From: Halostella salina | GTDB lineage: Archaea > Halobacteriota > Halobacteria > Halobacteriales > Natronoarchaeaceae | Assembly: GCF_003675855.1 (NCBI RefSeq) | Contig: NZ_RCIH01000002.1 | Span: 319,654 to 383,653, forward strand | Direction: 5' to 3' | Length of the DNA stretch: 64,000 nucleotides | Part shown: positions 1-64,000 of the stretch, in pieces | Layout of the letters: each line of letters opens with the position of its first letter | How positions within the stretch are numbered: the stretch's first letter is position 1 | The notes under the pieces: generated by a model | What the model saw: the letters and a program-made list of their open reading frames with translations, nothing else | Told to the model about the DNA's origin: nothing | Database searches by the model: none | Translations under genes and position numbers: made by a program

Positions 1-1020
1 CTGCGCGAGAGCGCCCCGATCGAAAGCTCGGAGCTGACGATCACGGCCACGGAGCGCGACGACGGGGTCACGGTCGAGGTGTCCGTCTCGAAGTCGCGCT
101 CCCAGCTACGCCGTCGACGCGTGCGGAGCCTGCTCGAAACCGTCGGCCTGCAGGAGGAGCACTACTTCCGGTACCCCCACCAGTTCTCCGGCGGCCAGCA
201 GCAGCGCGTCGGGATCGCCCGGGCGCTCGCGCTCGAACCGGACTTCGTCGTCCTCGACGAGCCGGTGTCGGCGCTGGACGCCTCCGTGCAGGCGAAGATC
301 CTGAACCTGCTCGAGGACCTTCAGGAGGAGTTCGGACTCACCTACCTCTTCATCGCCCACGACCTCTCCGTGGTGCGGCACATCTGTGACCGCGTCGGCG
401 TGATGTATCTGGGCAACATCATGGAGATCGGCGAGACGGAGGAGCTGTTCGAGAACCCGTCGAACCCGTACACGCACTCGCTGCTGTCCGCGATCCCCGA
501 GCCGGACCCGACGATCGAGAAAGACCGGATCACCCTGCGCGGGACGCCCCCGAGTCCGCGGGACCCGCCGGCGGGCTGTCCGTTCTCGACGCGGTGCCCG
601 ATGAAGGTCCGGCCCGACGAGTTCGCCGACCTCGACGACGAGGTGTGGACCGCGATCGAGGTGTTCAGGGAAGTCCTCCGCGAACGGGCGCGGGCGGAGC
701 GGACGACCGTCGAGCGGGTCAAGGAGTTCCTCGACATGGACACCCGCTTTGCGAGCATCGACGAGATCACCGAGGAGCTGTTCGGCGACCTCGACGTGCC
801 GTCGTCGGTCCAGACCCACGTCAGCGAGGCCGCCTCGAAGGTGGCAGACGGCGAGGAGGAAGCCGCCAAGGAGTACCTGGCCGAGCAGTTCGGCAGCGTC
901 TGTGACGAGGAGTATCCGACCCCGCGCGAGGTGAGCACGACCGGGCGGACGAGTCGCTGTCACCGTCACGACGCCGAGTACACGGAGCCGAGCCAGCTCG
1001 AACAAGGGCTCGGCGACTGA
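1..1020 (+). CDS. Dipeptide/oligopeptide ABC transporter ATP-binding protein (5' end missing)
   Basis: ATPase subunit of a peptide-type (Dpp/Opp) ABC importer acting on the inner face of the membrane. The frame is open from base 1, so the start and the Walker A motif lie outside the window. Visible are the ABC signature [15 protein letters not shown] (about bases 184-228), Walker B with D-loop [11 protein letters not shown], and the switch histidine in IAHDLSVV. The C-terminal oligopeptide-transporter extension starts at CPFSTRCP and carries a long insertion of about 100 residues before the last cysteines (SVCD, RCHRHD). The DppF-like protein ending at 37252 has the same layout. A membrane protein gene overlaps its stop by one base. 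A GTG at 79 could be misread as the start, but coding clearly continues upstream. Confidence 0.93.
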
Positions 1021-1427
1021 TGGCACGCCGCGGCACTCCCGTCTGGCTTCGTCGGGGCGTCGACGGGCTGGTGTACGCCGTCGCGCTCACGGCCGTCACG
1101 TTCGGGGTCGGAGCGGCCGTCGCCTTCGCCGCCAGCTACGGCTGGACCGGGGTGAAGTACTGGCTGTTCTTCGTCGGCTGGGTGCTGCTCGGCTACGGGG
1201 GGCTGAAGCTCCGGCCGCGGAAGGCCTGGAAGGACCCCTCGGAGACGGGCGTCGACGACCAGTCCGTCGAGTCCCGCTTCGAGTCCGCCACCCGGCGGAT
1301 CGTGCCGGACAGCGTCGCCGTCCCGGCGGTCGACCGGTGGTCGGGCGGCGCGCGGCTGTTCCTCGGGGGCGTGTTCGTCCTCGTGACATCGATCGCCATG
1401 GAGTTCCTGTTCGGCGTCGGGGGGTGA
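1020..1427 (+). CDS. Small membrane protein of unknown function
   Basis: 135 residues with about three hydrophobic segments: residues 12-34 (alanine/valine-rich), 40-58 (tryptophan/glycine-rich) and the last 25 (LFLGGVFVLVTSIAMEFLF). A charged loop of about 50 residues separates segments two and three. The ATG shares its first base with the stop codon of the ABC ATPase, so it is probably translated as the last gene of that operon. No enzyme motif is visible. It may be an accessory protein of the transporter operon or an unrelated hitchhiker. I recognise it only as a haloarchaea-type membrane protein. Confidence 0.8.
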   Translation: MARRGTPVWLRRGVDGLVYAVALTAVTFGVGAAVAFAASYGWTGVKYWLFFVGWVLLGYGGLKLRPRKAWKDPSETGVDDQSVESRFESATRRIVPDSVAVPAVDRWSGGARLFLGGVFVLVTSIAMEFLFGVGG

Positions 1428-1491
1428 CGGCGCGGCGGTCGCCCGTCCGGTATAACAACAGGTTTACCCCGGACGATAATCAGAAACGAGT

Positions 1492-2064
1492 ATGCGAGAC
1501 GCAGACGACCCGAACGACGGCCCCGAGGAGTTCGACGCCCCGGGTGCGCCGGAGGAGCTGTCGGCCGGCGCCGACATCCACAAGAACGCCTGGAGTCAGA
1601 CGATAGACGACATGCAGGCGCTCGGATCGGAACTCCGGGACGAGGGCTGGGAGACGGTCATCACGTCGCTCGCGGTCGACACCGCACCGGAACCGCCGGA
1701 GGACGGCCCGGAGGGACGCTGGGGGCTGGTCCACGTGGTGCCCGACAACAACGCCGAGCCCATCCAGGAAGCCGTCGCGGCCGGCGAGTTCCCGAAGTTC
1801 GACGTGTTCCGTGCAACCGCGGAGGGTCGGATCTTTCTGGTGACCCAGCTGCTCGACCCGGAGACGAAGACGGCCGTCCTCGTCGCGGGGAACTTCCAGC
1901 GCCGGCTGGCACGCGGCGCGGTCAGGACGGCGATGGAGCACGACGAGTTCTACACCCACCTCCAGACGCTCGACGGGACCCACCTCGGTTCGTTCCGTCA
2001 CGAGAGCTACGAGAAGTTCTTCCCCGAGGCCGACCGCCTCGTCGACGTCGATCCCGAGGTCTGA
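1492..2064 (+). CDS. Conserved haloarchaeal protein of unknown function
   Basis: 190 residues, soluble and acidic, with no signal peptide or membrane segment. The middle (residues 75-150) looks like an alternating alpha/beta fold, with segments such as GLVHVVPDNNAEPIQEAV and TAVLVAGNFQRRLA. A TATA-like AGGTTTACC at about 1460-1468 lies near 28 bases upstream of the ATG, consistent with a short or absent leader. It is transcribed alone, between the ABC operon and the CBS gene. I recognise the type as a haloarchaea-restricted DUF but assign no function. Confidence 0.8.
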   Translation: MRDADDPNDGPEEFDAPGAPEELSAGADIHKNAWSQTIDDMQALGSELRDEGWETVITSLAVDTAPEPPEDGPEGRWGLVHVVPDNNAEPIQEAVAAGEFPKFDVFRATAEGRIFLVTQLLDPETKTAVLVAGNFQRRLARGAVRTAMEHDEFYTHLQTLDGTHLGSFRHESYEKFFPEADRLVDVDPEV

Positions 2065-2186
2065 CACCGTCGGCGGTACGTTCCCGGAGACAGTCGCCAT
2101 CACGAGTGAAATCGACCACGCGAGCACAGCCGGCGGCAAGCGGCCGTTCGTAGGGTACAAGAGGGGAGAAGTCCTACCCCGCGGGT

Positions 2187-3041
2187 ATGAACGTCGCTGA
2201 CGCGATGACTCCCCGCTCGGAGGTCGTTACCGTCGAGGTTCCGGGGACCCGCGACGACGCGCTGGAGTACCTGCAGGAACGGTCGTTCTCGTCCGTCCCG
2301 GTTGTCAAACCGACCGACGGCCGGGAGGAGTTCCGTGGACTCGTCTCCCGCGAGTCGCTCATCGAGCGCCCCGACGAGGACCAGCTCGCCCTCCTGATGG
2401 ACGACGGCGTGCCGACGACTACCCAGGACACCAGCCTGGAGGCCGTCGCCCATCTCATGGTGACCGAACGCGAGCGCCGCATCCCGGTGGTCGACGGCGA
2501 ACTGGAGGGGATCGTCACCGTCACCGACGTGATCCGGGCGATGGCCGACGCGGACGTGGACGGCGACCGCGAGGTCGGCGAACTCGCCTCCCGGGACATC
2601 AACACCGTCTGGGCGGAGACCCCCCTGCCCGTCGCGGAACGGGAGATATTCTACGCGAACGTGCCGTACGCGGTCGTCCTCGGCGACGACGGGGCGATGA
2701 CGGGCGTCATCACCGAGGTCGATATCCTGGACGTCGCCCGCGTGGTCGAGGGCGAGGCCGAGACCGGCGACAGCATCGCCAACCAGGACGACGACTGGGC
2801 GTGGGAGGGGATCAAGGCGGTCGGCAACCGCTATCTGCCGACGCGGAACGTCGAGATCCCGGCCGGCCCGGTCCGGGAGTTCATGACCGGCGACGTGGTG
2901 ACGGTCACCTCCCGGAAGACGGCCCGCGAGGCCGCACAGGCGATGATCACAAACGACGTCGAGCAGATCCCGCTGGTCAGCGGCGACGACCTGGCGGGTA
3001 TCGTGCGCGACGTGGACCTGCTGGGGGCGCTGTATGAGTGA
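2187..3041 (+). CDS. Protein with four CBS domains
   Basis: 284 residues made almost entirely of four CBS modules, normally arranged as two Bateman pairs that bind adenine nucleotides or S-adenosylmethionine and regulate partner proteins. Repeated features visible are MTPRSEVVTV at the start, the IPVVDG/GIVTVTDVI pattern at residues 92-115, GVITEVDILD near 175, and a last module with FMTGDVVTVTS, QIPLVSGDDLAGIV and RDVDLLG. Its last 8 bases overlap the start of the glycyl-tRNA synthetase gene, so the two are probably co-translated. No catalytic domain is fused to it, so a regulatory role is inferred and the target is unknown. Confidence 0.9.
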   Translation: MNVADAMTPRSEVVTVEVPGTRDDALEYLQERSFSSVPVVKPTDGREEFRGLVSRESLIERPDEDQLALLMDDGVPTTTQDTSLEAVAHLMVTERERRIPVVDGELEGIVTVTDVIRAMADADVDGDREVGELASRDINTVWAETPLPVAEREIFYANVPYAVVLGDDGAMTGVITEVDILDVARVVEGEAETGDSIANQDDDWAWEGIKAVGNRYLPTRNVEIPAGPVREFMTGDVVTVTSRKTAREAAQAMITNDVEQIPLVSGDDLAGIVRDVDLLGALYE

Positions 3042-4809
3042 GGCGATAAGCGAGGCGCTCGTCGAACTCGCCAAGCGCCGGGGCTTTTTTTTCCAGTCCA
3101 GCGGCGCGTACGGCGGCGTCTCCGGCTTCTACACCTACGGCCCGCAGGGCGCGTCGCTGAAGGAAAACGTCGAGGACGCCTGGCGCGACCGCTTCGCGGT
3201 CAAGGAGGGCCACATGGAGATCGACGCGCCGACCGTGATGCCCGAGCCGGTGTTCGAGGCGTCGGGCCACCTCGACGGCTTCGACGACATGCTCGTCGAG
3301 TGCCCGGAGTGTGCTGAGAGCCACCGGGCCGACCACCTCATCGAGGACAACACCGACATCGAGGAGGCCGAGAGCATCCCGCTGTCGGAGGTCGAGGACC
3401 TCATCGCCGAGCACGACCTCGTCTGCCCGGACTGCGGGACGGAACTGGCGGGCGAGCCGGTCGAGGACTTTAACCTGATGTTCGAGACGAACATCGGGCC
3501 GGGCACCAGCCAGCCGGGGTACCTCCGGCCGGAGACCGCGCAGGGCATCTTCGTGGAGTTCCCGCGGCTGAAGGAGTACGCCCGCAACCAGCTTCCGTTC
3601 GGCGTCACGCAGGTCGGCCGGGCGTACCGCAACGAGATCAGCCCGCGCAACTCGATCATCCGCGTCCGCGAGTTCACGCAGGCCGAACTGGAGCACTTCA
3701 TCGATCCCGAAGAGGACGAGCCGCCGCTTTCGCGGGTCGAAGACGTCGAGGTGCGGCTGTACCCGGCAGCGGAACAGGAGGCCGACGACGGCGACTACGT
3801 CGAGACGACGGTCGGCGAGGCCGTCGCGGAGGGGATCGTCACCAGCGACTGGGTCGCCTACTACCTCGGCGTCGGCCAGCGGTGGTACGACCGGATCGGC
3901 GTCGACATGGACCGGTTCCGGTTCCGGCAGCACCTCTCGGGCGAGCGCGCCCACTACGCCGCGGACTGCTGGGACGCCGAGGCGGAGATCGACGGCGACT
4001 GGTTCGAGCTGACCGGCTTCGCCTACCGGAGCGACTACGACCTCTCGAAACACGGCGAACACTCCGACGAGTCGTTTACCCTGTTCAAGCAGTACGACGA
4101 GCCGAAGACCGTCGAACGCGCGACCGTCGACCCCGATATGAGCTACCTCGGCCCGGAGTTCGGCGGGGCGGCGGGCGACGTGGCCGACGCGCTGGAGCGC
4201 AAAGCCGAGCGCGACCGGAGCGCGTTCGACGGCGACGAGGTGACCGTCGAAGTCGACGGCGACGAGCACGCGGTGCCCGTCGAGCAGACCGGCTTCGCGG
4301 TCGAGGAGGTCACGGAGGCGGGCGAGCACATCACGCCCCACGTCGTCGAACCGTCCTTCGGCGTCGACCGCGTGGTGTACACCGTGATCGCCCACGCCTA
4401 CCGCGAGGACGAGGTCGACGGCGAGGCGCGGAGCTACCTCGAACTCGACCCCGAGGTCGCGCCGACGGTCGTCGGCGTCTTCCCGCTGATGGACAAGGAC
4501 GGCATGGACGACCGCGCCCGCGAACTCGCCGCGGAGCTTCGCGAGGCCGGGCTGGAGGTCACGTACGACGACTCCGGCGCGATCGGGCGGCGCTACCGCC
4601 GGCAGGACGAGGTCGGCACGCCGTTCTGTGTCACGGTCGACTACGAGACGGTCGAGGACGGGGACGGCGCGGAGACGGTGACGGTCCGGGAGCGCGACAG
4701 TACGGCGCAGGTCCGCGTCCCGACCGACGACCTCGCGGAGACGCTGACCGCGTTGCGGGACGGTGACCGGACGTTCGACGAACTGACCGCGGCCGCCGAC
4801 GCGGACTGA
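3034..4809 (+). CDS. glyS: Glycyl-tRNA synthetase (class II, archaeal/eukaryotic type)
   Basis: Charges tRNA-Gly with glycine in the cytoplasm. The 591 residues match the alpha2-type enzyme. The N-terminal motif GFFFQSSGAYGGVSGF (residues 16-31) and TYGPQGASLK are followed by the motif 2 region (RPETAQGIFVEF, VGRAYRNEISPRNSIIRVREF), a zinc-ribbon-like insertion with CPECAES and CPDCGTE (residues 89-135), motif 3 (PSFGVDRVVY) and a C-terminal anticodon-binding domain from about residue 480 (VGVFPLMDKDGM). It overlaps the CBS gene by 8 bases, and the next gene starts on the last base of its stop. A run of eight T lies at 3085-3092 inside codons 18-20. Confidence 0.97.
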   Translation: MSEAISEALVELAKRRGFFFQSSGAYGGVSGFYTYGPQGASLKENVEDAWRDRFAVKEGHMEIDAPTVMPEPVFEASGHLDGFDDMLVECPECAESHRADHLIEDNTDIEEAESIPLSEVEDLIAEHDLVCPDCGTELAGEPVEDFNLMFETNIGPGTSQPGYLRPETAQGIFVEFPRLKEYARNQLPFGVTQVGRAYRNEISPRNSIIRVREFTQAELEHFIDPEEDEPPLSRVEDVEVRLYPAAEQEADDGDYVETTVGEAVAEGIVTSDWVAYYLGVGQRWYDRIGVDMDRFRFRQHLSGERAHYAADCWDAEAEIDGDWFELTGFAYRSDYDLSKHGEHSDESFTLFKQYDEPKTVERATVDPDMSYLGPEFGGAAGDVADALERKAERDRSAFDGDEVTVEVDGDEHAVPVEQTGFAVEEVTEAGEHITPHVVEPSFGVDRVVYTVIAHAYREDEVDGEARSYLELDPEVAPTVVGVFPLMDKDGMDDRARELAAELREAGLEVTYDDSGAIGRRYRRQDEVGTPFCVTVDYETVEDGDGAETVTVRERDSTAQVRVPTDDLAETLTALRDGDRTFDELTAAADAD

Positions 4810-5366
4810 TGGCCAACGAGATCGCTCGTCGGCTCGTCCACGCAAGCGGGGCGACGATCCCGGCGGCGTACGTGTTCGTCGACGCGATCACGTGGCAGTA
4901 CGTCCAGTGGGTGCTGATCGCCGGGACGGCCCTGACGGTCGTGCTGGAGGCGCTCCGGCTGCTGGCCGGGCTGGAGTGGATCGTGTTCGACAAGCTCACG
5001 CGGGAGTACGAGCAGGACAACCTCGCCGGCTACGCGCTGTACGTGTTCGGCGGCACGCTGGTCGGGCTGGCCTTCGAGCCGCAGGTGGCCGTACCCGCAA
5101 TGTTGATGCTGACGCTCGGCGACCCGGTGAGCGGGCTGCTCGGCTCGGGCGAACTGCGGACGGTCAAGCGCTGGCCGGTGCTGCTGGCGATGTTCGTCAC
5201 CTGTTTCGCGCTGGCGTACCCCTTCCTGCCGATACACGCCGCGGCGATCGCCGCCGCGGCCGCGACGGTCGCGGACGGCGTCAAGCCCGTCGTCGCGAGC
5301 TACGTCATCGACGACAACATCACGATCCCCATCGCGGCGGCGCTGGCGGCCTTTGTCGTGCTGTAG
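4809..5366 (+). CDS. Dolichol kinase/phosphatidate cytidylyltransferase-like membrane protein
   Basis: 185 residues, nearly all hydrophobic, with about six membrane segments. The opening RRLVHASG and the later LMLTLGDPVSGLLG and VADGVKPVVASYVIDDNITIPI segments fit the SEC59/dolichol kinase family, where the conserved aspartates of the G-D-x-x-S/A motif bind CTP-Mg. The expected role is CTP-dependent phosphorylation of a polyprenol (dolichol) or related lipid, which in archaea supplies carriers for N-glycosylation. Its ATG overlaps the glyS stop (TGATG), giving a CBS-glyS-kinase operon. The stop directly abuts the stop of the convergent antiporter gene. The substrate is inferred from family only. 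Confidence 0.8.
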   Translation: MANEIARRLVHASGATIPAAYVFVDAITWQYVQWVLIAGTALTVVLEALRLLAGLEWIVFDKLTREYEQDNLAGYALYVFGGTLVGLAFEPQVAVPAMLMLTLGDPVSGLLGSGELRTVKRWPVLLAMFVTCFALAYPFLPIHAAAIAAAAATVADGVKPVVASYVIDDNITIPIAAALAAFVVL

Positions 5367-6545
5367 CTACGCGCCGCCGATCCGCCGCCAGACCACGTCC
5401 GAGTAGGTCATCAGCGTCGTCCCGAGGACGCTCATCACGAGCACGTAGCCGACGGCGAGCGACGGGATCGTCTCCCGGAGTATCGGCGTTGCACCGCTCG
5501 CGGCCAGCGTGGCGATCACCAGCGAGAACTCGCCGCGGGTGACCATCCCCGCGCCGACCCGGAACGAGCGCCGGCCGTCCAGCCCGTACCGCCGCCCGCC
5601 GAGGTAGCCGCTGACGAGCTTCGTCGGCGTCGTCAGCACGACGAGGACGGCGACGATGCCGGCCGTCGCGGCCATCGCCGCCAGGTTCGTCTCCAGCCCG
5701 ATCCAGAAGAAGAAGACCGCGGCGAAGAGGTCGCGGACGGGCATCAGCAGGTGTTCCACGTCGTCGCTGTGCTCGGTGCTCCCGACGGCCATCCCGACGA
5801 AGAAGGCCGCTACGGCCTCGCTGACGCCGATCTCCAGGGCGATCCCGCCGACGAGGACGGTGAGCGCGACCGCCCGGAGCAGCTGGAGTTCCTGGGTGTC
5901 GCCGTCGACGAGGCGTTCGACGAGCCCGGTGCCGTAGCGCGCGACGGCGAACAGGGCGAGCAGGAAGCCGGTCGCGACCGCGAGGTCGACGGCGACCGCC
6001 GAGGAGTCGCCGCCCCCGAGGACCGCGGCGGACATGACGGTCAGGTACACCGCGATGACCAGGTCCTCGAAGACGAGCGTCCCGAGCATCGGGTCGCTCT
6101 CGTCGTTGGCGATCCAGCCCAGGTCGATGAGCGACTTCGTGATGACGGCCGACGAGGAGATGTACACGATCCCGCCGAGGAACAGCGCCTCGACGGCCGA
6201 CCACCCGAGCACGAGGCCGACTGCCACGCCGACGGGGAAGTTGATCACGAGGTCGATCGTTCCGGCGGCGGTGATCCGGTCCCGGCTGGCCAGCAGCCGG
6301 TCGATGCTGAACTCCAGTCCGAGGAAAAAGAGGAGGAAGACGATCCCGAGCTCCGCGAGGACGGTGATCACGTCGCCGGGAGCGACGTGCGGTGCGCCGA
6401 CCCGTCCGAGCACGTCGGGCCCCACGAGAACCCCCGCGAGGACGTAGAACGGGATGACCGACTGGCCGACCCGGGTCGCGACCGCGCCGCCGACGGCGAC
6501 CGCGGCGAACAGCGCACCGACCTCGACGAGGGGGGTCGCCGCCAT
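5367..6545 (-). CDS. Cation:proton antiporter, CPA2/Kef type (KhtU-like)
   Basis: 392-residue integral membrane protein with about 12 hydrophobic segments. It has the CPA2 features VIPFYVLAGVLVGPDVLG near the N terminus, LLFFLGLEFSIDRL (residues 73-87) and SSSAVITKSLIDLG (about 128-142), followed by FEDLVIAVYL. The C-terminal TrkA-N domain of long Kef proteins is absent, so regulation must come from the partner encoded immediately upstream, whose stop codon directly touches this ATG. Together they resemble the KhtTU potassium/proton antiporter, which exports K+ in exchange for protons at the cytoplasmic membrane. Ion specificity is inferred, not visible. Confidence 0.9.
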   Translation of the reverse strand: MAATPLVEVGALFAAVAVGGAVATRVGQSVIPFYVLAGVLVGPDVLGRVGAPHVAPGDVITVLAELGIVFLLFFLGLEFSIDRLLASRDRITAAGTIDLVINFPVGVAVGLVLGWSAVEALFLGGIVYISSSAVITKSLIDLGWIANDESDPMLGTLVFEDLVIAVYLTVMSAAVLGGGDSSAVAVDLAVATGFLLALFAVARYGTGLVERLVDGDTQELQLLRAVALTVLVGGIALEIGVSEAVAAFFVGMAVGSTEHSDDVEHLLMPVRDLFAAVFFFWIGLETNLAAMAATAGIVAVLVVLTTPTKLVSGYLGGRRYGLDGRRSFRVGAGMVTRGEFSLVIATLAASGATPILRETIPSLAVGYVLVMSVLGTTLMTYSDVVWRRIGGA

Positions 6546-7031
6546 CTACTCGCCGGCGACGAACGATTCGAGTTCGTCGTGCTCCTCGCGGGAGCCGACC
6601 GCGACCAGCGTATCCTCGGGCATGAGCGTCGTGTCGGGGCCGGGGTTGGTGATCGTCTCGCCGTCGCGCTGGATGGCGACGACCGACGCGCCTGTTTCCT
6701 CTCGGATCCCGGCGTCCTCGAGCGTCTCCCCCGCCACGGGCGACTCGGCGGGCACCTTCACCCACTCGATCAGCGACTCCTCGGAGAGCACGGTCTCGAT
6801 GTCGTCGGTCTTGATCGGCTGGAAGTACGCGCCCTCCATGATCGTGCCGACCTGCCGGGCGAGCTTGTCGGACAGCTCGAACAGCTTCTCCGAGTCGGCG
6901 TCCGGATCCGGGCGGATGAACAGCTCCCGCTTGCCCGTGTTGTGAATGACGACCACCAGCCGGGATTCGTCGTCCAGGTCGACCTCGAACTTCTTCCCGA
7001 CGCCGGGAAGGTCGCTCTCGTAGACGGCCAT
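6546..7031 (-). CDS. Antiporter regulatory subunit with TrkA-C domain (KhtT-like)
   Basis: 161 residues from the ATG at 7031. A TTG three codons upstream would give a longer form but has less support. The N-terminal half begins MAVYESDLPGVGKKFEV, typical of KhtT-like subunits. The C-terminal half (about residues 80-160) is an RCK_C/TrkA-C domain with the pattern GASVVAIQRDGE, NPGPDTTLMPEDTLVAVG. It is a cytoplasmic, ligand-binding gate for the antiporter encoded directly downstream without a gap. KhtT of Bacillus binds c-di-AMP and responds to pH; whether this one does is not visible. Confidence 0.88.
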   Translation of the reverse strand: MAVYESDLPGVGKKFEVDLDDESRLVVVIHNTGKRELFIRPDPDADSEKLFELSDKLARQVGTIMEGAYFQPIKTDDIETVLSEESLIEWVKVPAESPVAGETLEDAGIREETGASVVAIQRDGETITNPGPDTTLMPEDTLVAVGSREEHDELESFVAGE

Positions 7032-7168
7032 ACCCGTCAATGGGTCGACGACCGCAAAAAGCCACCCCCGCCGGGCCGTGCTCGGTGCGGTCGACCCGAC
7101 CCCGCCGCCGGACCACTTTCACTGCGCCATACGAACCCTTAACGGCGACGGCGACGTAGCCGGCCCCG

Positions 7169-9616
7169 ATGGCCGCCACGGACGAGGAACCGGGCTACGT
7201 GGACCACCCGCTGCTGGCCCCGGAGTTCATCGAGCGCCGCCTCTACCAGATCCGACTCGCCGGGACCGCCGCCGAGGACCACACGCTGGTCTGCCTGCCG
7301 ACCGGGCTGGGCAAGACCACCGTGAGCCTGCTCGTGACCGCCCGCCGGCTCGACGAGGTCGGCGGGAAGGCGCTGTTTCTCGCGCCGACGAAGCCCCTCG
7401 TCCAGCAACACGCCGACTTCTACCGCGAGGCGCTGTCGATCCCGGACGACGAGATCGTCGTGTTCACCGGCGAGGTCCGGCCGGACGACCGCGCCGCCCT
7501 CTGGGCGGACGCCCGGATCGTCATCGCCACGCCGCAGGTCGTCGAGAACGACTTGGTCGGCAACCGTGTCTCGCTGGCCGACGTGACCCACTGCACGTTC
7601 GACGAGTGCCACCGCGCGACCGGCGACTACGCGTACAACTACATCGCCGAGCGCTACCACGCCGACGCCGACGACCCGCTCGTCACCGGGATGAGCGCCT
7701 CCCCCGGAGGCGACGAGGAGGAGATCCTCGCGGTCTGCGAGAACCTCGGGATCCGCGAGGTGGAGGTGATGACCGAGGACGACGCCGACGTGGGCGAGTA
7801 CACCCACGACACGGACGTGGACTGGAAGCGTGTCGACCTCCCCGACGAGGTCGAGGCGATCCGCGACGGGCTGAACGAGGTGATCGAGGACCGACTGGAG
7901 AAGCTGAAGGAGCTGGGTGTCACTCGCAAGACGAGCGCCGACCTCTCCGAGCGGGACCTCCAGGAGATACGGGGCGAACTCCAGCAGCTCATCGACAACG
8001 ACCAGTCGGAGGGGTATCAGGGGATGTCCGCCCACGCCGAGATCCGGAAGCTCCGGACCGCAGTCACGTACGTCGAGACCCAGAGCGTCGAGGCGCTGCG
8101 GCGCTACTTCGAACGCCAGCGCCAGGCCGCCCGCTCCTCGGGCGCGTCGAAGGCGAGCCAGCGGCTCGTCTCGGAGCCGAAAGTGCGGGAAGCGATGCGG
8201 AAGGCAGAGTCCTACGACGGCCGCCACCCGAAGTTCTCGGAGGCCCGGCTGCTGATCGCCGAGACGCTCGGCATTGAGGACGGCGAACGCGTCATCGTGT
8301 TCACCGAATCCCGCGACACTGCGGAGATCCTGACGGAGTTCCTCGGCGAGCATTTCGACACCCGCCGGTTCGTCGGCCAGGGCGACAAGGACGGCAGCGA
8401 CGGGATGACGCAGACGGAGCAACAGGAGGCGCTCGACGCGTTCCGGGCCGGCGAGTTCGAGGTGCTCGTCTCCACCTCCGTCGCGGAGGAGGGCCTGGAC
8501 GTGCCGGAGGTCGACCTCGTGCTGTTCTACGAGCCGGTGCCCACCGCGATCCGCTCCATCCAGCGGAAGGGCCGGACCGGCCGGCAGACGGAGGGGAAGG
8601 TGTCCGTGCTGATGGCCGAGGACACCCGCGACGAGGCGTACTTCTGGATCGCCCGCCGGAAGGAGTCGGAGATGGAGGACGAACTCCGGAAGCTGAAGGG
8701 CGCGGCCGACGAGATCGAGGACGAACTCGACGACAGCCAGCAGCAGCTCGCCGACTTCGCCGAGCCGGCCGGCGGCGTGGACGACGCCGGGTGCGACGGC
8801 GGCGAGGCGGCCGCGAACGGCGGTACCGCGGGCACGAGGGCCGACGGGCAGCCCGGACTGCAGGCGTTCGACGGCGGGGACGACGCCGACGGGGACGATG
8901 GCGACGCGGCTGACGAGTCCGACACCGAAGGAACCGTCGCCACGGCTCGCGGCGACGGCGACGACGTGGAGATAGTCGTCGACCAGCGCGAACTCGATTC
9001 GAACATCGCCCGGGATCTCTCGACGCGGGACGGCGTCGAGACGCGCCTGGAGACGCTCGCGGTCGGCGACTACGTGCTCTCGGACCGCGTGGCCGTCGAG
9101 CGCAAGAGCGTCGGCGACTTCCTCGACACGCTCACCGGCGGCGACGACCGCTCGATGTTCGAGCAGGTCGGCGACCTCACCCGCCACTACTCGCGGGGCG
9201 TACTGATCGTCGAGGGCGAGGACCTGTACGGCGAGCGCAACGTCCACCCCAACGCCGTCCGGGGCGCGCTCTCTTCACTCGCGGTCGACTTCGGCGTCAG
9301 CGTCCTCCGGACCGACGACGAGGACGACACCGCCGACCTCCTGGCGGTGATCGCCGGGCGCGAGCAGGACGTGGACGACCGCGAGGTGAGCGTCCACGGC
9401 GAGAAGCAGTCGAAGACGCTGGCCGAACAGCAGGAGTACGTGGTCAGTTCGATCGCCGACGTGGGACCGGTGACGGCCCGGTCCCTGCTGGCGGAGTTCG
9501 GCACCGTCGAGGCCGTGATGACCGCGCGGGAGGACGACCTGCTCGAAGCCGACGGCGTCGGTGCGGTGACCGCCGAGCGGATCCGGAAGGTCGTCGGGAG
9601 CGAGTACACCGGGTAA
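7169..9616 (+). CDS. hef: Hef-type helicase/XPF-family nuclease
   Basis: Processes stalled replication forks and branched DNA; it is the archaeal relative of FANCM and XPF. Of 815 residues, the N-terminal SF2 helicase has Walker A PTGLGKTT (about residue 44), a DEAH-type box FDECHRA and a C-terminal helicase lobe with motif VI IQRKGRTGRQ. A charged, low-complexity linker of about 80 residues (roughly 515-600) follows. The XPF nuclease domain carries the catalytic VAVERKSVGDF (about 641-651), and the C terminus holds paired helix-hairpin-helix motifs (VGPVTARSLLAEFG, ADGVGAVTAERIRKV). All catalytic residues are present. It is divergent from the antiporter operon, with a TATA-like CCTTAACG about 30 bases upstream of the start. 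Confidence 0.96.
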   Translation: MAATDEEPGYVDHPLLAPEFIERRLYQIRLAGTAAEDHTLVCLPTGLGKTTVSLLVTARRLDEVGGKALFLAPTKPLVQQHADFYREALSIPDDEIVVFTGEVRPDDRAALWADARIVIATPQVVENDLVGNRVSLADVTHCTFDECHRATGDYAYNYIAERYHADADDPLVTGMSASPGGDEEEILAVCENLGIREVEVMTEDDADVGEYTHDTDVDWKRVDLPDEVEAIRDGLNEVIEDRLEKLKELGVTRKTSADLSERDLQEIRGELQQLIDNDQSEGYQGMSAHAEIRKLRTAVTYVETQSVEALRRYFERQRQAARSSGASKASQRLVSEPKVREAMRKAESYDGRHPKFSEARLLIAETLGIEDGERVIVFTESRDTAEILTEFLGEHFDTRRFVGQGDKDGSDGMTQTEQQEALDAFRAGEFEVLVSTSVAEEGLDVPEVDLVLFYEPVPTAIRSIQRKGRTGRQTEGKVSVLMAEDTRDEAYFWIARRKESEMEDELRKLKGAADEIEDELDDSQQQLADFAEPAGGVDDAGCDGGEAAANGGTAGTRADGQPGLQAFDGGDDADGDDGDAADESDTEGTVATARGDGDDVEIVVDQRELDSNIARDLSTRDGVETRLETLAVGDYVLSDRVAVERKSVGDFLDTLTGGDDRSMFEQVGDLTRHYSRGVLIVEGEDLYGERNVHPNAVRGALSSLAVDFGVSVLRTDDEDDTADLLAVIAGREQDVDDREVSVHGEKQSKTLAEQQEYVVSSIADVGPVTARSLLAEFGTVEAVMTAREDDLLEADGVGAVTAERIRKVVGSEYTG

Positions 9617-9690
9617 GCCCGGCTTACTTGCGGGGTTAACTCGATAGGGAGTTTGTACTAAACGGGCTGGAGCGTTTCGGGACCACCAAC

Positions 9691-17452: not shown

Positions 17453-18157
17453 GGCACTGCGATTTCTGAGTGGTCTATGCTCCAACCCGCCCGCAGTAAC
17501 GGGGGGGAACGATTGCTTCGAGTTGGTTTGTGGAGCGAGAGGCACACCCAACCCTGCGATGAAGCTCGGTATTTGATTCCATTTGGCCGGCCTCTCACTC
17601 TCGAATCCCGTCTCAATTCTTGCTAGTTTGGGTGTCGAGCGCTGTCGATCTACCGTTCACAACTGGGTGCAAAAACCCGATTTCCAGTCGCTTGATGGCA
17701 CTGATCCGGATCAGATCGTAGTTGACGAACCCCCGTTCACTAAACGACGAATGCTTTCGGTTGTACGCTGCAGTCGCTTCTGAGACGATCCGGTTGCTGC
17801 ACGTCAAGCTTTCTCCGATGAGAAATCAACCAGTCACTGAGATGTTCCTTGCCGAACTCCGCGAGAAACATCTCCTCGATGACGCGCTCTTTCTCGTCGA
17901 CTCTGCACCGTGGCTGCAAGCGGCCCTTCACCGACGGGGTCCCGATTACAGATACGAAAACGTGGTACTCGGACTAACGTCGAACGTATCTTCCGAGAAC
18001 TGAAACGCCGAACAAACAAGCTCTCAAACTGTTTCAGCCACGCCGAAGCAGCTACCGCCGAAACTGGCTTCAGGTGTTTGTCTTCGCATGGATCCGGCTT
18101 GTCTGAACAATATCTCCGGGCAGCATCATGTTTTTATACTCAGAGAAATACTGTTTC
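17453..18157 (+). mobile_element. Decayed IS6-family insertion sequence
   Basis: About 705 bases, a normal length for IS6 elements, enclosing the broken transposase below. Candidate terminal inverted repeats are GGCACTGCGATTTCTGAG (17453-17470) and CTCAGAGAAATACTGTTTC (18139-18157), which match imperfectly with a small gap. No clear target-site duplication was found. The element lies between the DUF460 gene and a Bat-type regulator. Confidence 0.6.
17477..18106 (+). pseudogene. IS6-family transposase, broken by several frameshifts and a stop
   Basis: Consecutive fragments in different frames rebuild one haloarchaeal IS6 transposase. NDCFEL is followed by a shift to FVERE, then MKLGI, an in-frame TGA at 17574, FHLAGLSLSNPVSILASLG and VERCRSTVHNWVQKPDFQS with VVDEP (first catalytic Asp). 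A shift near 17745 leads to LYAAVASETIRLLHVKL and DDALFLVDSAPWLQAALHR (second Asp). A shift near 17965 leads to NVERIFRELKRRTNKLSNCF (catalytic Glu), and a last shift near 18060 to WLQVFVFAWIRLV-stop at 18104-18106. The DDE residues are still recognisable but the gene cannot make a full protein. Confidence 0.85.
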
Positions 18158-18210
18158 GGAAACTCACAGATGAGGGGGGAAGTGGGAGGGAACGGAGTGG
18201 GGACCAGTGC

Positions 18211-20400
18211 ATGATAGGGGGCGCACCGCTGCACATCTCGCTTTTGCTCACTTCCGCTGCCCTGACGAGTGCTCTGGGGCTCTACGCTTTCCGGGAGCGT
18301 CAGGAACCGGGAGCGACTGCGTTCGTCGTCCTCATGGTCGTGCTAGCGAGCTGGTCGATGAGCTACGCGATCGGGTTGCTCACCCCGCCTGGTCCCTGGC
18401 GGGTCTTCTGGATGCGGATGGTCTGGTTCTCGACGGGAACGATCGAGGTCTGGCTGCTCCTGTTCGCGCTCGCGTACACTGGCTACGACGAGTTCGTCAC
18501 GCGGCGAACGGTGGCAGGCCTGTTAGTCGTCCCGGCAATCGTGATCGCCGGGATCTGGACCAACTCGCTGCATCACCTTTTCTGGATCGACCACTCCTTT
18601 CTCATCGTCGACGGACTGGTCATCGAGAACCCGACGTGGGGGATCCTTTTCTGGGCCGAGGTCGTCTATACGTACCTGCTCGTTGCAGTTGCCTCGGCGC
18701 TTTTGATCCGACTGATCTACCAGTCCGACTTTCTCTACACCGACCAGTCGGCACTGCTGCTCGTCGGCATCGTCGTCCCCTTCATCACGAGCGTGCTCGA
18801 TGTTTTCGTTCTGAACGATTTCGCGGCGATCGACCCGACACCGTATGCATTTACGATCACGGGTGTAGCCTTCGCGTACGCCCTTTTCCACCACCAACTG
18901 TTCGACCTCGTGCCGGCGACACGCCAGCTCGGTCGAAACGCCGCGATCAGCCAACTCGATGCCGGCGTCGTTATCGTCGATAACGCGAACCGTATCATCT
19001 ACTGCAACACCGCTACCGAGGAGGTTCTCGACTGCGAAGCTGCCGACGCCGTCGGGAGCGATATCGAACTGCTCGTCGGCCAGTCGCAACTCGACTTCGG
19101 AACCGAGGACGCACTCGCCGAGATCGAACGGGGGGATCAGGTGTACGAGATCCGGGCGTCTCCGATCACCGACCGGCGCGACCGGCAGATCGGGAACACG
19201 CTCGTGATCCACGACGTGACCGCCCGTCAACGTCGCGAGCGCCAGTTAGCGAAGCAGCGCGACGAGTTAGAAACGGCAAACCGTCTCAACGCGGTGTTAC
19301 GGGGGGTTAACCAGGCACTCGTCTCAGCGCGGAGCCGCGAGGAAATCGAACAATCCGTCCCCGACCGTCTTGCGGACTCGGACCTCTATCGGGTGGCCTG
19401 TCTCGCTGATATCCCGACGTGGAACGGCGATGCCAACCGGTGGACCATCGCTGACGGCGGACAGACTGAGACACCGTCCCCGCCGGCGCTCGACGGTGTT
19501 CTGCGACCTCTGGAAGGTGAACCCGACGATGGAACCACGCCGTTGGTTGCGGACGGGGACGACTCCGGAACCTGGACAGTCGTTCCGGTGCTGTTCGGCA
19601 GAACCGTCTACGGAGCCCTCGGCCTGTACACCGACCGCGAGGCCGTCAGCGACCGCGAACGGTCGATACTCCGCGAACTGGGGGAGACAATCGGTCACGC
19701 ATTCAATGCCGTCGAGACCCGCCAGTTACTTTCAGCGGAGTCTATCGTCGAACTCGAACTCGAATGTACCGATGAAACTGATCCGCTGGTAGCTGTGACG
19801 GAAGAACTCACCTGTGAGATCGAACTGCAAGGTGTCGTGCCAGCACGCGAAGGGACCGCTGTCGCGTACGTGACTGCGACGGGAACCGACGCCAGTTCGG
19901 TCCGTGAAGCGTTCCCCGCGGCGAGCGAAGTCGACCTCGTCCGCGAGGAGGACGGGGAGACGCTGCTGGAGTGGCGAGTCGGCGGGGACAGCCTGCTCGG
20001 AACCCTCGTCGATTTCGGAGCCAACGTCACGGAAATCAGGGCCGACAGCGGCCGGGCCCGATACGAGCTTTCTATCGCGTCCGATTCGACTGCCCGGTCA
20101 CTGATGGACCAGATCGGTAGACGCTACGAGCACGTTCATACACTTAGCAAGGTTGAACGCACGCGCGAGTTCGAAGAGGGAAGTTCGCTCTCCTCCGAAC
20201 ACCTAGACCAACTAACCGATCGCCAGCGCGAGTCGATCGAAGCCGCCTATCGTGCCGGGTACTTCAACTGGCCACGGGACTCGACTGCCGAGGACATCGC
20301 CGAGACCCTCGATATCTCCTCGGCGACGCTCCACTCACACCTCCGGAAGGCAGAACAGTCGCTGCTTGCGGAACTGTTTGACACGGGTGAAAACAGCTGA
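18211..20400 (+). CDS. 7TM/PAS/GAF regulator with Bat-type HTH
   Basis: 729 residues from the ATG at 18211. The frame is open further upstream but runs through IS-flanking sequence. Residues 1-230 form seven membrane segments of the histidine-kinase 7TM sensor type. A PAS domain follows (about 245-345, QLDAGVVIVDNANRIIYCN), then a GAF-like region (about 375-520), the Bat-associated domain (from SIVELELECTDETDPL) and a C-terminal HTH_10 (LTDRQRESIEAAYRAGYF, ISSATLHSHLRKAEQSLLAE). There is no kinase domain, so a membrane sensor appears fused directly to a DNA-binding output, unlike the usual cytoplasmic Bat proteins. Signal and targets are unknown. Confidence 0.88.
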   Translation: MIGGAPLHISLLLTSAALTSALGLYAFRERQEPGATAFVVLMVVLASWSMSYAIGLLTPPGPWRVFWMRMVWFSTGTIEVWLLLFALAYTGYDEFVTRRTVAGLLVVPAIVIAGIWTNSLHHLFWIDHSFLIVDGLVIENPTWGILFWAEVVYTYLLVAVASALLIRLIYQSDFLYTDQSALLLVGIVVPFITSVLDVFVLNDFAAIDPTPYAFTITGVAFAYALFHHQLFDLVPATRQLGRNAAISQLDAGVVIVDNANRIIYCNTATEEVLDCEAADAVGSDIELLVGQSQLDFGTEDALAEIERGDQVYEIRASPITDRRDRQIGNTLVIHDVTARQRRERQLAKQRDELETANRLNAVLRGVNQALVSARSREEIEQSVPDRLADSDLYRVACLADIPTWNGDANRWTIADGGQTETPSPPALDGVLRPLEGEPDDGTTPLVADGDDSGTWTVVPVLFGRTVYGALGLYTDREAVSDRERSILRELGETIGHAFNAVETRQLLSAESIVELELECTDETDPLVAVTEELTCEIELQGVVPAREGTAVAYVTATGTDASSVREAFPAASEVDLVREEDGETLLEWRVGGDSLLGTLVDFGANVTEIRADSGRARYELSIASDSTARSLMDQIGRRYEHVHTLSKVERTREFEEGSSLSSEHLDQLTDRQRESIEAAYRAGYFNWPRDSTAEDIAETLDISSATLHSHLRKAEQSLLAELFDTGENS

Positions 20401-20433
20401 TGTATGGTGATCCGGACCCACGGACCCGACCGG

Positions 20434-21237
20434 TTACAACAGGGCACTAAGAAGGGTATACAAACCAAACACGATGCTGGACAGTCCCGTGATGATCCAG
20501 AACGCGACCATCAGCCCCTGCCTGAGCACCCCCCGTCGTGGGGACGCATCGGCGATGAGAAACGGCGACGATTCCATGGTCCGGGTGATCACCAGCTGGT
20601 CATTGTCGTCGATGACCTGATCGGCAGTTGTGTTCAGTGGTGGCCGGAAAAACCGATAGACCGAACGTAACAGCCCGCCGCGGCGGGTCGCACGCCGGTC
20701 GTACTCCTCGGACAGAACCGCCTGTCCGAGCACCGTGACGGTCTCCTCGGGTTCGAGTGCGGCTTCGATGCGTTTGTTCCCACTCAACGTGTCACTCCGT
20801 GAGTAGTCGGAGTCCAGACTCACGTCGGCAAGTGCCGGATCGACAAGGACTCTTCCGGTCTCGTCTTCCACGTAGAAGGGCACGCAGTTCTGCTCGTTCA
20901 GGAGGTCCGGCGCGAACTGCTGTGGAACCGGTAACGTAAAGTTCCGGTCGTCGCCATCGGTTCGACGCGACTCGGTTATCACGGGATCTTCCGCACCTGT
21001 ATAGAAGCCGCTCCCTGCGTTTTCGGCCGCTTTGCCGGCCGAAACAACCGTTCCCTCTATTTTGACCTGCCCCGGATCGATCGCATTGATAGGCCGTGTG
21101 TCCGTGCGGATCATCGTGAGTAACCGAGCGGCCGAACGACGCGCGAACACCGCCAGGACGCCAGCCCCGACCGCGATAAAAACGATGGCGATAAGCGGTC
21201 CGACGGACCGGAGTGCGAGCAGCGGAATCGACTCCAT
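20434..21237 (-). CDS. Membrane protein with GIDE-like domain
   Basis: 267 residues. An N-terminal membrane helix (VGPLIAIVFIAVGAGVLAVF, residues 12-31) and two C-terminal helices (about 240-265) flank a soluble part. Residues 55-200 contain KIEGTVVSAGKAAEN, CVPFYVEDETGRVLVDPALA and EETVTVLGQAVL, the pattern of the GIDE domain of mitochondrial MUL1/MAPL and of its archaeal homologues. The RING finger of the eukaryotic E3 ligases is absent, so ligase activity is not implied. It is convergent with the Bat-type regulator gene. Confidence 0.6.
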   Translation of the reverse strand: MESIPLLALRSVGPLIAIVFIAVGAGVLAVFARRSAARLLTMIRTDTRPINAIDPGQVKIEGTVVSAGKAAENAGSGFYTGAEDPVITESRRTDGDDRNFTLPVPQQFAPDLLNEQNCVPFYVEDETGRVLVDPALADVSLDSDYSRSDTLSGNKRIEAALEPEETVTVLGQAVLSEEYDRRATRRGGLLRSVYRFFRPPLNTTADQVIDDNDQLVITRTMESSPFLIADASPRRGVLRQGLMVAFWIITGLSSIVFGLYTLLSALL

Positions 21238-21408
21238 TACAGGCCGTCGTTTCCAGTGTGGGGGGTATAGAACAGGTGTCTAGAGACGTAGTGCCGGATA
21301 CATCTGTACCAGTCGAATCAGCAGTCGCCCGTAAGATGACCGGTGGGCTGGGACCGCCATCACCGTCGTGATCGCTACTGCTCCCCTCCGGTTCGGTGTC
21401 GACGCTGC

Positions 21409-22125
21409 TCACACCGGCTCTTGGCTCTCGGCCAGCCGCCGGTATATTTTTTCGGAGGCAGCCTGACAGGCGATGGTCTCGTTGAGTGTGATAGCGACGC
21501 TCATCACGCCGTCGGGATGTTCGAAAACGATGTTCGTCACCAGCGGGATCGCCGAGTCGTCGCCGGCCGTCCGCTCGGAGACGAGGACGACCCCGCCATC
21601 CGGGATGTTCTCGTATTGCTCGGTCGCTCTGGACAGGTTCGCGGAGCTGTTCTCCAGCAGAAACGCGACCTCACCGTCAACAGTCGGTTCCTCAAGCCCC
21701 TCCTGTTCCGGGTCCGCATCGAACTGTGCGCCGACGTCGAAACTCGTCAGTCCACCGCTCTCCCACTCGAAGATAGCAGTGAAGCCGTTCCCGCTGACCC
21801 CCTCACCACGTCCGCGGGTTCGGGCGGATTCGGGTATCTCACACTGTCCGAGATACCCCGTCTGCCCGAACGCGGAGTACTCCTGAGTGACGTAGTTGAA
21901 GTCCGTCGGACAACCGGCACCGGAGTCGTTACTGGCGGTCCCCACGTCCGTGTTGTCCCCCGTGGAATCGTTCGCTGGCCCGGAGTCAATCACGTCGTTA
22001 CTGTCCCCGTCATCACCATCGCCGGAGCTACAGCCCGCGAACCCGGACGCGACACACGCCCCCAGCCCTGCGAGCCACCGTCGACGGGTCCGTCCTTCCT
22101 CGACCGTTTTATCGTTTGCTGGCAT
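21409..22125 (-). CDS. Tat-exported lipoprotein of unknown function
   Basis: 238 residues. The signal peptide has RTRRRWLAGLGACVASGFAGC, with twin arginines and a lipobox (FAGC, Cys32), so the mature protein is probably lipid-anchored on the outer face of the membrane. An Asp/Gly/Ser-rich linker (33-72) precedes a beta-rich domain with CPTDFNYVTQEYSAFG and GQCEIPESAR. The divergent neighbour at 22403 encodes a lipoprotein of the same layout (linker, then cysteines at matching places, late cysteine near the C terminus), suggesting distant paralogy. No binding motif is recognisable. Confidence 0.75.
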   Translation of the reverse strand: MPANDKTVEEGRTRRRWLAGLGACVASGFAGCSSGDGDDGDSNDVIDSGPANDSTGDNTDVGTASNDSGAGCPTDFNYVTQEYSAFGQTGYLGQCEIPESARTRGRGEGVSGNGFTAIFEWESGGLTSFDVGAQFDADPEQEGLEEPTVDGEVAFLLENSSANLSRATEQYENIPDGGVVLVSERTAGDDSAIPLVTNIVFEHPDGVMSVAITLNETIACQAASEKIYRRLAESQEPV

Positions 22126-22402
22126 CGGAACGTTGTTCAGTGAGATGTGTATTCAATCGTGACTCTACTCATCTAGACCGGGTGTTACACGGTAGCAAGC
22201 TGCTCGTACACGGTATCGCTGGATAGCAGAGCCGGCTGTTGCGCCGATGGTAAAGGACGACACCGATGCGGACCACGGGGATACGTCCTGACTGCTGCGA
22301 TAGCCTCACGGGACCGGCGCTGACGTCTCCATCGGCGCGCGTTTGGGCGGCACTAAGCAGCTAGAGCATGGGTATATCGAGGGTGTCGCACTACTGGCCC
22401 CC

Positions 22403-23188
22403 ATGCGACAAGATAGCGACGACGACCGAATCGAACGGAACCGAAGCGGCAGACGACGAGTACTCGTCTCGATCGGTACGGCGGCAGCGGTGGGACTGGC
22501 TGGGTGTTCGGGCGACGACGGAACGAGCGATGGCGGGCCCGGTGTCGATGCCCTCGGGACAGACGACGGTGGCACCGACTCGGGGTCGTCGGACGGCGAC
22601 ACCCAGTCCTTGGACGGTGGCGACGACGGCGAATCCGCCGAGGGGGTCAGCCCCGCGACCTGTTCCGACCTCACCTCGGGGTACACGGCGCTGAACCCCG
22701 GCGACCGACCGCTGACGTTCCGCTGTGAGCGCCCCGAGGCGCTGAGCGACCTGACGTACACCTCGCCGCCGGGATTCAACGTCAAGATGCGCCCGCAGAA
22801 CGCGAGCGACGCCGACTACCCGAAACTGCTTGAGATCACCCAGACTGCACTTCACCAGGGGCAGAGTGAGGAGCCCTACGAGCCCGGAGCCGACGAGGAG
22901 GACGTCACCACCGTCGAGTTCGAGTACGCTGGCGAGACGCTCCAGGCCAGCGTCGGCGCGTTCGAGAACAACACCGTCAGGGCCTTGACCAGATTACCCT
23001 ACGAGTTCGAGCGGGGCAAGCGATACGTCAACACGCTCATTCTGTTGCGCGTGTTCGTGGAGGCCAACGACGGGTCGCTGGGAGAGGAGTGTGCCCCAAA
23101 CGCGGAGGAGGCGGTCCGACACGTCATCGGATCACTAGAGCCGAACCCAGAGACGACGGTCCAGTCAGCGACCGAGGAGTACAACTAG
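22403..23188 (+). CDS. Tat-exported lipoprotein of unknown function
   Basis: 261 residues from the ATG at 22403; in-frame ATGs upstream would add an unlikely leader before the signal. SGRRRVLVSIGTAAAVGLAG ends in a lipobox cysteine (Cys35). A Gly/Asp/Ser linker follows, then a domain beginning TCSDLTSGYTALNPG with further cysteines in FRCERPEAL and GEECAPNAEEAV. It is divergent from, and similar in layout to, the lipoprotein ending at 21409. Probably cell-surface; ligand unknown. Confidence 0.75.
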   Translation: MRQDSDDDRIERNRSGRRRVLVSIGTAAAVGLAGCSGDDGTSDGGPGVDALGTDDGGTDSGSSDGDTQSLDGGDDGESAEGVSPATCSDLTSGYTALNPGDRPLTFRCERPEALSDLTYTSPPGFNVKMRPQNASDADYPKLLEITQTALHQGQSEEPYEPGADEEDVTTVEFEYAGETLQASVGAFENNTVRALTRLPYEFERGKRYVNTLILLRVFVEANDGSLGEECAPNAEEAVRHVIGSLEPNPETTVQSATEEYN

Positions 23189-23299
23189 GTTACAGGGCCC
23201 CGGTGACAGTCCCGGTAACTCCTGTGCCTTTATTACAGTCGGTCGAGAGTCTCTCCCCCGCCGTCTGAGGAGGGTACACAGGAGCTGGGAATGATACGT

Positions 23300-23322
23300 G
23301 TAGTGTTACGTTCCAACACTAC
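23300..23322. promoter_or_regulatory. Perfect dyad next to a TATA-like sequence, without an obvious gene
   Basis: GTAGTGTT and AACACTAC (8-base arms, 7-base loop) lie directly upstream of AATTAAATAG (23326-23335). The layout looks like an operator-promoter pair, but no convincing gene follows before the end of the convergent tRNase Z gene at 23479. The 290 bases from 23189 to 23478 contain nothing else I can identify. Confidence 0.4.
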
Positions 23323-23478
23323 CGAATTAAATAGAACACGATCAGAACCAGGAGGTGACATCACTGGAGGAACGAACGCCTGACTCCCCCGACACATCCG
23401 GAGCTACACGGGCATCTACGTCACGGATACACGAATATATATCGACAATAAGTGCGACGGGGCCGGTGCCGCGGGGCG

Positions 23479-24408
23479 CTACGCCGCGTCGGGGAACGGC
23501 ACCTCGACGACCTGCCCGTCGTCCGGGACGAACGCCTCCCCGTCGAAGACCTCGCGGGCCTCCCGCTCGTGGGCGGCCACGTCGCCGGTGTACCGCGATG
23601 AGATGTGGGTCATGGCGAGGCGCTTGGTGTTCGCCCGGCGTGCGATCTCCGCGGCCTCCCGGGCGGTCGAGTGGCCAGTCGCCCCGGCCCGCTCGGCGCG
23701 GTCGTCGGCGAACGTCGCGTCGTGGACCAGTAGGTCGGCGTCGGCGGCCACCTCGGCGGTCGTCGCGGTCGGCCGCGTGTCGCCGGTGTAGACGACTTTC
23801 CGGCCCGGGCGCGGCTCGCCGACGACCTGCTCGGGCCGGACGACGGTGCCGTCGTCGAGTTCGACCGGGTTGCCCTCGTGCAGTTCGGAGAACTTGGGGC
23901 CGACGGGGACGCCGAGTTCCTCCGCGCGCTCGCGGTCGAACCGGCCCTTGCGGTCGTCCTCGACGAGCGCGTAGCCGACCGCGTTGGTTCGGTGGTCCAC
24001 GTCGAACGCGCGCACCTCGTAGTCGTCGCCCGACAGCGCTACGTCGCCGCCGCCGACCTCGTTGACACGAACCCGGAACGACGGGCGGGTGCTGGCGGCG
24101 AACAGCAGGTCCTCGACGTCCGAGCGGGTCCCCTTCGGCGCGTGGACCGCCAGCGGTTCCTCGCGGTCGTTGAAGTCCATCGTCTGGAGCAGTCCCGGGA
24201 GGCCGAGCACGTGGTCGCCGTGGAGGTGCGTGACGAACACGTGGGAGACGGCGAAGCCGGTGCCAAAGCGCATCATCTGGCGCTGGGTGCCCTCGCCGGC
24301 GTCGAACAGGAGGCGGTCACCCTCGCGGTTGACCATGAGGCTGCTGGGGTTGCGCTCGGTCGTCGGCACGGCCCCGCTGGTCCCGAGAAAGGTGACGCGC
24401 AGAGACAT
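23479..24408 (-). CDS. rnz: Ribonuclease Z (tRNase Z)
   Basis: Cuts the 3' trailer from precursor tRNAs. 309 residues from the ATG at 24408 (MSLRVTFLGTSGAVPT). A second ATG seven codons upstream is possible but lies outside the conserved N terminus. The zinc motif THLHGDHVLGLPG (residues 60-72), the exosite-type region (around ARGTRSDVEDLL-like sequence) and later metal ligands (YTGDTRPT, HDATFADD, THISSRY) are all present. Divergent from the RFC subunit gene, with starts about 110 bases apart. Confidence 0.95.
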   Translation of the reverse strand: MSLRVTFLGTSGAVPTTERNPSSLMVNREGDRLLFDAGEGTQRQMMRFGTGFAVSHVFVTHLHGDHVLGLPGLLQTMDFNDREEPLAVHAPKGTRSDVEDLLFAASTRPSFRVRVNEVGGGDVALSGDDYEVRAFDVDHRTNAVGYALVEDDRKGRFDRERAEELGVPVGPKFSELHEGNPVELDDGTVVRPEQVVGEPRPGRKVVYTGDTRPTATTAEVAADADLLVHDATFADDRAERAGATGHSTAREAAEIARRANTKRLAMTHISSRYTGDVAAHEREAREVFDGEAFVPDDGQVVEVPFPDAA

Positions 24409-24517
24409 ATCCACCCCTCGGCCGCCCACCAGTAAACCGCCTTCGGAACGCGCCGGGCCGGCGGCAGGGCCGCCGGAACCGACCGATTCTTACCGCCGCC
24501 GCGACTACCGGGTGGTG

Positions 24518-25516
24518 ATGGACGCGCCGCTGTGGACCGACACTCACGCCCCCGACCTCGCCGACATCCCGCAGGACGACGTGCGCGAGTACCTCCAGCG
24601 CGCCGTCGACGAGCCGCTGAACCTCGTGATCCACGGGCCGAAGGGGAGCGGCAAGACCGCCGCCGTCCGGGCGCTCGCCCGCGCGGCCCACGACGACCCC
24701 GACAACGACCTCGTGGAGATCAACGTCGCGGACTTCTTCGGCCGGACGAAGACGGAGATCAAGAACGACCCGCGCTTCGAGTCCTTCCTTCAGGGCCGCA
24801 GCGACATGGCCAAGCGCGACATGATAAACCACGTCCTCAAGGAGTCGGCGAGCTACGCGCCCGTCTCGGGGACGTACAAGACGGTCGTACTCGACAACGC
24901 CGAGGACATCCGCGAGGACTTCCAGCAGGCGCTGCGGCGCGTGATGGAGCGCCACCACAAGACGACGCAGTTCGTGATAACGACCCGGCAGCCGACGAAG
25001 CTCATCCCGCCGATCCGGTCGCGCTGTTTCCCCGTCCCCATGCGGTCCCCGATGGACGACGAGATAGCGACCGTGCTCGAAGGGATCGTGGAAGAGGAAG
25101 GCGTCGAGTACGAGTCCGACGGCCTCGAATACGTCGCGGGCTACGCCGACGGCGACCTCCGCCGGGCGATCCTCGCCGCCCAGACCACGGCCGAAGCCGA
25201 GGGCGAGGTGACGATGAACGCCGCCTACGAGACGCTCGGCGAGGTCGGCGCGGACGACCAGATCAAGGAGATGCTCGACGACGCCGAGGCCGGTGAGTTC
25301 ACCGATGCGCGATCGACGCTCGACGACCTGCTCGTCGACGAGGGGTTCAGCGGCGAGGAGGTGCTCGACGACGTCCTCCGGATCGCCCGGTCGCGGTACG
25401 GCGGCGACCGACTCGCCGAACTCCACCATCTCGCCGGCGAGGTGGACCTCGACCTGGCCGAGGGGACGAACGACAGACTGCACGTCTCGCACCTGCTCGC
25501 CGAGCTGGGGCGGTAA
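24518..25516 (+). CDS. rfcC: Replication factor C small subunit (second type)
   Basis: Clamp-loader subunit that helps load PCNA at primer ends. 332 residues with Walker A HGPKGSGKTAAV (about 40-51), the SRC motif with arginine finger (RSRCFPV) and the C-terminal collar domain. The Walker B box reads VVLDNAED instead of the usual LDEAD, so the catalytic glutamate position holds Asn. This and the divergent sequence fit the second haloarchaeal small subunit; the symbol rfcC is by analogy. ATG at 24518 chosen; GTG codons lie 3 and 6 bases upstream. Its last 16 codons are repeated just after the stop. Confidence 0.9.
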   Translation: MDAPLWTDTHAPDLADIPQDDVREYLQRAVDEPLNLVIHGPKGSGKTAAVRALARAAHDDPDNDLVEINVADFFGRTKTEIKNDPRFESFLQGRSDMAKRDMINHVLKESASYAPVSGTYKTVVLDNAEDIREDFQQALRRVMERHHKTTQFVITTRQPTKLIPPIRSRCFPVPMRSPMDDEIATVLEGIVEEEGVEYESDGLEYVAGYADGDLRRAILAAQTTAEAEGEVTMNAAYETLGEVGADDQIKEMLDDAEAGEFTDARSTLDDLLVDEGFSGEEVLDDVLRIARSRYGGDRLAELHHLAGEVDLDLAEGTNDRLHVSHLLAELGR

Positions 25517-25581
25517 GCGGTCTGTCGTGAGTGAACGACAGACTGCACGTCTCGCACCTGTTGGCCGAACTGGGGCGGTGA
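25468..25581 (+). repeat. Duplicated tail of the RFC subunit gene
   Basis: Two 49-base copies, 25468-25516 and 25533-25581, both encode NDRLHVSHLLAELGR and a stop. They differ at four positions (CTC/TTG, GAG/GAA, TAA/TGA), all synonymous. A 16-base spacer (GCGGTCTGTCGTGAGT) separates them, and the second copy is followed by GCAACC. The same arrangement occurs at 15276-15350 on another gene. Confidence 0.85.
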
Positions 25582-25708
25582 GCAACCCCGAGCCACACGT
25601 TTTTATCGGAAGCCGCGGCCAGGGCCGCCATGACCTGACCAGCCGCCGCGGAGCGGTCGAGGCGGGTGTGCGACGACCCGCTCCGCGGAGCAGCCCGTCG
25701 CCTGTTCG

Positions 25709-26713
25709 CTACTCCAGCACCAGCACGTACCGGGTCAGCGACCGGTGGACGCGGCGCTCGAACGACGCCTCGATCTCCCAGCCGGCCTCGCGGGCGACAC
25801 CGGCCCACGAGCGGTCCGCGACCATCACGGCCCGCGGCGCGACCCGCCGGGCTTCGGCCAGCGCGCCGGCGACGAGGTCGTCGAGGTCGTGACTGGCGAT
25901 CTTCGACTGGCGACCGTACGGCGCGTCGAACACGACCCCGTCGACGGCGTCGTCGCGGAGCGGAAGCCGCGTCGCGTCGCCGCGGAGCACGGCGTACTCG
26001 CCGTCGGGGAGGAACTGGTCGAGGTTCTCACGGGTGCCCCGGACCATCCGTGCCTGCGCGTCGCTGCCGAGCACGCGTGCGCCGGCGAGTCCGGCCTCGA
26101 TGAGCACGCCGCCGGTGCCACACATCGGGTCCAGTATCGTGCGGCCCGGCGCGGCACCGGCGACGTTCGCCAGCGCCCGGGCGAGCAGTGGGTCCATGCT
26201 CCCGGGCTGGAAGAACGCCCGGTCGGTCGGCTTGCGGTCGCCGTAGTCCCGGCGGCTCTCGGCGACTTGCCATCCGAGCACGCAGCTATCGGCGGCCTCC
26301 GCGTCGGGGCTTCCGGACGGCTCCCCCCGGGCGAACAGCGCGCGCAGTTCGTGGTCGGGGTCGTCCAGGTCCACCGCGAAGCCGCGGTCGACGAGGACCC
26401 CGCCGAGTTCGCGTTCGACGGCCTGCGTGTCGACGCCCGAACTCCCGCGAACGTCGCGCGCCCGGACGGCGACGGTGCCCTCGCGGTCGAGCGACGCGGC
26501 CGAAAGCAGCGCGCGGGCGCTCGCCACGCTCGCGTCGGTCCGTCCGACGGCCTCGCTCGCGCGGTGCGTGTAGGCGAGCGTCCGGACGGCCTCGCGGTCG
26601 ACCGCCGACGCCGTCGCAAGACCGGGCGCGACGACGGTTACGTCGGCCGCGACGCTCTCGGCCTCGCGGGCGGCGAACGCGTCGTCCTCGCCGCCGAGTT
26701 CCAGCACGTACAC
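25709..26713 (-). CDS. trmG10: tRNA (guanine(10)-N2)-dimethyltransferase
   Basis: Methylates N2 of G10 in tRNA using S-adenosylmethionine. 334 residues. The N-terminal half is a THUMP-type RNA-binding region; the C-terminal half is the Rossmann methyltransferase with FFQPGSMDPLLARAL, SAM motif DPMCGTGGVLIEAGL (about 193-207) and catalytic DAPYG (about 267), the form of the N/D-PPY motif used by this family. Length and order match the archaeal Trm-G10 family. It is convergent with the RFC gene across a spacer with a T5 run at about 25602-25606. Confidence 0.9.
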   Translation of the reverse strand: MYVLELGGEDDAFAAREAESVAADVTVVAPGLATASAVDREAVRTLAYTHRASEAVGRTDASVASARALLSAASLDREGTVAVRARDVRGSSGVDTQAVERELGGVLVDRGFAVDLDDPDHELRALFARGEPSGSPDAEAADSCVLGWQVAESRRDYGDRKPTDRAFFQPGSMDPLLARALANVAGAAPGRTILDPMCGTGGVLIEAGLAGARVLGSDAQARMVRGTRENLDQFLPDGEYAVLRGDATRLPLRDDAVDGVVFDAPYGRQSKIASHDLDDLVAGALAEARRVAPRAVMVADRSWAGVAREAGWEIEASFERRVHRSLTRYVLVLE

Positions 26714-26824
26714 GCGAGAGCGTGCGAGCGGGGCGCAAATCAGCGTGTTGGTCCGGTGCCGTCGGGCCGAAACCCCCGTCTGCCGGTCTGTCTCGGCGGC
26801 AACCTGTCCGGAGACGGCACCAAC

Positions 26825-26835
26825 CTTTATAAACC
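26825..26835 (+). promoter_or_regulatory. TATA box of tbp
   Basis: CTTTATAAACC is centred about 30 bases before the ATG at 26861, implying a leader of only a few bases. Further AT-rich runs (CTTAAATACG, CTTTTAAG) follow and could give alternative starts. Confidence 0.6.
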
Positions 26836-26860
26836 TTAAATACGTCTTTTAAGTCGACTC

Positions 26861-27421
26861 ATGACTGATCCCAAGGAAACTATCAATATCGAAAACGTGG
26901 TGGCTTCGACGGGAATCGGGCAGGAACTGGATCTACAGAGCGTGGCGATGGACCTGGAGGGTGCCGACTACGACCCCGAGCAGTTCCCCGGTCTCGTCTA
27001 CCGCACGCAGGAGCCGAAATCGGCCGCGCTCATCTTCCGGTCGGGCAAGATCGTCTGTACCGGCGCGAAGTCCACCGACGACGTCCACGAGAGTCTACGG
27101 ATCGTCTTCGACAAGCTCCGCGAACTGGAGATCAACGTCAACGAGGACCCGGAGATCGTCGTCCAGAACATCGTCACCAGCGCGGACCTCGGCCGCAACC
27201 TGAACCTGAACGCGATCGCCATCGGCCTCGGCCTGGAGAACATCGAGTACGAGCCCGAGCAGTTCCCCGGCCTCGTCTACCGTCTCGACGAGCCGGAGGT
27301 CGTCGCGCTCCTGTTCGGCAGCGGGAAGCTCGTCATCACCGGCGGGAAAAAGCCCGAGGACGCCGAACACGCGGTCGACAAGATCGTCTCGCGGCTGGAG
27401 GACCTGGGCCTGCTGGAGTGA
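26861..27421 (+). CDS. tbp: TATA-box-binding protein
   Basis: General transcription factor that binds promoter TATA boxes and recruits TFB and RNA polymerase. 186 residues made of the two direct repeats of the TBP saddle: DLEGADYDPEQFPGLVYR with FRSGKIVCTGAKS (first) and LENIEYEPEQFPGLVYRL with FGSGKLVITGGKK (second). It starts NIENVVASTGIGQELDL. All features of a full-length haloarchaeal TBP are present. A TnpB-type element is inserted almost directly after the stop codon (27419-27421). Confidence 0.98.
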   Translation: MTDPKETINIENVVASTGIGQELDLQSVAMDLEGADYDPEQFPGLVYRTQEPKSAALIFRSGKIVCTGAKSTDDVHESLRIVFDKLRELEINVNEDPEIVVQNIVTSADLGRNLNLNAIAIGLGLENIEYEPEQFPGLVYRLDEPEVVALLFGSGKLVITGGKKPEDAEHAVDKIVSRLEDLGLLE

Positions 27422-27432
27422 ACTACCCCACC

Positions 27433-28659
27433 CTACTCGCTCACGGCTGACGCCGTTCGCTCCTTGAGGGTAGGGCTTCCTGCTTCCACGACGCGCTTTG
27501 CAGACACGGAGGTGTCCACAGGGAGCGCAGTCTCCACAGGCGCTAATTCGGAGTGTCCCACTCCTACATCTTCGAGACCGCGAGAAAGGATGTTCCACGC
27601 CGCATTCGCGTCCCTGTCCGCCTCGAACCCGCAAGCCGGACACGAGTGTTCGCGCACCCACAGCGGCTTGTCCGTCTTGACACCACAGGACGCACATTTC
27701 TTCGTCGTATCTTTCGCGTCAACCGCGACGAAGTGCGTCCCTTCGCGCTTGCACTTGTATTCGAGCATTCGTAGGAACGTCCCCCACGCCGCCCCTGCCC
27801 GGTTTCGAGAGTTGCCTGGGAGTTCGACCAACCCTTTCGCGTCGAGGTCTTCGACCGCTACGAGGTCGTATTCTCGGGCGTAGTAGTTCGAGAGTTTGTG
27901 TAGGAAGTCGCGGCGCTTGTTCTTCAACTCGGCGTGACGTTCGGCAACAACTCGGCGCTGTTCCTCCCAATTCGCAGAGCCGTGTTCCTTCCGAGAGAGG
28001 TCACGCTGTGCGCGTTCCAACCGCTCGCGCTCGTCAGACAGATCAAGCGACCCGACCGCCGTGCCGTCGGTGTCGTGGGCGTACTTGAGAATACCCACGT
28101 CGATACCGACGCACAGCTCGGGATTCTCGGGTTTCTTCGGTGGGTTGTTGGGGGTTTCGACGCCGAGGATGGCGTACCACTTGCCGGTGGGTTCGCGTTT
28201 GACGGTGACAGTCTTGATTTCGGCGTCGTCAGGTAGGTCGCGGTGGAAGGTGAGTGGAATTTCTCCGAGTTTCGAGAGCCACAATTTTGTCCGATCGCTC
28301 GTGTTCTTGAGCTTGAAACCGGATTGACTGTAGGTGAAACTGCGGTACTCGCCCGGTGCCTTCCAGTTGAGCGTGCCGACGCGATAGCCGTTCTCTTTGC
28401 GACCCCGGAGCGTCGAGAGGTTGTCGTACAACCGCTGAACGACTTTCTGAAGAACCTTCGAGTGAACACGTTTCAGGTCGTTCCACCACTCCTTGAGACT
28501 CGGAAGGAGTTTCTGCTCGGAGTATGCTGAGGTGTCGTCGGTGCGGTTGAGTCGGTGGAGGAAGTGGTTGTAGACCTGTCTACAGGTATCAACAGTCCAC
28601 GCTAACTGTTCTTCGAGAGCGTCGGACGGTCGAAGTCGATACCTGTAGTTGTAGTTCAT
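27433..28659 (-). CDS. tnpB: TnpB RNA-guided endonuclease of an IS1341-type element
   Basis: 408 residues. The N-terminal domain begins YNYRYRLRPSDALEEQLAWT. The split RuvC nuclease is complete: GIDVGILKYA (catalytic Asp), VAVEDLD (Glu) and ADRDANAAWNIL (Asp). The four-cysteine zinc finger CASCG ... CPACG lies between the last two. The stop codon is inside the right-end palindrome, as expected where the guide RNA overlaps the 3' end of tnpB. The gene looks intact. Its ATG directly abuts the stop of the small upstream gene. TnpB proteins cut the empty donor site and favour retention of the element. Confidence 0.93.
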   Translation of the reverse strand: MNYNYRYRLRPSDALEEQLAWTVDTCRQVYNHFLHRLNRTDDTSAYSEQKLLPSLKEWWNDLKRVHSKVLQKVVQRLYDNLSTLRGRKENGYRVGTLNWKAPGEYRSFTYSQSGFKLKNTSDRTKLWLSKLGEIPLTFHRDLPDDAEIKTVTVKREPTGKWYAILGVETPNNPPKKPENPELCVGIDVGILKYAHDTDGTAVGSLDLSDERERLERAQRDLSRKEHGSANWEEQRRVVAERHAELKNKRRDFLHKLSNYYAREYDLVAVEDLDAKGLVELPGNSRNRAGAAWGTFLRMLEYKCKREGTHFVAVDAKDTTKKCASCGVKTDKPLWVREHSCPACGFEADRDANAAWNILSRGLEDVGVGHSELAPVETALPVDTSVSAKRVVEAGSPTLKERTASAVSE

Positions 28660-28779
28660 CTACGAGCGTTCTTCGATGAGTTCGTCAAGTTTCCCGCGAA
28701 CGAACGACGAGAGGTTGAGGTGATTCTCCTCGACCCACTCGGCTTGGTCTTCGCGGATGGTGATATTCTTCCGTCTCAC
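28660..28779 (-). CDS. 39-residue ribbon-helix-helix-like protein next to tnpB
   Basis: GTG start, MRRKNITIREDQAEWVEENH, then LNLSSFVRGKLDELIEERS. A strand followed by two helices with the S-S-F-V-R-x-K-L turn fits the RHH/CopG fold. The stop touches the tnpB ATG, so the pair is translationally coupled. A reverse-strand TATA (ACTATATGTATAATG, about 28796-28810) sits about 24 bases upstream of the GTG. The frame is open further upstream but crosses the promoter, so the GTG is preferred. Possibly a repressor of the element; this role is inferred. Confidence 0.7.
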   Translation of the reverse strand: MRRKNITIREDQAEWVEENHLNLSSFVRGKLDELIEERS

Positions 28780-28977
28780 GACATGAGCATCATGCGCATT
28801 ATACATATAGTTATTGCGATTGCATGGGCCTGTGTGCTGAGCGTCGAACGTGTTTGATACTCGTGCAGCGCTGTATCCCCTACTCACTCGCTCTGCTCGT
28901 TCGTTGAGGAAGGGGTCTTAGCACCTCAATTCAGGTAAAACCGGCACGTACAACCCGGCCGCGTCCGAACCCCCGCC

Positions 28978-29349
28978 ATGGCACTCGTCGCGCAGCTGGA
29001 CCCAGCTGGCGGTACACCGATTGCTTATGTTGGGACGTTTCTGGCGTTTTGGATAGGTTACTCTCTCACCGCGCATATCGCTGCACGATACGTATTGGGT
29101 GACGTATCTGTGCGCCGGGCGTTACTGGTCGGTCCAGTTCCTGCTGCAGCGTCGATTCTGCTACAGCAGTACGGGCCTGCGATCTCAATCGCCGTCACGC
29201 TGTTCGGAGATTACCTCGCTATCCAAAGTGTCTACCGTCTGAACTATCGACTTGCAGGATTAGTTGCGATCGTTCACTACACCGTCACCGTAATTCTCGG
29301 TATCACGCTCGCTAACCTCATCGGATTACTGTCGACCGCGCCGACGTAG
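28978..29349 (+). CDS. Membrane protein of unknown function
   Basis: 123 residues with about four hydrophobic segments: 18-38 (YVGTFLAFWIGYSLTAHIAA), 48-63, 66-84 and 92-116 (LVAIVHYTVTVILGITLANL). There is one charged loop (RYVLGDVSVRRALL). Codon usage is less GC-rich than in neighbouring genes, which may reflect transfer together with the adjacent mobile element. A T6 tract follows the stop. I recognise only a haloarchaeal membrane DUF; no function can be given. Confidence 0.75.
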   Translation: MALVAQLDPAGGTPIAYVGTFLAFWIGYSLTAHIAARYVLGDVSVRRALLVGPVPAAASILLQQYGPAISIAVTLFGDYLAIQSVYRLNYRLAGLVAIVHYTVTVILGITLANLIGLLSTAPT

Positions 29350-29353
29350 CTGG

Positions 29354-29359
29354 TTTTTT
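29354..29359 (+). terminator. T6 terminator after the membrane protein gene
   Basis: TTTTTT starts five bases after the stop codon at 29347-29349; archaeal RNA polymerase terminates at such tracts. Confidence 0.5.
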
Positions 29360-29383
29360 CTCCCGCCTGTGCGGAGGCATCGT

Positions 29384-29707
29384 ATGGACCAGTCGCAGCG
29401 GACGCGGATCGCGCGAGGGGGGCTGTCGCTCGTGGTCGCGGGCGTGCTGATAGCGGTGGTCGCCGCGCTCGGCCTCAGCGCGTCGACCGAGGTGCTCGCC
29501 GCGCTGGTGGTCGGCGGCGTCGGACTCGCGGTCGCGGGGTACGCCGGCGACCGGCCGGCGCTCGCGGCGGTGTGGCCAGCACCGCTGTTTGCCGCCGCCG
29601 GGCTGTATCTCTTCGCCGCGGACGGCCGGACCGCGCTGTTCGTGGAGGCGCTCCTGTTCGTCGTCGTCGGCGTCGCACAGCTGATCTTCTCGCAGGTCTG
29701 GGACTGA
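29384..29707 (+). CDS. Small membrane protein of unknown function
   Basis: 107 residues from the ATG at 29384. Four hydrophobic segments cover most of the chain (LSLVVAGVLIAVVAALGL, VLAALVVGGVGLAVAGYA, LAAVWPAPLFAAAGLYLF, LFVEALLFVVVGVAQLIF). There are no motifs. It returns to the high-GC codon use of the core chromosome. Convergent with hisG. Function unknown. Confidence 0.7.
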   Translation: MDQSQRTRIARGGLSLVVAGVLIAVVAALGLSASTEVLAALVVGGVGLAVAGYAGDRPALAAVWPAPLFAAAGLYLFAADGRTALFVEALLFVVVGVAQLIFSQVWD

Positions 29708-29735
29708 GCGCTCCCCGACGCCGCCCGCGAGCGCA

Positions 29736-30593
29736 TCACTCGACGAGCCGCTCGATCTCGGTGACGAGGATGTCGCTCGCGCCCTCCCGCTTGACCTCGG
29801 TGATCGTCTCGAACACGTCGCGCTCGTCGACGACCGCGTGGACCGCGACCTTGCCGTTCCCGTCGTCGTCGGCGATGTCCATCACCGTCGGGCCGCCCAT
29901 CCCCGGGATCACGTCGCGGACGGCGTCGAGGCTCTCCTGCGGGACGTTCATCATCAGGTAACGCTTCCCGTCGGCCGACAGCACGGATTCGAGCGCCGTC
30001 TCGACCTGCTGTGCTTTCGGGTCGTCGACGGCGTCATCACGGGCGAACAGGTAGACGGAGCTCTGGAGCACCTCGTCGATGATACCGAGGTTGTTCACGC
30101 GCAGGGTGGTGCCGGTGGAGGTGATGTCGATGATGGCGTCGGCCATGTCGACGTGGGGCGTGAGTTCGGTCGCGCCCGTCACCTCGACGATGTCGGGCGA
30201 GACGCCCGTCTCGGCGAAGTAGTTCCGCGCGACGTTGGGGAACTCGGTGGCGACTTTCCCGTCGGCGAGATCCGCGACGGACTCGACCGGGCCGTCGTTG
30301 GGTGCGGCGAGGACGAGCCGACAGCGCCCGAATTCGAGGTCGAGGCGCTCGACGACGTTGCCGGGTTCAGCCTCCCGGACCTGGTCGAGCCCGGTGATGC
30401 CGAGGTCGGCCGCGCCGTCGCTGACGTACTCCGGGATGTCTGCGGCGCGGGCAAAGAGGAGCGTCACGTCGGGGTCGACGGTGTCGGCGTACAGCTTCCG
30501 GTCGGCCCCGTCGACGACGTGGAGCCCGGCGCGTTCGAGCAACTCGATCGCCGGCTCGTGCAGTCGCCCCTTGTTGGGCACGGCAATGCGCAT
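29736..30593 (-). CDS. hisG: ATP phosphoribosyltransferase (long form)
   Basis: First enzyme of histidine synthesis: ATP plus PRPP gives phosphoribosyl-ATP. The 285 residues begin [19 protein letters not shown], with [15 protein letters not shown] and the PRPP-binding loop [20 protein letters not shown] (about 152-171). The C-terminal regulatory domain (from about 205, ending [11 protein letters not shown]) marks the long, self-contained HisG-L type that is feedback-inhibited by histidine and needs no HisZ. No other his gene is adjacent. Confidence 0.96.
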
Positions 30594-30635
30594 ACGCGGC
30601 GTTGGACCGCCCGGGGCAACTACCTTTCCCTCCGG

Positions 30636-31214
30636 CTACCCGTACAGCGCCTCGACCAGCGGGAAGGTGACGTGGATCTCGATGACGGCGGCGACTGCGA
30701 GCGCGATCCACGCGGCGGCGACGAAGCCGAGGGTCCGCCGCCACTCCGCACGGGTCTGGACGCTGTCGCGGCGGCCGGCCACGCGGAGCGCGGTCCGGGC
30801 GACGACCCGGAACGCCACGGCGCTGGCGACGAACAGCGCCGGGAGTTCGAGCACGCCGTGCGGGGCGATGGCGAGGAGGACGAAGCCGAGGCCCTGTTGG
30901 CCCCCCGCTATCGCCCCGACGTAGCCGACCAGGACGCCGTTGACGACGAGGCCGAACGCGGTGAGAAGGCCGAGCGTGAGCGCACCGAGCAGCATGATTG
31001 CGAAGGCCCGCGTGTTGTTGGCGAGCAGGGACAGGACGGTCAGCTCGCCGGGGATCACGCCGCGGATCTCGGAGAACCCGAGTTCGGCGAGCAGGTCGAC
31101 GTCTTGGACGACGAGCCCCACGCCGCCGAGCGTCCCGACGAGGAAGACGCCGAGCGAGAACAGGAGGTACCGCCGGTGTTCGCGGGCGGCGAGGGCGAGC
31201 CACTGGAGGTCCAT
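30636..31214 (-). CDS. SpoIIM/DUF95-family membrane protein
   Basis: 192 residues from the ATG at 31214. It has several membrane segments and the family's typical motifs: LLANNTRAFAIMLLGALTLG (about 64-83), GVLVGYVGAIAGGQQG and IAPHGVLELPALFVASA (about 113-129). SpoIIM relatives occur widely in non-sporulating archaea, where the role is unknown; the name does not imply sporulation. It sits 42 bases upstream of hisG on the same strand and may be cotranscribed. Confidence 0.88.
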   Translation of the reverse strand: MDLQWLALAAREHRRYLLFSLGVFLVGTLGGVGLVVQDVDLLAELGFSEIRGVIPGELTVLSLLANNTRAFAIMLLGALTLGLLTAFGLVVNGVLVGYVGAIAGGQQGLGFVLLAIAPHGVLELPALFVASAVAFRVVARTALRVAGRRDSVQTRAEWRRTLGFVAAAWIALAVAAVIEIHVTFPLVEALYG

Positions 31215-31296
31215 ACGAACGGGTCGGCCGCCGGAGAGATAAAGCCGCCCGCTCCGTCCCGGTAGATTGACGCCGCGGGCGGGCCACGGTCCGGCC

Positions 31297-32595
31297 ATGA
31301 CGACGATGCTCGTCGAGGGCGGGCGGGTGCTCCGCCCGGACATGACGGTAGCGCGCGCCGACGTGCTGGTCGACCGCGACGCCGGCGAGATACGCGCGGT
31401 CGGCGGGGACGTCGACGCCGACCCGGACGAACGGCTGGACGCGAGCGGCGGCCTCGTGATCCCGGGGCTTGTCAACGCCCACACGCACGTCGCGATGACG
31501 CTCCTGCGTGGCTACGCCGACGACAAGCCGCTGGACGCGTGGCTCCGCGAGGACGTGTGGCCGGTGGAGGGTGCGATGACCGCCGACGACGTGCGGGCCG
31601 GCGCGGAACTCGGGCTGGTCGAGATGATCAAGTCCGGAACGACGGCGTTCGCGGACATGTACTTTGACGTGGGGGAGGTCGTTGACGCCGTCGCCGACGC
31701 TGGCGTGCGCGCTCGCGTCGGGCACGGCGTCGTCACGGTCGCGAAGGACGAGGACGCCGGCCGTGCGGACTTCGAGGAGAGCCTCCGGGTCGCCCGGGAG
31801 TACGACGGCGCGGCCGATGGCCGCGTTGCGACGGCGGTGATGCCCCACAGCCTCACGACGGTCGGCGACGAGTTCCTTCGCGAGTACGTCGCCGAGGCCC
31901 GCGAGGCGGGCGTCCCGCTCCACTACCACGCCAACGAGACGGTCGACGAGGTCGACCCCATCGTCTCCGAGCGCGGGGAGCGCCCGCTCGAATACGCCGC
32001 CGATCGGGACATGCTCGGCGCGGACGACTTCGTGGCCCACGGCGTCCACGTCGACGGGACGGAGATCGACCTGCTGGCCGAGCGTGGAACCGCCGTCGTC
32101 CACTGCCCCGCGTCGAACATGAAACTGGCAAGCGGGATGGCCCCGGTCCAGCGCCTGCGCGAGGCGGGCGTCACGGTCGCGCTCGGGACGGACGGCGCGG
32201 CGTCGAACAACGACCTCGACCTGTTCGACGAACTGCGCGACGCCGCGATGCTCGGCAAACTGGCGGCCGACGACGCGAGCGCCGTGCCCGCCGAGGCGGC
32301 TGTCGAGATGGCGACCGCCGGCGGCGCGTCGGCACTCGGTATCGACGCCGGTCGGATCGAACCCGGAGCGAGGGCGGACCTCGCGGTGGTCGACCTCGAG
32401 GCGGTGCACCTGACACCGCAGCACGACCCCGTGAGCCACCTCGCGTACGCCGCCCGCGGGAGCGACGTGCGCCACACGGTCTGCGACGGCGCGGTGCTGA
32501 TGCGGGACCGCGAGGTCCTGACGCTGGACGAGGACGCGGTCCGGGAGCGCGCGGAGCGCCGGGCGCGGGACCTGGTCGAGCGCGCGGAGGGGTAG
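31297..32595 (+). CDS. Amidohydrolase, 5'-methylthioadenosine/S-adenosylhomocysteine deaminase type
   Basis: 432 residues from the ATG at 31297. Metal ligands of the amidohydrolase barrel are all visible: VNAHTHVAMTLLRG (HxH, about 61-63), LHYHANE (about 211), AHGVHVDG (about 247) and LGTDGAASNNDLD (catalytic Asp, about 298). The GFADMYFD-like segment (TTAFADMYFD) and overall length match the MtaD/DadD family, which deaminates the adenine of SAH, MTA or 5'-deoxyadenosine. S-adenosylhomocysteinase is encoded 5.6 kb downstream, so both may act on SAH pools. Substrate choice is not decidable here. Confidence 0.88.
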   Translation: MTTMLVEGGRVLRPDMTVARADVLVDRDAGEIRAVGGDVDADPDERLDASGGLVIPGLVNAHTHVAMTLLRGYADDKPLDAWLREDVWPVEGAMTADDVRAGAELGLVEMIKSGTTAFADMYFDVGEVVDAVADAGVRARVGHGVVTVAKDEDAGRADFEESLRVAREYDGAADGRVATAVMPHSLTTVGDEFLREYVAEAREAGVPLHYHANETVDEVDPIVSERGERPLEYAADRDMLGADDFVAHGVHVDGTEIDLLAERGTAVVHCPASNMKLASGMAPVQRLREAGVTVALGTDGAASNNDLDLFDELRDAAMLGKLAADDASAVPAEAAVEMATAGGASALGIDAGRIEPGARADLAVVDLEAVHLTPQHDPVSHLAYAARGSDVRHTVCDGAVLMRDREVLTLDEDAVRERAERRARDLVERAEG

Positions 32596-32597
32596 CG

Positions 32598-33560
32598 TTA
32601 GCCGTCGACGCGCGGGTCCAGCGACAGGTGCGCCAGGTCCTGAATCAGACTGCCGACGATGCCGGCCGTGGCGGTGACGATCGCGATCCCGATCACCAGC
32701 GGGATGTCCCGGTCGTGGATCGCCTGCAGGCCGACCCGCCCGATCCCCTGGATCGGGAGTATCTGCTCCAGCACGAACACGTTCACGACGAGGACGCCGA
32801 GCAGTTCGACGAAAAACAGCGAGAACAGCGGGAGCGCGGCGTTTCGCAGCACGTGGCGGGCGACGCGGCGGTTCGACGCGCCCTTCGCGCGGACCAGTTT
32901 CACGAAGTCGGTGTTGACGTACTCGCTGGACTCTGCGCGGGCGTAGCGTAGCTGGCCGGCGATGAGGCTGGTCCCGAGGACGGCCGCCGGCAGGACGACC
33001 GTCTTGAAGTTCGGGATCGCCGCGATGAGGTCGGGGACGTGTTCGGCCCCGACGAGCGGGATGACGATCACCCACCAGACGTTCGGGACGCCGTAGCTCA
33101 CCGAGAACGCCGCGGTCGAGAGCCGTTCGGTCAGGCTCCCGTCGTTCATCGCCGAGAACACGCCGAGCCCGACGCCGCCGATGACCGCAAACGCTATCGC
33201 CGGCACGACGTACGCGAGCGTCGCCGGCAGCGTGCGCGAAAGCACCTCGGTTACCGGCGCGTTCTGGCTGTACGACTCCCCCCAGTCCAGCGTCGCGATG
33301 CCGACGACCCACCGGAGGTAGCGCTCGTGAATCGGGTCGTCGAGGTTGCGCGACTCCCGGTACTCCCGGATCGCTTCCTCGACGATGGCTTTCCGTTCAT
33401 CGCGGGGTTCGTCGACGGCGGACATCGCGGCCCCGTGGGCGACGAGGCCCTCGTTGGGGTCCTCGGTCAGCGCGACGAAGGCGAACGTGACCGAGACGAC
33501 CAGATACAGTGCGAACACCGCGAACAGCACCCGCTTCGTGACGTGCTTCCAGGGCGGCAT
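32598..33560 (-). CDS. Dipeptide-type ABC transporter permease (DppB-like)
   Basis: 320 residues from the ATG at 33560 (MPPWKHVTKRVLFAVFALYL). Six membrane segments follow. The large external loop typical of DppB carries GESYSQNAPVTEVLSRTLP, and the EAA loop reads RYARAESSEYVNTDFVKLVRAKGASNRRV. It pairs with the DppC-type permease encoded divergently. The gene ends two bases from the stop of the convergent deaminase gene. Splitting dppB from dppCDF is unusual, since these genes normally form one operon. Substrate (peptide or nickel) unknown. Confidence 0.9.
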   Translation of the reverse strand: MPPWKHVTKRVLFAVFALYLVVSVTFAFVALTEDPNEGLVAHGAAMSAVDEPRDERKAIVEEAIREYRESRNLDDPIHERYLRWVVGIATLDWGESYSQNAPVTEVLSRTLPATLAYVVPAIAFAVIGGVGLGVFSAMNDGSLTERLSTAAFSVSYGVPNVWWVIVIPLVGAEHVPDLIAAIPNFKTVVLPAAVLGTSLIAGQLRYARAESSEYVNTDFVKLVRAKGASNRRVARHVLRNAALPLFSLFFVELLGVLVVNVFVLEQILPIQGIGRVGLQAIHDRDIPLVIGIAIVTATAGIVGSLIQDLAHLSLDPRVDG

Positions 33561-33609
33561 GGTGGAGGGTTGCCTCGAAGGTGACGGGACGATCATAAAA
33601 ATTTAATGA

Positions 33610-33634
33610 ACGTTGTCGACACATGTGGCAACGT
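33610..33634. promoter_or_regulatory. Dyad in the divergent promoter of the Dpp transporter
   Basis: ACGTTG (33610-33615) and CAACGT (33629-33634) form inverted arms 13 bases apart, between the divergent starts at 33560 and 33725. A reverse-strand TATA-like TTAAATTTTTA (about 33595-33605) lies just beside it. It could be an operator controlling both halves of the transporter. Confidence 0.45.
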
Positions 33635-33724
33635 ACCACTGCGGTCCCCGCGGTGATCGCCCAACAATGACCCTCTGCTCTCCCGAGCGGTCACCTCCGC
33701 TCACCGAACGAGGTGTACAGCGAC

Positions 33725-34906
33725 GTGAGTAACGACGACGAAACGGCTCCGATAGCCCCGGTTGACTGGGACCGGGTTGAGGGGTCCCGGTCCGTGCCCT
33801 GGCGGCTCGTCGCCCTGGTCGCCGGGCTGGGGGTGCTGGCGGCTGCGCGACTCCACTACGGCGAACACGGCGACCTGCTCATCGACTTCCCGTCCCGGCT
33901 CACCTGGGTGTACCGCGCGAGCCTCGTGGTGCTTGCGGTCATCGTCGTCCCGCCGCTCGTCCGCAGCCCGGAGCGGACGCGCCGCCGGTGGGAGCGGTTC
34001 AAGTCGAACCGCTTTGCCGTCGTCTGTCTCGCGTACCTCGCCGTGTACGTCCTGTTCGTGTTGCTCGGCCCGGTCTACGTCGAGCGTGTCCAGCTCGCGC
34101 TCGGGTACGGCCATCAGCCGCCGGCGTTCTTCACTGCGCCGTTTACCGGCGACTGCCTCGGCCCCGTCGTGGAGACGGGCGGGGGGCAGGTGTGCCGCGG
34201 GACGCTCAACTTCCCGCTCGGGTCGGCGCATATGGGGTACGACATGCGGGCGATCCTGTTCTGGGGGATGCGGACGACGTTCCAGGTGGCGGCGATCACC
34301 ACGGTTATCATGGTGCCGCTCGCGACCGCGGTCGGCGTCGTCAGCGGCTACGTCGGCGGCCGGGTCGATACGTTCCTGATGGGCTACGTCGACATTCAGC
34401 AGTCCGTCCCTGCGTTTGTCGTCTACATCATCCTCACGTTCGTCTACGGGCCGAACCTCCTGCTGCTGGTCGTCGTGTTCGGCCTGCTCTCCTGGGGGAG
34501 CATGGCCCGGCTCGTCCGGAGCGAGACGCTCCAGCGAACCGAGGAGTCGTACGTCGAGGCCGCCCGCGCCGCGGGCGTGAGCCACCTGACCGTCCTGCGG
34601 CGGCACGTCCTGCCGAACGTCTCGAACACGGTGCTGGTCGGGGCGACCCAGAAGATCCCGCAGATCGTCCTGATCGAGGCCGGCGTGACGTTCATCGCGC
34701 TCGGCGACACCGGGCGGTGGTACCCCTCCTTCGGGCAGACGCTCCGGGCCGGGCTCGACCCGGGCTTCTACTACTCCTCGCCCGGCGTGATGGACATGTG
34801 GTGGGTGTGGCTGTTCCCGGCGGTCATCCTGGCGGTGACCGTGATATCGATCAACGTCGTCGGCGACGCGCTGCGGGACGCGATCGACCCGCGGGGTGAC
34901 GCATGA
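33725..34906 (+). CDS. Dipeptide-type ABC transporter permease (DppC-like)
   Basis: 393 residues from GTG 33725 (MSNDDETAPIAPVDW); a GTG at 33713 would add four residues. The N terminus carries extra membrane segments (38-110) before the conserved permease core with GYDMRAILFWGMRTTFQVAA and the EAA loop ESYVEAARAAGVSHLTVLRR. The segment FTGDCLGPVVETGGGQVCRG, with two cysteines, is an external loop before the core. The longer N terminus is common in haloarchaeal DppC. The next gene overlaps by 4 bases (ATGA). Confidence 0.9.
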   Translation: MSNDDETAPIAPVDWDRVEGSRSVPWRLVALVAGLGVLAAARLHYGEHGDLLIDFPSRLTWVYRASLVVLAVIVVPPLVRSPERTRRRWERFKSNRFAVVCLAYLAVYVLFVLLGPVYVERVQLALGYGHQPPAFFTAPFTGDCLGPVVETGGGQVCRGTLNFPLGSAHMGYDMRAILFWGMRTTFQVAAITTVIMVPLATAVGVVSGYVGGRVDTFLMGYVDIQQSVPAFVVYIILTFVYGPNLLLLVVVFGLLSWGSMARLVRSETLQRTEESYVEAARAAGVSHLTVLRRHVLPNVSNTVLVGATQKIPQIVLIEAGVTFIALGDTGRWYPSFGQTLRAGLDPGFYYSSPGVMDMWWVWLFPAVILAVTVISINVVGDALRDAIDPRGDA

Positions 34907-35964
34907 CGCTGCTCTCCGTCTCGGACCTGACGGTGACGTTCGAGTCCGACCGCGGGACGGTCCGCGCCCTCGACGGCGTCGACTTCGAGGTCGAGCGCGG
35001 CGAGACGGTGTGTCTCGTCGGCGAGAGCGGATCCGGCAAGACCGTCGCCTGCGAGACGCTGACCCGCCTGCTGCCGTCGACGGCCGAAACCGACGGGACC
35101 GTGGCGTTCGACGGGCGGGACCTGCTGTCGGCCTCCGAGCGCGAGATCCGGTCGGTCCGCGGCGACCGGATCGCCCACGTCTTCCAGAACCCGCAGGGGG
35201 CGCTCGACCCCGTCTACACCGTCGGCGAACAGATCGCCGAGGCGATCCGGATCCACCGCGACGAATCGAGGTCGGCGGCGCGCAAGCGCGCCGTCTCCCT
35301 GCTGGACCGCGTCGGGATCCCCGACCCGGCCGAGCGCGTCGACGAGTACCCCCACGAGTTCTCCGGCGGGATGAAACAGCGGGCCGTCATCGCGATGGCG
35401 CTGGCGACCGACCCGGACGTGCTCGTCGCCGACGAGCCGACGACCGCCGTCGACGTGACGACGCAGGCCGGCATTCTGGAACTGCTCCGCGAACTCCAGG
35501 CCGAGCGCGGGATGGCCGTCGTGTTCGTCACGCACGACCTCGGCGTCGTCGCGCAGGTGGCCGACCGCGTCGTCGTCCTCTACGCCGGGAAGGTGATGGA
35601 ACGCGGGTCCGTCGGCGACCTGTTCGACGACCCGGCCCACCCCTACACCGATGCGCTGCTCGACTGCCTCCCGCGCCGCGGTCGGACCCCGGACCCGATC
35701 CCGGGCGACTTCCCGGACCCGACGGAGCCGCCGGACGGCTGCCGGTTCCACCCGCGCTGTCCGCACGCCGTCGACGAGTGCCGCGCCGGCGACCAGCCGC
35801 CGATCGTCGCCGCGGACGCACCCGATCACGTCGCCTCCTGCGTCCACTACGGCGAGGGTGGCGACCCGAGCGTGCTCGACGGCGACCACACGGCCCCCGC
35901 CGGCGACGCACCCGCGGATGGCGACGCACCCGACGCAGCCAGCGGGGTGAGCGACGATGAGTGA
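34903..35964 (+). CDS. Dipeptide-type ABC transporter ATP-binding protein (DppD-like)
   Basis: 353 residues. Walker A VGESGSGKTV (about 36-45), Q-loop FQNPQGALDPV, signature EFSGGMKQRAVIAMAL, Walker B VLVADEPTTAVDVT and switch His in VTHDLGVV are complete. The C-terminal oligopeptide extension contains CRFHPRCPHAVDEC and SCVHY. The last 35 residues are a low-complexity Asp/Ala/Gly tail. It overlaps dppC by 4 and dppF by 8 bases, so translation is coupled. Confidence 0.93.
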   Translation: MTLLSVSDLTVTFESDRGTVRALDGVDFEVERGETVCLVGESGSGKTVACETLTRLLPSTAETDGTVAFDGRDLLSASEREIRSVRGDRIAHVFQNPQGALDPVYTVGEQIAEAIRIHRDESRSAARKRAVSLLDRVGIPDPAERVDEYPHEFSGGMKQRAVIAMALATDPDVLVADEPTTAVDVTTQAGILELLRELQAERGMAVVFVTHDLGVVAQVADRVVVLYAGKVMERGSVGDLFDDPAHPYTDALLDCLPRRGRTPDPIPGDFPDPTEPPDGCRFHPRCPHAVDECRAGDQPPIVAADAPDHVASCVHYGEGGDPSVLDGDHTAPAGDAPADGDAPDAASGVSDDE

Positions 35965-37252
35965 CCCCCTGCTGTCGGTTCGGAACCTGAAGCGACACTA
36001 CCCGATCCGGTCCGGGTGGCTGAACCGGGTGACAGGCCACGTCCGGGCTGTCGACGGCGTCGACTTCGACCTCCGGCGCGGCGAGACGCTGGGCGTGGTC
36101 GGCGAGTCCGGCTGCGGCAAGTCGACGGTCGCGCGCTCGGTGCTCGGGCTGGAACCGCCGACCGAGGGAACCGTCGCGTTCGACGGACTGGACCTCGCCG
36201 ACCACTCCCGCGGGGAGCGGTCGGAGTTCCGCCGGCGAGCCGGGATCGTGTTCCAGGACCCCACGTCGAGTTTCGACCCGCGGATGACGGTCGGCGAGTC
36301 CGTTGCCGAGCCGATGGCCGCCCACGGCCTCGGCGAGGAGCGACGGGCGGAGCGCGTCGACACGCTGCTCGAAACCGTCGGACTCGCCCCGGCGGACGGC
36401 GACCGCTACCCCCACGAACTCTCGGGCGGGCAGAAACAGCGGGCGGCGCTGGCGCGGGCGCTGTCGCTCTCGCCCGACCTGCTCGTGCTGGACGAGCCGG
36501 TGAGCGCGCTCGACGTGTCGGTGCAGGCGGAGATCCTCGCGCTCGTCGCGGAACTGCAGGAGGCGTTCGACCTGGCGGTCCTGCTCGTCAGCCACGACAT
36601 GAGCGTCGTCTCGCAGCTCTGTGACCGCGTCGCGGTGATGTACCTCGGCGAGATCGTCGAGCGCGGCCCGGCCGACGCGCTGTTCGACGACCCGGCCCAC
36701 CCCTACACCGAGGCGCTGCTGTCGGCCGTCCCCTCGCCGGATCCGAACGACCGGCTCGACGACGCCGCGCTCGACGGCGAGGTCCCCGACCCCTCGGACC
36801 CGCCGAGCGGCTGCCGGTTCCACACGCGCTGCCCGTCGGTGATCCCGCCGGACGACGCCGCGGTCGACGACGACGTGTTCCGCGCCGCGTTCTCCCTCCG
36901 CGTCGCGCTCCGGGACGGCAACGTCGGCGCGCGGTCGGTCCGGGAGCGCCTCGCCGGCGACGGCGACCCCGACGACGTGGCCGATTCGGCCGTTCGCGAG
37001 GCGCTCCGCGAGGCGTACGACCTCCCGCCGGAACTCGACGCTGACCCGGCGGAACGCGCCCTCGCCGAGGCGCTCGACGCGGCGGCCTCCGGCGACGCCG
37101 ACGCGGCCGCCGAGCGGCTCGCCGACCGGTTCCACAGCGTCTGCGAGCGCGAGTCGCCCGGCCAGCACGACGTCGACGGCCACGCCGTCGCCTGCCACCT
37201 CCACCGGGCGGAGCGCGGCGCTGAGCCGGTGTCCGGGAACGCCCGTCACTGA
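35957..37252 (+). CDS. Dipeptide-type ABC transporter ATP-binding protein (DppF-like)
   Basis: 431 residues, longer than the usual 320-340. Walker [12 protein letters not shown]-loop [11 protein letters not shown], signature [16 protein letters not shown], Walker [15 protein letters not shown] and VSHDMSVV are intact. As in the ATPase at the window start, about 110 mostly charged residues are inserted in the C-terminal peptide-transport extension between CRFHTRCP and [16 protein letters not shown], a common haloarchaeal DppF feature. Last gene of the dppCDF unit; no solute-binding protein gene lies nearby. Confidence 0.93.
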
Positions 37253-37403
37253 CGAGGCCTCCGCGTCTGCACCCTGTTTCGGATTCACGGCCTTAGAACT
37301 GCTTTTGAACTTTCTAAGCGAGTTTGAAATCCCGCTAAATCCGGGGCAACCATCTTAAGCACCGGGGCGGTTTATGTATCGAGGGCCCGACCTATCGCCT
37401 GTC

Positions 37404-38090
37404 ATGCACCGTAGCAAGCTGTTCGCACTGGTTGGCGTCGCCGTGTTGATACTGTCGGCCGTCGGGCCGGCGGCGGCCGCGACGGGCGGGTCGGCCGATG
37501 TCGCGACGACATCCGATGCCGTGTCGGTGTCCACGTTCGCGGACGACAACGAGACGGACGACGACAACGAGACGATCGATGAGAACGAGACGATCGATGG
37601 GAACGAAACCGCCGAAGACAACGAGACGGACGACGACAACGAGACCGTCGAGAACGACACCGACGGGAACGTCAGCGAGTCGTTCGGGGCGGAGGTGTCC
37701 GCCTTTATCGCGAGCCTCGACGACACCAACTCGTCCGAGCCGCGAGGGCTCCTGATCGCCGAGTTCGTCCTGGCGAACAACCCGGGCAACGCGCCGGACC
37801 ACGCCGGCCCGCCGCCCCACGCGGGGCCGGGCGGCGATGACGACGGCAACGAGACGGACGACGAACGCGGCCCGCCGGAGCACGCGGGCGGCGACGATGA
37901 CGAGGAAGAAGAGGAAGAGGAAGCTGACGACGAGGAAGAAGAGGACGAAGAGGAAGAGGAAGAGGAAGAGGAAGAGGAAGAGGAAGCTGACGACGACGAG
38001 GAAGAGGAAGAAGAGGAAGAAGACGAGGAGGACGACGATGACGACGACGGCGGACCGGGCAACGGGAACGGCAACGGTCCCGACAACTGA
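37404..38090 (+). CDS. Secreted, glycosylation-rich acidic protein with poly-Glu tract
   Basis: 228 residues from the ATG at 37404. The signal peptide is LFALVGVAVLILSAVGPAAA (about residues 5-24). Then follow ten N-glycosylation sequons, eight of them packed between residues 50 and 95 in NET/NDT/NVS repeats. A short folded-looking segment (VSAFIASLDDTNSSEPRG, LLIAEFVLANNPG) precedes a Pro/Gly/His stretch, a long Glu/Asp run (about 165-215) and a GNGNGNG tail. Probably exported and heavily glycosylated; a surface or cation-binding role is possible. A TATA-like GGTTTATGTATC at about 37369-37380 lies upstream. Confidence 0.75.
   Translation: MHRSKLFALVGVAVLILSAVGPAAAATGGSADVATTSDAVSVSTFADDNETDDDNETIDENETIDGNETAEDNETDDDNETVENDTDGNVSESFGAEVSAFIASLDDTNSSEPRGLLIAEFVLANNPGNAPDHAGPPPHAGPGGDDDGNETDDERGPPEHAGGDDDEEEEEEEADDEEEEDEEEEEEEEEEEEEADDDEEEEEEEEDEEDDDDDDGGPGNGNGNGPDN
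37895..38048 (+). repeat. GAA/GAG trinucleotide tract encoding poly-Glu/Asp
   Basis: About 150 bases of nearly pure GAA, GAG and GAC/GAT codons inside the secreted protein gene, with internal near-copies (GAAGAGGAAGAGGAAGAGGA). Such tracts are prone to length change by slippage in multiples of three. Confidence 0.8.
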
Positions 38091-38224
38091 CGACGGGTAG
38101 CGCGGTAGCGACTCGCTTTTTCGCCCCGTTTCGACGACAGCCACGGCGTCGTCCGCCGCGGGCGGCGTCGTGTCCGGCGGCGCGCTTCGGTAGCGTTTTC
38201 CCGCCGGTCGACCACGTGTTCACC

Positions 38225-39511
38225 ATGACAGACGGCTATCCGCCCATCACCGAGCAGCTGTCCGACGCGGACGCTGCCCGGGAGGAGGGCCGCCGGAAGA
38301 TGGACTGGGCGCGCCAGCACATGCCGATCCTCGCCGAACTGCGCGAGTCGTTCGTCGACGAGCAGCCGCTCGCGGGCCAGCGGATCGGGATGGCGATGCA
38401 CGTCGAGGCCAAGACCGCCTGCCTCGTCGAACTGCTCGCCGACGGCGGCGCGGAGGTGGCCATCACCGGCTGCAACCCGCTGTCGACCCACGACGACGTG
38501 AGCGCGGCGCTGGACGCCCACGACTCGATCACCAGCTACGCGAAGCGGGAGGTCGACGACGAGGAGTACTACGCCGCCATCGAGGCCGTCATCGACCACG
38601 AGCCGACGCTGACCGTCGACGACGGGATGGACATGGTCGCGGCGATCCACGACGACTACCCCGAGCTGATCGACTCCATCGTCGGCGGCTGCGAGGAGAC
38701 GACGACGGGCGTCCACCGGCTGCGCGCGATGGACGAGGACGGGGCGCTGGAGTACCCCGTCTTCGCCGTCAACGACACGCCGATGAAGCGGCTGTTCGAC
38801 AACGTCCACGGCACCGGCGAGTCGTCGCTGGCGAACATCGCCATGACGACGAACCTCTCGTGGGCCGGCAAGAACGTCGTCGTCGCGGGCTACGGCGACT
38901 GCGGCCGCGGCGTCGCCAAGAAGGCGTCGGGCCAGAACGCGAACGTCATCGTCACCGAGGTCGAACCCCGCCGCGCGCTGGAGGCGCACATGGAGGGGTA
39001 CGACGTGATGCCGATGGCCGAGGCCGCCGAAATCGGGGACGTGTTCCTCACGACGACGGGCAACCGCGACGTGGTCACCGAGGAGCACTTCCCGGAGATG
39101 AAAGACGGCGTCCTGCTGGCCAACGCCGGCCACTTCGACGTGGAGGTCGACCTCGATGCGCTGTCGGATCTCGCCGTCGCCGAGCGCGAGGCCCGCGACG
39201 GCGTCCGCGAGTACGAGATGGCCGACGGCCGCCGCCTCAACGTGCTCGCCGAGGGTCGCCTCGTCAACCTCGCCGGCCCAATCGCGCTCGGTCACCCCGT
39301 CGAAGTGATGGACCAGAGCTTCGGCGTGCAGGCGGTCTGCGTCCGCGAACTGATCGAGAACCCCGACGCCTACGACGCCGGCGTCCACGAGGTGCCCGAC
39401 GAACTCGACCGCGAGGTCGCCGAGGTGAAACTCGCGGCCGAGGGCGTCGAGTACGACGACCTCACCGACGACCAGCGCGAGTACATGGACTCCTGGCAGC
39501 ACGGCACGTAG
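38225..39511 (+). CDS. ahcY: Adenosylhomocysteinase (S-adenosylhomocysteine hydrolase)
   Basis: Splits S-adenosylhomocysteine into homocysteine and adenosine, removing the inhibitor of methyltransferases. 428 residues from the ATG at 38225. Present are MAMHVEAKTACLVELL, GCNPLSTHDDVSAAL, GCEETTTGVHRL, the NAD-binding AGYGDCGRGVAKKASG (about 220-235), FLTTTGNRDVVTEEH and the C-terminal LAAEGVEYDDLT ... QREYMDSWQHGT. The shorter archaeal/Thermotoga-type length is normal. Functionally linked to the deaminase at 31297. Confidence 0.96.
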   Translation: MTDGYPPITEQLSDADAAREEGRRKMDWARQHMPILAELRESFVDEQPLAGQRIGMAMHVEAKTACLVELLADGGAEVAITGCNPLSTHDDVSAALDAHDSITSYAKREVDDEEYYAAIEAVIDHEPTLTVDDGMDMVAAIHDDYPELIDSIVGGCEETTTGVHRLRAMDEDGALEYPVFAVNDTPMKRLFDNVHGTGESSLANIAMTTNLSWAGKNVVVAGYGDCGRGVAKKASGQNANVIVTEVEPRRALEAHMEGYDVMPMAEAAEIGDVFLTTTGNRDVVTEEHFPEMKDGVLLANAGHFDVEVDLDALSDLAVAEREARDGVREYEMADGRRLNVLAEGRLVNLAGPIALGHPVEVMDQSFGVQAVCVRELIENPDAYDAGVHEVPDELDREVAEVKLAAEGVEYDDLTDDQREYMDSWQHGT

Positions 39512-39545
39512 CTCGCCAGAAGTTCGGACGCGCCAGGCCTCGTTT

Positions 39546-39707
39546 TCACCGCTGCACGTCGACCGTCAGGTCGGACTGCACCCAGGCGTGTTCGTTCTCG
39601 GGGTCGGCGATCATGCTGACCCGGGTGTCGTCGAGGTCGTACTCCTCGTAGGTGGCTCTGACGCGCGGCTGGGAGACCGGTGCGGAAGTGGACTCGCCGC
39701 CGGTCAT
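39546..39707 (-). CDS. 53-residue conserved haloarchaeal protein
   Basis: Begins MTGGESTSAPVSQPRVRATY and contains EEYDLDDTRVSMIADPENEH then AWVQSDLTVDVQR. Its ATG overlaps the stop of the HalOD1 gene by 4 bases (TCAT on the forward strand), so it is the second gene of that small operon. I recall this as a haloarchaeal small DUF (DUF7331-like). Function unknown; linkage with HalOD1 suggests a signalling or regulatory role. Confidence 0.7.
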   Translation of the reverse strand: MTGGESTSAPVSQPRVRATYEEYDLDDTRVSMIADPENEHAWVQSDLTVDVQR

Positions 39708-39973
39708 GCTTCGATGGCGACCTCGCCGCCGTCGTAGCTGGTCCCGTCGACGGTGACCGTCCCGTCGGCGTGGACGACGATGCGCCGCCCGTCGTGTTCG
39801 AACTCGACGTACGTCGTGGCCGTGCTTTCGACGAGCGTGTCGAGCGCCTCCGGGTCGATGACGGTGTACAGCGGCGGGTCGAGCGTCCGTGGGTCGGTCC
39901 CCGCGGCCCGTGCGAGCGCCGCGACCACGCGCTTGCTGACGGCCTCGGACTCGGTTGGTGCCTCTGACACCAT
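39704..39973 (-). CDS. HalOD1 output-domain protein
   Basis: 89 residues from the ATG at 39973; an ATG two codons upstream is also possible. The body (VSKRVVAALARAAGTDPRTL, PPLYTVIDPEALDTLV, YVEFEHDGRRIVVHADGTV) matches HalOD1, a haloarchaeal domain usually found as the output module of two-component response regulators; here it stands alone. Coupled to the 53-residue gene. A palindrome containing its TATA box lies at 40006-40021. Confidence 0.8.
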   Translation of the reverse strand: MVSEAPTESEAVSKRVVAALARAAGTDPRTLDPPLYTVIDPEALDTLVESTATTYVEFEHDGRRIVVHADGTVTVDGTSYDGGEVAIEA

Positions 39974-40005
39974 ACGCATACGACGCCGCCGACCGGTATC
40001 CGTCT

Positions 40006-40021
40006 AACCGGTATACTGGTT
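40006..40021. promoter_or_regulatory. Palindrome over the TATA box of the HalOD1 gene
   Basis: AACCGGTATACTGGTT is a 16-base palindrome with one mismatched pair. It lies 33-48 bases upstream of the HalOD1 start and contains the only TATA-like sequence (GTATAC). A repressor bound here would block TBP. Confidence 0.45.
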
Positions 40022-40140
40022 AATCGGATCATTCATCCGACACAATACGTATAGCCCTCGTCGGTATCCGGTCGGCCGTCCCCGTGGCTTCCGGCCGCGA
40101 AACCTTTGTGGATCGGTACCAATGATCAACTAACTAAGCA

Positions 40141-43100
40141 ATGACCGGGGGTGCATCCGGGACCGACCGTGTCCAGCGGGCGCTCGAACGGCTCGCCGAC
40201 GGGGAGACGGCCGTCGACCTTCCGGACGACGCCGAGGGGGAACGGGGGGAGCTGTTCGCGGCCGTCGACGCGGTCGCGGCCCGACTCCGCGAGGCGGACC
40301 GCGCCCGCCGCATCGCAGCGGACCGGGCAGCTGCGCTGTTCGAACGCGGCTCCGACCCCGTAGCGCGCGTGGCCGTCGACGATGGTCCGCGAGTCGCCGC
40401 GGGCAACGAGGCGTTCGCCGAGGTGTTCGGCGAGGCGGCCGGCGCGCCGCTCGGCGACTGTCTGGCCGAGCGCGCGGACGACGTCGCGGAGCGCGTCGTC
40501 GGGGGTGAGCCGGTCGAACGCGACCTTCAGGTGGCGACTGCGGCCGGCGTCGCCGAGGCCCGGTTCGAGTTCGTGCCGGCCGGCGACGACGAGGGGTACG
40601 CCGTCTTCGCTGACCTCGTCGACCCCGGCGAGCGCGCGGGAAGCGAGCGCCGCCGAACGCTGTACGAGGTGACCTCCGACCCGTCGCTGTCGAGCACGGA
40701 GAAGATAGACCGCTTGCTGACGCTCGGCTGTGAGTGGTTCGACGTGGACAACGCCTACCTCAGCCGGATCGACGCGGACACCGGGCAGTACCGGGTCGAG
40801 CGCGCGGTCGGCGACGAGTTCGTCGACGTGGGCTCCGAGATCAGCCTCTCGAAGACGTTCTGCCGGCGTGCGATCGACTCGGCGGACATCCTCGGTATCT
40901 ACGACGCCGTCGCGGAGGGGTTCTCGGACGACCGGGGCTACGCCGAGAGCGGCATCGCGTGTTACATCGGCGGCCGCGTGACCGTCGACGACGAGCTGTA
41001 CGGGACGTTCTGCTTCTTCGACGACGACCCCAAGGGGACGCCGTTCACGGCCGTGGAGCGGACGCTCGTCGACCTGATGGCCCGCTGGGTGAGCTACGAA
41101 CTGGAGCGCCGGGAGCGCGAGCGCGAACTCGGGCTCCAGGACCGCGCGATGGCGGCGGCACCGGTCGGTATCACCATCGCGGACGCGACCGACCCCGACC
41201 ACCCCGTCGTGTACGCGAACGAGCGGTTCGAGACCATCACCGGCTACGACGCCGCGGAGATCCGTGAGGAGAGTCAGGACCGGCTCTACGGCCCGGACCC
41301 GGACCCCGCCGCGGCGGAACTGCTCGACGCCCGCGGCACGCCGGCGTCGACCGACGCGACGGTGCGACATTACCGGCGGGACGGCGAGGCGTTCTGGGCA
41401 CACGTCCGGCAGGCGCCGGTTCTGGACGAGGACGGCGCGGTCACGCACGTCGTCACGTTCCGCGAGGACGTGACCGAGCGCGTGCGCGACGAGCGCCGGC
41501 TGGAGGCGCTCGTCGAGAACACGGACAACCCCATCTACATCAAGGACCGGGACGGCGTCTACCAGTGGGCCAACGAGGCGACCGCGCGCGTGTTCGGCCT
41601 CGACCGGGAGGCGGTGGTCGGGGCGACGGACGCGGACCTGTTCGACGCGGCGAGCGCCGAGACCATCCGCGAGGTCGACCGGCGCGTCGTCGAGACCGGC
41701 GAGCACGTCACGCGGGAGACGGAGACGACTATCGACGGCGAGCGCCGGGTCTGGCTGAACAACAAGTACCCCTACCGGAACGAGGCCGGCGAGGTGGTCG
41801 GGATTATGGGGATCAGCCAGGACATCACCGAGCGCCACCGGCGGGAGCGCGCGCTCGCGACCCTCCACGACGCCACCCGGGAACTGCTCACCGTCGAGAC
41901 GGAGTCCGGGGCCGCCGACCTCGTCGTCTCGGCGACCGGCGACGTGCTCGGGGACGCCGCCCTGGCGTTCCACCGGTTCGACCCGGCCGGGAACGAACTC
42001 GTCCCGACCGCGGCGACCGACGGCTTCGCGGACGGCGACCCACCGGCGCTCGTCGTCGGGGGCGACGCCGCGCCGTGGTCGTGTTTCCTCGACGGGGACC
42101 CCCGAGAGTTCGACGACCCGGCTGCGGTCGCGGCGGGGTGGACGCCGCCGAACGACGCCGACGGGGGGCTGCTCGTGCCGGTCGGGGAGCACGGCCTGTT
42201 CGTCGTGGCGACGCCGGACGCCCCGCTCGCCGAATCCCGGCGGCGACTGGTCGAAACCGCGGCGGCCAGCGCGGAGGCCGCCTTCGACCGGCTGGACAGC
42301 GAGGCCGACCTCCGCGAGCGCGAGGCGCAACTGGCCGAGCGCAACGAGCGCCTCGAACGGCAGGCGCAGGTGACCGACATCATGCGCACCATCAACCAGT
42401 CGCTGGTCGCCGCGGAGAGCCAGGACGCCGTCGAGACCGCCGTCTGCGAGGGGCTGGCGGGGGCGGCCGGCCTTCGCTTTGCCTGGATCGGCGGCTGGGA
42501 CGCCGACGACGGTCGGCTCGTCCCCCGGACGTGGGCGGGCGACGGCGGGGGCTATCTCGACGCCGTGTCGCTACGCGCCGACCGGCAGGAGCCGGCCGTC
42601 GTCACCGCCCGCGAGGCGGAACCGACGGCGGTGGAGACGGTCGCGGACCGCGTCACCGCCGAGGAGTGGCGCGAGCACGCCGCCGGGAGCGGCTTCGCCG
42701 CGGCGCTCGCGGTGCCGCTCGCCGTCGACGACCACGGGCACGGCGTCCTCGCGGTGTACGCCGACGACCCCGGCGCGTTCGGGGAGCTCGAGGTGGACGT
42801 GTTCCGGGAACTCGGCGAGACCATCGCCGACGCCCTCGAAGCCGTCGCCGTCCGGGAGGCGCTCCACGCCGACACGTACGTCGAACTGGAGCTGTCGGTG
42901 ACGGCGGACGAGTCGGTCCTCGCGCGACTGCAGGCGGCGACCGGTGGCCGGGTCGCGTACGAGGGGTCGTCCGGCCGCGCCGGCGACGCCTCGGAGCTGT
43001 TCGTCTCGGTGGCCGACGCCGAGCCGGACGCCGTCGCGGACGCGCTCGACGACCTCGTGGCGGTCACCGACCACCGACACGTGGCGAGTTCGGAGGCGGG

Positions 43101-43554
43101 CCACGCGTTCGAGGTGACGGTCGCGGACGACAGCCTCCCGGCGGCGCTCGCCCGGGCCGGCGGTAGCCCGCGGTCGGCCGTCGCCGCCGGCGGCCCGCTC
43201 TCGGTCGTCGTCGACGTGCCGGCGGGCACGGACGTCCGGGAGTACGTCGACCGGCTCCGGGAACGGTACGACGCCGTCGAGCTTCGCGGCCGGCGCAACG
43301 TCGAACGCGGCGTACACACCCGCGAGGCGGTGATCCGGGACCTGTTCGACGCGCTCACCGAGCGCCAGCTCGAAGTGCTGCGGACGGCGTTTCTCGCCGG
43401 CTTCTTCGAGTGGCCCCGCGAGACCACCGGCGAGGGCGTCGCCGAACTGCTGGACGTGTCACAGCCGACCGTGAACCGCCACCTCCGGGTCGCCCAGCAG
43501 CGGCTGCTCGCCGAGCTGTTCGCCGTCGAACCGCCGGCGGCCGTCCGGGACTGA
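40141..43554 (+). CDS. Large PAS/GAF multi-sensor regulator with Bat-type HTH
   Basis: 1137 residues, cytoplasmic. Order: HAMP-like/PAS-like N terminus (1-165), GAF (about 178-335, DVDNAYLSRIDADTGQYRVE), PAS (about 345-455), PAS (about 460-575, YIKDRDGVYQWANEATARVF), GAF (580-720), GAF (745-905, MRTINQSLVAAESQDAVETA), Bat-associated domain (910-1060, VELELSVTADESVLARLQAA) and HTH_10 (1075-1130, LTERQLEVLRTAFLAGFFEW, SQPTVNRHLRVAQQRLLAEL). No kinase or receiver domain, so sensing appears coupled directly to DNA binding. Signal (light, redox or small molecule) not visible. Divergent from the HalOD1 operon. Confidence 0.9.
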   Translation: MTGGASGTDRVQRALERLADGETAVDLPDDAEGERGELFAAVDAVAARLREADRARRIAADRAAALFERGSDPVARVAVDDGPRVAAGNEAFAEVFGEAAGAPLGDCLAERADDVAERVVGGEPVERDLQVATAAGVAEARFEFVPAGDDEGYAVFADLVDPGERAGSERRRTLYEVTSDPSLSSTEKIDRLLTLGCEWFDVDNAYLSRIDADTGQYRVERAVGDEFVDVGSEISLSKTFCRRAIDSADILGIYDAVAEGFSDDRGYAESGIACYIGGRVTVDDELYGTFCFFDDDPKGTPFTAVERTLVDLMARWVSYELERRERERELGLQDRAMAAAPVGITIADATDPDHPVVYANERFETITGYDAAEIREESQDRLYGPDPDPAAAELLDARGTPASTDATVRHYRRDGEAFWAHVRQAPVLDEDGAVTHVVTFREDVTERVRDERRLEALVENTDNPIYIKDRDGVYQWANEATARVFGLDREAVVGATDADLFDAASAETIREVDRRVVETGEHVTRETETTIDGERRVWLNNKYPYRNEAGEVVGIMGISQDITERHRRERALATLHDATRELLTVETESGAADLVVSATGDVLGDAALAFHRFDPAGNELVPTAATDGFADGDPPALVVGGDAAPWSCFLDGDPREFDDPAAVAAGWTPPNDADGGLLVPVGEHGLFVVATPDAPLAESRRRLVETAAASAEAAFDRLDSEADLREREAQLAERNERLERQAQVTDIMRTINQSLVAAESQDAVETAVCEGLAGAAGLRFAWIGGWDADDGRLVPRTWAGDGGGYLDAVSLRADRQEPAVVTAREAEPTAVETVADRVTAEEWREHAAGSGFAAALAVPLAVDDHGHGVLAVYADDPGAFGELEVDVFRELGETIADALEAVAVREALHADTYVELELSVTADESVLARLQAATGGRVAYEGSSGRAGDASELFVSVADAEPDAVADALDDLVAVTDHRHVASSEAGHAFEVTVADDSLPAALARAGGSPRSAVAAGGPLSVVVDVPAGTDVREYVDRLRERYDAVELRGRRNVERGVHTREAVIRDLFDALTERQLEVLRTAFLAGFFEWPRETTGEGVAELLDVSQPTVNRHLRVAQQRLLAELFAVEPPAAVRD

Positions 43555-43628
43555 CTGCGCCGCTGTCGCAAGCCTCCTAATCCCCCGCTCCGTACGCCCG
43601 TCCATGACCGCCGGCACGGGGGACGACG

Positions 43629-44156
43629 ATGTCTAACGCGAAGGGCGACCGCCGCGAGCGCGAACTGGTGAACGAACTCGACGACGCCGGCTTCGCGGTG
43701 ATGCGCGCGCCGGCCAGCGGGAGCGCCACCGAGCGCGAACTACCGGACGTGCTGGCGGGCGACGGCGAGACGTTCTACGCGGTCGAGGCGAAATCGAGCG
43801 CCGGCGACCCCATCTACCTCGACGGCGAGGAGGTCGAGGCGCTCGTCTACTTCTCGCGGAACTTCGGCGCGAAACCCCGTGTCGGCGTCCGGTTCGACCG
43901 CGAGGACTGGTACTTCTTTCACCCCGGCGACCTCCACCGGACCGACGGCGGCAACTACCGCGTCAAGAAGGAGACGGCGCTGTCCGACGGCACCGACTTC
44001 GCGGAGTTCACCGGCCAGTCGGAGAAGGTGACGCTCGACGAGGTGGGCGACGGCGGCGGGGGCGACGGCCCGGACGAGCGCGTCGTGAACGTGCTCGAAG
44101 CCGTCGAGCGCGGCGACGTGTCGGTCGAGGAGGCGGCGGCGATGCTCGACGAGTAG
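43629..44156 (+). CDS. hjc: Holliday junction resolvase Hjc
   Basis: 175 residues. The archaeal resolvase core (1-120) has [18 protein letters not shown] (catalytic Glu), [15 protein letters not shown] (Asp) and [16 protein letters not shown] (Glu-x-Lys), the PD-(D/E)XK nuclease signature. It resolves four-way DNA junctions in recombination. The C-terminal extension ends [20 protein letters not shown], a short helical SHOCT-like motif beyond the usual 120-140 residue Hjc. It is convergent with the acyl-CoA dehydrogenase gene, 16 bases apart. Confidence 0.93.
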
Positions 44157-44172
44157 CGGACCGGCGGCCAAC

Positions 44173-46020
44173 TCACTCCAGCATTGCCGCGGCTTCGTCG
44201 GGGTCGACCGTCGCGTACCGCACGACGCCGTCGAACGCCTCGACGGGGAGGCGGTCGCCGCCGGGGACGCCCCGGCCGTCCCGGTCCCGCAGGTGGCGGT
44301 CGACGAACCGCCGGGCGACGAGCGCCCTCCGGGCGTCGTCCCCACCTTCGATGTCCTCGCGGGCCTGCTCCAGCAGCAGCGCGGCGGTGAACACGTCGAA
44401 GACGTAGTGCAGGACGCGCTTGGCGGACAGTTCGGCGTACGCCTCGCCCTCCGTCGCCAGCGTCGCCAGCGCGCTCGCCAGGGCGTTCGTCTCGGCCCGG
44501 ACCGTCTCCACGTCCGCCGACAGGACCCCGCCGTCCGCGGCGTCGAGGCGCTCGGTGACGGTCGACAGCAGCGGCTCGTGGGCCGCCTCGCGGTCCAGCG
44601 CCCGGAGCACGTCCAGCGAGAGCACGTTCTCGGTCCCCTCCCAGATCGGCAGCACCTGCGCGTCCCGGAGCAGGCGGTGGGTCGGGAAGTCGCTGACGTA
44701 GCCGTTCCCACCCTGTATCTCCATCGCGTAGGAGGCCGTGTCGACGGCCATGCGGCCCGTCCGGGCCTTCGCGATGGGGACGAGCAGGCGCATCAGCCGG
44801 TACGCCTCGCCGCTATCGGGGTCCGTCGTCGGCTCGCCCGGCAGGTCGCCGCGGGCGCGCCGGGCCGCGCGCTCGCGCTCCGAGAACAGCCGGGCCGCCT
44901 CGAACGTGAAGGCGGTCGCGGCCTCGTGGTCGACGGCCATGTCGACCAGGTCCGCGGCCATCAGGGGGTGCTCGTCGAGGCGCTTGCCGAAGGCCTCGCG
45001 GTCGGCGGCGTGGACCTTGCTCTCCAGCAGCGCCCGCCCCATCAGCCCGCAGGCGGCGGCCGCGTTCGACAGGCGTTCGAGGTTCAGCATCTCGGCCATC
45101 TGCTTGAAGCCGCGCTCGCGGTCGCCGACGAGATGCGCGCCCGCGCCGTGCAGTTCGACCTCGCCGGTCGGCACCGAGATGGTCCCGAGTTTGTCCTTCA
45201 GCCGCCGGTACGTCTGGTCGTTCAGCTCGCCGGTGGCGGGGTCGTCCGCCCCCTTCGTCGCCGGGCCGCCCTCGGGTGTCGTGTGGGGAACGAGAAACAG
45301 GGAGAGGCCCTCGGTGCCGTCCGGTGCGCCCTCGGGGCGGCCGAGCGCGAGCGTGCCCTCGGCGTCGATGTTCGAGCAGAACCACTTCTCGCCGTCCAGC
45401 CGCCAGCGGCCGGCGTCTGCGTCGTACCGCGCGGTCGTCTCGGTCGCGCCCACGTCGCTGCCGCCCTGACGCTCGGTGAGGAACATCGCGCCCTCGATCA
45501 GGTCGTCGTAGTCCCGGCTAACCAGCGCCTCGTAGTACGGCCACGCGGGCCCGTCGCGGTCCGCGAACTTCTCCAGCACCAGCGCGACGCCGGTCGTCAT
45601 CGCCACCGGGCAGTCGAAGCCGGGGTCGGCGTACGACAGCAGATACTGCATCGCGAGGTTGTGCGTGAACGGCAGCGGCTCGTCCCGCCCCGGCGGCGCG
45701 CGAAAGCAGTCGGCGACGATCCCGGACTCGTAGACCAGACGCTCGTTCTCGTGCTGTGCCGGGTGGTAGCGCACGTCGTTCGCGGGGTCGCCGTACGCGT
45801 CGTAGGTCCGCAGTTCCGGGCCGTGTTCCTCGACGACCGCCGAGTTCTCGACGACGGTCGTGCCGACGAGGTCGCCGAACTCGGCCAGCCGCGGTGCCGC
45901 CCAGTCGAGCGCGTCGTCGTCGTAGACCCGTCGTACGGTCGACTGGAGCGTCCGGTCCACGTCCCAGTAGCTGACGTCCCGGCCGCCGTCGAGGGTAGCG
46001 TAATCTATCGGCGTCTCCAT
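44173..46020 (-). CDS. Acyl-CoA dehydrogenase, AidB-like subfamily
   Basis: 615 residues from the ATG at 46020 (METPIDYATLDGGRDVSYWD). Earlier in-frame starts run through the divergent spacer and the SWIM gene. The flavoenzyme fold shows MFLTERQGGSDVGATET (FAD/substrate-binding), GEKWFCSNIDAEGTLALG, ERLSNAAAACGLMGRALLES and the C-terminal QIQGGNGY-like segment AMEIQGGNGYVSDFPTHRLL with IWEGTENVLSLDVLRAL. Length and the long N terminus resemble AidB and related isovaleryl-CoA dehydrogenase-like proteins. Substrate unknown; amino-acid or branched-chain acyl degradation is possible. Confidence 0.9.
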   Translation of the reverse strand: METPIDYATLDGGRDVSYWDVDRTLQSTVRRVYDDDALDWAAPRLAEFGDLVGTTVVENSAVVEEHGPELRTYDAYGDPANDVRYHPAQHENERLVYESGIVADCFRAPPGRDEPLPFTHNLAMQYLLSYADPGFDCPVAMTTGVALVLEKFADRDGPAWPYYEALVSRDYDDLIEGAMFLTERQGGSDVGATETTARYDADAGRWRLDGEKWFCSNIDAEGTLALGRPEGAPDGTEGLSLFLVPHTTPEGGPATKGADDPATGELNDQTYRRLKDKLGTISVPTGEVELHGAGAHLVGDRERGFKQMAEMLNLERLSNAAAACGLMGRALLESKVHAADREAFGKRLDEHPLMAADLVDMAVDHEAATAFTFEAARLFSERERAARRARGDLPGEPTTDPDSGEAYRLMRLLVPIAKARTGRMAVDTASYAMEIQGGNGYVSDFPTHRLLRDAQVLPIWEGTENVLSLDVLRALDREAAHEPLLSTVTERLDAADGGVLSADVETVRAETNALASALATLATEGEAYAELSAKRVLHYVFDVFTAALLLEQAREDIEGGDDARRALVARRFVDRHLRDRDGRGVPGGDRLPVEAFDGVVRYATVDPDEAAAMLE

Positions 46021-46060
46021 ACCGGACGTGCGTGACAGGTTCACATAATACGCCGGGGGA

Positions 46061-46762
46061 TCAACGGGTCGCGGGTTGCGCGCGGTTGATCCGGCCGACG
46101 CGCGTCCCGCCACCGTGGCCGTCCCCCGCCATCCGCTCCAGCCGGGTGCGCGGGAACGAGTACACGCGGAGCGTCTCCCGCGTCGGGCCGTCCGCGCCGA
46201 TCCGGACCGACTGCGGGTAGACGACGCCGACGACGGGGTCGTCCGCCGGGTAGTCGCGGTTGGTCGGGTAGTCGGCGACGGTGTGGACGGAGCGGTCGAT
46301 CGCGACCTCGTCGGCGCGCCGGTCGGAGACGGCGACGACCTGCAGGCGGTCGCCGGTCTCGCGGTCGCGCACGCGGTCGCCGACGCGGATCCGGTGGTCG
46401 GCACAGAAGTGCGGGCCGGGGGCGTCCGTCGGCACGAACGTCGTCGCGCCGCAGGTCGCACAGGCCGCGGCGACGGTCCCGGGCGGCGGCACCCGCCCCT
46501 CGTTGACCTCGATGGCGACGCGGCGGACGTGCTTGCACCGTGCGCCGCGGAACGCGTGGTCCGGGCAGGTACAGCGCCCGGCGGGCAGGTTCACGTGGTA
46601 CGTCTCGCCGCTGGCGCTCTCGACCTCGTAGAGGTCGGTGCCGTAGGCAGTCACGGACATCGGTTCGGTGCGCGCGCGGCGCGACCGCTCGTCGAGTTCG
46701 GTCCCGCGCGGGACCGGAAGCGTCGTCTTCGATGACGCGGCTGTGAGTTCTGATTGCGTCAT
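46061..46762 (-). CDS. SWIM zinc-finger protein
   Basis: 233 residues. The SWIM motif CTCPDHAFRGARCKHV (about 64-79) gives the C-x-C ... C-x-H zinc ligands; a second possible zinc site is ACATCG ... HFCADH (about 100-121). The C-terminal half forms a beta-rich domain with RIRVGDRVRDRETGDRLQVV. SWIM fingers bind DNA or protein and are widespread in haloarchaea next to unrelated genes. Role unknown. It is 40 bases upstream of the acyl-CoA dehydrogenase gene on the same strand. Confidence 0.82.
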   Translation of the reverse strand: MTQSELTAASSKTTLPVPRGTELDERSRRARTEPMSVTAYGTDLYEVESASGETYHVNLPAGRCTCPDHAFRGARCKHVRRVAIEVNEGRVPPPGTVAAACATCGATTFVPTDAPGPHFCADHRIRVGDRVRDRETGDRLQVVAVSDRRADEVAIDRSVHTVADYPTNRDYPADDPVVGVVYPQSVRIGADGPTRETLRVYSFPRTRLERMAGDGHGGGTRVGRINRAQPATR

Positions 46763-46975
46763 AGTGATGCGGGCCGGTCAACCGCCGATATCGGTCGGTT
46801 CGACCGTGTCCCCGTACGGATCCTTGGTGCCCGAGACGGGTAAGTCTTGTACGTGGACGGGCCGATATGACGGACCGCTGTCCGGATGTGGGGCCTGCGG
46901 CGATCGCCTGGATCCGTTCGCCGTCCTCGGCGGCCGTTCCGACAGTCTAAGATGGCCGGAGCCGCTACTGCGGGT

Positions 46976-47305
46976 ATGAACGCGCTCCACGCATCCCCCG
47001 CGGCCGGCGACACGGTGCTGGTCGTCGTCGTCGGTCTCGCCGCCGTCGCCTCCGCCGTGGTTCTGGGACTCGCGCTCGCGGCGCTGCTCCGGCGGCGGTC
47101 GCGGTCGTACCTGCTGGTCGCGCTGGCGCTCGCCACGCTCGTCGCCCGAACCGGCATCGTCGCGCTGACGATGGCTGGCGTCGTCGCCGACCCGACCCAC
47201 CACCTGATCGAACACGTCCTCGACGTGGTCATGGCGGGACTGGTCATCGCCGCCGTGTACGCAGCGCGGGAGCCGACCCCCGAGGTCGCGGAGGGTGACC
47301 TATGA
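46976..47305 (+). CDS. Small membrane protein paired with a regulator
   Basis: 109 residues from the ATG at 46976, with three membrane segments (15-37, 44-66 and 79-97). The histidine pair in DPTHHLIEHVLDVVMAG is the only notable feature. Its stop overlaps the ATG of the following winged-helix gene (ATGA), so the two are coupled and may form a sensor-regulator pair; this is inference. I recall it as a haloarchaeal DUF associated with such regulators. Confidence 0.75.
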   Translation: MNALHASPAAGDTVLVVVVGLAAVASAVVLGLALAALLRRRSRSYLLVALALATLVARTGIVALTMAGVVADPTHHLIEHVLDVVMAGLVIAAVYAAREPTPEVAEGDL

Positions 47306-47814
47306 GCGACGTCCGGAGCCGGATCGCGGACCGGATCGCCGACGACCCGGGCATCCACTTCAACGAACTCGTCCGGTCGCTCGACCTCGCCCCGGGGCAG
47401 GTCCAGCACCACGTGAAGCGCCTGCTCGATACGGACCGCATCGTCCGGGCGCATCTGTACGGCCGGACCCACTACTACCCGCCGGCGGTCGACGAGTGGG
47501 AGCGACGGGCGCTGGCGCTGTGTCGACGCGAGACCGCGCGGGACACCCTCGCGGCGCTCGTCGTGGACGGCCCGCAGCGCCCGGCCGACGTGGCGGAGGA
47601 CCTCGGGATCGCCCGGAGTACGCTGGAGTACCACCTCGACCGCCTCGTCGAGGCGGGGCTCGTTCGGAAGGAGCGCGACGAGCGCGGCCGGGTGACGCTG
47701 GTGCTCGACGACCCCGAGCGGACCGTCCACCTGCTGGAGACCGTCGAGCCGTCGGTGTCGGACCGCCTCGTCGACCGCTTTACCCGGCTCGTCGACAACC
47801 TGCTCGCCGAGTAG
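47302..47814 (+). CDS. Tandem winged-helix transcriptional regulator
   Basis: 170 residues with two winged-helix DNA-binding domains: residues 5-55 (GIHFNELVRSLDLAPGQVQH, HVKRLLDTDRIVRAHLYGRT) and residues 75-130 (RPADVAEDLGIARSTLEYHL, DRLVEAGLVRKERDERGRVT). The first is of the MarR/ArsR-like type common in haloarchaea. No ligand domain is present. Coupled by a 4-base overlap to the membrane protein gene. Target genes unknown; the adjacent iron-transporter-like lipoprotein gene is one candidate. Confidence 0.85.
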   Translation: MSDVRSRIADRIADDPGIHFNELVRSLDLAPGQVQHHVKRLLDTDRIVRAHLYGRTHYYPPAVDEWERRALALCRRETARDTLAALVVDGPQRPADVAEDLGIARSTLEYHLDRLVEAGLVRKERDERGRVTLVLDDPERTVHLLETVEPSVSDRLVDRFTRLVDNLLAE

Positions 47815-47930
47815 CCGGGGTGTCGGCGGCGGCCTCGTCCCCGTCCCCGCTCCGATTCAGTCCCCGAACCGACCTCCGTTTCGAGGGGTGGACCAGAACG
47901 CGTTTTCACGCGGAGTCCCCAGACGACCGT

Positions 47931-48980
47931 ATGCAACGACGCGACGTGTTACGCGCCGGGGGCGCGCTCTCCCTTGCGGGCGTGGCCGGTTGCCTCGGCA
48001 GTATCCTCGAAACCGAGTCGACCGGGATGCCGCCCGTGCTCGACGACCGGCCCGACGCCGTCTACCTCCCGACGCACGTGGAGGGGATGAACATGGTCGG
48101 GAGCGCCGCGAACGGCGACTACAAGTTCGCGCTCACCTACAGCTACGCCCACCGCTTCTGGACGGTCGCCGGGACGGAGGCGTCGCGCCACGCCATCGAT
48201 GACGAGGACGACGTGCACCTGATGGCGACCGTGTGGGACCCGGAGACCCGGACCGTCCTCCCCGACACCGGCCTCTCGATCGAGATCCGTGACGCCGACG
48301 GGAACCTCGTCACCGAGGAGGTCATCTACCCGATGCTCTCCCAGCGCATGGGCTTTCACTACGGCGCGAACTTCGGCCTCGACGGCGACGGCACATACGA
48401 GGTGGAGGTGAGCGTCGGCGGCATGGACACGCGCCGGACGCGCGGGTTCGAGGGGCGCTTTGCCGACCCCACGAGCGTGACGATAGCGTGGGACTACAGC
48501 CAGGAGGACCGCGAGTCGATCGGCTACCGCGAACTCGACAACGCCGGCGACCGGAACGCGGTCGCGCCGATGGGGATGTCGTTCCCGAACGCCGTCGCGC
48601 CCGACTCGCTTCCCGGCGACTCCCTCGGCAGCGCCGCGAGCGGCGACGTGCAGTTCGCCGCGACGGCGCTCGACGCCGCGCCCTTCGGCGGCGACGGCAC
48701 CTACCTCGCGCTGTCGGCGCACACGCCGTACAACCGGATGCTGCTCCCGGAGATGGCGGTGTCGGGGACGCTCACTCGCGACGGCGAGACGGTGTACGAG
48801 GGCGCGTTCGAGCGGACGCTCGACCCCGAACTCGACTACCACTACGGCGCGGTCGTCGACGGTATCGAGTCCGGCGACGAACTCGAGGTCCGGGTCGACA
48901 CGCCGTCCCAGACCGCCCGCCACGAGGGGTACGAGACCGCGTTCCTCGACACGCCGCCGGCGACGCTCACGGTCGAGTGA
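47931..48980 (+). CDS. Exported lipoprotein with iron-transport (P19/Tp34-like) domain
   Basis: 349 residues. The twin-arginine signal QRRDVLRAGGALSLAGVAGC has a lipobox cysteine at residue 21. The N-terminal part (about 30-180) resembles the periplasmic Fe2+-transport family: YLPTHVEGMNMVGSAANGDY, with Met/His-rich metal ligands, then DVHLMATVWDPETRT and FHYGANFGLDGDGTYEVEV. A second beta-rich repeat follows (QFAATALDAAPFGGDGTYLA and FERTLDPELDYHYGAVVDGI). Probably cell-surface metal binding; the metal is inferred. Confidence 0.78.
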   Translation: MQRRDVLRAGGALSLAGVAGCLGSILETESTGMPPVLDDRPDAVYLPTHVEGMNMVGSAANGDYKFALTYSYAHRFWTVAGTEASRHAIDDEDDVHLMATVWDPETRTVLPDTGLSIEIRDADGNLVTEEVIYPMLSQRMGFHYGANFGLDGDGTYEVEVSVGGMDTRRTRGFEGRFADPTSVTIAWDYSQEDRESIGYRELDNAGDRNAVAPMGMSFPNAVAPDSLPGDSLGSAASGDVQFAATALDAAPFGGDGTYLALSAHTPYNRMLLPEMAVSGTLTRDGETVYEGAFERTLDPELDYHYGAVVDGIESGDELEVRVDTPSQTARHEGYETAFLDTPPATLTVE

Positions 48981-49048
48981 GAGCAACCACTCCCGGGCCC
49001 GAGACCCCTTTCGAAGCGCTTTTCGCCGGCGGCGCAGTTGGCCGAGGT

Positions 49049-49297
49049 ATGGACCGACAGACGCTGACCGAGATCGCCGTCTCCGTGGGGGCGGTCGGAA
49101 CGATGATCGGCGCGATGATGTTCGTCGGGTCGAGTTACACGACGAACAACGAGCTAACGACCGAGGGCGGACAGGTGCTCGTCGGCGTCATCTTCCTGTT
49201 CATCCTGCTGATGTTCGCCGTCGGCTTCGCCCTCTCGAAGGCCGACTTCGAGTCCGACGCCGAACAGGCCAGCCACGACGGCGCGAACGGCAGTTAA
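49049..49297 (+). CDS. Small two-helix membrane protein
   Basis: 82 residues: MDRQTLTEIAVSVGAVGTMI then a membrane segment (about 8-27), a polar loop (SSYTTNNELTTEGGQ), a second helix (about 43-62, LVGVIFLFILLMFAVGFAL) and an acidic C terminus. It follows the iron-transporter-like gene by 68 bases on the same strand and may be cotranscribed. Function unknown. Confidence 0.75.
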   Translation: MDRQTLTEIAVSVGAVGTMIGAMMFVGSSYTTNNELTTEGGQVLVGVIFLFILLMFAVGFALSKADFESDAEQASHDGANGS

Positions 49298-49317
49298 TCC
49301 CGCCGACTCGCGTCCAG

Positions 49318-50331
49318 CTACTCGCGCCAGTCGACCGTCGCCTCGGCCGCGTCCAGTCGCTTCTCGTAGTACTTCAGGGGGTGGGGGACGGTCTCGCAGA
49401 CCTCGTCCTTGTTCACGCAGAGCCCGTACGCTTCCATCGTCTCACAGGACGGCGGCGGGTACTCCGTCCCCCCGTCGGCCGTCGCGATCCTGTCGGCGCG
49501 GTAGTCGTCGCCGTCGGCACAGAACGCGTCGACCTCCGCGTCGTCCATCCCGATCGCCGTCAGGAACGACGTGAGGGCGAACCGGTCGGGTTCCGGTAGC
49601 TCGCCGTCGCGCTCGCGCTCGACCAGTTGCTGGAGACAGGGCGGGAACAGGTCGGGCACGACCGCGTCGATGTCGCCGGACAGTTCGAGGTCCGCGAGGA
49701 GGTCCTCGACGGCCTCGACCGCGTCCCCCAGTTCGGCAGCGATGGTCTCGGGGACGGCGAGCGGCAGACCGGCGCTCACGCGACGCTCGACGGCCTGCCG
49801 GAGCAGCAGGTGGAGCTCCTCCTCGTCGACCGGGACGCCGCCGTCCGCGAGCGACCGGCTCGCCAGCCGCCAGCGGTCGCCCGGCAGGTCGCCGGCGAGC
49901 GTCAGGTAGTCGCCGACGGGCACGCGGAACCCGTCGCCGTCGGTCGTCGCGTCGAGGTCGAACTCCCGGAGCAGGCGCTCGCGGCTCATCCGCTCGCCGC
50001 TGGCGCTGCGCAGTTCGTCGGCGTCGAAGTCCGCGGTGAACCGCCGGTGGGCGGTGACCGCCTCGGCGCGGGCGTACTTCCGGGTCAACACGGGGTCGTC
50101 GACGAGCGAGACGAGGACGCGCGCGACCGGGTAGGAGAGCAGTTCGACCCGGGGCTGGCGGGCCGGGTCGCCGGTGGTGTCCCCCGACAGCGCCGCCTCG
50201 ACGCGGCCGACGGCGCGCTCGACTGCAGCGGGGTCGTCCCGCGCCACGAGGTCGGCCAGGTCGACGGCCGCCTCGTCGACCGCCTCCCGGGCGGCGTCGA
50301 GGAACGGGTACCGGGCGTGGAACCGTTGCAT
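49318..50331 (-). CDS. priL: DNA primase large subunit
   Basis: 337 residues. Partner of the catalytic PriS in the archaeal/eukaryotic primase that makes primers for replication. The N-terminal helical domain (1-180) is followed by the iron-sulfur C-terminal domain with cysteines in LFPPCLQQLVER, DAFCADGD, PPSCETMEAYGLCVNKDEVC and the final VPHPLKYYEKRL. Four or more cysteines are available for the [4Fe-4S] cluster. PCNA is encoded 2 kb downstream. Confidence 0.94.
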   Translation of the reverse strand: MQRFHARYPFLDAAREAVDEAAVDLADLVARDDPAAVERAVGRVEAALSGDTTGDPARQPRVELLSYPVARVLVSLVDDPVLTRKYARAEAVTAHRRFTADFDADELRSASGERMSRERLLREFDLDATTDGDGFRVPVGDYLTLAGDLPGDRWRLASRSLADGGVPVDEEELHLLLRQAVERRVSAGLPLAVPETIAAELGDAVEAVEDLLADLELSGDIDAVVPDLFPPCLQQLVERERDGELPEPDRFALTSFLTAIGMDDAEVDAFCADGDDYRADRIATADGGTEYPPPSCETMEAYGLCVNKDEVCETVPHPLKYYEKRLDAAEATVDWRE

Positions 50332-50451
50332 CGCCGATTCGTTACGTCCGACACCCGATAAATAACTCGGTCGACCGGTCAGCCGCGTGGCCGGTTTCGA
50401 CGGCGCTCGTCACCGACCGGACGAACTAAGTCCGCTCGCTCGCCTACCAGC

Positions 50452-51093
50452 GTGCGAGTGCCGTACTTCGACTACCCCTGTCCCGACTGCCGGACCACCA
50501 ACAACCTCCACGAGACGGACTGCCGGTTCGCGGGCACGTCGTGGGCGACGGTCGAGAAGGCGTACGTCGACATCGTCGCGGCGCTGTCGGCCGAGCCGCG
50601 GCCGGAGGCCGCGCTCCGCGACGCCGTCGACGGCGACTGGGGCGCACTCCACGCGGCGGCGCTGTCGCTGCTGCGCGACGAGTACCGCGTCTTCGAGGTG
50701 GGCAGCGGCGACGAGGCCGACGAGGCCGCCAACCGCGTCCGGGGGTCGGACGGCGACCTGGCGCTGACAAGCCCCGAACAGCGCCGCGAGCACCTGAGCC
50801 AGCCCGACCGCGAACCGCTGCGGACCATCTACCGCGAGGGGTCGGTGCCGGGCTGTCACGACAACGCCGTCTTCGCGATGATCGCCTACTACGAGATGGT
50901 CGGCTTCTCCTGGCGCGAGACCAAGGAGAAGGTGATCGAGTGGCTCCACGACAGCGGGACGTGGGCACGCGGCGGGTTCGAGGAGGCCTCGCCCGAGGAG
51001 CTCGTCGCGAGCAAGCGCCACGTGTACGAGGAGGGGTACGGCTGGAAGGAGAAGGCGACCGCCGCGAAGCGCGTCATCGACCGCCGGGGGTAG
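50452..51093 (+). CDS. Conserved haloarchaeal protein with N-terminal zinc motif
   Basis: 213 residues from a GTG start (MRVPYFDYPCPDCRTTNN); a second GTG two codons later is possible. YPCPDCRTTNNLHETDCRF gives C-x2-C ... H-x3-C, a probable small zinc site. The centre contains GCHDNAVFAMIAYYEMVGFS, a conserved-looking helix, and the C terminus WKEKATAAKRVIDRRG. Divergent from priL and often seen near replication genes in my memory of haloarchaeal genomes; no function is known. Confidence 0.72.
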   Translation: MRVPYFDYPCPDCRTTNNLHETDCRFAGTSWATVEKAYVDIVAALSAEPRPEAALRDAVDGDWGALHAAALSLLRDEYRVFEVGSGDEADEAANRVRGSDGDLALTSPEQRREHLSQPDREPLRTIYREGSVPGCHDNAVFAMIAYYEMVGFSWRETKEKVIEWLHDSGTWARGGFEEASPEELVASKRHVYEEGYGWKEKATAAKRVIDRRG

Positions 51094-51126
51094 CCCCGGC
51101 GAGCCGCGACGCACGTCCGCGCTCCC

Positions 51127-52083
51127 TCAGCGCCAGTCCGCGTCCGGGTCGACGACGTGCTCCGGGTCGTCGCCCGAACGCACCGCCTGCACATCCGCGA
51201 TCAGCGTCTCGTTCAGCGTCGCCAGCGACCGCTCCGAGTAGAACCCCGCGTGCGGCGTGACGAGGACGTTCTCTAGGTCGAACAGCGGCGACCCGTCGGG
51301 CGGCTCCTCGGCGAGCACGTCCAGCCCCGCGGCGGCCAGTTCGCCGCCCGTCAGCGCGTCGTACAGGGCGTCCTCGTCGATGATCCCGCCGCGACCGACG
51401 TTGACCAGCACCGCGTCGTCGGCCATCGCCTCGAACGCCTCGGCGTCGAACATGCCGCGCGTCTCGTCGGTCAGCGGCGCGTGGACCGAGACGGCGTCGG
51501 CCTCGTCCAGTAGCGTCCCGAAGTCGACGCGGCGCGCGCCGTACTCGGTGACCGTTTCCTCGTCGACGTAGGGGTCGTACACCGCAACGTCGAGGGCCAG
51601 CCCCTCCGCGAGTTCGACCAGCCGGCGTGCGATCGCGCCGAAGGAGACGACGCCGAGCGTCGACCCGACGACCGGGGAGAGCGGCCGCCCGGCTTCCCAG
51701 GCCCAGTCGCCGTCCCGTACCTCCGCGTCGTACTGCCGCAGGCGGCGCTTGCAGGCGAGCAGGAGCGACAGCGCGTGGGTCGCCACCTCGTCGGTGGAGT
51801 AGTCGGGCACGTTCGTCACCGTCACGCCGTGCTCGGCGGCCGCCGCCACGTCCACGTTGTCGACGCCCGTCCCGGCGCGTGCGACCAGTTCGAGCGACTC
51901 GCACGCCTCGAACACCGCGGCGGTGACCGGCGTGTTCACGTCGACCACCAGCGCGTCGGCGGTTTCGGCGGCCGCCGAGACGGCCGCCTCGGTGCTCGTG
52001 TCCGCGACGGTCACGTCGGCGTCTAACCGCTCGCGGAACAGTTCGTCGTCGACGAACGGGGTGTCGCTGAGGACGACTTCCAT
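51127..52083 (-). CDS. D-2-hydroxyacid dehydrogenase (CtBP/SerA-like)
   Basis: 318 residues. The family pattern is complete: ARAGTGVDNVDVAAAAEHGV, the NAD-binding loop STLGVVSFGAIARRL (Ser replaces the middle Gly of GxGxxG), the active-site Arg in VLVNVGRGGIID, Glu in LDVLAEEPPD and His in VTPHAGFYSE. It reduces a 2-oxoacid with NADH or the reverse; the substrate could be phosphoglycerate-like, lactate-like or other. No ACT domain follows, which argues against a classical SerA. Confidence 0.88.
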   Translation of the reverse strand: MEVVLSDTPFVDDELFRERLDADVTVADTSTEAAVSAAAETADALVVDVNTPVTAAVFEACESLELVARAGTGVDNVDVAAAAEHGVTVTNVPDYSTDEVATHALSLLLACKRRLRQYDAEVRDGDWAWEAGRPLSPVVGSTLGVVSFGAIARRLVELAEGLALDVAVYDPYVDEETVTEYGARRVDFGTLLDEADAVSVHAPLTDETRGMFDAEAFEAMADDAVLVNVGRGGIIDEDALYDALTGGELAAAGLDVLAEEPPDGSPLFDLENVLVTPHAGFYSERSLATLNETLIADVQAVRSGDDPEHVVDPDADWR

Positions 52084-52157
52084 TGACGGGTCGACGTTGG
52101 CGCGGCGGGCTAAAAGGGATTAGACACCGTTCCCGCGGCACGGGAACGATCGATCGG

Positions 52158-52337
52158 TCAGCCGCCCGTTCGACGCTTCCCCCACTCGTGGCCGAGCACG
52201 GCGACCGCGGCGAACAGCCCGGCGAGCAGTCCGGCGTGGACGGCCGACCCGACGATGCCGGCACCGACCGCGCCGCCGACGCCGCCAGCGACGCCGGCGT
52301 ACGCGGCACCGCGGTCGGTCTCGGACCCGAACGGCAT
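52158..52337 (-). CDS. 59-residue glycine-rich membrane protein
   Basis: Begins MPFGSETDRGAAYAGVAGGV. Two glycine/alanine-rich hydrophobic stretches (about 12-32 and 34-49) and a basic C terminus (HEWGKRRTGG) follow. Its ATG is 7 bases after the PCNA stop on the same strand, so it is probably in the pcnA transcript. Function unknown. Confidence 0.6.
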   Translation of the reverse strand: MPFGSETDRGAAYAGVAGGVGGAVGAGIVGSAVHAGLLAGLFAAVAVLGHEWGKRRTGG

Positions 52338-52343
52338 CCGTCC

Positions 52344-53087
52344 TCAGTCGCTCTGGATCCGGGGCGCGAGCATGAACGTGACCTGCCCGTTGCCCTCTGC
52401 GATGTCGAAGTGGATCTTGACTGGGAACTCCTCGCCCAGTTCGAGGGTCACCTCGGCGTCCTTGTCGATCGCCTTGTTCATGTCCTTCAGGTAGTCGAGG
52501 CTAAAGAGGGAGTAGGCGGGGCCTGCCTGCAGGTCGATGAGGTCGTCGCGGTCGAGTTCGAGATGGACGTCGTCCGTGTCGCCCTCCGCGTCGACGTAGA
52601 ACTGCTCGTCGGTCTCGTCGACGCCCAGCGCGATGTGGTCCGACACCATGTCGGCGGCGGTGACCGCGCGGTCGATGTCCGCGCCCTCGATGACGATCTC
52701 CGAGGCCAGGTCCAGATCGGGGATGTCCGGCTCCTGGCGGATCGAGTCGGGGTCGATGAGCGCGAGCGTGTACTCCAGCCCGTCGATCTGGATGTGGAGC
52801 TTGCGGGTCTCCTCGTCGAGTTCGAGCTCGACGAGCTGGCCGGAGTCGGCCATGCCGACGATGTCCTCCAGCCGCGAGAGGTTGACGCCGATGAGGCCGC
52901 CGTCCGCTTCGTAGGACTCGAACGCGTCGGCCGACAGCGAGAGGTCGACCATGCCGACGTTGGCGGGGTCGACCGCCCGGATCTCGATCCCGTCCTCGTT
53001 CAGGTGGATCTTGCACTCGTCGACCAACACGCTCACGGAGTCGAGCGCGGTTCCGAGCGTCTCCGCGCTCACTATCGCCTTGAACAT
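52344..53087 (-). CDS. pcn: DNA polymerase sliding clamp (PCNA)
   Basis: 247 residues starting [20 protein letters not shown]. The two-domain clamp fold shows [20 protein letters not shown], the interdomain region ([20 protein letters not shown]) and the C-terminal APRIQSD tail. It forms a ring around DNA and tethers polymerase, Hef, Hjc and other PIP-box proteins. A reverse-strand TATA lies at 53111-53122. The gene is divergent from the truncated rlmE, with starts about 150 bases apart. Confidence 0.97.
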
Positions 53088-53110
53088 TCTTGCGTCGAGA
53101 TTTGGCGGCC

Positions 53111-53122
53111 CCACATAAAAAA
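53111..53122 (-). promoter_or_regulatory. TATA box of pcn
   Basis: TTTTTTATGTGG on the reverse strand, 24-35 bases upstream of the ATG at 53087; a leaderless or near-leaderless start is expected. Confidence 0.6.
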
Positions 53123-53239
53123 CCGCGCGTTCCGCGTGCGCGCGGGAACTGCGACGGGCGGTCGCGGGACCGTTCCCCATCCACGGCCGCGTCCCGCTAC
53201 CCCTATCTGTATCGGACGGGTAGGGTCCGCTAACTGACC

Positions 53240-53269
53240 ATGGGACGCAAGGACCACTACTACAACTAA
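53240..53269 (+). pseudogene. rlmE: First nine codons of rlmE (FtsJ-type rRNA methyltransferase), truncated
   Basis: ATG at 53240 opens MGRKDHYYN and then stops (TAA at 53267). This is the typical N terminus of haloarchaeal RlmE, which methylates the 2'-O of a uridine in 23S rRNA, and in haloarchaea I recall rlmE lying divergent from pcn. After codon nine the similarity ends abruptly and AT-richer accessory DNA starts. The rest of rlmE is not within the window. This looks like the left junction of an integrated element. Confidence 0.6.
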
Positions 53270-53407
53270 TCCGCTTAGACTGTTATGCCCTGTAACTCGA
53301 CGCACTCCGATACAACCCCTTTGTTTCGTGTAGAATCTACTCCTGCCGACAGGAAATAGGAACAAAATCGCCGGGGGTTAGAGCCGCCCAATGCCAACTA
53401 CCCTCCC

Positions 53408-53758
53408 CTATTCGAGAAGCTCAAAGTCCTCGTACTGGACGTTGAAGTCGTTGCCCGCATCGGCACACGTCACGTGCCACGTCGTCTCGTAGTACTCATC
53501 CACCACCCCCTCAACAACGACAGTCACCGCGGAGTTGTCGCCGCTGAACTCGTCCACGTCAACCGTGATAGTCCGATAACCCGACTCGACGTCACCCCGA
53601 TCAGCCACGACTTCACCCGTCACCTCAAACACCTCATCATCCAACCCGCCAACCAGTTCCTCGTCAATCACATCGCGCTTCTCCCCGTCACTAACTCGTA
53701 GATTCAGCCGAACTTCGGCACCTTCCGAGATGTCGGTGAGGAAGGGATCGATGACCAT
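53408..53758 (-). CDS. Hypothetical acidic island protein
   Basis: 116 residues from the ATG at 53758 (MVIDPFLTDISEGAEVRLNL). Composition is acidic and rich in Val, giving a predicted all-beta fold (TITVDVDEFSGDNSAVTVVV, EYYETTWHVTCADAG). No signal or known motif is visible. A 14-base element shared with the next gene's upstream region lies 46 bases before its start. Unknown function. Confidence 0.6.
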   Translation of the reverse strand: MVIDPFLTDISEGAEVRLNLRVSDGEKRDVIDEELVGGLDDEVFEVTGEVVADRGDVESGYRTITVDVDEFSGDNSAVTVVVEGVVDEYYETTWHVTCADAGNDFNVQYEDFELLE

Positions 53759-53803
53759 ACCAATGCAATCACACGATGACAGGAAAAGAAGAACGATGGG
53801 GAC

Positions 53804-54532
53804 GCGCAGCCACCCCACAGGTGGCCGATGAGCTGTGACGTGAGACCGGTCGGGAGTTAAGCCCGCTCCACCCAGTCCACGTCGCCCTGCAACTGATACT
53901 CCGTGCCAACGGGATCAGCGGTCATATACGCCGGATGATACACCCCGGACTTCTTCATGTGCCGCTGATTCACGCCGAGGTACTCGAATCCCTCCACGTC
54001 AATGCTGATCGTGACCATCTCCACATCTGCGTTGCCCATCTCATCCACCGACTCAACCTCACCCCTGAACTCACGCCGTAAATCAACATCCACGTCAACA
54101 GCGTCCTCATCACCGTGGATGTTCCCCACCACAGACTTCACGTCCACCTCGTCACCAACCTCAACACGACTCATCACCTCAAACACATCCTCGTGACCCA
54201 CCCCCGTGCTGATGATGGAAACATCCGATACATCGCCCATCAGCTCGCCGTCCGCCGGCGCGTGACCGCGCCACAACTTGTGGGCGTCGAAACCGCTGCG
54301 AAACTCCATCACATCATCAACGACGGGCGACTCAAGCACCATTACTCCGTCATCTGGCATCACGTCACGAACGCTCGCCTGTAACTCTCTGCCATCTTCC
54401 AAAGTAATGTCCGCGACATCTCCACCGTCGGCACTGCCCAGTTCAGAGACGCTCACCGACATACACGGTGGATTATGGAGCCTTCCCAGTTAAAAGTGAA
54501 TCAACCGACAACGAGGGAGCGCAGCCACCCCA
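53804..54532 (-). repeat. Shared 14-base upstream element, two copies
   Basis: GCGCAGCCACCCCA occurs at 53804-53817 and 54519-54532, each time 46-57 bases upstream of the start of the reverse-strand gene that follows it (starts 53758 and 54462). On the coding strand it reads TGGGGTGGCTGCGC, and weaker similarity continues towards the genes. Candidate common promoter or regulator site. Confidence 0.5.
53857..54462 (-). CDS. Hypothetical acidic, beta-rich island protein
   Basis: 201 residues. Alternating valine/aspartate-rich strands (VEVGDEVDVKSVVGNIHGDE, DVEMVTISIDVEGFEYLG) suggest an all-beta domain, with the odd segment NQRHMKKSGVYHPAYMTADP near the C terminus. It is in the same orientation as the genes on either side. 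No recognisable family; a virion or plasmid-encoded protein is possible but not supported by motif. Confidence 0.6.
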   Translation of the reverse strand: MSVSVSELGSADGGDVADITLEDGRELQASVRDVMPDDGVMVLESPVVDDVMEFRSGFDAHKLWRGHAPADGELMGDVSDVSIISTGVGHEDVFEVMSRVEVGDEVDVKSVVGNIHGDEDAVDVDVDLRREFRGEVESVDEMGNADVEMVTISIDVEGFEYLGVNQRHMKKSGVYHPAYMTADPVGTEYQLQGDVDWVERA

Positions 54533-54561
54533 AAGCGCCGCCGAAGCGGCCCGGAGCGAAT

Positions 54562-54741
54562 CTACGCGGTCACGGGACTGGCACGCTTCTCCTCGTCCTC
54601 TACAGGTACCCACTCGTCCACCTCGACAACCCCCCGTTCCACGTACATCACCTTGCAGATGCAGCTGAGAACAACCTCACCGTCCACCTCACCGCGGACG
54701 ACGCGCCCGTGACAGTCGGTACACCGCATATCTGTCTCCAT
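54562..54741 (-). CDS. 59-residue zinc-ribbon-like protein
   Basis: Begins METDMRCTDCHGRVVRGEVD and continues VVLSCICKVMYVERG. C-x2-C ... C-x-C gives four cysteines for one zinc ion. The tail is acidic (VDEWVPVEDEEKRASPVTA). Such tiny zinc proteins are abundant in haloarchaeal mobile elements. Function unknown. Confidence 0.6.
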   Translation of the reverse strand: METDMRCTDCHGRVVRGEVDGEVVLSCICKVMYVERGVVEVDEWVPVEDEEKRASPVTA

Positions 54742-54798
54742 CTTACCTAACAGTACGCTGTCAAAACGTTTAAAACAATCGACAGAAGGAGTGGTGAT

Positions 54799-55533
54799 TC
54801 AGTCGAGACTCTTCTCCAACTTCCGAACCATCTCCTCAACCCGCTCCGCATCCTCTCCATCCAGATACGGTATCACACGCTCACCTTTCTCGATCTTATT
54901 CCGAAGCGCAACAGAAGACGCATCAACGAGAATCATCTCCTCAACATCCTCTACGTAGCCGTCAACACTCCACCCGTCACGCCGAATCGGAACGATGTTG
55001 TCGGGAGGATCAATCGGATCGTTCGAGTACCGATCATCAGCCATCGACTTGTACTTCTTTCTCGTCCTGCTATCGAGCGATCCGAACGCTGTCATTGCAC
55101 TATCCCAGAACCCCTTCCGCTCCGATGTCCAGCTTCCACACGTCTCGCCGCTTCGATTGAACACATCCCACCGCTGAACAGCCGCAAGCACGTTCACCTT
55201 GAAGTTCACGCTCTTGCCGCTGAACTCCTCGTACTCGACGTGCTCCGGGGCGATGGCGGGCTGATCGTACTTCTCCATTACCTTCTCCAACATCGACTTA
55301 CGAAGAACGAAGTCGTCCTCGTAGTCGTGAGGATCATACAGCTCTTCCTCGTAGCCGTCATCCTCGCCGTCATTACCGATGAGCGACAGTTCACGGCGCT
55401 GGAACTCGTTCTCGATGATATCCTCGACGGTGGCCTTGATTTTGCCGTGTCCCTCGTGTGGACTGTCCTCGACGATCTTCCTCAGCTTGGCTTCAGTCTT
55501 GTCGTCAAGGTCTGCACGCAGACTGTAAGTCAC
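54799..55533 (-). CDS. Hypothetical protein with possible ribbon-helix-helix N terminus
   Basis: 244 residues from a GTG start. Residues 1-48 (YSLRADLDDKTEAKLRKIVE, KIKATVEDIIENEFQRREL) resemble an RHH DNA-binding unit. The rest is acidic, with a central segment VLAAVQRWDVFNRSGETCGS and the C-terminal helix AERVEEMVRKLEKSLD. A TATA-like AGTATAAG lies about 30 bases upstream (about 55562-55569), directly overlapped by the first TTTGTTCAAA palindrome, suggesting autoregulation. Function inferred only. Confidence 0.6.
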   Translation of the reverse strand: MTYSLRADLDDKTEAKLRKIVEDSPHEGHGKIKATVEDIIENEFQRRELSLIGNDGEDDGYEEELYDPHDYEDDFVLRKSMLEKVMEKYDQPAIAPEHVEYEEFSGKSVNFKVNVLAAVQRWDVFNRSGETCGSWTSERKGFWDSAMTAFGSLDSRTRKKYKSMADDRYSNDPIDPPDNIVPIRRDGWSVDGYVEDVEEMILVDASSVALRNKIEKGERVIPYLDGEDAERVEEMVRKLEKSLD

Positions 55534-56485
55534 TCCACCCGATGTTTTACTACTCTGACACTTATACTTTGTTCAAAACAAAATGTATGTGTGCGGTGTG
55601 GATTGAATCCCCGGAGACTATTCCGACCATCTTGTTCAAAAACAAAAGAAAAGAACGCGTCTGGTAATACCTTGTCTGACACTTAGCCTATGTCGCTCGC
55701 ACACGTTGCCGCTGGATTGACGGTTGCTTCGCGTTGTCGGAGTCAGACCGTTGCATCGGACGCACATCTGAAGCGACGTTTTCGACGTGCCTGCTCTGAC
55801 GGGCGTTGCTCGTGGTGGCCAGAGAGGCTCGGTGGGGACGGCAGCCTAGGCCAACCATCTCATCCTAAACTTTCCCATAATACACACTTTAAATTACTTT
55901 TACTAGAAAGAGTATAGTAGGTAGGTAAGGTTGGTGTTGGTTTGTTCAAAGGGATAACATAATGCTCACGCCCCCCGACTCATCTTCACGACGACTGACT
56001 CAGACTCCCACCCCCACTCCTCACGTTACACACACATACTTTGTTTTGAACAAAGTTTGGAGGACGTGAGGAACAGCCAACGACTCTCTCCACGGCTGTC
56101 GCTCTGGACTGCTGGCCGTCGCACTCGTGTCCGTCGTTTCTGGCGCTTCCGCCATTCCGCACATTTCTCTCGTCCCGCACGTTTGAAACGTCGATCTCGT
56201 CTCCAACGTCAACTCGCGGCCGACGCTAACGCGCACAGGCACGTGCAGACGCGCATAGGCGCACCTGTTCGACTCTTTCCACTCCGCGCCCTATCCGTCG
56301 CGTCGGAGATTGATTCGAAATTCGGCCTTCTATGACCCTCTCTGAGAGTCGCGTGCTTGTAGTGATGTTCACGAGGGAACAGTATCACTTCGGATCGGGG
56401 CCCACGGCAATTTGATATTCCGAACTTTCTAATACCGGAAGGTGGTCAGACGACGGGGTTTTCCGCGGGACGGCCGTACACACGT
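55534..56485. promoter_or_regulatory. Non-coding region with palindromic repeats
   Basis: About 950 bases without a convincing gene between divergent genes. Four copies of a TTTGTTCAAA-type palindrome occur at 55567-55583 (CTTTGTTCAAAACAAAA), 55631-55648 (CTTGTTCAAAAACAAAAG), 55941-55950 (TTTGTTCAAA) and 56039-56055 (CTTTGTTTTGAACAAAG, inverted). CTGACACTTA is directly repeated near 55554 and 55677. An AT-rich tract spans about 55863-55930. Short open frames here lack coding character. It could be an operator cluster, a partition site or an origin. Confidence 0.6.
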
Positions 56486-56491
56486 GTGCAG

Positions 56492-56902
56492 ATGAGCAGT
56501 GTAGGCAGGAGGGAGCGTCCGTCGCTCCCCGACTGCATCTCAGCGGTAGAGCAGGATCAGATGGTAGTCGTCGAAACCGATGCGGGAATCGAGTTTCAGG
56601 TGTACGTGACCGTGATGGATTGGAATCCCGATCCGTTCGCGTTCCGCGATGGAGTGAGGGAGTGGCGGTTGGATGTTGGCATCGAGGTGTACGACGAGGA
56701 ATGTGATCTGGGAGCGGTTGAGCACCCTGTTGGTGACATCAGGACGACGTGGGATCACCGTGATGGATGGGGTGATGCGGTGGCTCGTGTTGCCGAGTTG
56801 CCTGATGAGTTTGATATCGATGATTTCGAGGATTACGGTGAGTATGAGAGCGAGATGGTTTACGAGGAAGTCGGTGAAGTCGTTGACGTGCGTCGGAGTT
56901 GA
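56492..56902 (+). CDS. Hypothetical acidic island protein
   Basis: 136 residues from the ATG at 56492; a GTG two codons upstream is possible. The middle (QMVVVETDAGIEFQVYVTVM, EWRLDVGIEVYDEECDLGAV) looks beta-rich and the C terminus is very acidic (DEFDIDDFEDYGEYESEMVY). It resembles in style the proteins encoded at 53408 and 53857. Unknown function. Confidence 0.55.
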   Translation: MSSVGRRERPSLPDCISAVEQDQMVVVETDAGIEFQVYVTVMDWNPDPFAFRDGVREWRLDVGIEVYDEECDLGAVEHPVGDIRTTWDHRDGWGDAVARVAELPDEFDIDDFEDYGEYESEMVYEEVGEVVDVRRS

Positions 56903-57101
56903 AGCCAGCGCGGTTTTCCTTTTTATTTTTCACTTCGGTGGAGAGTGCGAGTCGCCGCGCTCAGACGCTTTTCCCGGACGAGTTCAATAGGCATACTGAC
57001 TAAAGAAACCGGATTATCAACTACCGATAGGATACCAGTCCTTCGCCGAAGCAAATGAACGGGCTAGATCTGTGTTTGAGCGGATGGTTGCGGAGTGAGA
57101 C

Positions 57102-57659
57102 CTAGATCCCCAGCTCGGTGATTCCGGCGGCGATGAACGCGGCACCGTAGTTTTTCCCGTCGATGTGTCGGCGGACGATGGCACCTTCCGGCAGACAGTC
57201 GTGGATGGTGAACTCGTCGATGCTGTACCTTCCCTTCCCATTCAGCGCCCTGACGCCTCCTTCGAGGATCACTGGAGTGAGCGTGGTTTCGCGCCCTTGC
57301 TCGTCACTCGGCCCTGTGGGTGCTTCGAGGTCGCTGAAGTCCTTGTAGTAGTCCGGGACGGCGATCTTGCCCCGGGAGTGTCGCTCGATGAAGTTGTCGA
57401 CGCGGGTCGGCGGTGACGTCACCAGTCCGATGGTGCGCGGCTTGTCGGTGGCCTCGGTCTCGCCACCGGTGTTCATTCTGACTGTCAGCGCCGGCGTGAG
57501 ATTGTCCAGCGTTGTCGGTTCTGACCAGTCGATGTTGTCGTGGGGCAGTTCATCGCTCCACGCGGTGTGCATATCCGGGTGCTGTTCCGCGGTTTTGATA
57601 GGTTCTGTGCTCCCCTCGGTCGTTGGTAAGTCCTTCACGGGGTGCTGACCCCTTTCCAT
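57102..57659 (-). CDS. Hypothetical island protein
   Basis: 185 residues from the ATG at 57659. The frame stays open 46 codons further upstream, but that part is low-complexity and looks non-coding. Residues 20-55 are polar; the C-terminal half (RTIGLVTSPPTRVDNFIERH, KIAVPDYYKDFSDLEAP, GKGRYSIDEFTIHDCLPEGA) looks folded. No family recognised. It is divergent from the winged-helix gene. Confidence 0.5.
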   Translation of the reverse strand: MERGQHPVKDLPTTEGSTEPIKTAEQHPDMHTAWSDELPHDNIDWSEPTTLDNLTPALTVRMNTGGETEATDKPRTIGLVTSPPTRVDNFIERHSRGKIAVPDYYKDFSDLEAPTGPSDEQGRETTLTPVILEGGVRALNGKGRYSIDEFTIHDCLPEGAIVRRHIDGKNYGAAFIAAGITELGI

Positions 57660-57885
57660 CACGGGGCCACTCGGCCCGAGACTTTCACTTCGATAACGGG
57701 GTGTCTCCCCCGATTGCGAACCCGCTGTGATCCCACCCGGGGGATGTCCTATTGGGCTTCTAGTCGATTCCGCCGCTGGCCGCCAACCCCCCGGCAATAA
57801 TCCCGTATATTTGTGGCCATAGCCGGCAGTTGCCGAGTGTTCTGCCGAGTGATTTATTCACCGTCGTGAGTGAGTTATTAATGTA

Positions 57886-58656
57886 GTGCGTGCTACATAT
57901 TCTGAGCCAGAGAGGTGCGATGATCTCAGTCAGATGGTGCTGTCTGCGCTGCACAAGCGGGGTCGAGCCAGCACCTCGCAGTTGAGGAGGATGACCGGCG
58001 GCGACAGCAGTAGCATCAGGTATCGCATCGACGAGTACCTGTCCCCCGCGGGACTCGTCCGCGAGGTTGACCGCAAGGAACACGCCGGCAACGACGTGCG
58101 CGTGTTTGAGTTGACGAACGAGGGGCAGATGTACGTCAGCGATATGTGGAGTGACCTGACCCACTACGCACGCCGCCACGAGGTGCTTGACGCCGCCGAG
58201 GAGACGCACGACCGTCTTGATCTGCTTCACGACCGCATCGATGATTTCGAGCGACGACTGGACGAGATGGACGAGGACATCGAGGGCATAGCGGACGAGC
58301 TGTTCAGCGAGTGGCAGCAGTTCCGGGGCGGGATGGAGGGCAACTTCTCACAGTTGCGCGAGCAGGTCGCCTCGATGGAGGAACAGTTGGAAGCCGAGCA
58401 ACGCGAGCGCGAGAAGCTCGAAGAGCGCGTGGACGAGTTGGAGCAGCTGGTGGGGAGCGAGACCGATATGGCCACGCGCCGCGACGAGACGCTCGTTGAG
58501 GCTGTCGTTCGGAACCGCCGGCTGGTTGAGGAGGCGTGGGCACGCGTGATGGAGTTTGAGATAGAGACCGGTGTAGCGAACTACCTCAGCGTGGGGAAGG
58601 CGAAGGAACTCGTGTCGGGGTACGGGCCGCGAGAGCTGCGGGACTGGCGGCGGTGA
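57886..58656 (+). CDS. Winged-helix protein with long coiled coil
   Basis: 256 residues from a GTG start; an ATG 16 codons in is the alternative. Residues 12-85 form a winged helix (SQMVLSALHKRGRASTSQLR, SSSIRYRIDEYLSPAGLVRE). Residues 100-190 are a heptad-rich coiled coil (LHDRIDDFERRLDEMDEDIE, LREQVASMEEQLEAEQRERE). The C terminus has RNRRLVEEAWARVMEFEIET. The layout is common in haloarchaeal proviruses and plasmids. Probably a repressor or partition-type protein. GTGATTTATTCAC and TCACCGTCGTGA dyads lie just upstream (57849-57870). Confidence 0.7.
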   Translation: MRATYSEPERCDDLSQMVLSALHKRGRASTSQLRRMTGGDSSSIRYRIDEYLSPAGLVREVDRKEHAGNDVRVFELTNEGQMYVSDMWSDLTHYARRHEVLDAAEETHDRLDLLHDRIDDFERRLDEMDEDIEGIADELFSEWQQFRGGMEGNFSQLREQVASMEEQLEAEQREREKLEERVDELEQLVGSETDMATRRDETLVEAVVRNRRLVEEAWARVMEFEIETGVANYLSVGKAKELVSGYGPRELRDWRR

Positions 58657-58665
58657 CGTGGTGGT

Positions 58666-59523
58666 TCAGTTGATTTCTTGAAACAGTGTGATAGCTTCCG
58701 CCTTGAAGCGGTTGTACAGTCTTCTTTCGGCCCATTCATCCGCCTCGTGGATACGGTAGTCGTTGCGCCCCGCACGGACGATCACGGCGCTGTTGATGTC
58801 GAGCGAGTCGAGTTGATGCAAGGCAACTGTCTGCATTTTCGAGGCGTTAGTAACTCTTTTTGAGGTCTTGATCTCAACGAGAATCACTTCCTCGGTGTCA
58901 GGATGTAGGAGCAGCAGATCGATTCGACCGGCATAGCCGGCGTCGCCGTGTTTGTGTTCCTCGTTGAGGAAGTTGGTTGTCTCGGCGTGTTCGCACCTGA
59001 TGACCTGCATTTTCGCGGCCGCGTACGTTTCGGCATCGATCAGGTCGCAAAGCGCGTCCTTGACCCGGGACGTGATGTCGCGAGCATCCGACTGGGCTTG
59101 CTTGGCGAGATCGTCGAAGATGAACCGGTCGGGGTAGTAGTCCTTGAGCGTGGAGACCACCTCGGCCTCTGTGCCGGTGTTGGGGTCGAGAAGTTGGACT
59201 TTGATGTCGTCTCGCTTGTGGGTGGATCGGTAGTCGTCTTCCAGACTCTCCTGCAGGTTCAAGTGTGCGGTGCGCCCGACCAGTCCCGCGTATTCCCGGA
59301 CGCGTTCCGGGTTCTCGACGCTCCGATCGTAGTTTTCCAGCGGGAACAGAGGTTCGTGTAGTTCTCCCTCCATGGGGTGATTGAAAGGCACTCTCTGCAC
59401 GATCTCGTTGACGCTGGGATAGTATGTCTCGCCCCGCTTGAAGCACCATACACCGTCTTTCTGGACTGCCCGGAGGTCGGAATCCGGAAAGTTCACCTCG
59501 CGGTGGAACTCGACGCTGGCCAT
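58666..59523 (-). CDS. PD-(D/E)XK nuclease-like protein
   Basis: 285 residues. The catalytic pattern is in the C-terminal half: a conserved GYAGRIDLLLLHPDTEEVIL supplies the Asp, then LVEIKTSKRVTNASKMQT supplies Glu-x-Lys, with the helix Gln in VALHQLDSL, as in Cas4/RecB-type nucleases. No cysteine cluster for a [4Fe-4S] site is visible. It sits convergent with the coiled-coil winged-helix gene, 9 bases apart. Expected to cut DNA; in an island a defence or replication role is plausible. Confidence 0.72.
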   Translation of the reverse strand: MASVEFHREVNFPDSDLRAVQKDGVWCFKRGETYYPSVNEIVQRVPFNHPMEGELHEPLFPLENYDRSVENPERVREYAGLVGRTAHLNLQESLEDDYRSTHKRDDIKVQLLDPNTGTEAEVVSTLKDYYPDRFIFDDLAKQAQSDARDITSRVKDALCDLIDAETYAAAKMQVIRCEHAETTNFLNEEHKHGDAGYAGRIDLLLLHPDTEEVILVEIKTSKRVTNASKMQTVALHQLDSLDINSAVIVRAGRNDYRIHEADEWAERRLYNRFKAEAITLFQEIN

Positions 59524-59592
59524 ATCCCGTGGAACGCCCCGGGAAAATATATCATTTTCCTGAACAGAATTCGCCCCCCCACACTTGGTACT

Positions 59593-59796
59593 TCAGGTAT
59601 CCACGGTTTGGAGATGACCATCACGGGTCTCGATCTCCACGGTTTGCTCGCCCCGGGTGTCGATTTTGACCGTGGTTTCACTCTCCCGGGCGTGGATTCG
59701 GATGTTGAGGTCGTTCGCGCCGAGTGAAAGGAGATCGAGGTCATCGTCCGAGTACCGTCCGCCGTTGGTAATCCGATCGAGCGGGTCGAGGAACAT
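59593..59796 (-). CDS. 67-residue hypothetical protein
   Basis: MFLDPLDRITNGGRYSDDDL and then LDLLSLGANDLNIRIHARES followed by a beta-rich ending (TTVKIDTRGEQTVEIETRDG). Repeated strand-like segments suggest a small beta protein. Same strand as the nuclease gene, 70 bases upstream of its start. Unknown function. Confidence 0.5.
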   Translation of the reverse strand: MFLDPLDRITNGGRYSDDDLDLLSLGANDLNIRIHARESETTVKIDTRGEQTVEIETRDGHLQTVDT

Positions 59797-59963
59797 TCTG
59801 TCATCGAGTGCGCTGTTCCTGAGTTAAATGGATGTGCCCCGGGCAGCATCCGGGGCAGAAGCAGAGACCAAGTCAAAGGCTGGGGCCGATACCGTCGAGA
59901 TGAAAACCTCATCCAATAGTATTGTATTTCTCGTTTGTATCACTCGAGTAGGCGCGTGCAGAT

Positions 59964-60581
59964 TCACGGGTTGGACTCTGCTGACTCGGCTTCTTGGCAG
60001 GGACAGACGGGGTTTTCGGAGAGAAAATCAAGGACGTTGTGTCTTCGATCGCACTCTCCGCATCGAACGTGAAAGGAGATGCTGGCCCTTGGATCGTCGA
60101 TGCTGGCCGCTCCATTACGAACAAGTCGTTCCAACGTTCCTTCCACGACGTTGGTAAATCTGGTCTGCATCTTGCTGATCTGCTTCCGGTCGTGGCTGAT
60201 GTCCGGTGAGTAGTCCCGGCTGGTGTCGATGTCGAGACAGTCCTTGAGGTGGCTCAGCAGAGTCCTGTAGCTGATGAAATCGGTGTTCACGGTGTCAACA
60301 TCCACGCCCTGTTCACGAAGTTCCGTTTCGGCGCGGCGTCTCTCCGAGTCCAGCACATCATCGTCGGTGAGCAAGCGATAGTAGTTCTCCGCGTCACCAT
60401 CCAGCACCGTCATCCCTGCTTTCTCCATCGCTCGCTCCAGCACGAGTTGGTTGAACCAGTCTTCGAGGGTTCTGACGCCCTTATCTTCTTCGTTGTACTT
60501 GTGGAGGAGTCGTTCGTCGAGATTGTACATCGAGTAATCGTCCCGGACGCGCCCCACCTTGCAGCACGAGGTTTTGGTCAT
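59964..60581 (-). CDS. Rod-determining factor RdfA homologue
   Basis: 205 residues from the ATG at 60581 (MTKTSCCKVGRVRDDYSMYN). Family landmarks are the CCKVGR start, RTLEDWFNQLVLERAMEKAG, NYYRLLTDDDVLDSERRRAE, LREQGVDVDTVNTDFISYRT and HLKDCLDIDTS, plus a C-terminal zinc-binding part (VRCGECDRRHNVLDFL, VCPCQEAE). RdfA is needed for rod-shaped cells in Haloferax volcanii; many divergent copies sit on plasmids and proviruses, where their role is unclear. Presumed DNA-binding from the LLSHLKDCL helix region. Confidence 0.75.
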   Translation of the reverse strand: MTKTSCCKVGRVRDDYSMYNLDERLLHKYNEEDKGVRTLEDWFNQLVLERAMEKAGMTVLDGDAENYYRLLTDDDVLDSERRRAETELREQGVDVDTVNTDFISYRTLLSHLKDCLDIDTSRDYSPDISHDRKQISKMQTRFTNVVEGTLERLVRNGAASIDDPRASISFHVRCGECDRRHNVLDFLSENPVCPCQEAESAESNP

Positions 60582-60619
60582 CGTCTTGGGCCCGGTTGCG
60601 CAGCCCTGTCCACTTGAAG

Positions 60620-60843
60620 GCTGCATCGGATTGCTGCGTCTTCTTCAAGTTCTGGCTGAACTCACAGGTATCTCATCCCATTTACGACGAGCAGGGCGAG
60701 TTGTACGGGAGTATGGAGACTCGAGGAGCAGGCTCGTCACGCTGTACGATAACAAGTTCGACAGTCTCGGTACGCGGTAGATCAGCCAGTTCCTCTACTC
60801 GTCGGAGGTGGTTGAATTGAATGAGATCGAGCAGAAGGTGTAG
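60620..60843 (+). pseudogene. Remnant of an unidentified haloarchaeal gene, two frameshifts and a stop
   Basis: Adjacent fragments in different frames read as one protein: LRLLQVLAELTGIS, then HPIYDEQGELYGSMETRG, then SRLVTLYDNKFDSLGTR, an in-frame TAG at 60778, and ISQFLYSSEVVELNEIEQKV before TAG at 60841-60843. The segments have normal protein character but no single frame is open. I do not recognise the family with certainty. Confidence 0.5.
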
Positions 60844-60860
60844 CAGCTGCGGTTTTACAT

Positions 60861-60868
60861 TTATAAGT
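60861..60868 (+). promoter_or_regulatory. TATA box of the small gene at 60894
   Basis: TTATAAGT lies about 25-33 bases upstream of GTG 60888 and ATG 60894, compatible with a leaderless transcript. Confidence 0.5.
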
Positions 60869-60893
60869 AAACGATGAATAATAGGAAGTGCGG

Positions 60894-61109
60894 ATGGTCG
60901 AGTACGTCAGAGCGTTGCATCCGAATCCAGAACAGGATGGTATGGCAGACGACATCCCCGACGAGAAGGTGCCGGGTTGCGGCGACACGGTGCTGTTGGA
61001 GTATGACGAGGCTCCGCCGGTTGAGGAAGGCGACGTGTTCCGCGACTCATGTCCGTCCTGTAAGCGTCACGACGCCCGGTTGGAAGTTGTCGAGATTCGA
61101 GCCGAGTAA
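60894..61109 (+). CDS. 71-residue protein with cysteine motif
   Basis: From the ATG at 60894: MVEYVRALHPNPEQDGMADD, PGCGDTVLLEYDEAPPVEEG, DSCPSCKRHDARLEVVEI. One Cys near residue 30 and C-x2-C near 53-56 could bind zinc with the nearby His. A GTG at 60888 would add two residues. It is convergent with the HEPN-like gene, 6 bases apart. Unknown function. Confidence 0.55.
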   Translation: MVEYVRALHPNPEQDGMADDIPDEKVPGCGDTVLLEYDEAPPVEEGDVFRDSCPSCKRHDARLEVVEIRAE

Positions 61110-61115
61110 CCGCGT

Positions 61116-62012
61116 TCATTCTCCCCCCATCTCGGGGTACGATGTGACCTCGCGATACTCATCAACCCGTTCCTCGTACTCCTCTTCCGCGACTTCGAGC
61201 ATCGTATCGACGAGGTTCTCGGCAGCCTCGTAGTGACGGTTGACACGATCCATAACGTCGATGTGGTCTCCATCGACTGGCTCGAAGGATGCCTCGGGAT
61301 CGCCGGGTCTGAAGTCATCCAAGTCATCTATCGGGACGGTTATCGTTATCTCGGTGTCGTCGGTGGTGGGGCCGAGGAAGTGGACGAGTGAGGACGGAAG
61401 GGTGAGGTGGTGTTGGCCATAGGTTCGCAGGGCCTTGATGACCTCGTTTTCTCTCTTGAACTTGTTCTTGGCGTCCTCGATGGAGCCATCCGATGGGAGG
61501 TGCGGTTCGACGTTCTTCCCGAGTATTTCCTCGAAGCTGTATGCGGCGGCGGTGTAGTTGTGGACGTCCGCTCTCACTCGGCGGTGGAAGTCGCCGTCCT
61601 GATCGATGCCCTCGTCCTCGATTGTGTCGTGTGCTTCCTGCAGGCGTTGCTGGTTGTGGTGGAGGATGGCGATGGCGTTGGTGAGTTCGGCTGCGGCGTC
61701 GGTGAGCTTACGGACGGGGTGTGACTCCTTTTGCAGGGGCTCCTTTCGGGATGTCTTGGATATGTCTGCCGGTCTTTCAGGTCTGTCTGTGCCGCGCTCG
61801 TTCGCGTCGAATAGGAGAGCCAAGTCCCTGTTCTCGACTCGCACGTCGTACTCGATGTTGCAGTTGTCCCCGGGGCAGTCGTGGCGGGCAGTGTAGACCT
61901 GTTGAGACTTGCGCTCCAGTTCGTTGGCTTGGATGTCAAGCTCGGTGTTGCAGGAGAAACATTCGACGTCATCGAGGAGTGTGTTTATCAGACGTTTCAG
62001 CTCGTCGTCCAT
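61116..62012 (-). CDS. HEPN-like protein with N-terminal zinc motif
   Basis: 298 residues. Residues 15-55 hold DVECFSCNTELDIQ and ARHDCPGDNCNIEY, four cysteines for zinc. The helical middle includes VRADVHNYTAAAYSFEEILG and then EVIKALRTYGQHHLTLPSSL, where R-x4-H matches the catalytic motif of HEPN RNases. A C-terminal coiled segment ends the chain (RVNRHYEAAENLVDTMLEVA). HEPN proteins act as RNA-cleaving toxins or defence effectors; the assignment rests on this short motif and on the fold pattern and is tentative. Confidence 0.55.
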   Translation of the reverse strand: MDDELKRLINTLLDDVECFSCNTELDIQANELERKSQQVYTARHDCPGDNCNIEYDVRVENRDLALLFDANERGTDRPERPADISKTSRKEPLQKESHPVRKLTDAAAELTNAIAILHHNQQRLQEAHDTIEDEGIDQDGDFHRRVRADVHNYTAAAYSFEEILGKNVEPHLPSDGSIEDAKNKFKRENEVIKALRTYGQHHLTLPSSLVHFLGPTTDDTEITITVPIDDLDDFRPGDPEASFEPVDGDHIDVMDRVNRHYEAAENLVDTMLEVAEEEYEERVDEYREVTSYPEMGGE

Positions 62013-62039
62013 ATTGGCTGAACCGGCGGTATGACCAAG

Positions 62040-62547
62040 TTAATTGGGCTGGAGAAGTTGATGCATACAGAGAACGGTGAAGACATCCTCTGGAGCGATT
62101 CGAGTGTGACATCTTTGGCGTGCCACGCCAGCCGCGTCACGGCGTCGATGCCGTAGATGGCGCCCTCGTCGTTGAGGAGAGTTGGCCACTTGTCGAGACG
62201 CTTCGCAACTCCAGTCTTGCGGATGAGATGGAGGTATTGATCGTCCATCTTGTGCTCGTGATTGCCGACCATGCCGTAGAAAGGATGTCGGCGGTATTGA
62301 GTGGCTGGAGAATATCGATACAGCGATTCTAGTCTGGAAGGCGAGGATAGCGAGCTTCGAAGCTGTCATCCACACAGATGACCTCTTCGACATCTTTGTC
62401 GATTGCGTACTCGATAGCCTGCTCGAAGGTGTTAGCGAAGTCCTCTCGGCTGTATAGCTCCCATATTGGAATTTCCCGGGGGGTATCGCTCACGTGGAGG
62501 AGCCGTGTAGTCCTGTGAGATCGTATGTGATGGTGGCTGACAGACAT
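62040..62547 (-). pseudogene. Broken Mre11-like metallophosphoesterase
   Basis: Fragments rebuild the first part of an Mre11/SbcD-type phosphoesterase: RLLHVSDTP ... DFANTFEQAIEYAIDKDVEE, VICVDDSFEARYPRLPD and a TAG. A frameshifted PFYGMVGNHEHKMDDQYLHL, TLLNDEGAIYGIDAVTRLAW and, after another shift, EDVFTVLCMHQLLQP follow. The family's DxH is DTP here and GDLF is DDSF, so metal ligands are lost. With one stop, two frameshifts and a truncated 3' end it cannot be functional. Confidence 0.72.
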
Positions 62548-62612
62548 ATCTGGGTCAACCGACGTGAAAGAGGAACAGATTCATACCATGAGTTGGAGAG
62601 CAGAAATCTTCA

Positions 62613-62625
62613 CCATATCAAATAA
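62613..62625 (+). promoter_or_regulatory. TATA-like promoter of the BREX-like operon
   Basis: CATATCAAATAAG lies 27-39 bases upstream of the ATG at 62652 and is the only good TATA match before the brxA-like gene. Confidence 0.45.
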
Positions 62626-62651
62626 GTGTCCCCGACGGGTCGTATCGTTGT

Positions 62652-63494
62652 ATGAGCACTCGCGGAGATGGGGGTACGAATCTGCTCCCCTCCCTTAATT
62701 CGTCCTTTTCGCATGACGATGTCTCGATGGATCTCACGATGTGCGGCCTCCTCGTGGAGAAAGCTGAGGAGATGGCGAAGCTCTACGCTAAACACAGGGA
62801 TTGGACAACGGTTGAGGATCGTTGGTTCGAGGAGAGACGTGATGGTCGGAGCACTCGTGGGAGTTCGCGCAAGATTTATCGGGTATTGAGTTCCCGTTTC
62901 AAAACCGCAGACAGGTCACTGCCAGCGATTTCCCGACTGCCGTCGATCTTCGATCTCTGTGGAGGGAAGCGGGACAAGGCACAGGTACTGTATTTTTATC
63001 TCATCGAGGATGACCCGCTCGTCAAATTCGTCGTTCACGAGTACGTCCGCCGACTGCAGGAACGCGGTGTGGGGGGACTTGATTTTGAACAGGATACCGT
63101 CGAGTCGCTTCTCAACGAGTTCCACTATTCGGACGGGGAGCAGTTCGACTACGCAGACTCGACCACCGCTCGCTGGGGCGAAGGACTTCGAAGCGTGATG
63201 CGAGAGATCGGTGTTATCGAAACGCAGCAAACGTTACAAGGCCAAACTCCGAACATCAGCGAGATTCCGCTCCTCGTCGCGGCGGGCTACTCTTGGGAGA
63301 ATGCTGGAGACGAGTGGCTTTCCCAACCTCGCGGTTGGCTCTATCTCTTCCAGCCGGAGCAGTACTGGGAATCGCTGGCTGAACGTGTCGGCAACCATCC
63401 CGGCTGGGAGGCAAGTGGCATCCACGGAGAGTTGCGCCTTGAGCCGGTTGACGACACGTACGGTTGGGCCGAACCGATGGAGGAGGATATATGA
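62652..63494 (+). CDS. BrxA-like (DUF1819-type) BREX protein
   Basis: 280 residues. The order of features resembles BrxA: MCGLLVEKAEEMAKLYAKHR with DWTTVEDRWFEERR, SSRKIYRVLSSRF, then KAQVLYFYLIEDDPLVKFVV, a central STTARWGEGLRSVMREIGVI, and the end LAERVGNHPGWEASGIHGEL. BrxA is a small DNA-binding helical protein of BREX anti-phage systems. The stop overlaps the ATG of the ATPase gene (ATGA). Recognition is by pattern, supported by the neighbour. Confidence 0.68.
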   Translation: MSTRGDGGTNLLPSLNSSFSHDDVSMDLTMCGLLVEKAEEMAKLYAKHRDWTTVEDRWFEERRDGRSTRGSSRKIYRVLSSRFKTADRSLPAISRLPSIFDLCGGKRDKAQVLYFYLIEDDPLVKFVVHEYVRRLQERGVGGLDFEQDTVESLLNEFHYSDGEQFDYADSTTARWGEGLRSVMREIGVIETQQTLQGQTPNISEIPLLVAAGYSWENAGDEWLSQPRGWLYLFQPEQYWESLAERVGNHPGWEASGIHGELRLEPVDDTYGWAEPMEEDI

Positions 63495-64000
63495 CGAACG
63501 AATCGTGGTTCACCGCCGATGTCGGCGCCGACTTTGAGGAGTCCGTGCGGATCGACCGGGAAGACGATGGCCGCGACCATCGGCTGGACTCCATTGACAC
63601 CTACCATGTGACCGACGAGGCCGAGGACTTCATGTCCGACTTCCTCGCACGGTTGCTCGGTCGTTCGGAGGACATGCGGTCGGGAGCAAACTACTGGCTC
63701 TACGGATACTACGGTAGCGGGAAGAGTCACCTCCTCAGCGTGCTTCGCGGCCTGATGGACAGCGAGTGGCTTCGCCGGCGAGACGACATCTGGGGACAAC
63801 TGACTGACGGGCGCGATCTGTCGACGCTGCAGACGACGTGGGACTCCATTCACGACGAGTACGAGGTCATCCCGATCTCGGTGAATCTCCTGAAGCACCA
63901 AGGGCAGAAGGAACTCAGCTTCAGTGAAATCGTCCTGCAGGCCGCCCACACGTCGGAACGCCTCACCGGCGTCGAAGGCGGGCTCTCCCCCCAGCTTGAC
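63491..64000 (+). CDS. BrxC/PglY-like P-loop ATPase of a BREX system (3' end outside window)
   Basis: Open frame from the ATG at 63491 to the window end, 170 residues visible of a protein that in the family exceeds 1,000. The N-terminal region reaches LYGYYGSGKSHLLSVLRGLM, whose GYYGSGKS (residues 72-79) is the Walker A motif in the form typical of BrxC/PglY (G-x-x-G-S-G-K-S-H). ISVNLLKHQGQKELSFSEIV follows. BrxC is the large ATPase of BREX phage defence and acts with PglX methyltransferase and PglZ. The direct 4-base overlap with the brxA-like gene leaves no room for brxB between them. Confidence 0.75.
   Translation, partial: MTNESWFTADVGADFEESVRIDREDDGRDHRLDSIDTYHVTDEAEDFMSDFLARLLGRSEDMRSGANYWLYGYYGSGKSHLLSVLRGLMDSEWLRRRDDIWGQLTDGRDLSTLQTTWDSIHDEYEVIPISVNLLKHQGQKELSFSEIVLQAAHTSERLTGVEGGLSPQLD

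Follow-up and report, generated by a model that had tools for sequence, protein, structure and literature searches.

Our analysis of a 64,000-nucleotide stretch of DNA (the window, G000:C2:319654-383653, read from one draft assembly of Halostella salina, G000, in 17 contigs) indicates that an integrative element of 100 kb, with antiviral defence genes among its cargo, has, very probably, inserted site-specifically into codons 7 to 9 of rlmE and supplied the severed gene with a new start and a promoter-like cassette. The window contains the left junction and the first part of the element, and contig C2 (559 kb) carries both junctions. The features concerned, in window coordinates unless the contig is named, are the following.

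52344..53087, minus strand: pcn (PCNA, 247 aa), the left chromosomal neighbour
53088..53239, plus strand: upstream region of the host rlmE, now ahead of a nine-codon stub (read from the sequence)
53240..53266, plus strand: opening nine codons of rlmE (MGRKDHYYN) on the left side of the break; all 27 nt agree with the uninterrupted gene in G004
53258..53266, plus strand: attachment core of attL, TACTACAAC, whose second copy starts at G000:C2:472944
53267..53269, plus strand: TAA stop codon, from island DNA
53285..53300, no strand assigned: 16-bp inverted-repeat arm, ATGCCCTGTAACTCGA, paired with an arm that precedes the core of the right junction
53267..64000, no strand assigned: left 10.7 kb of the 100-kb island, which continues to G000:C2:472944
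62652..63494, plus strand: brxA, the first BREX gene (PADLOC BrxA, E=4.6e-145)
63491..64000, plus strand: 5' part of brxC, whose whole product of 1237 aa extends past the window (PADLOC BrxC, E=0 over 1-1237)
G000:C2:472932-473696: rlmE at the right junction (254 aa), beginning MTDEYYNKAKQEGYRTRAAYK

A gap of 152 bp separates the stub, encoded by 53240-53269 (ATGGGACGCAAGGACCACTACTACAACTAA) and closed by the TAA, from the start of pcn, which is divergent and is 88-100% identical in the nine genomes of family f1 searched. A sequence-only reading had taken it for the N terminus of RlmE in its usual place beside pcn, and the DNA beyond it for AT-richer accessory DNA at the left junction of an integrated island. 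These claims hold: the identity to the same-genus G004 is complete, the remainder of rlmE, a copy of the core and a tyrosine recombinase gene lie at the far end, and the G+C content of the island is 57.7%, while the right flank has 68.9% and window positions 46001-53266 have 70.6%. Coincidental similarity over nine codons, which that reading had named as a possible refutation, is ruled out by the 27 matching nucleotides together with the precise joined site described below. By eye, the upstream region of the host gene resembles the native upstream of G161, which belongs to another family.

On the same contig, the remainder of rlmE follows 100,033 bp after the stub when measured from core to core, and there begins MTDEYYNKAKQ. 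The frame is open and without signs of decay (FtsJ, E=1.9e-51; TRAM, E=3.4e-12), and it contains the sole strong FtsJ-family match of the genome (C2:472971-473507, E=1.5e-51); six other matches to this family are weak (E 1.3e-5 to 8.1e-4). The suggestion that rlmE might have been lost is thus excluded by an intact gene at the right end of the island, and the concern that a complete copy might reside elsewhere, with no trace at the island end, is likewise set aside. The expectation that the rest of the gene would be found at the far end with a new promoter was borne out for the remainder and for its new start, the promoter being recognised by motif only. Similarly, a copy of the core and a recombinase gene were both found beyond position 64000, as had been anticipated, but the full GACCACTACTACAAC is not repeated: the right side reads GACGAGTACTACAAC in its place, and TACTACAAC is what the two ends share.

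When the two flanks are joined at the 9-bp core, they match native rlmE at 69/78 positions in G004 and 67/78 in G002, while the unjoined left junction beyond the core matches these two genomes at just 16-17/51 positions and the unjoined right junction before the core at 7-8/18. By this alignment, the joined flanks give back a normal rlmE such as that of the same-genus G004. In G002 and in G004, both flanks also match a single stretch, where about 1 kb separates them; in G002 this interval contains an ORF that by eye is alpha/beta-hydrolase-like, so the arrangement of the native locus is not identical. The proposed comparison with island-free relatives gave a uniform answer, the start of rlmE being uninterrupted in 11/11 relatives chosen for having pcn and rlmE within 5.2 kb of each other. 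It is uninterrupted in the same-genus genomes G001-G004, where no integrase match was found at E<=1e-20. A separate peculiarity of G004 is that its rlmE (G004:C14:25568-26374) gives two separate matches inside a single 321-aa open frame, which suggests an in-frame insertion.

The left junction reads ...AAGGACCAC TACTACAAC TAATCCGCTTAGACTGTT ATGCCCTGTAACTCGA and the right junction TCGAGTTACAGGGCAT CCTTATGACTGACGAG TACTACAAC AAGGCC..., with the shared 9 bp corresponding to rlmE codons 7-9; a longer att repeat was considered and rejected, since TACTACAAC alone is exactly common to both ends. The 16-bp inverted arms stand 18 nt after the core on the left and 16 nt before it on the right. The arm sequence GAGTTACAGGGCAT occurs only at the two island ends in the 106 kb examined, one further copy of TACTACAAC inside the island (C2:394338) has no arm nearby, AARGAYCACTACTACAAC has one occurrence in the genome with up to one mismatch, and CACTACTACAAC has one in the 106 kb. 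In G093, an element inserted at the same site, the left core is TTCTACAAC and the right core TACTACAAC; as they have just CTACAAC in common, strand exchange would be confined to those 7 bp. Arms occur at similar places in G280 (8 nt) and G162 (7 nt), and G017 and G093 yielded none of at least 7 nt. The arms would face each other across the core once the island is circular, in the predicted attP.

The putative enzyme of this reaction is encoded by a 509-aa tyrosine-recombinase gene that is divergent from rlmE and 188 bp from its start. It matches Pfam Phage_integrase above the cut-off (E=1.1e-10 over 179-348) and zinc ribbons below theirs; among PDB sequences, a XerC-like recombinase and XerD can be aligned with its catalytic part. 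Of the tyrosine recombinase motif, R200, H306 and Y343 are present and Lys309 occupies the second Arg of HxxR; this lysine is common to four relatives (61-63% identical), while the sixth aligned sequence, that of G162, has Arg. The gene is whole, which distinguishes it from SSV-type (suicidal) integrases, split by integration. A tRNA target is ruled out, as ARAGORN found no tRNA gene in the window or in the island loci.

Homologues of the integrase at E<=1e-30 are present in 23 of the 391 genomes sampled from the class, its own included. For the 22 others, larger neighbourhoods were available in 16 cases and search loci with flanks of up to 1.5 kb in 6; within the stretches examined, 17 of the 23 genomes (28-51% identity) have no rlmE beside the homologue. 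Matches were scarce among phage records (7/50,697, at most 29.1% identical) and plasmid records (5/72,556, 24-29% identical), and a pattern scan of IMG/VR gave none that was confirmed. A scan of named genomes with the integrase alone found nothing, and with the integrase alignment it returned four loci, among them Halobellus sp. Atlit-31R. Second, distant recombinase-like genes (24-27% identical) lie near the integrase in G280 (L038:1277-1921) and G093 (L041:16208-16831). In G304 (L043, on contig C2), a distant homologue is divergent from, and 480 bp away from, a 1521-aa glutamate synthase-like gene (by eye), which is a possible further 5'-end target.

Both junctions were found in the same rlmE codons in five further genomes (G162, G017, G093, G280 and Halobellus sp. 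Atlit-31R), and the right junction only in G038, on a contig of 68 kb. The rlmE gene is divergent from, and within 2.6 kb of, the integrase homologue in G017, G038, G093 and G162; in G280 the two genes lie in one attL-attR unit, with the integrase about 15 kb inside. The core-to-core spans are 14.9 kb (G162), 30.5 kb (G017), 43.9 kb (G280), 67.4 kb (G093) and 100.0 kb (G000). One genome with an integrase homologue match, G315, has no rlmE that we could find. An in-frame ATG is supplied at the right junction in all seven elements, four to six codons before YYN, giving new N termini that read MTDE, MTDKDM, MTDRDM, MTDRDK or MSGKDE.

What precedes this new start was compared with the upstream regions of native rlmE genes. 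The DNA upstream of the new ATG can be aligned to native rlmE upstreams in G017, G093, G280 and G038, with best scores of 33.0-48.5 that were reached by 0/200 single-base shuffles in each case (shuffle maxima 15-19.5); the score of 48.5 is that of the G017 element against the native upstream of G384. Against the same kind of null, the best score of the G000 cassette (12.0, reached by 76/200 shuffles) is not significant, nor are those of G162 (10.5; 169/200) and Halobellus (11.0; 133/200), where the motif described next is absent too. The end of a box of the form CCTTTCC-N20..23-(G/C)TATGA(A/G)CG lies 73 nt from the core, on its upstream side, both in native G002 and G004 and in the attR of G000, G017, G093 and G038; the spacer is 22 in the G000 attR and 21 in the other three. 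With a looser form the attR of G280 is included, so that this promoter-like box is found in five of the seven elements. As the motif was written after viewing the native and attR groups, its evidence is the background count and the equal distance rather than a blind prediction: in five islands (513 kb, both strands, G038 not included), it matches the attR copies only, three in the strict and four in the loose form, and it is absent from the 64-kb window.

The ATG within the box opens a short frame of 15-23 codons (23 in the G000 island). Among the 26 motif-bearing native upstreams, which are related and not independent (L208 and L209, for example), 25 have its stop no more than 8 nt from the rlmE start, against 11.4 expected, and in 15 of them the stop takes the form ATGA; the other two frames place a stop near the rlmE start in 0/26. 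The same holds in 5/5 motif-bearing attR copies, against 1.6 expected. The null shuffles only the stretch between the two ATGs and keeps the rlmE start; it replaced an earlier one that proved too easy (2.8/26 expected). The 75 native upstreams consist of 11 uninterrupted sites, 6 attL and 58 others (6 of 60 fetched regions were left out where the regular expression missed the rlmE N terminus); 26 have the motif and 49 lack it as searched, and the full leader layout is present in 25/75. The spacing differs from 80 nt in 10/26 leaders, by a multiple of three in 7 of these 10 (binomial P 0.02, relatedness ignored). Amino-acid conservation was not seen in the leader (codon-position entropies 1.40, 1.42 and 1.43), and our argument concerns its frame, start and stop only. 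The distance between pcn and rlmE shows no clear relation to the type of leader. With about 27-28 nt between the centre of the box and the leader ATG, transcription perhaps starts at this ATG and yields a leaderless transcript, and the overlap of stop and start makes it possible that the leader is translationally coupled to rlmE. The search for uORFs in Haloferax volcanii was directed at leaders of 150-250 nt (PMC4983044), so it would not have covered an ORF in a leader as short as this.

We propose that the island recombinase would recombine attP, on a circular form of the island, with the attB core (T/A)CTACAAC, with the inverted arms around the attP core serving as its recognition sites. 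The cassette to the left of the attP core, composed of the promoter-like box, the leader ORF and the overlapping rlmE start, would keep rlmE expressed after insertion, and the host would for this reason tolerate the element. The four elements with an alignable cassette probably took it from a host rlmE; in the G000 island, it appears that the layout alone has been preserved. A bolder reading, which we hold to be less likely than not, is that one lineage of mobile defence islands has its home in haloarchaeal rlmE and brings along the control region of the host gene in copy (box, leader ORF and stop-start overlap), such that integration swaps coupled leaders and repeated integration and loss have spread different leaders across families; the resemblance of the G000 native upstream to that of G161 and the alignment of the G384 upstream with the G017 element would fit this.

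The cargo, judged by family matches, is largely devoted to defence, with a BREX set, a KwaB-like gene, helicases and nucleases. The BREX genes, which we take to be of type 5, are ordered BrxA, BrxC, BrxB, second BrxC, PglX, PglZ and BrxHII according to PADLOC (window 62652 to C2:405201); the order is that of the PADLOC-DB models, and here the cluster is cargo of an integrated element and is interspersed with the KwaB-like gene and a schlafen/AlbA-like gene. The island also encodes a UvrD-like helicase, an AAA plus EVE protein, DUF790 plus an XPB-like helicase (PbeA-like in PADLOC), Mrr and NYN proteins and, below cut-off, two HNH proteins and a ParB-like protein. Inside the island, window 59964-60626 encodes on its minus strand a protein of the RdfA family (E=6.5e-55 to Pfam 'Rod-determining factor A'). 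Among the 41 of about 100 island ORFs that were scanned (called by home-made scoring rather than a trained gene finder), no conjugation or plasmid-replication family was recognised, and the 10 proteins scanned against PHROG gave no structural match of the kind expected of a tailed provirus (capsid, portal, terminase). Eight cargo genes are shared with the G093 island, in inverted order, at 89-96% protein identity, the two genomes belonging to different families (f1 and f5); these blocks occupy 62.7-81.4 kb of the G000 island and 33.4-9.1 kb of the G093 island. Two helicases are 69-80% identical and the integrases 59%, and at the DNA level the eight-gene blocks are 90-94% identical, versus 70% for the integrases. 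The histories of cargo and integrase thus differ, which suggests that the cargo moved more recently than the integrases diverged.

Three other accounts of the locus deserve consideration. The insertion could have inactivated rlmE, leaving a promoterless remnant at the far end in a cell that lives without RlmE. The native upstream region has indeed been severed from the body of the gene, but the 254-aa frame retains its FtsJ and TRAM matches without decay, G000 and six other elements provide an in-frame ATG, and loss of rlmE is rare, the gene being present in 385 of the 391 class genomes at E<=1e-60; we therefore regard inactivation as highly improbable. It is less unlikely, if still doubtful, that the 100-kb block was built by several insertions or exchanges and that only the part close to the integrase belongs to the original element. 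The position of the G280 integrase, some 15 kb from rlmE, would fit such a history, as would the contrast between the eight inverted cargo genes and the integrases of G000 and G093. Nevertheless, both outer junctions have the core with matching inverted arms, and the one inner copy of TACTACAAC stands without the arm, which is found at the two ends only.

The element might also be an immobile fossil, integrated long ago and left with an inactive recombinase, an idea that draws on the lysine in place of the second catalytic arginine (HxxK) and on the lack of recognised conjugation or plasmid-replication families among the 41 ORFs. Against this, the integrase ORF is intact and the lysine, shared by four relatives, looks conserved rather than decayed, while G001-G004 have an uninterrupted rlmE start and no integrase match. 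We consider this reading rather unlikely, slightly more so than a composite origin, and retain site-specific insertion of an integrative element that brings its own 5' cassette as our interpretation of the locus.

With this interpretation, haloarchaeal genetics gains a candidate att core and an integrase lineage. The interpretation also suggests how BREX-bearing defence islands of large size may pass from one haloarchaeal family to another, and draws attention to a recurrent leader ORF ahead of rlmE. We found no report of rlmE as an archaeal integration site and no archaeal protein-gene insertion stated to be at the 5' end, in a literature search that covered few subscription papers, so that this absence is weak evidence.

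Archaeal integration targets are mostly tRNA genes, with some intergenic sites and some protein genes whose targeted end is not stated in the part of the review cited here; virus BJ1, for example, integrates in the HMG-CoA reductase gene (PMC8371274). Of 68 thaumarchaeal elements, 14 lie in 3'-distal parts of protein genes (PMC6563490). These archaeal elements share with the present island short att sites and a protein gene as target, but the thaumarchaeal insertions are 3'-distal and that in rlmE is 5'. For pTN3-like elements, the target is the 5' half of tRNA genes (PMC8371274); they resemble the island in being archaeal, in their 5' target and in that the gene is then expressed from element DNA, as we infer for rlmE, and differ in that no tRNA is involved here. 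The closest parallels are bacterial. SXT/R391 ICEs are of about 100 kb (PMC2654960) and sit in the 5' end of prfC, for which the supply of a promoter and N terminus is cited too (PMC8409611); they are thus similar to the island in size and in their choice of the 5' end of a translation-related gene. They are nonetheless conjugative, whereas no conjugation family was seen among the ORFs scanned here, and a copy of a host leader ORF goes unmentioned in the part of PMC8409611 cited. IMEVchUSA3 in dusA supplies a promoter and N terminus, as established with a lacZ fusion in E. coli (PMC8409611), and the dusA integrase family has been described (PMC4482086). Like the rlmE island, dusA islands and IMEs place an integrase beside the 5' end of a gene for RNA modification and supply new 5' coding sequence, although the dusA promoter was shown and that of rlmE is a promoter-like box, and the new N terminus compared for dusA is of 35 residues versus four to six codons before YYN here. 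While membership of either family is not claimed, it is well supported that the island works like the SXT and dusA elements, and it would give archaea an integrative element whose target is the 5' end of a housekeeping gene for a protein, which the insertion also repairs, with prfC and dusA as its bacterial precedents.
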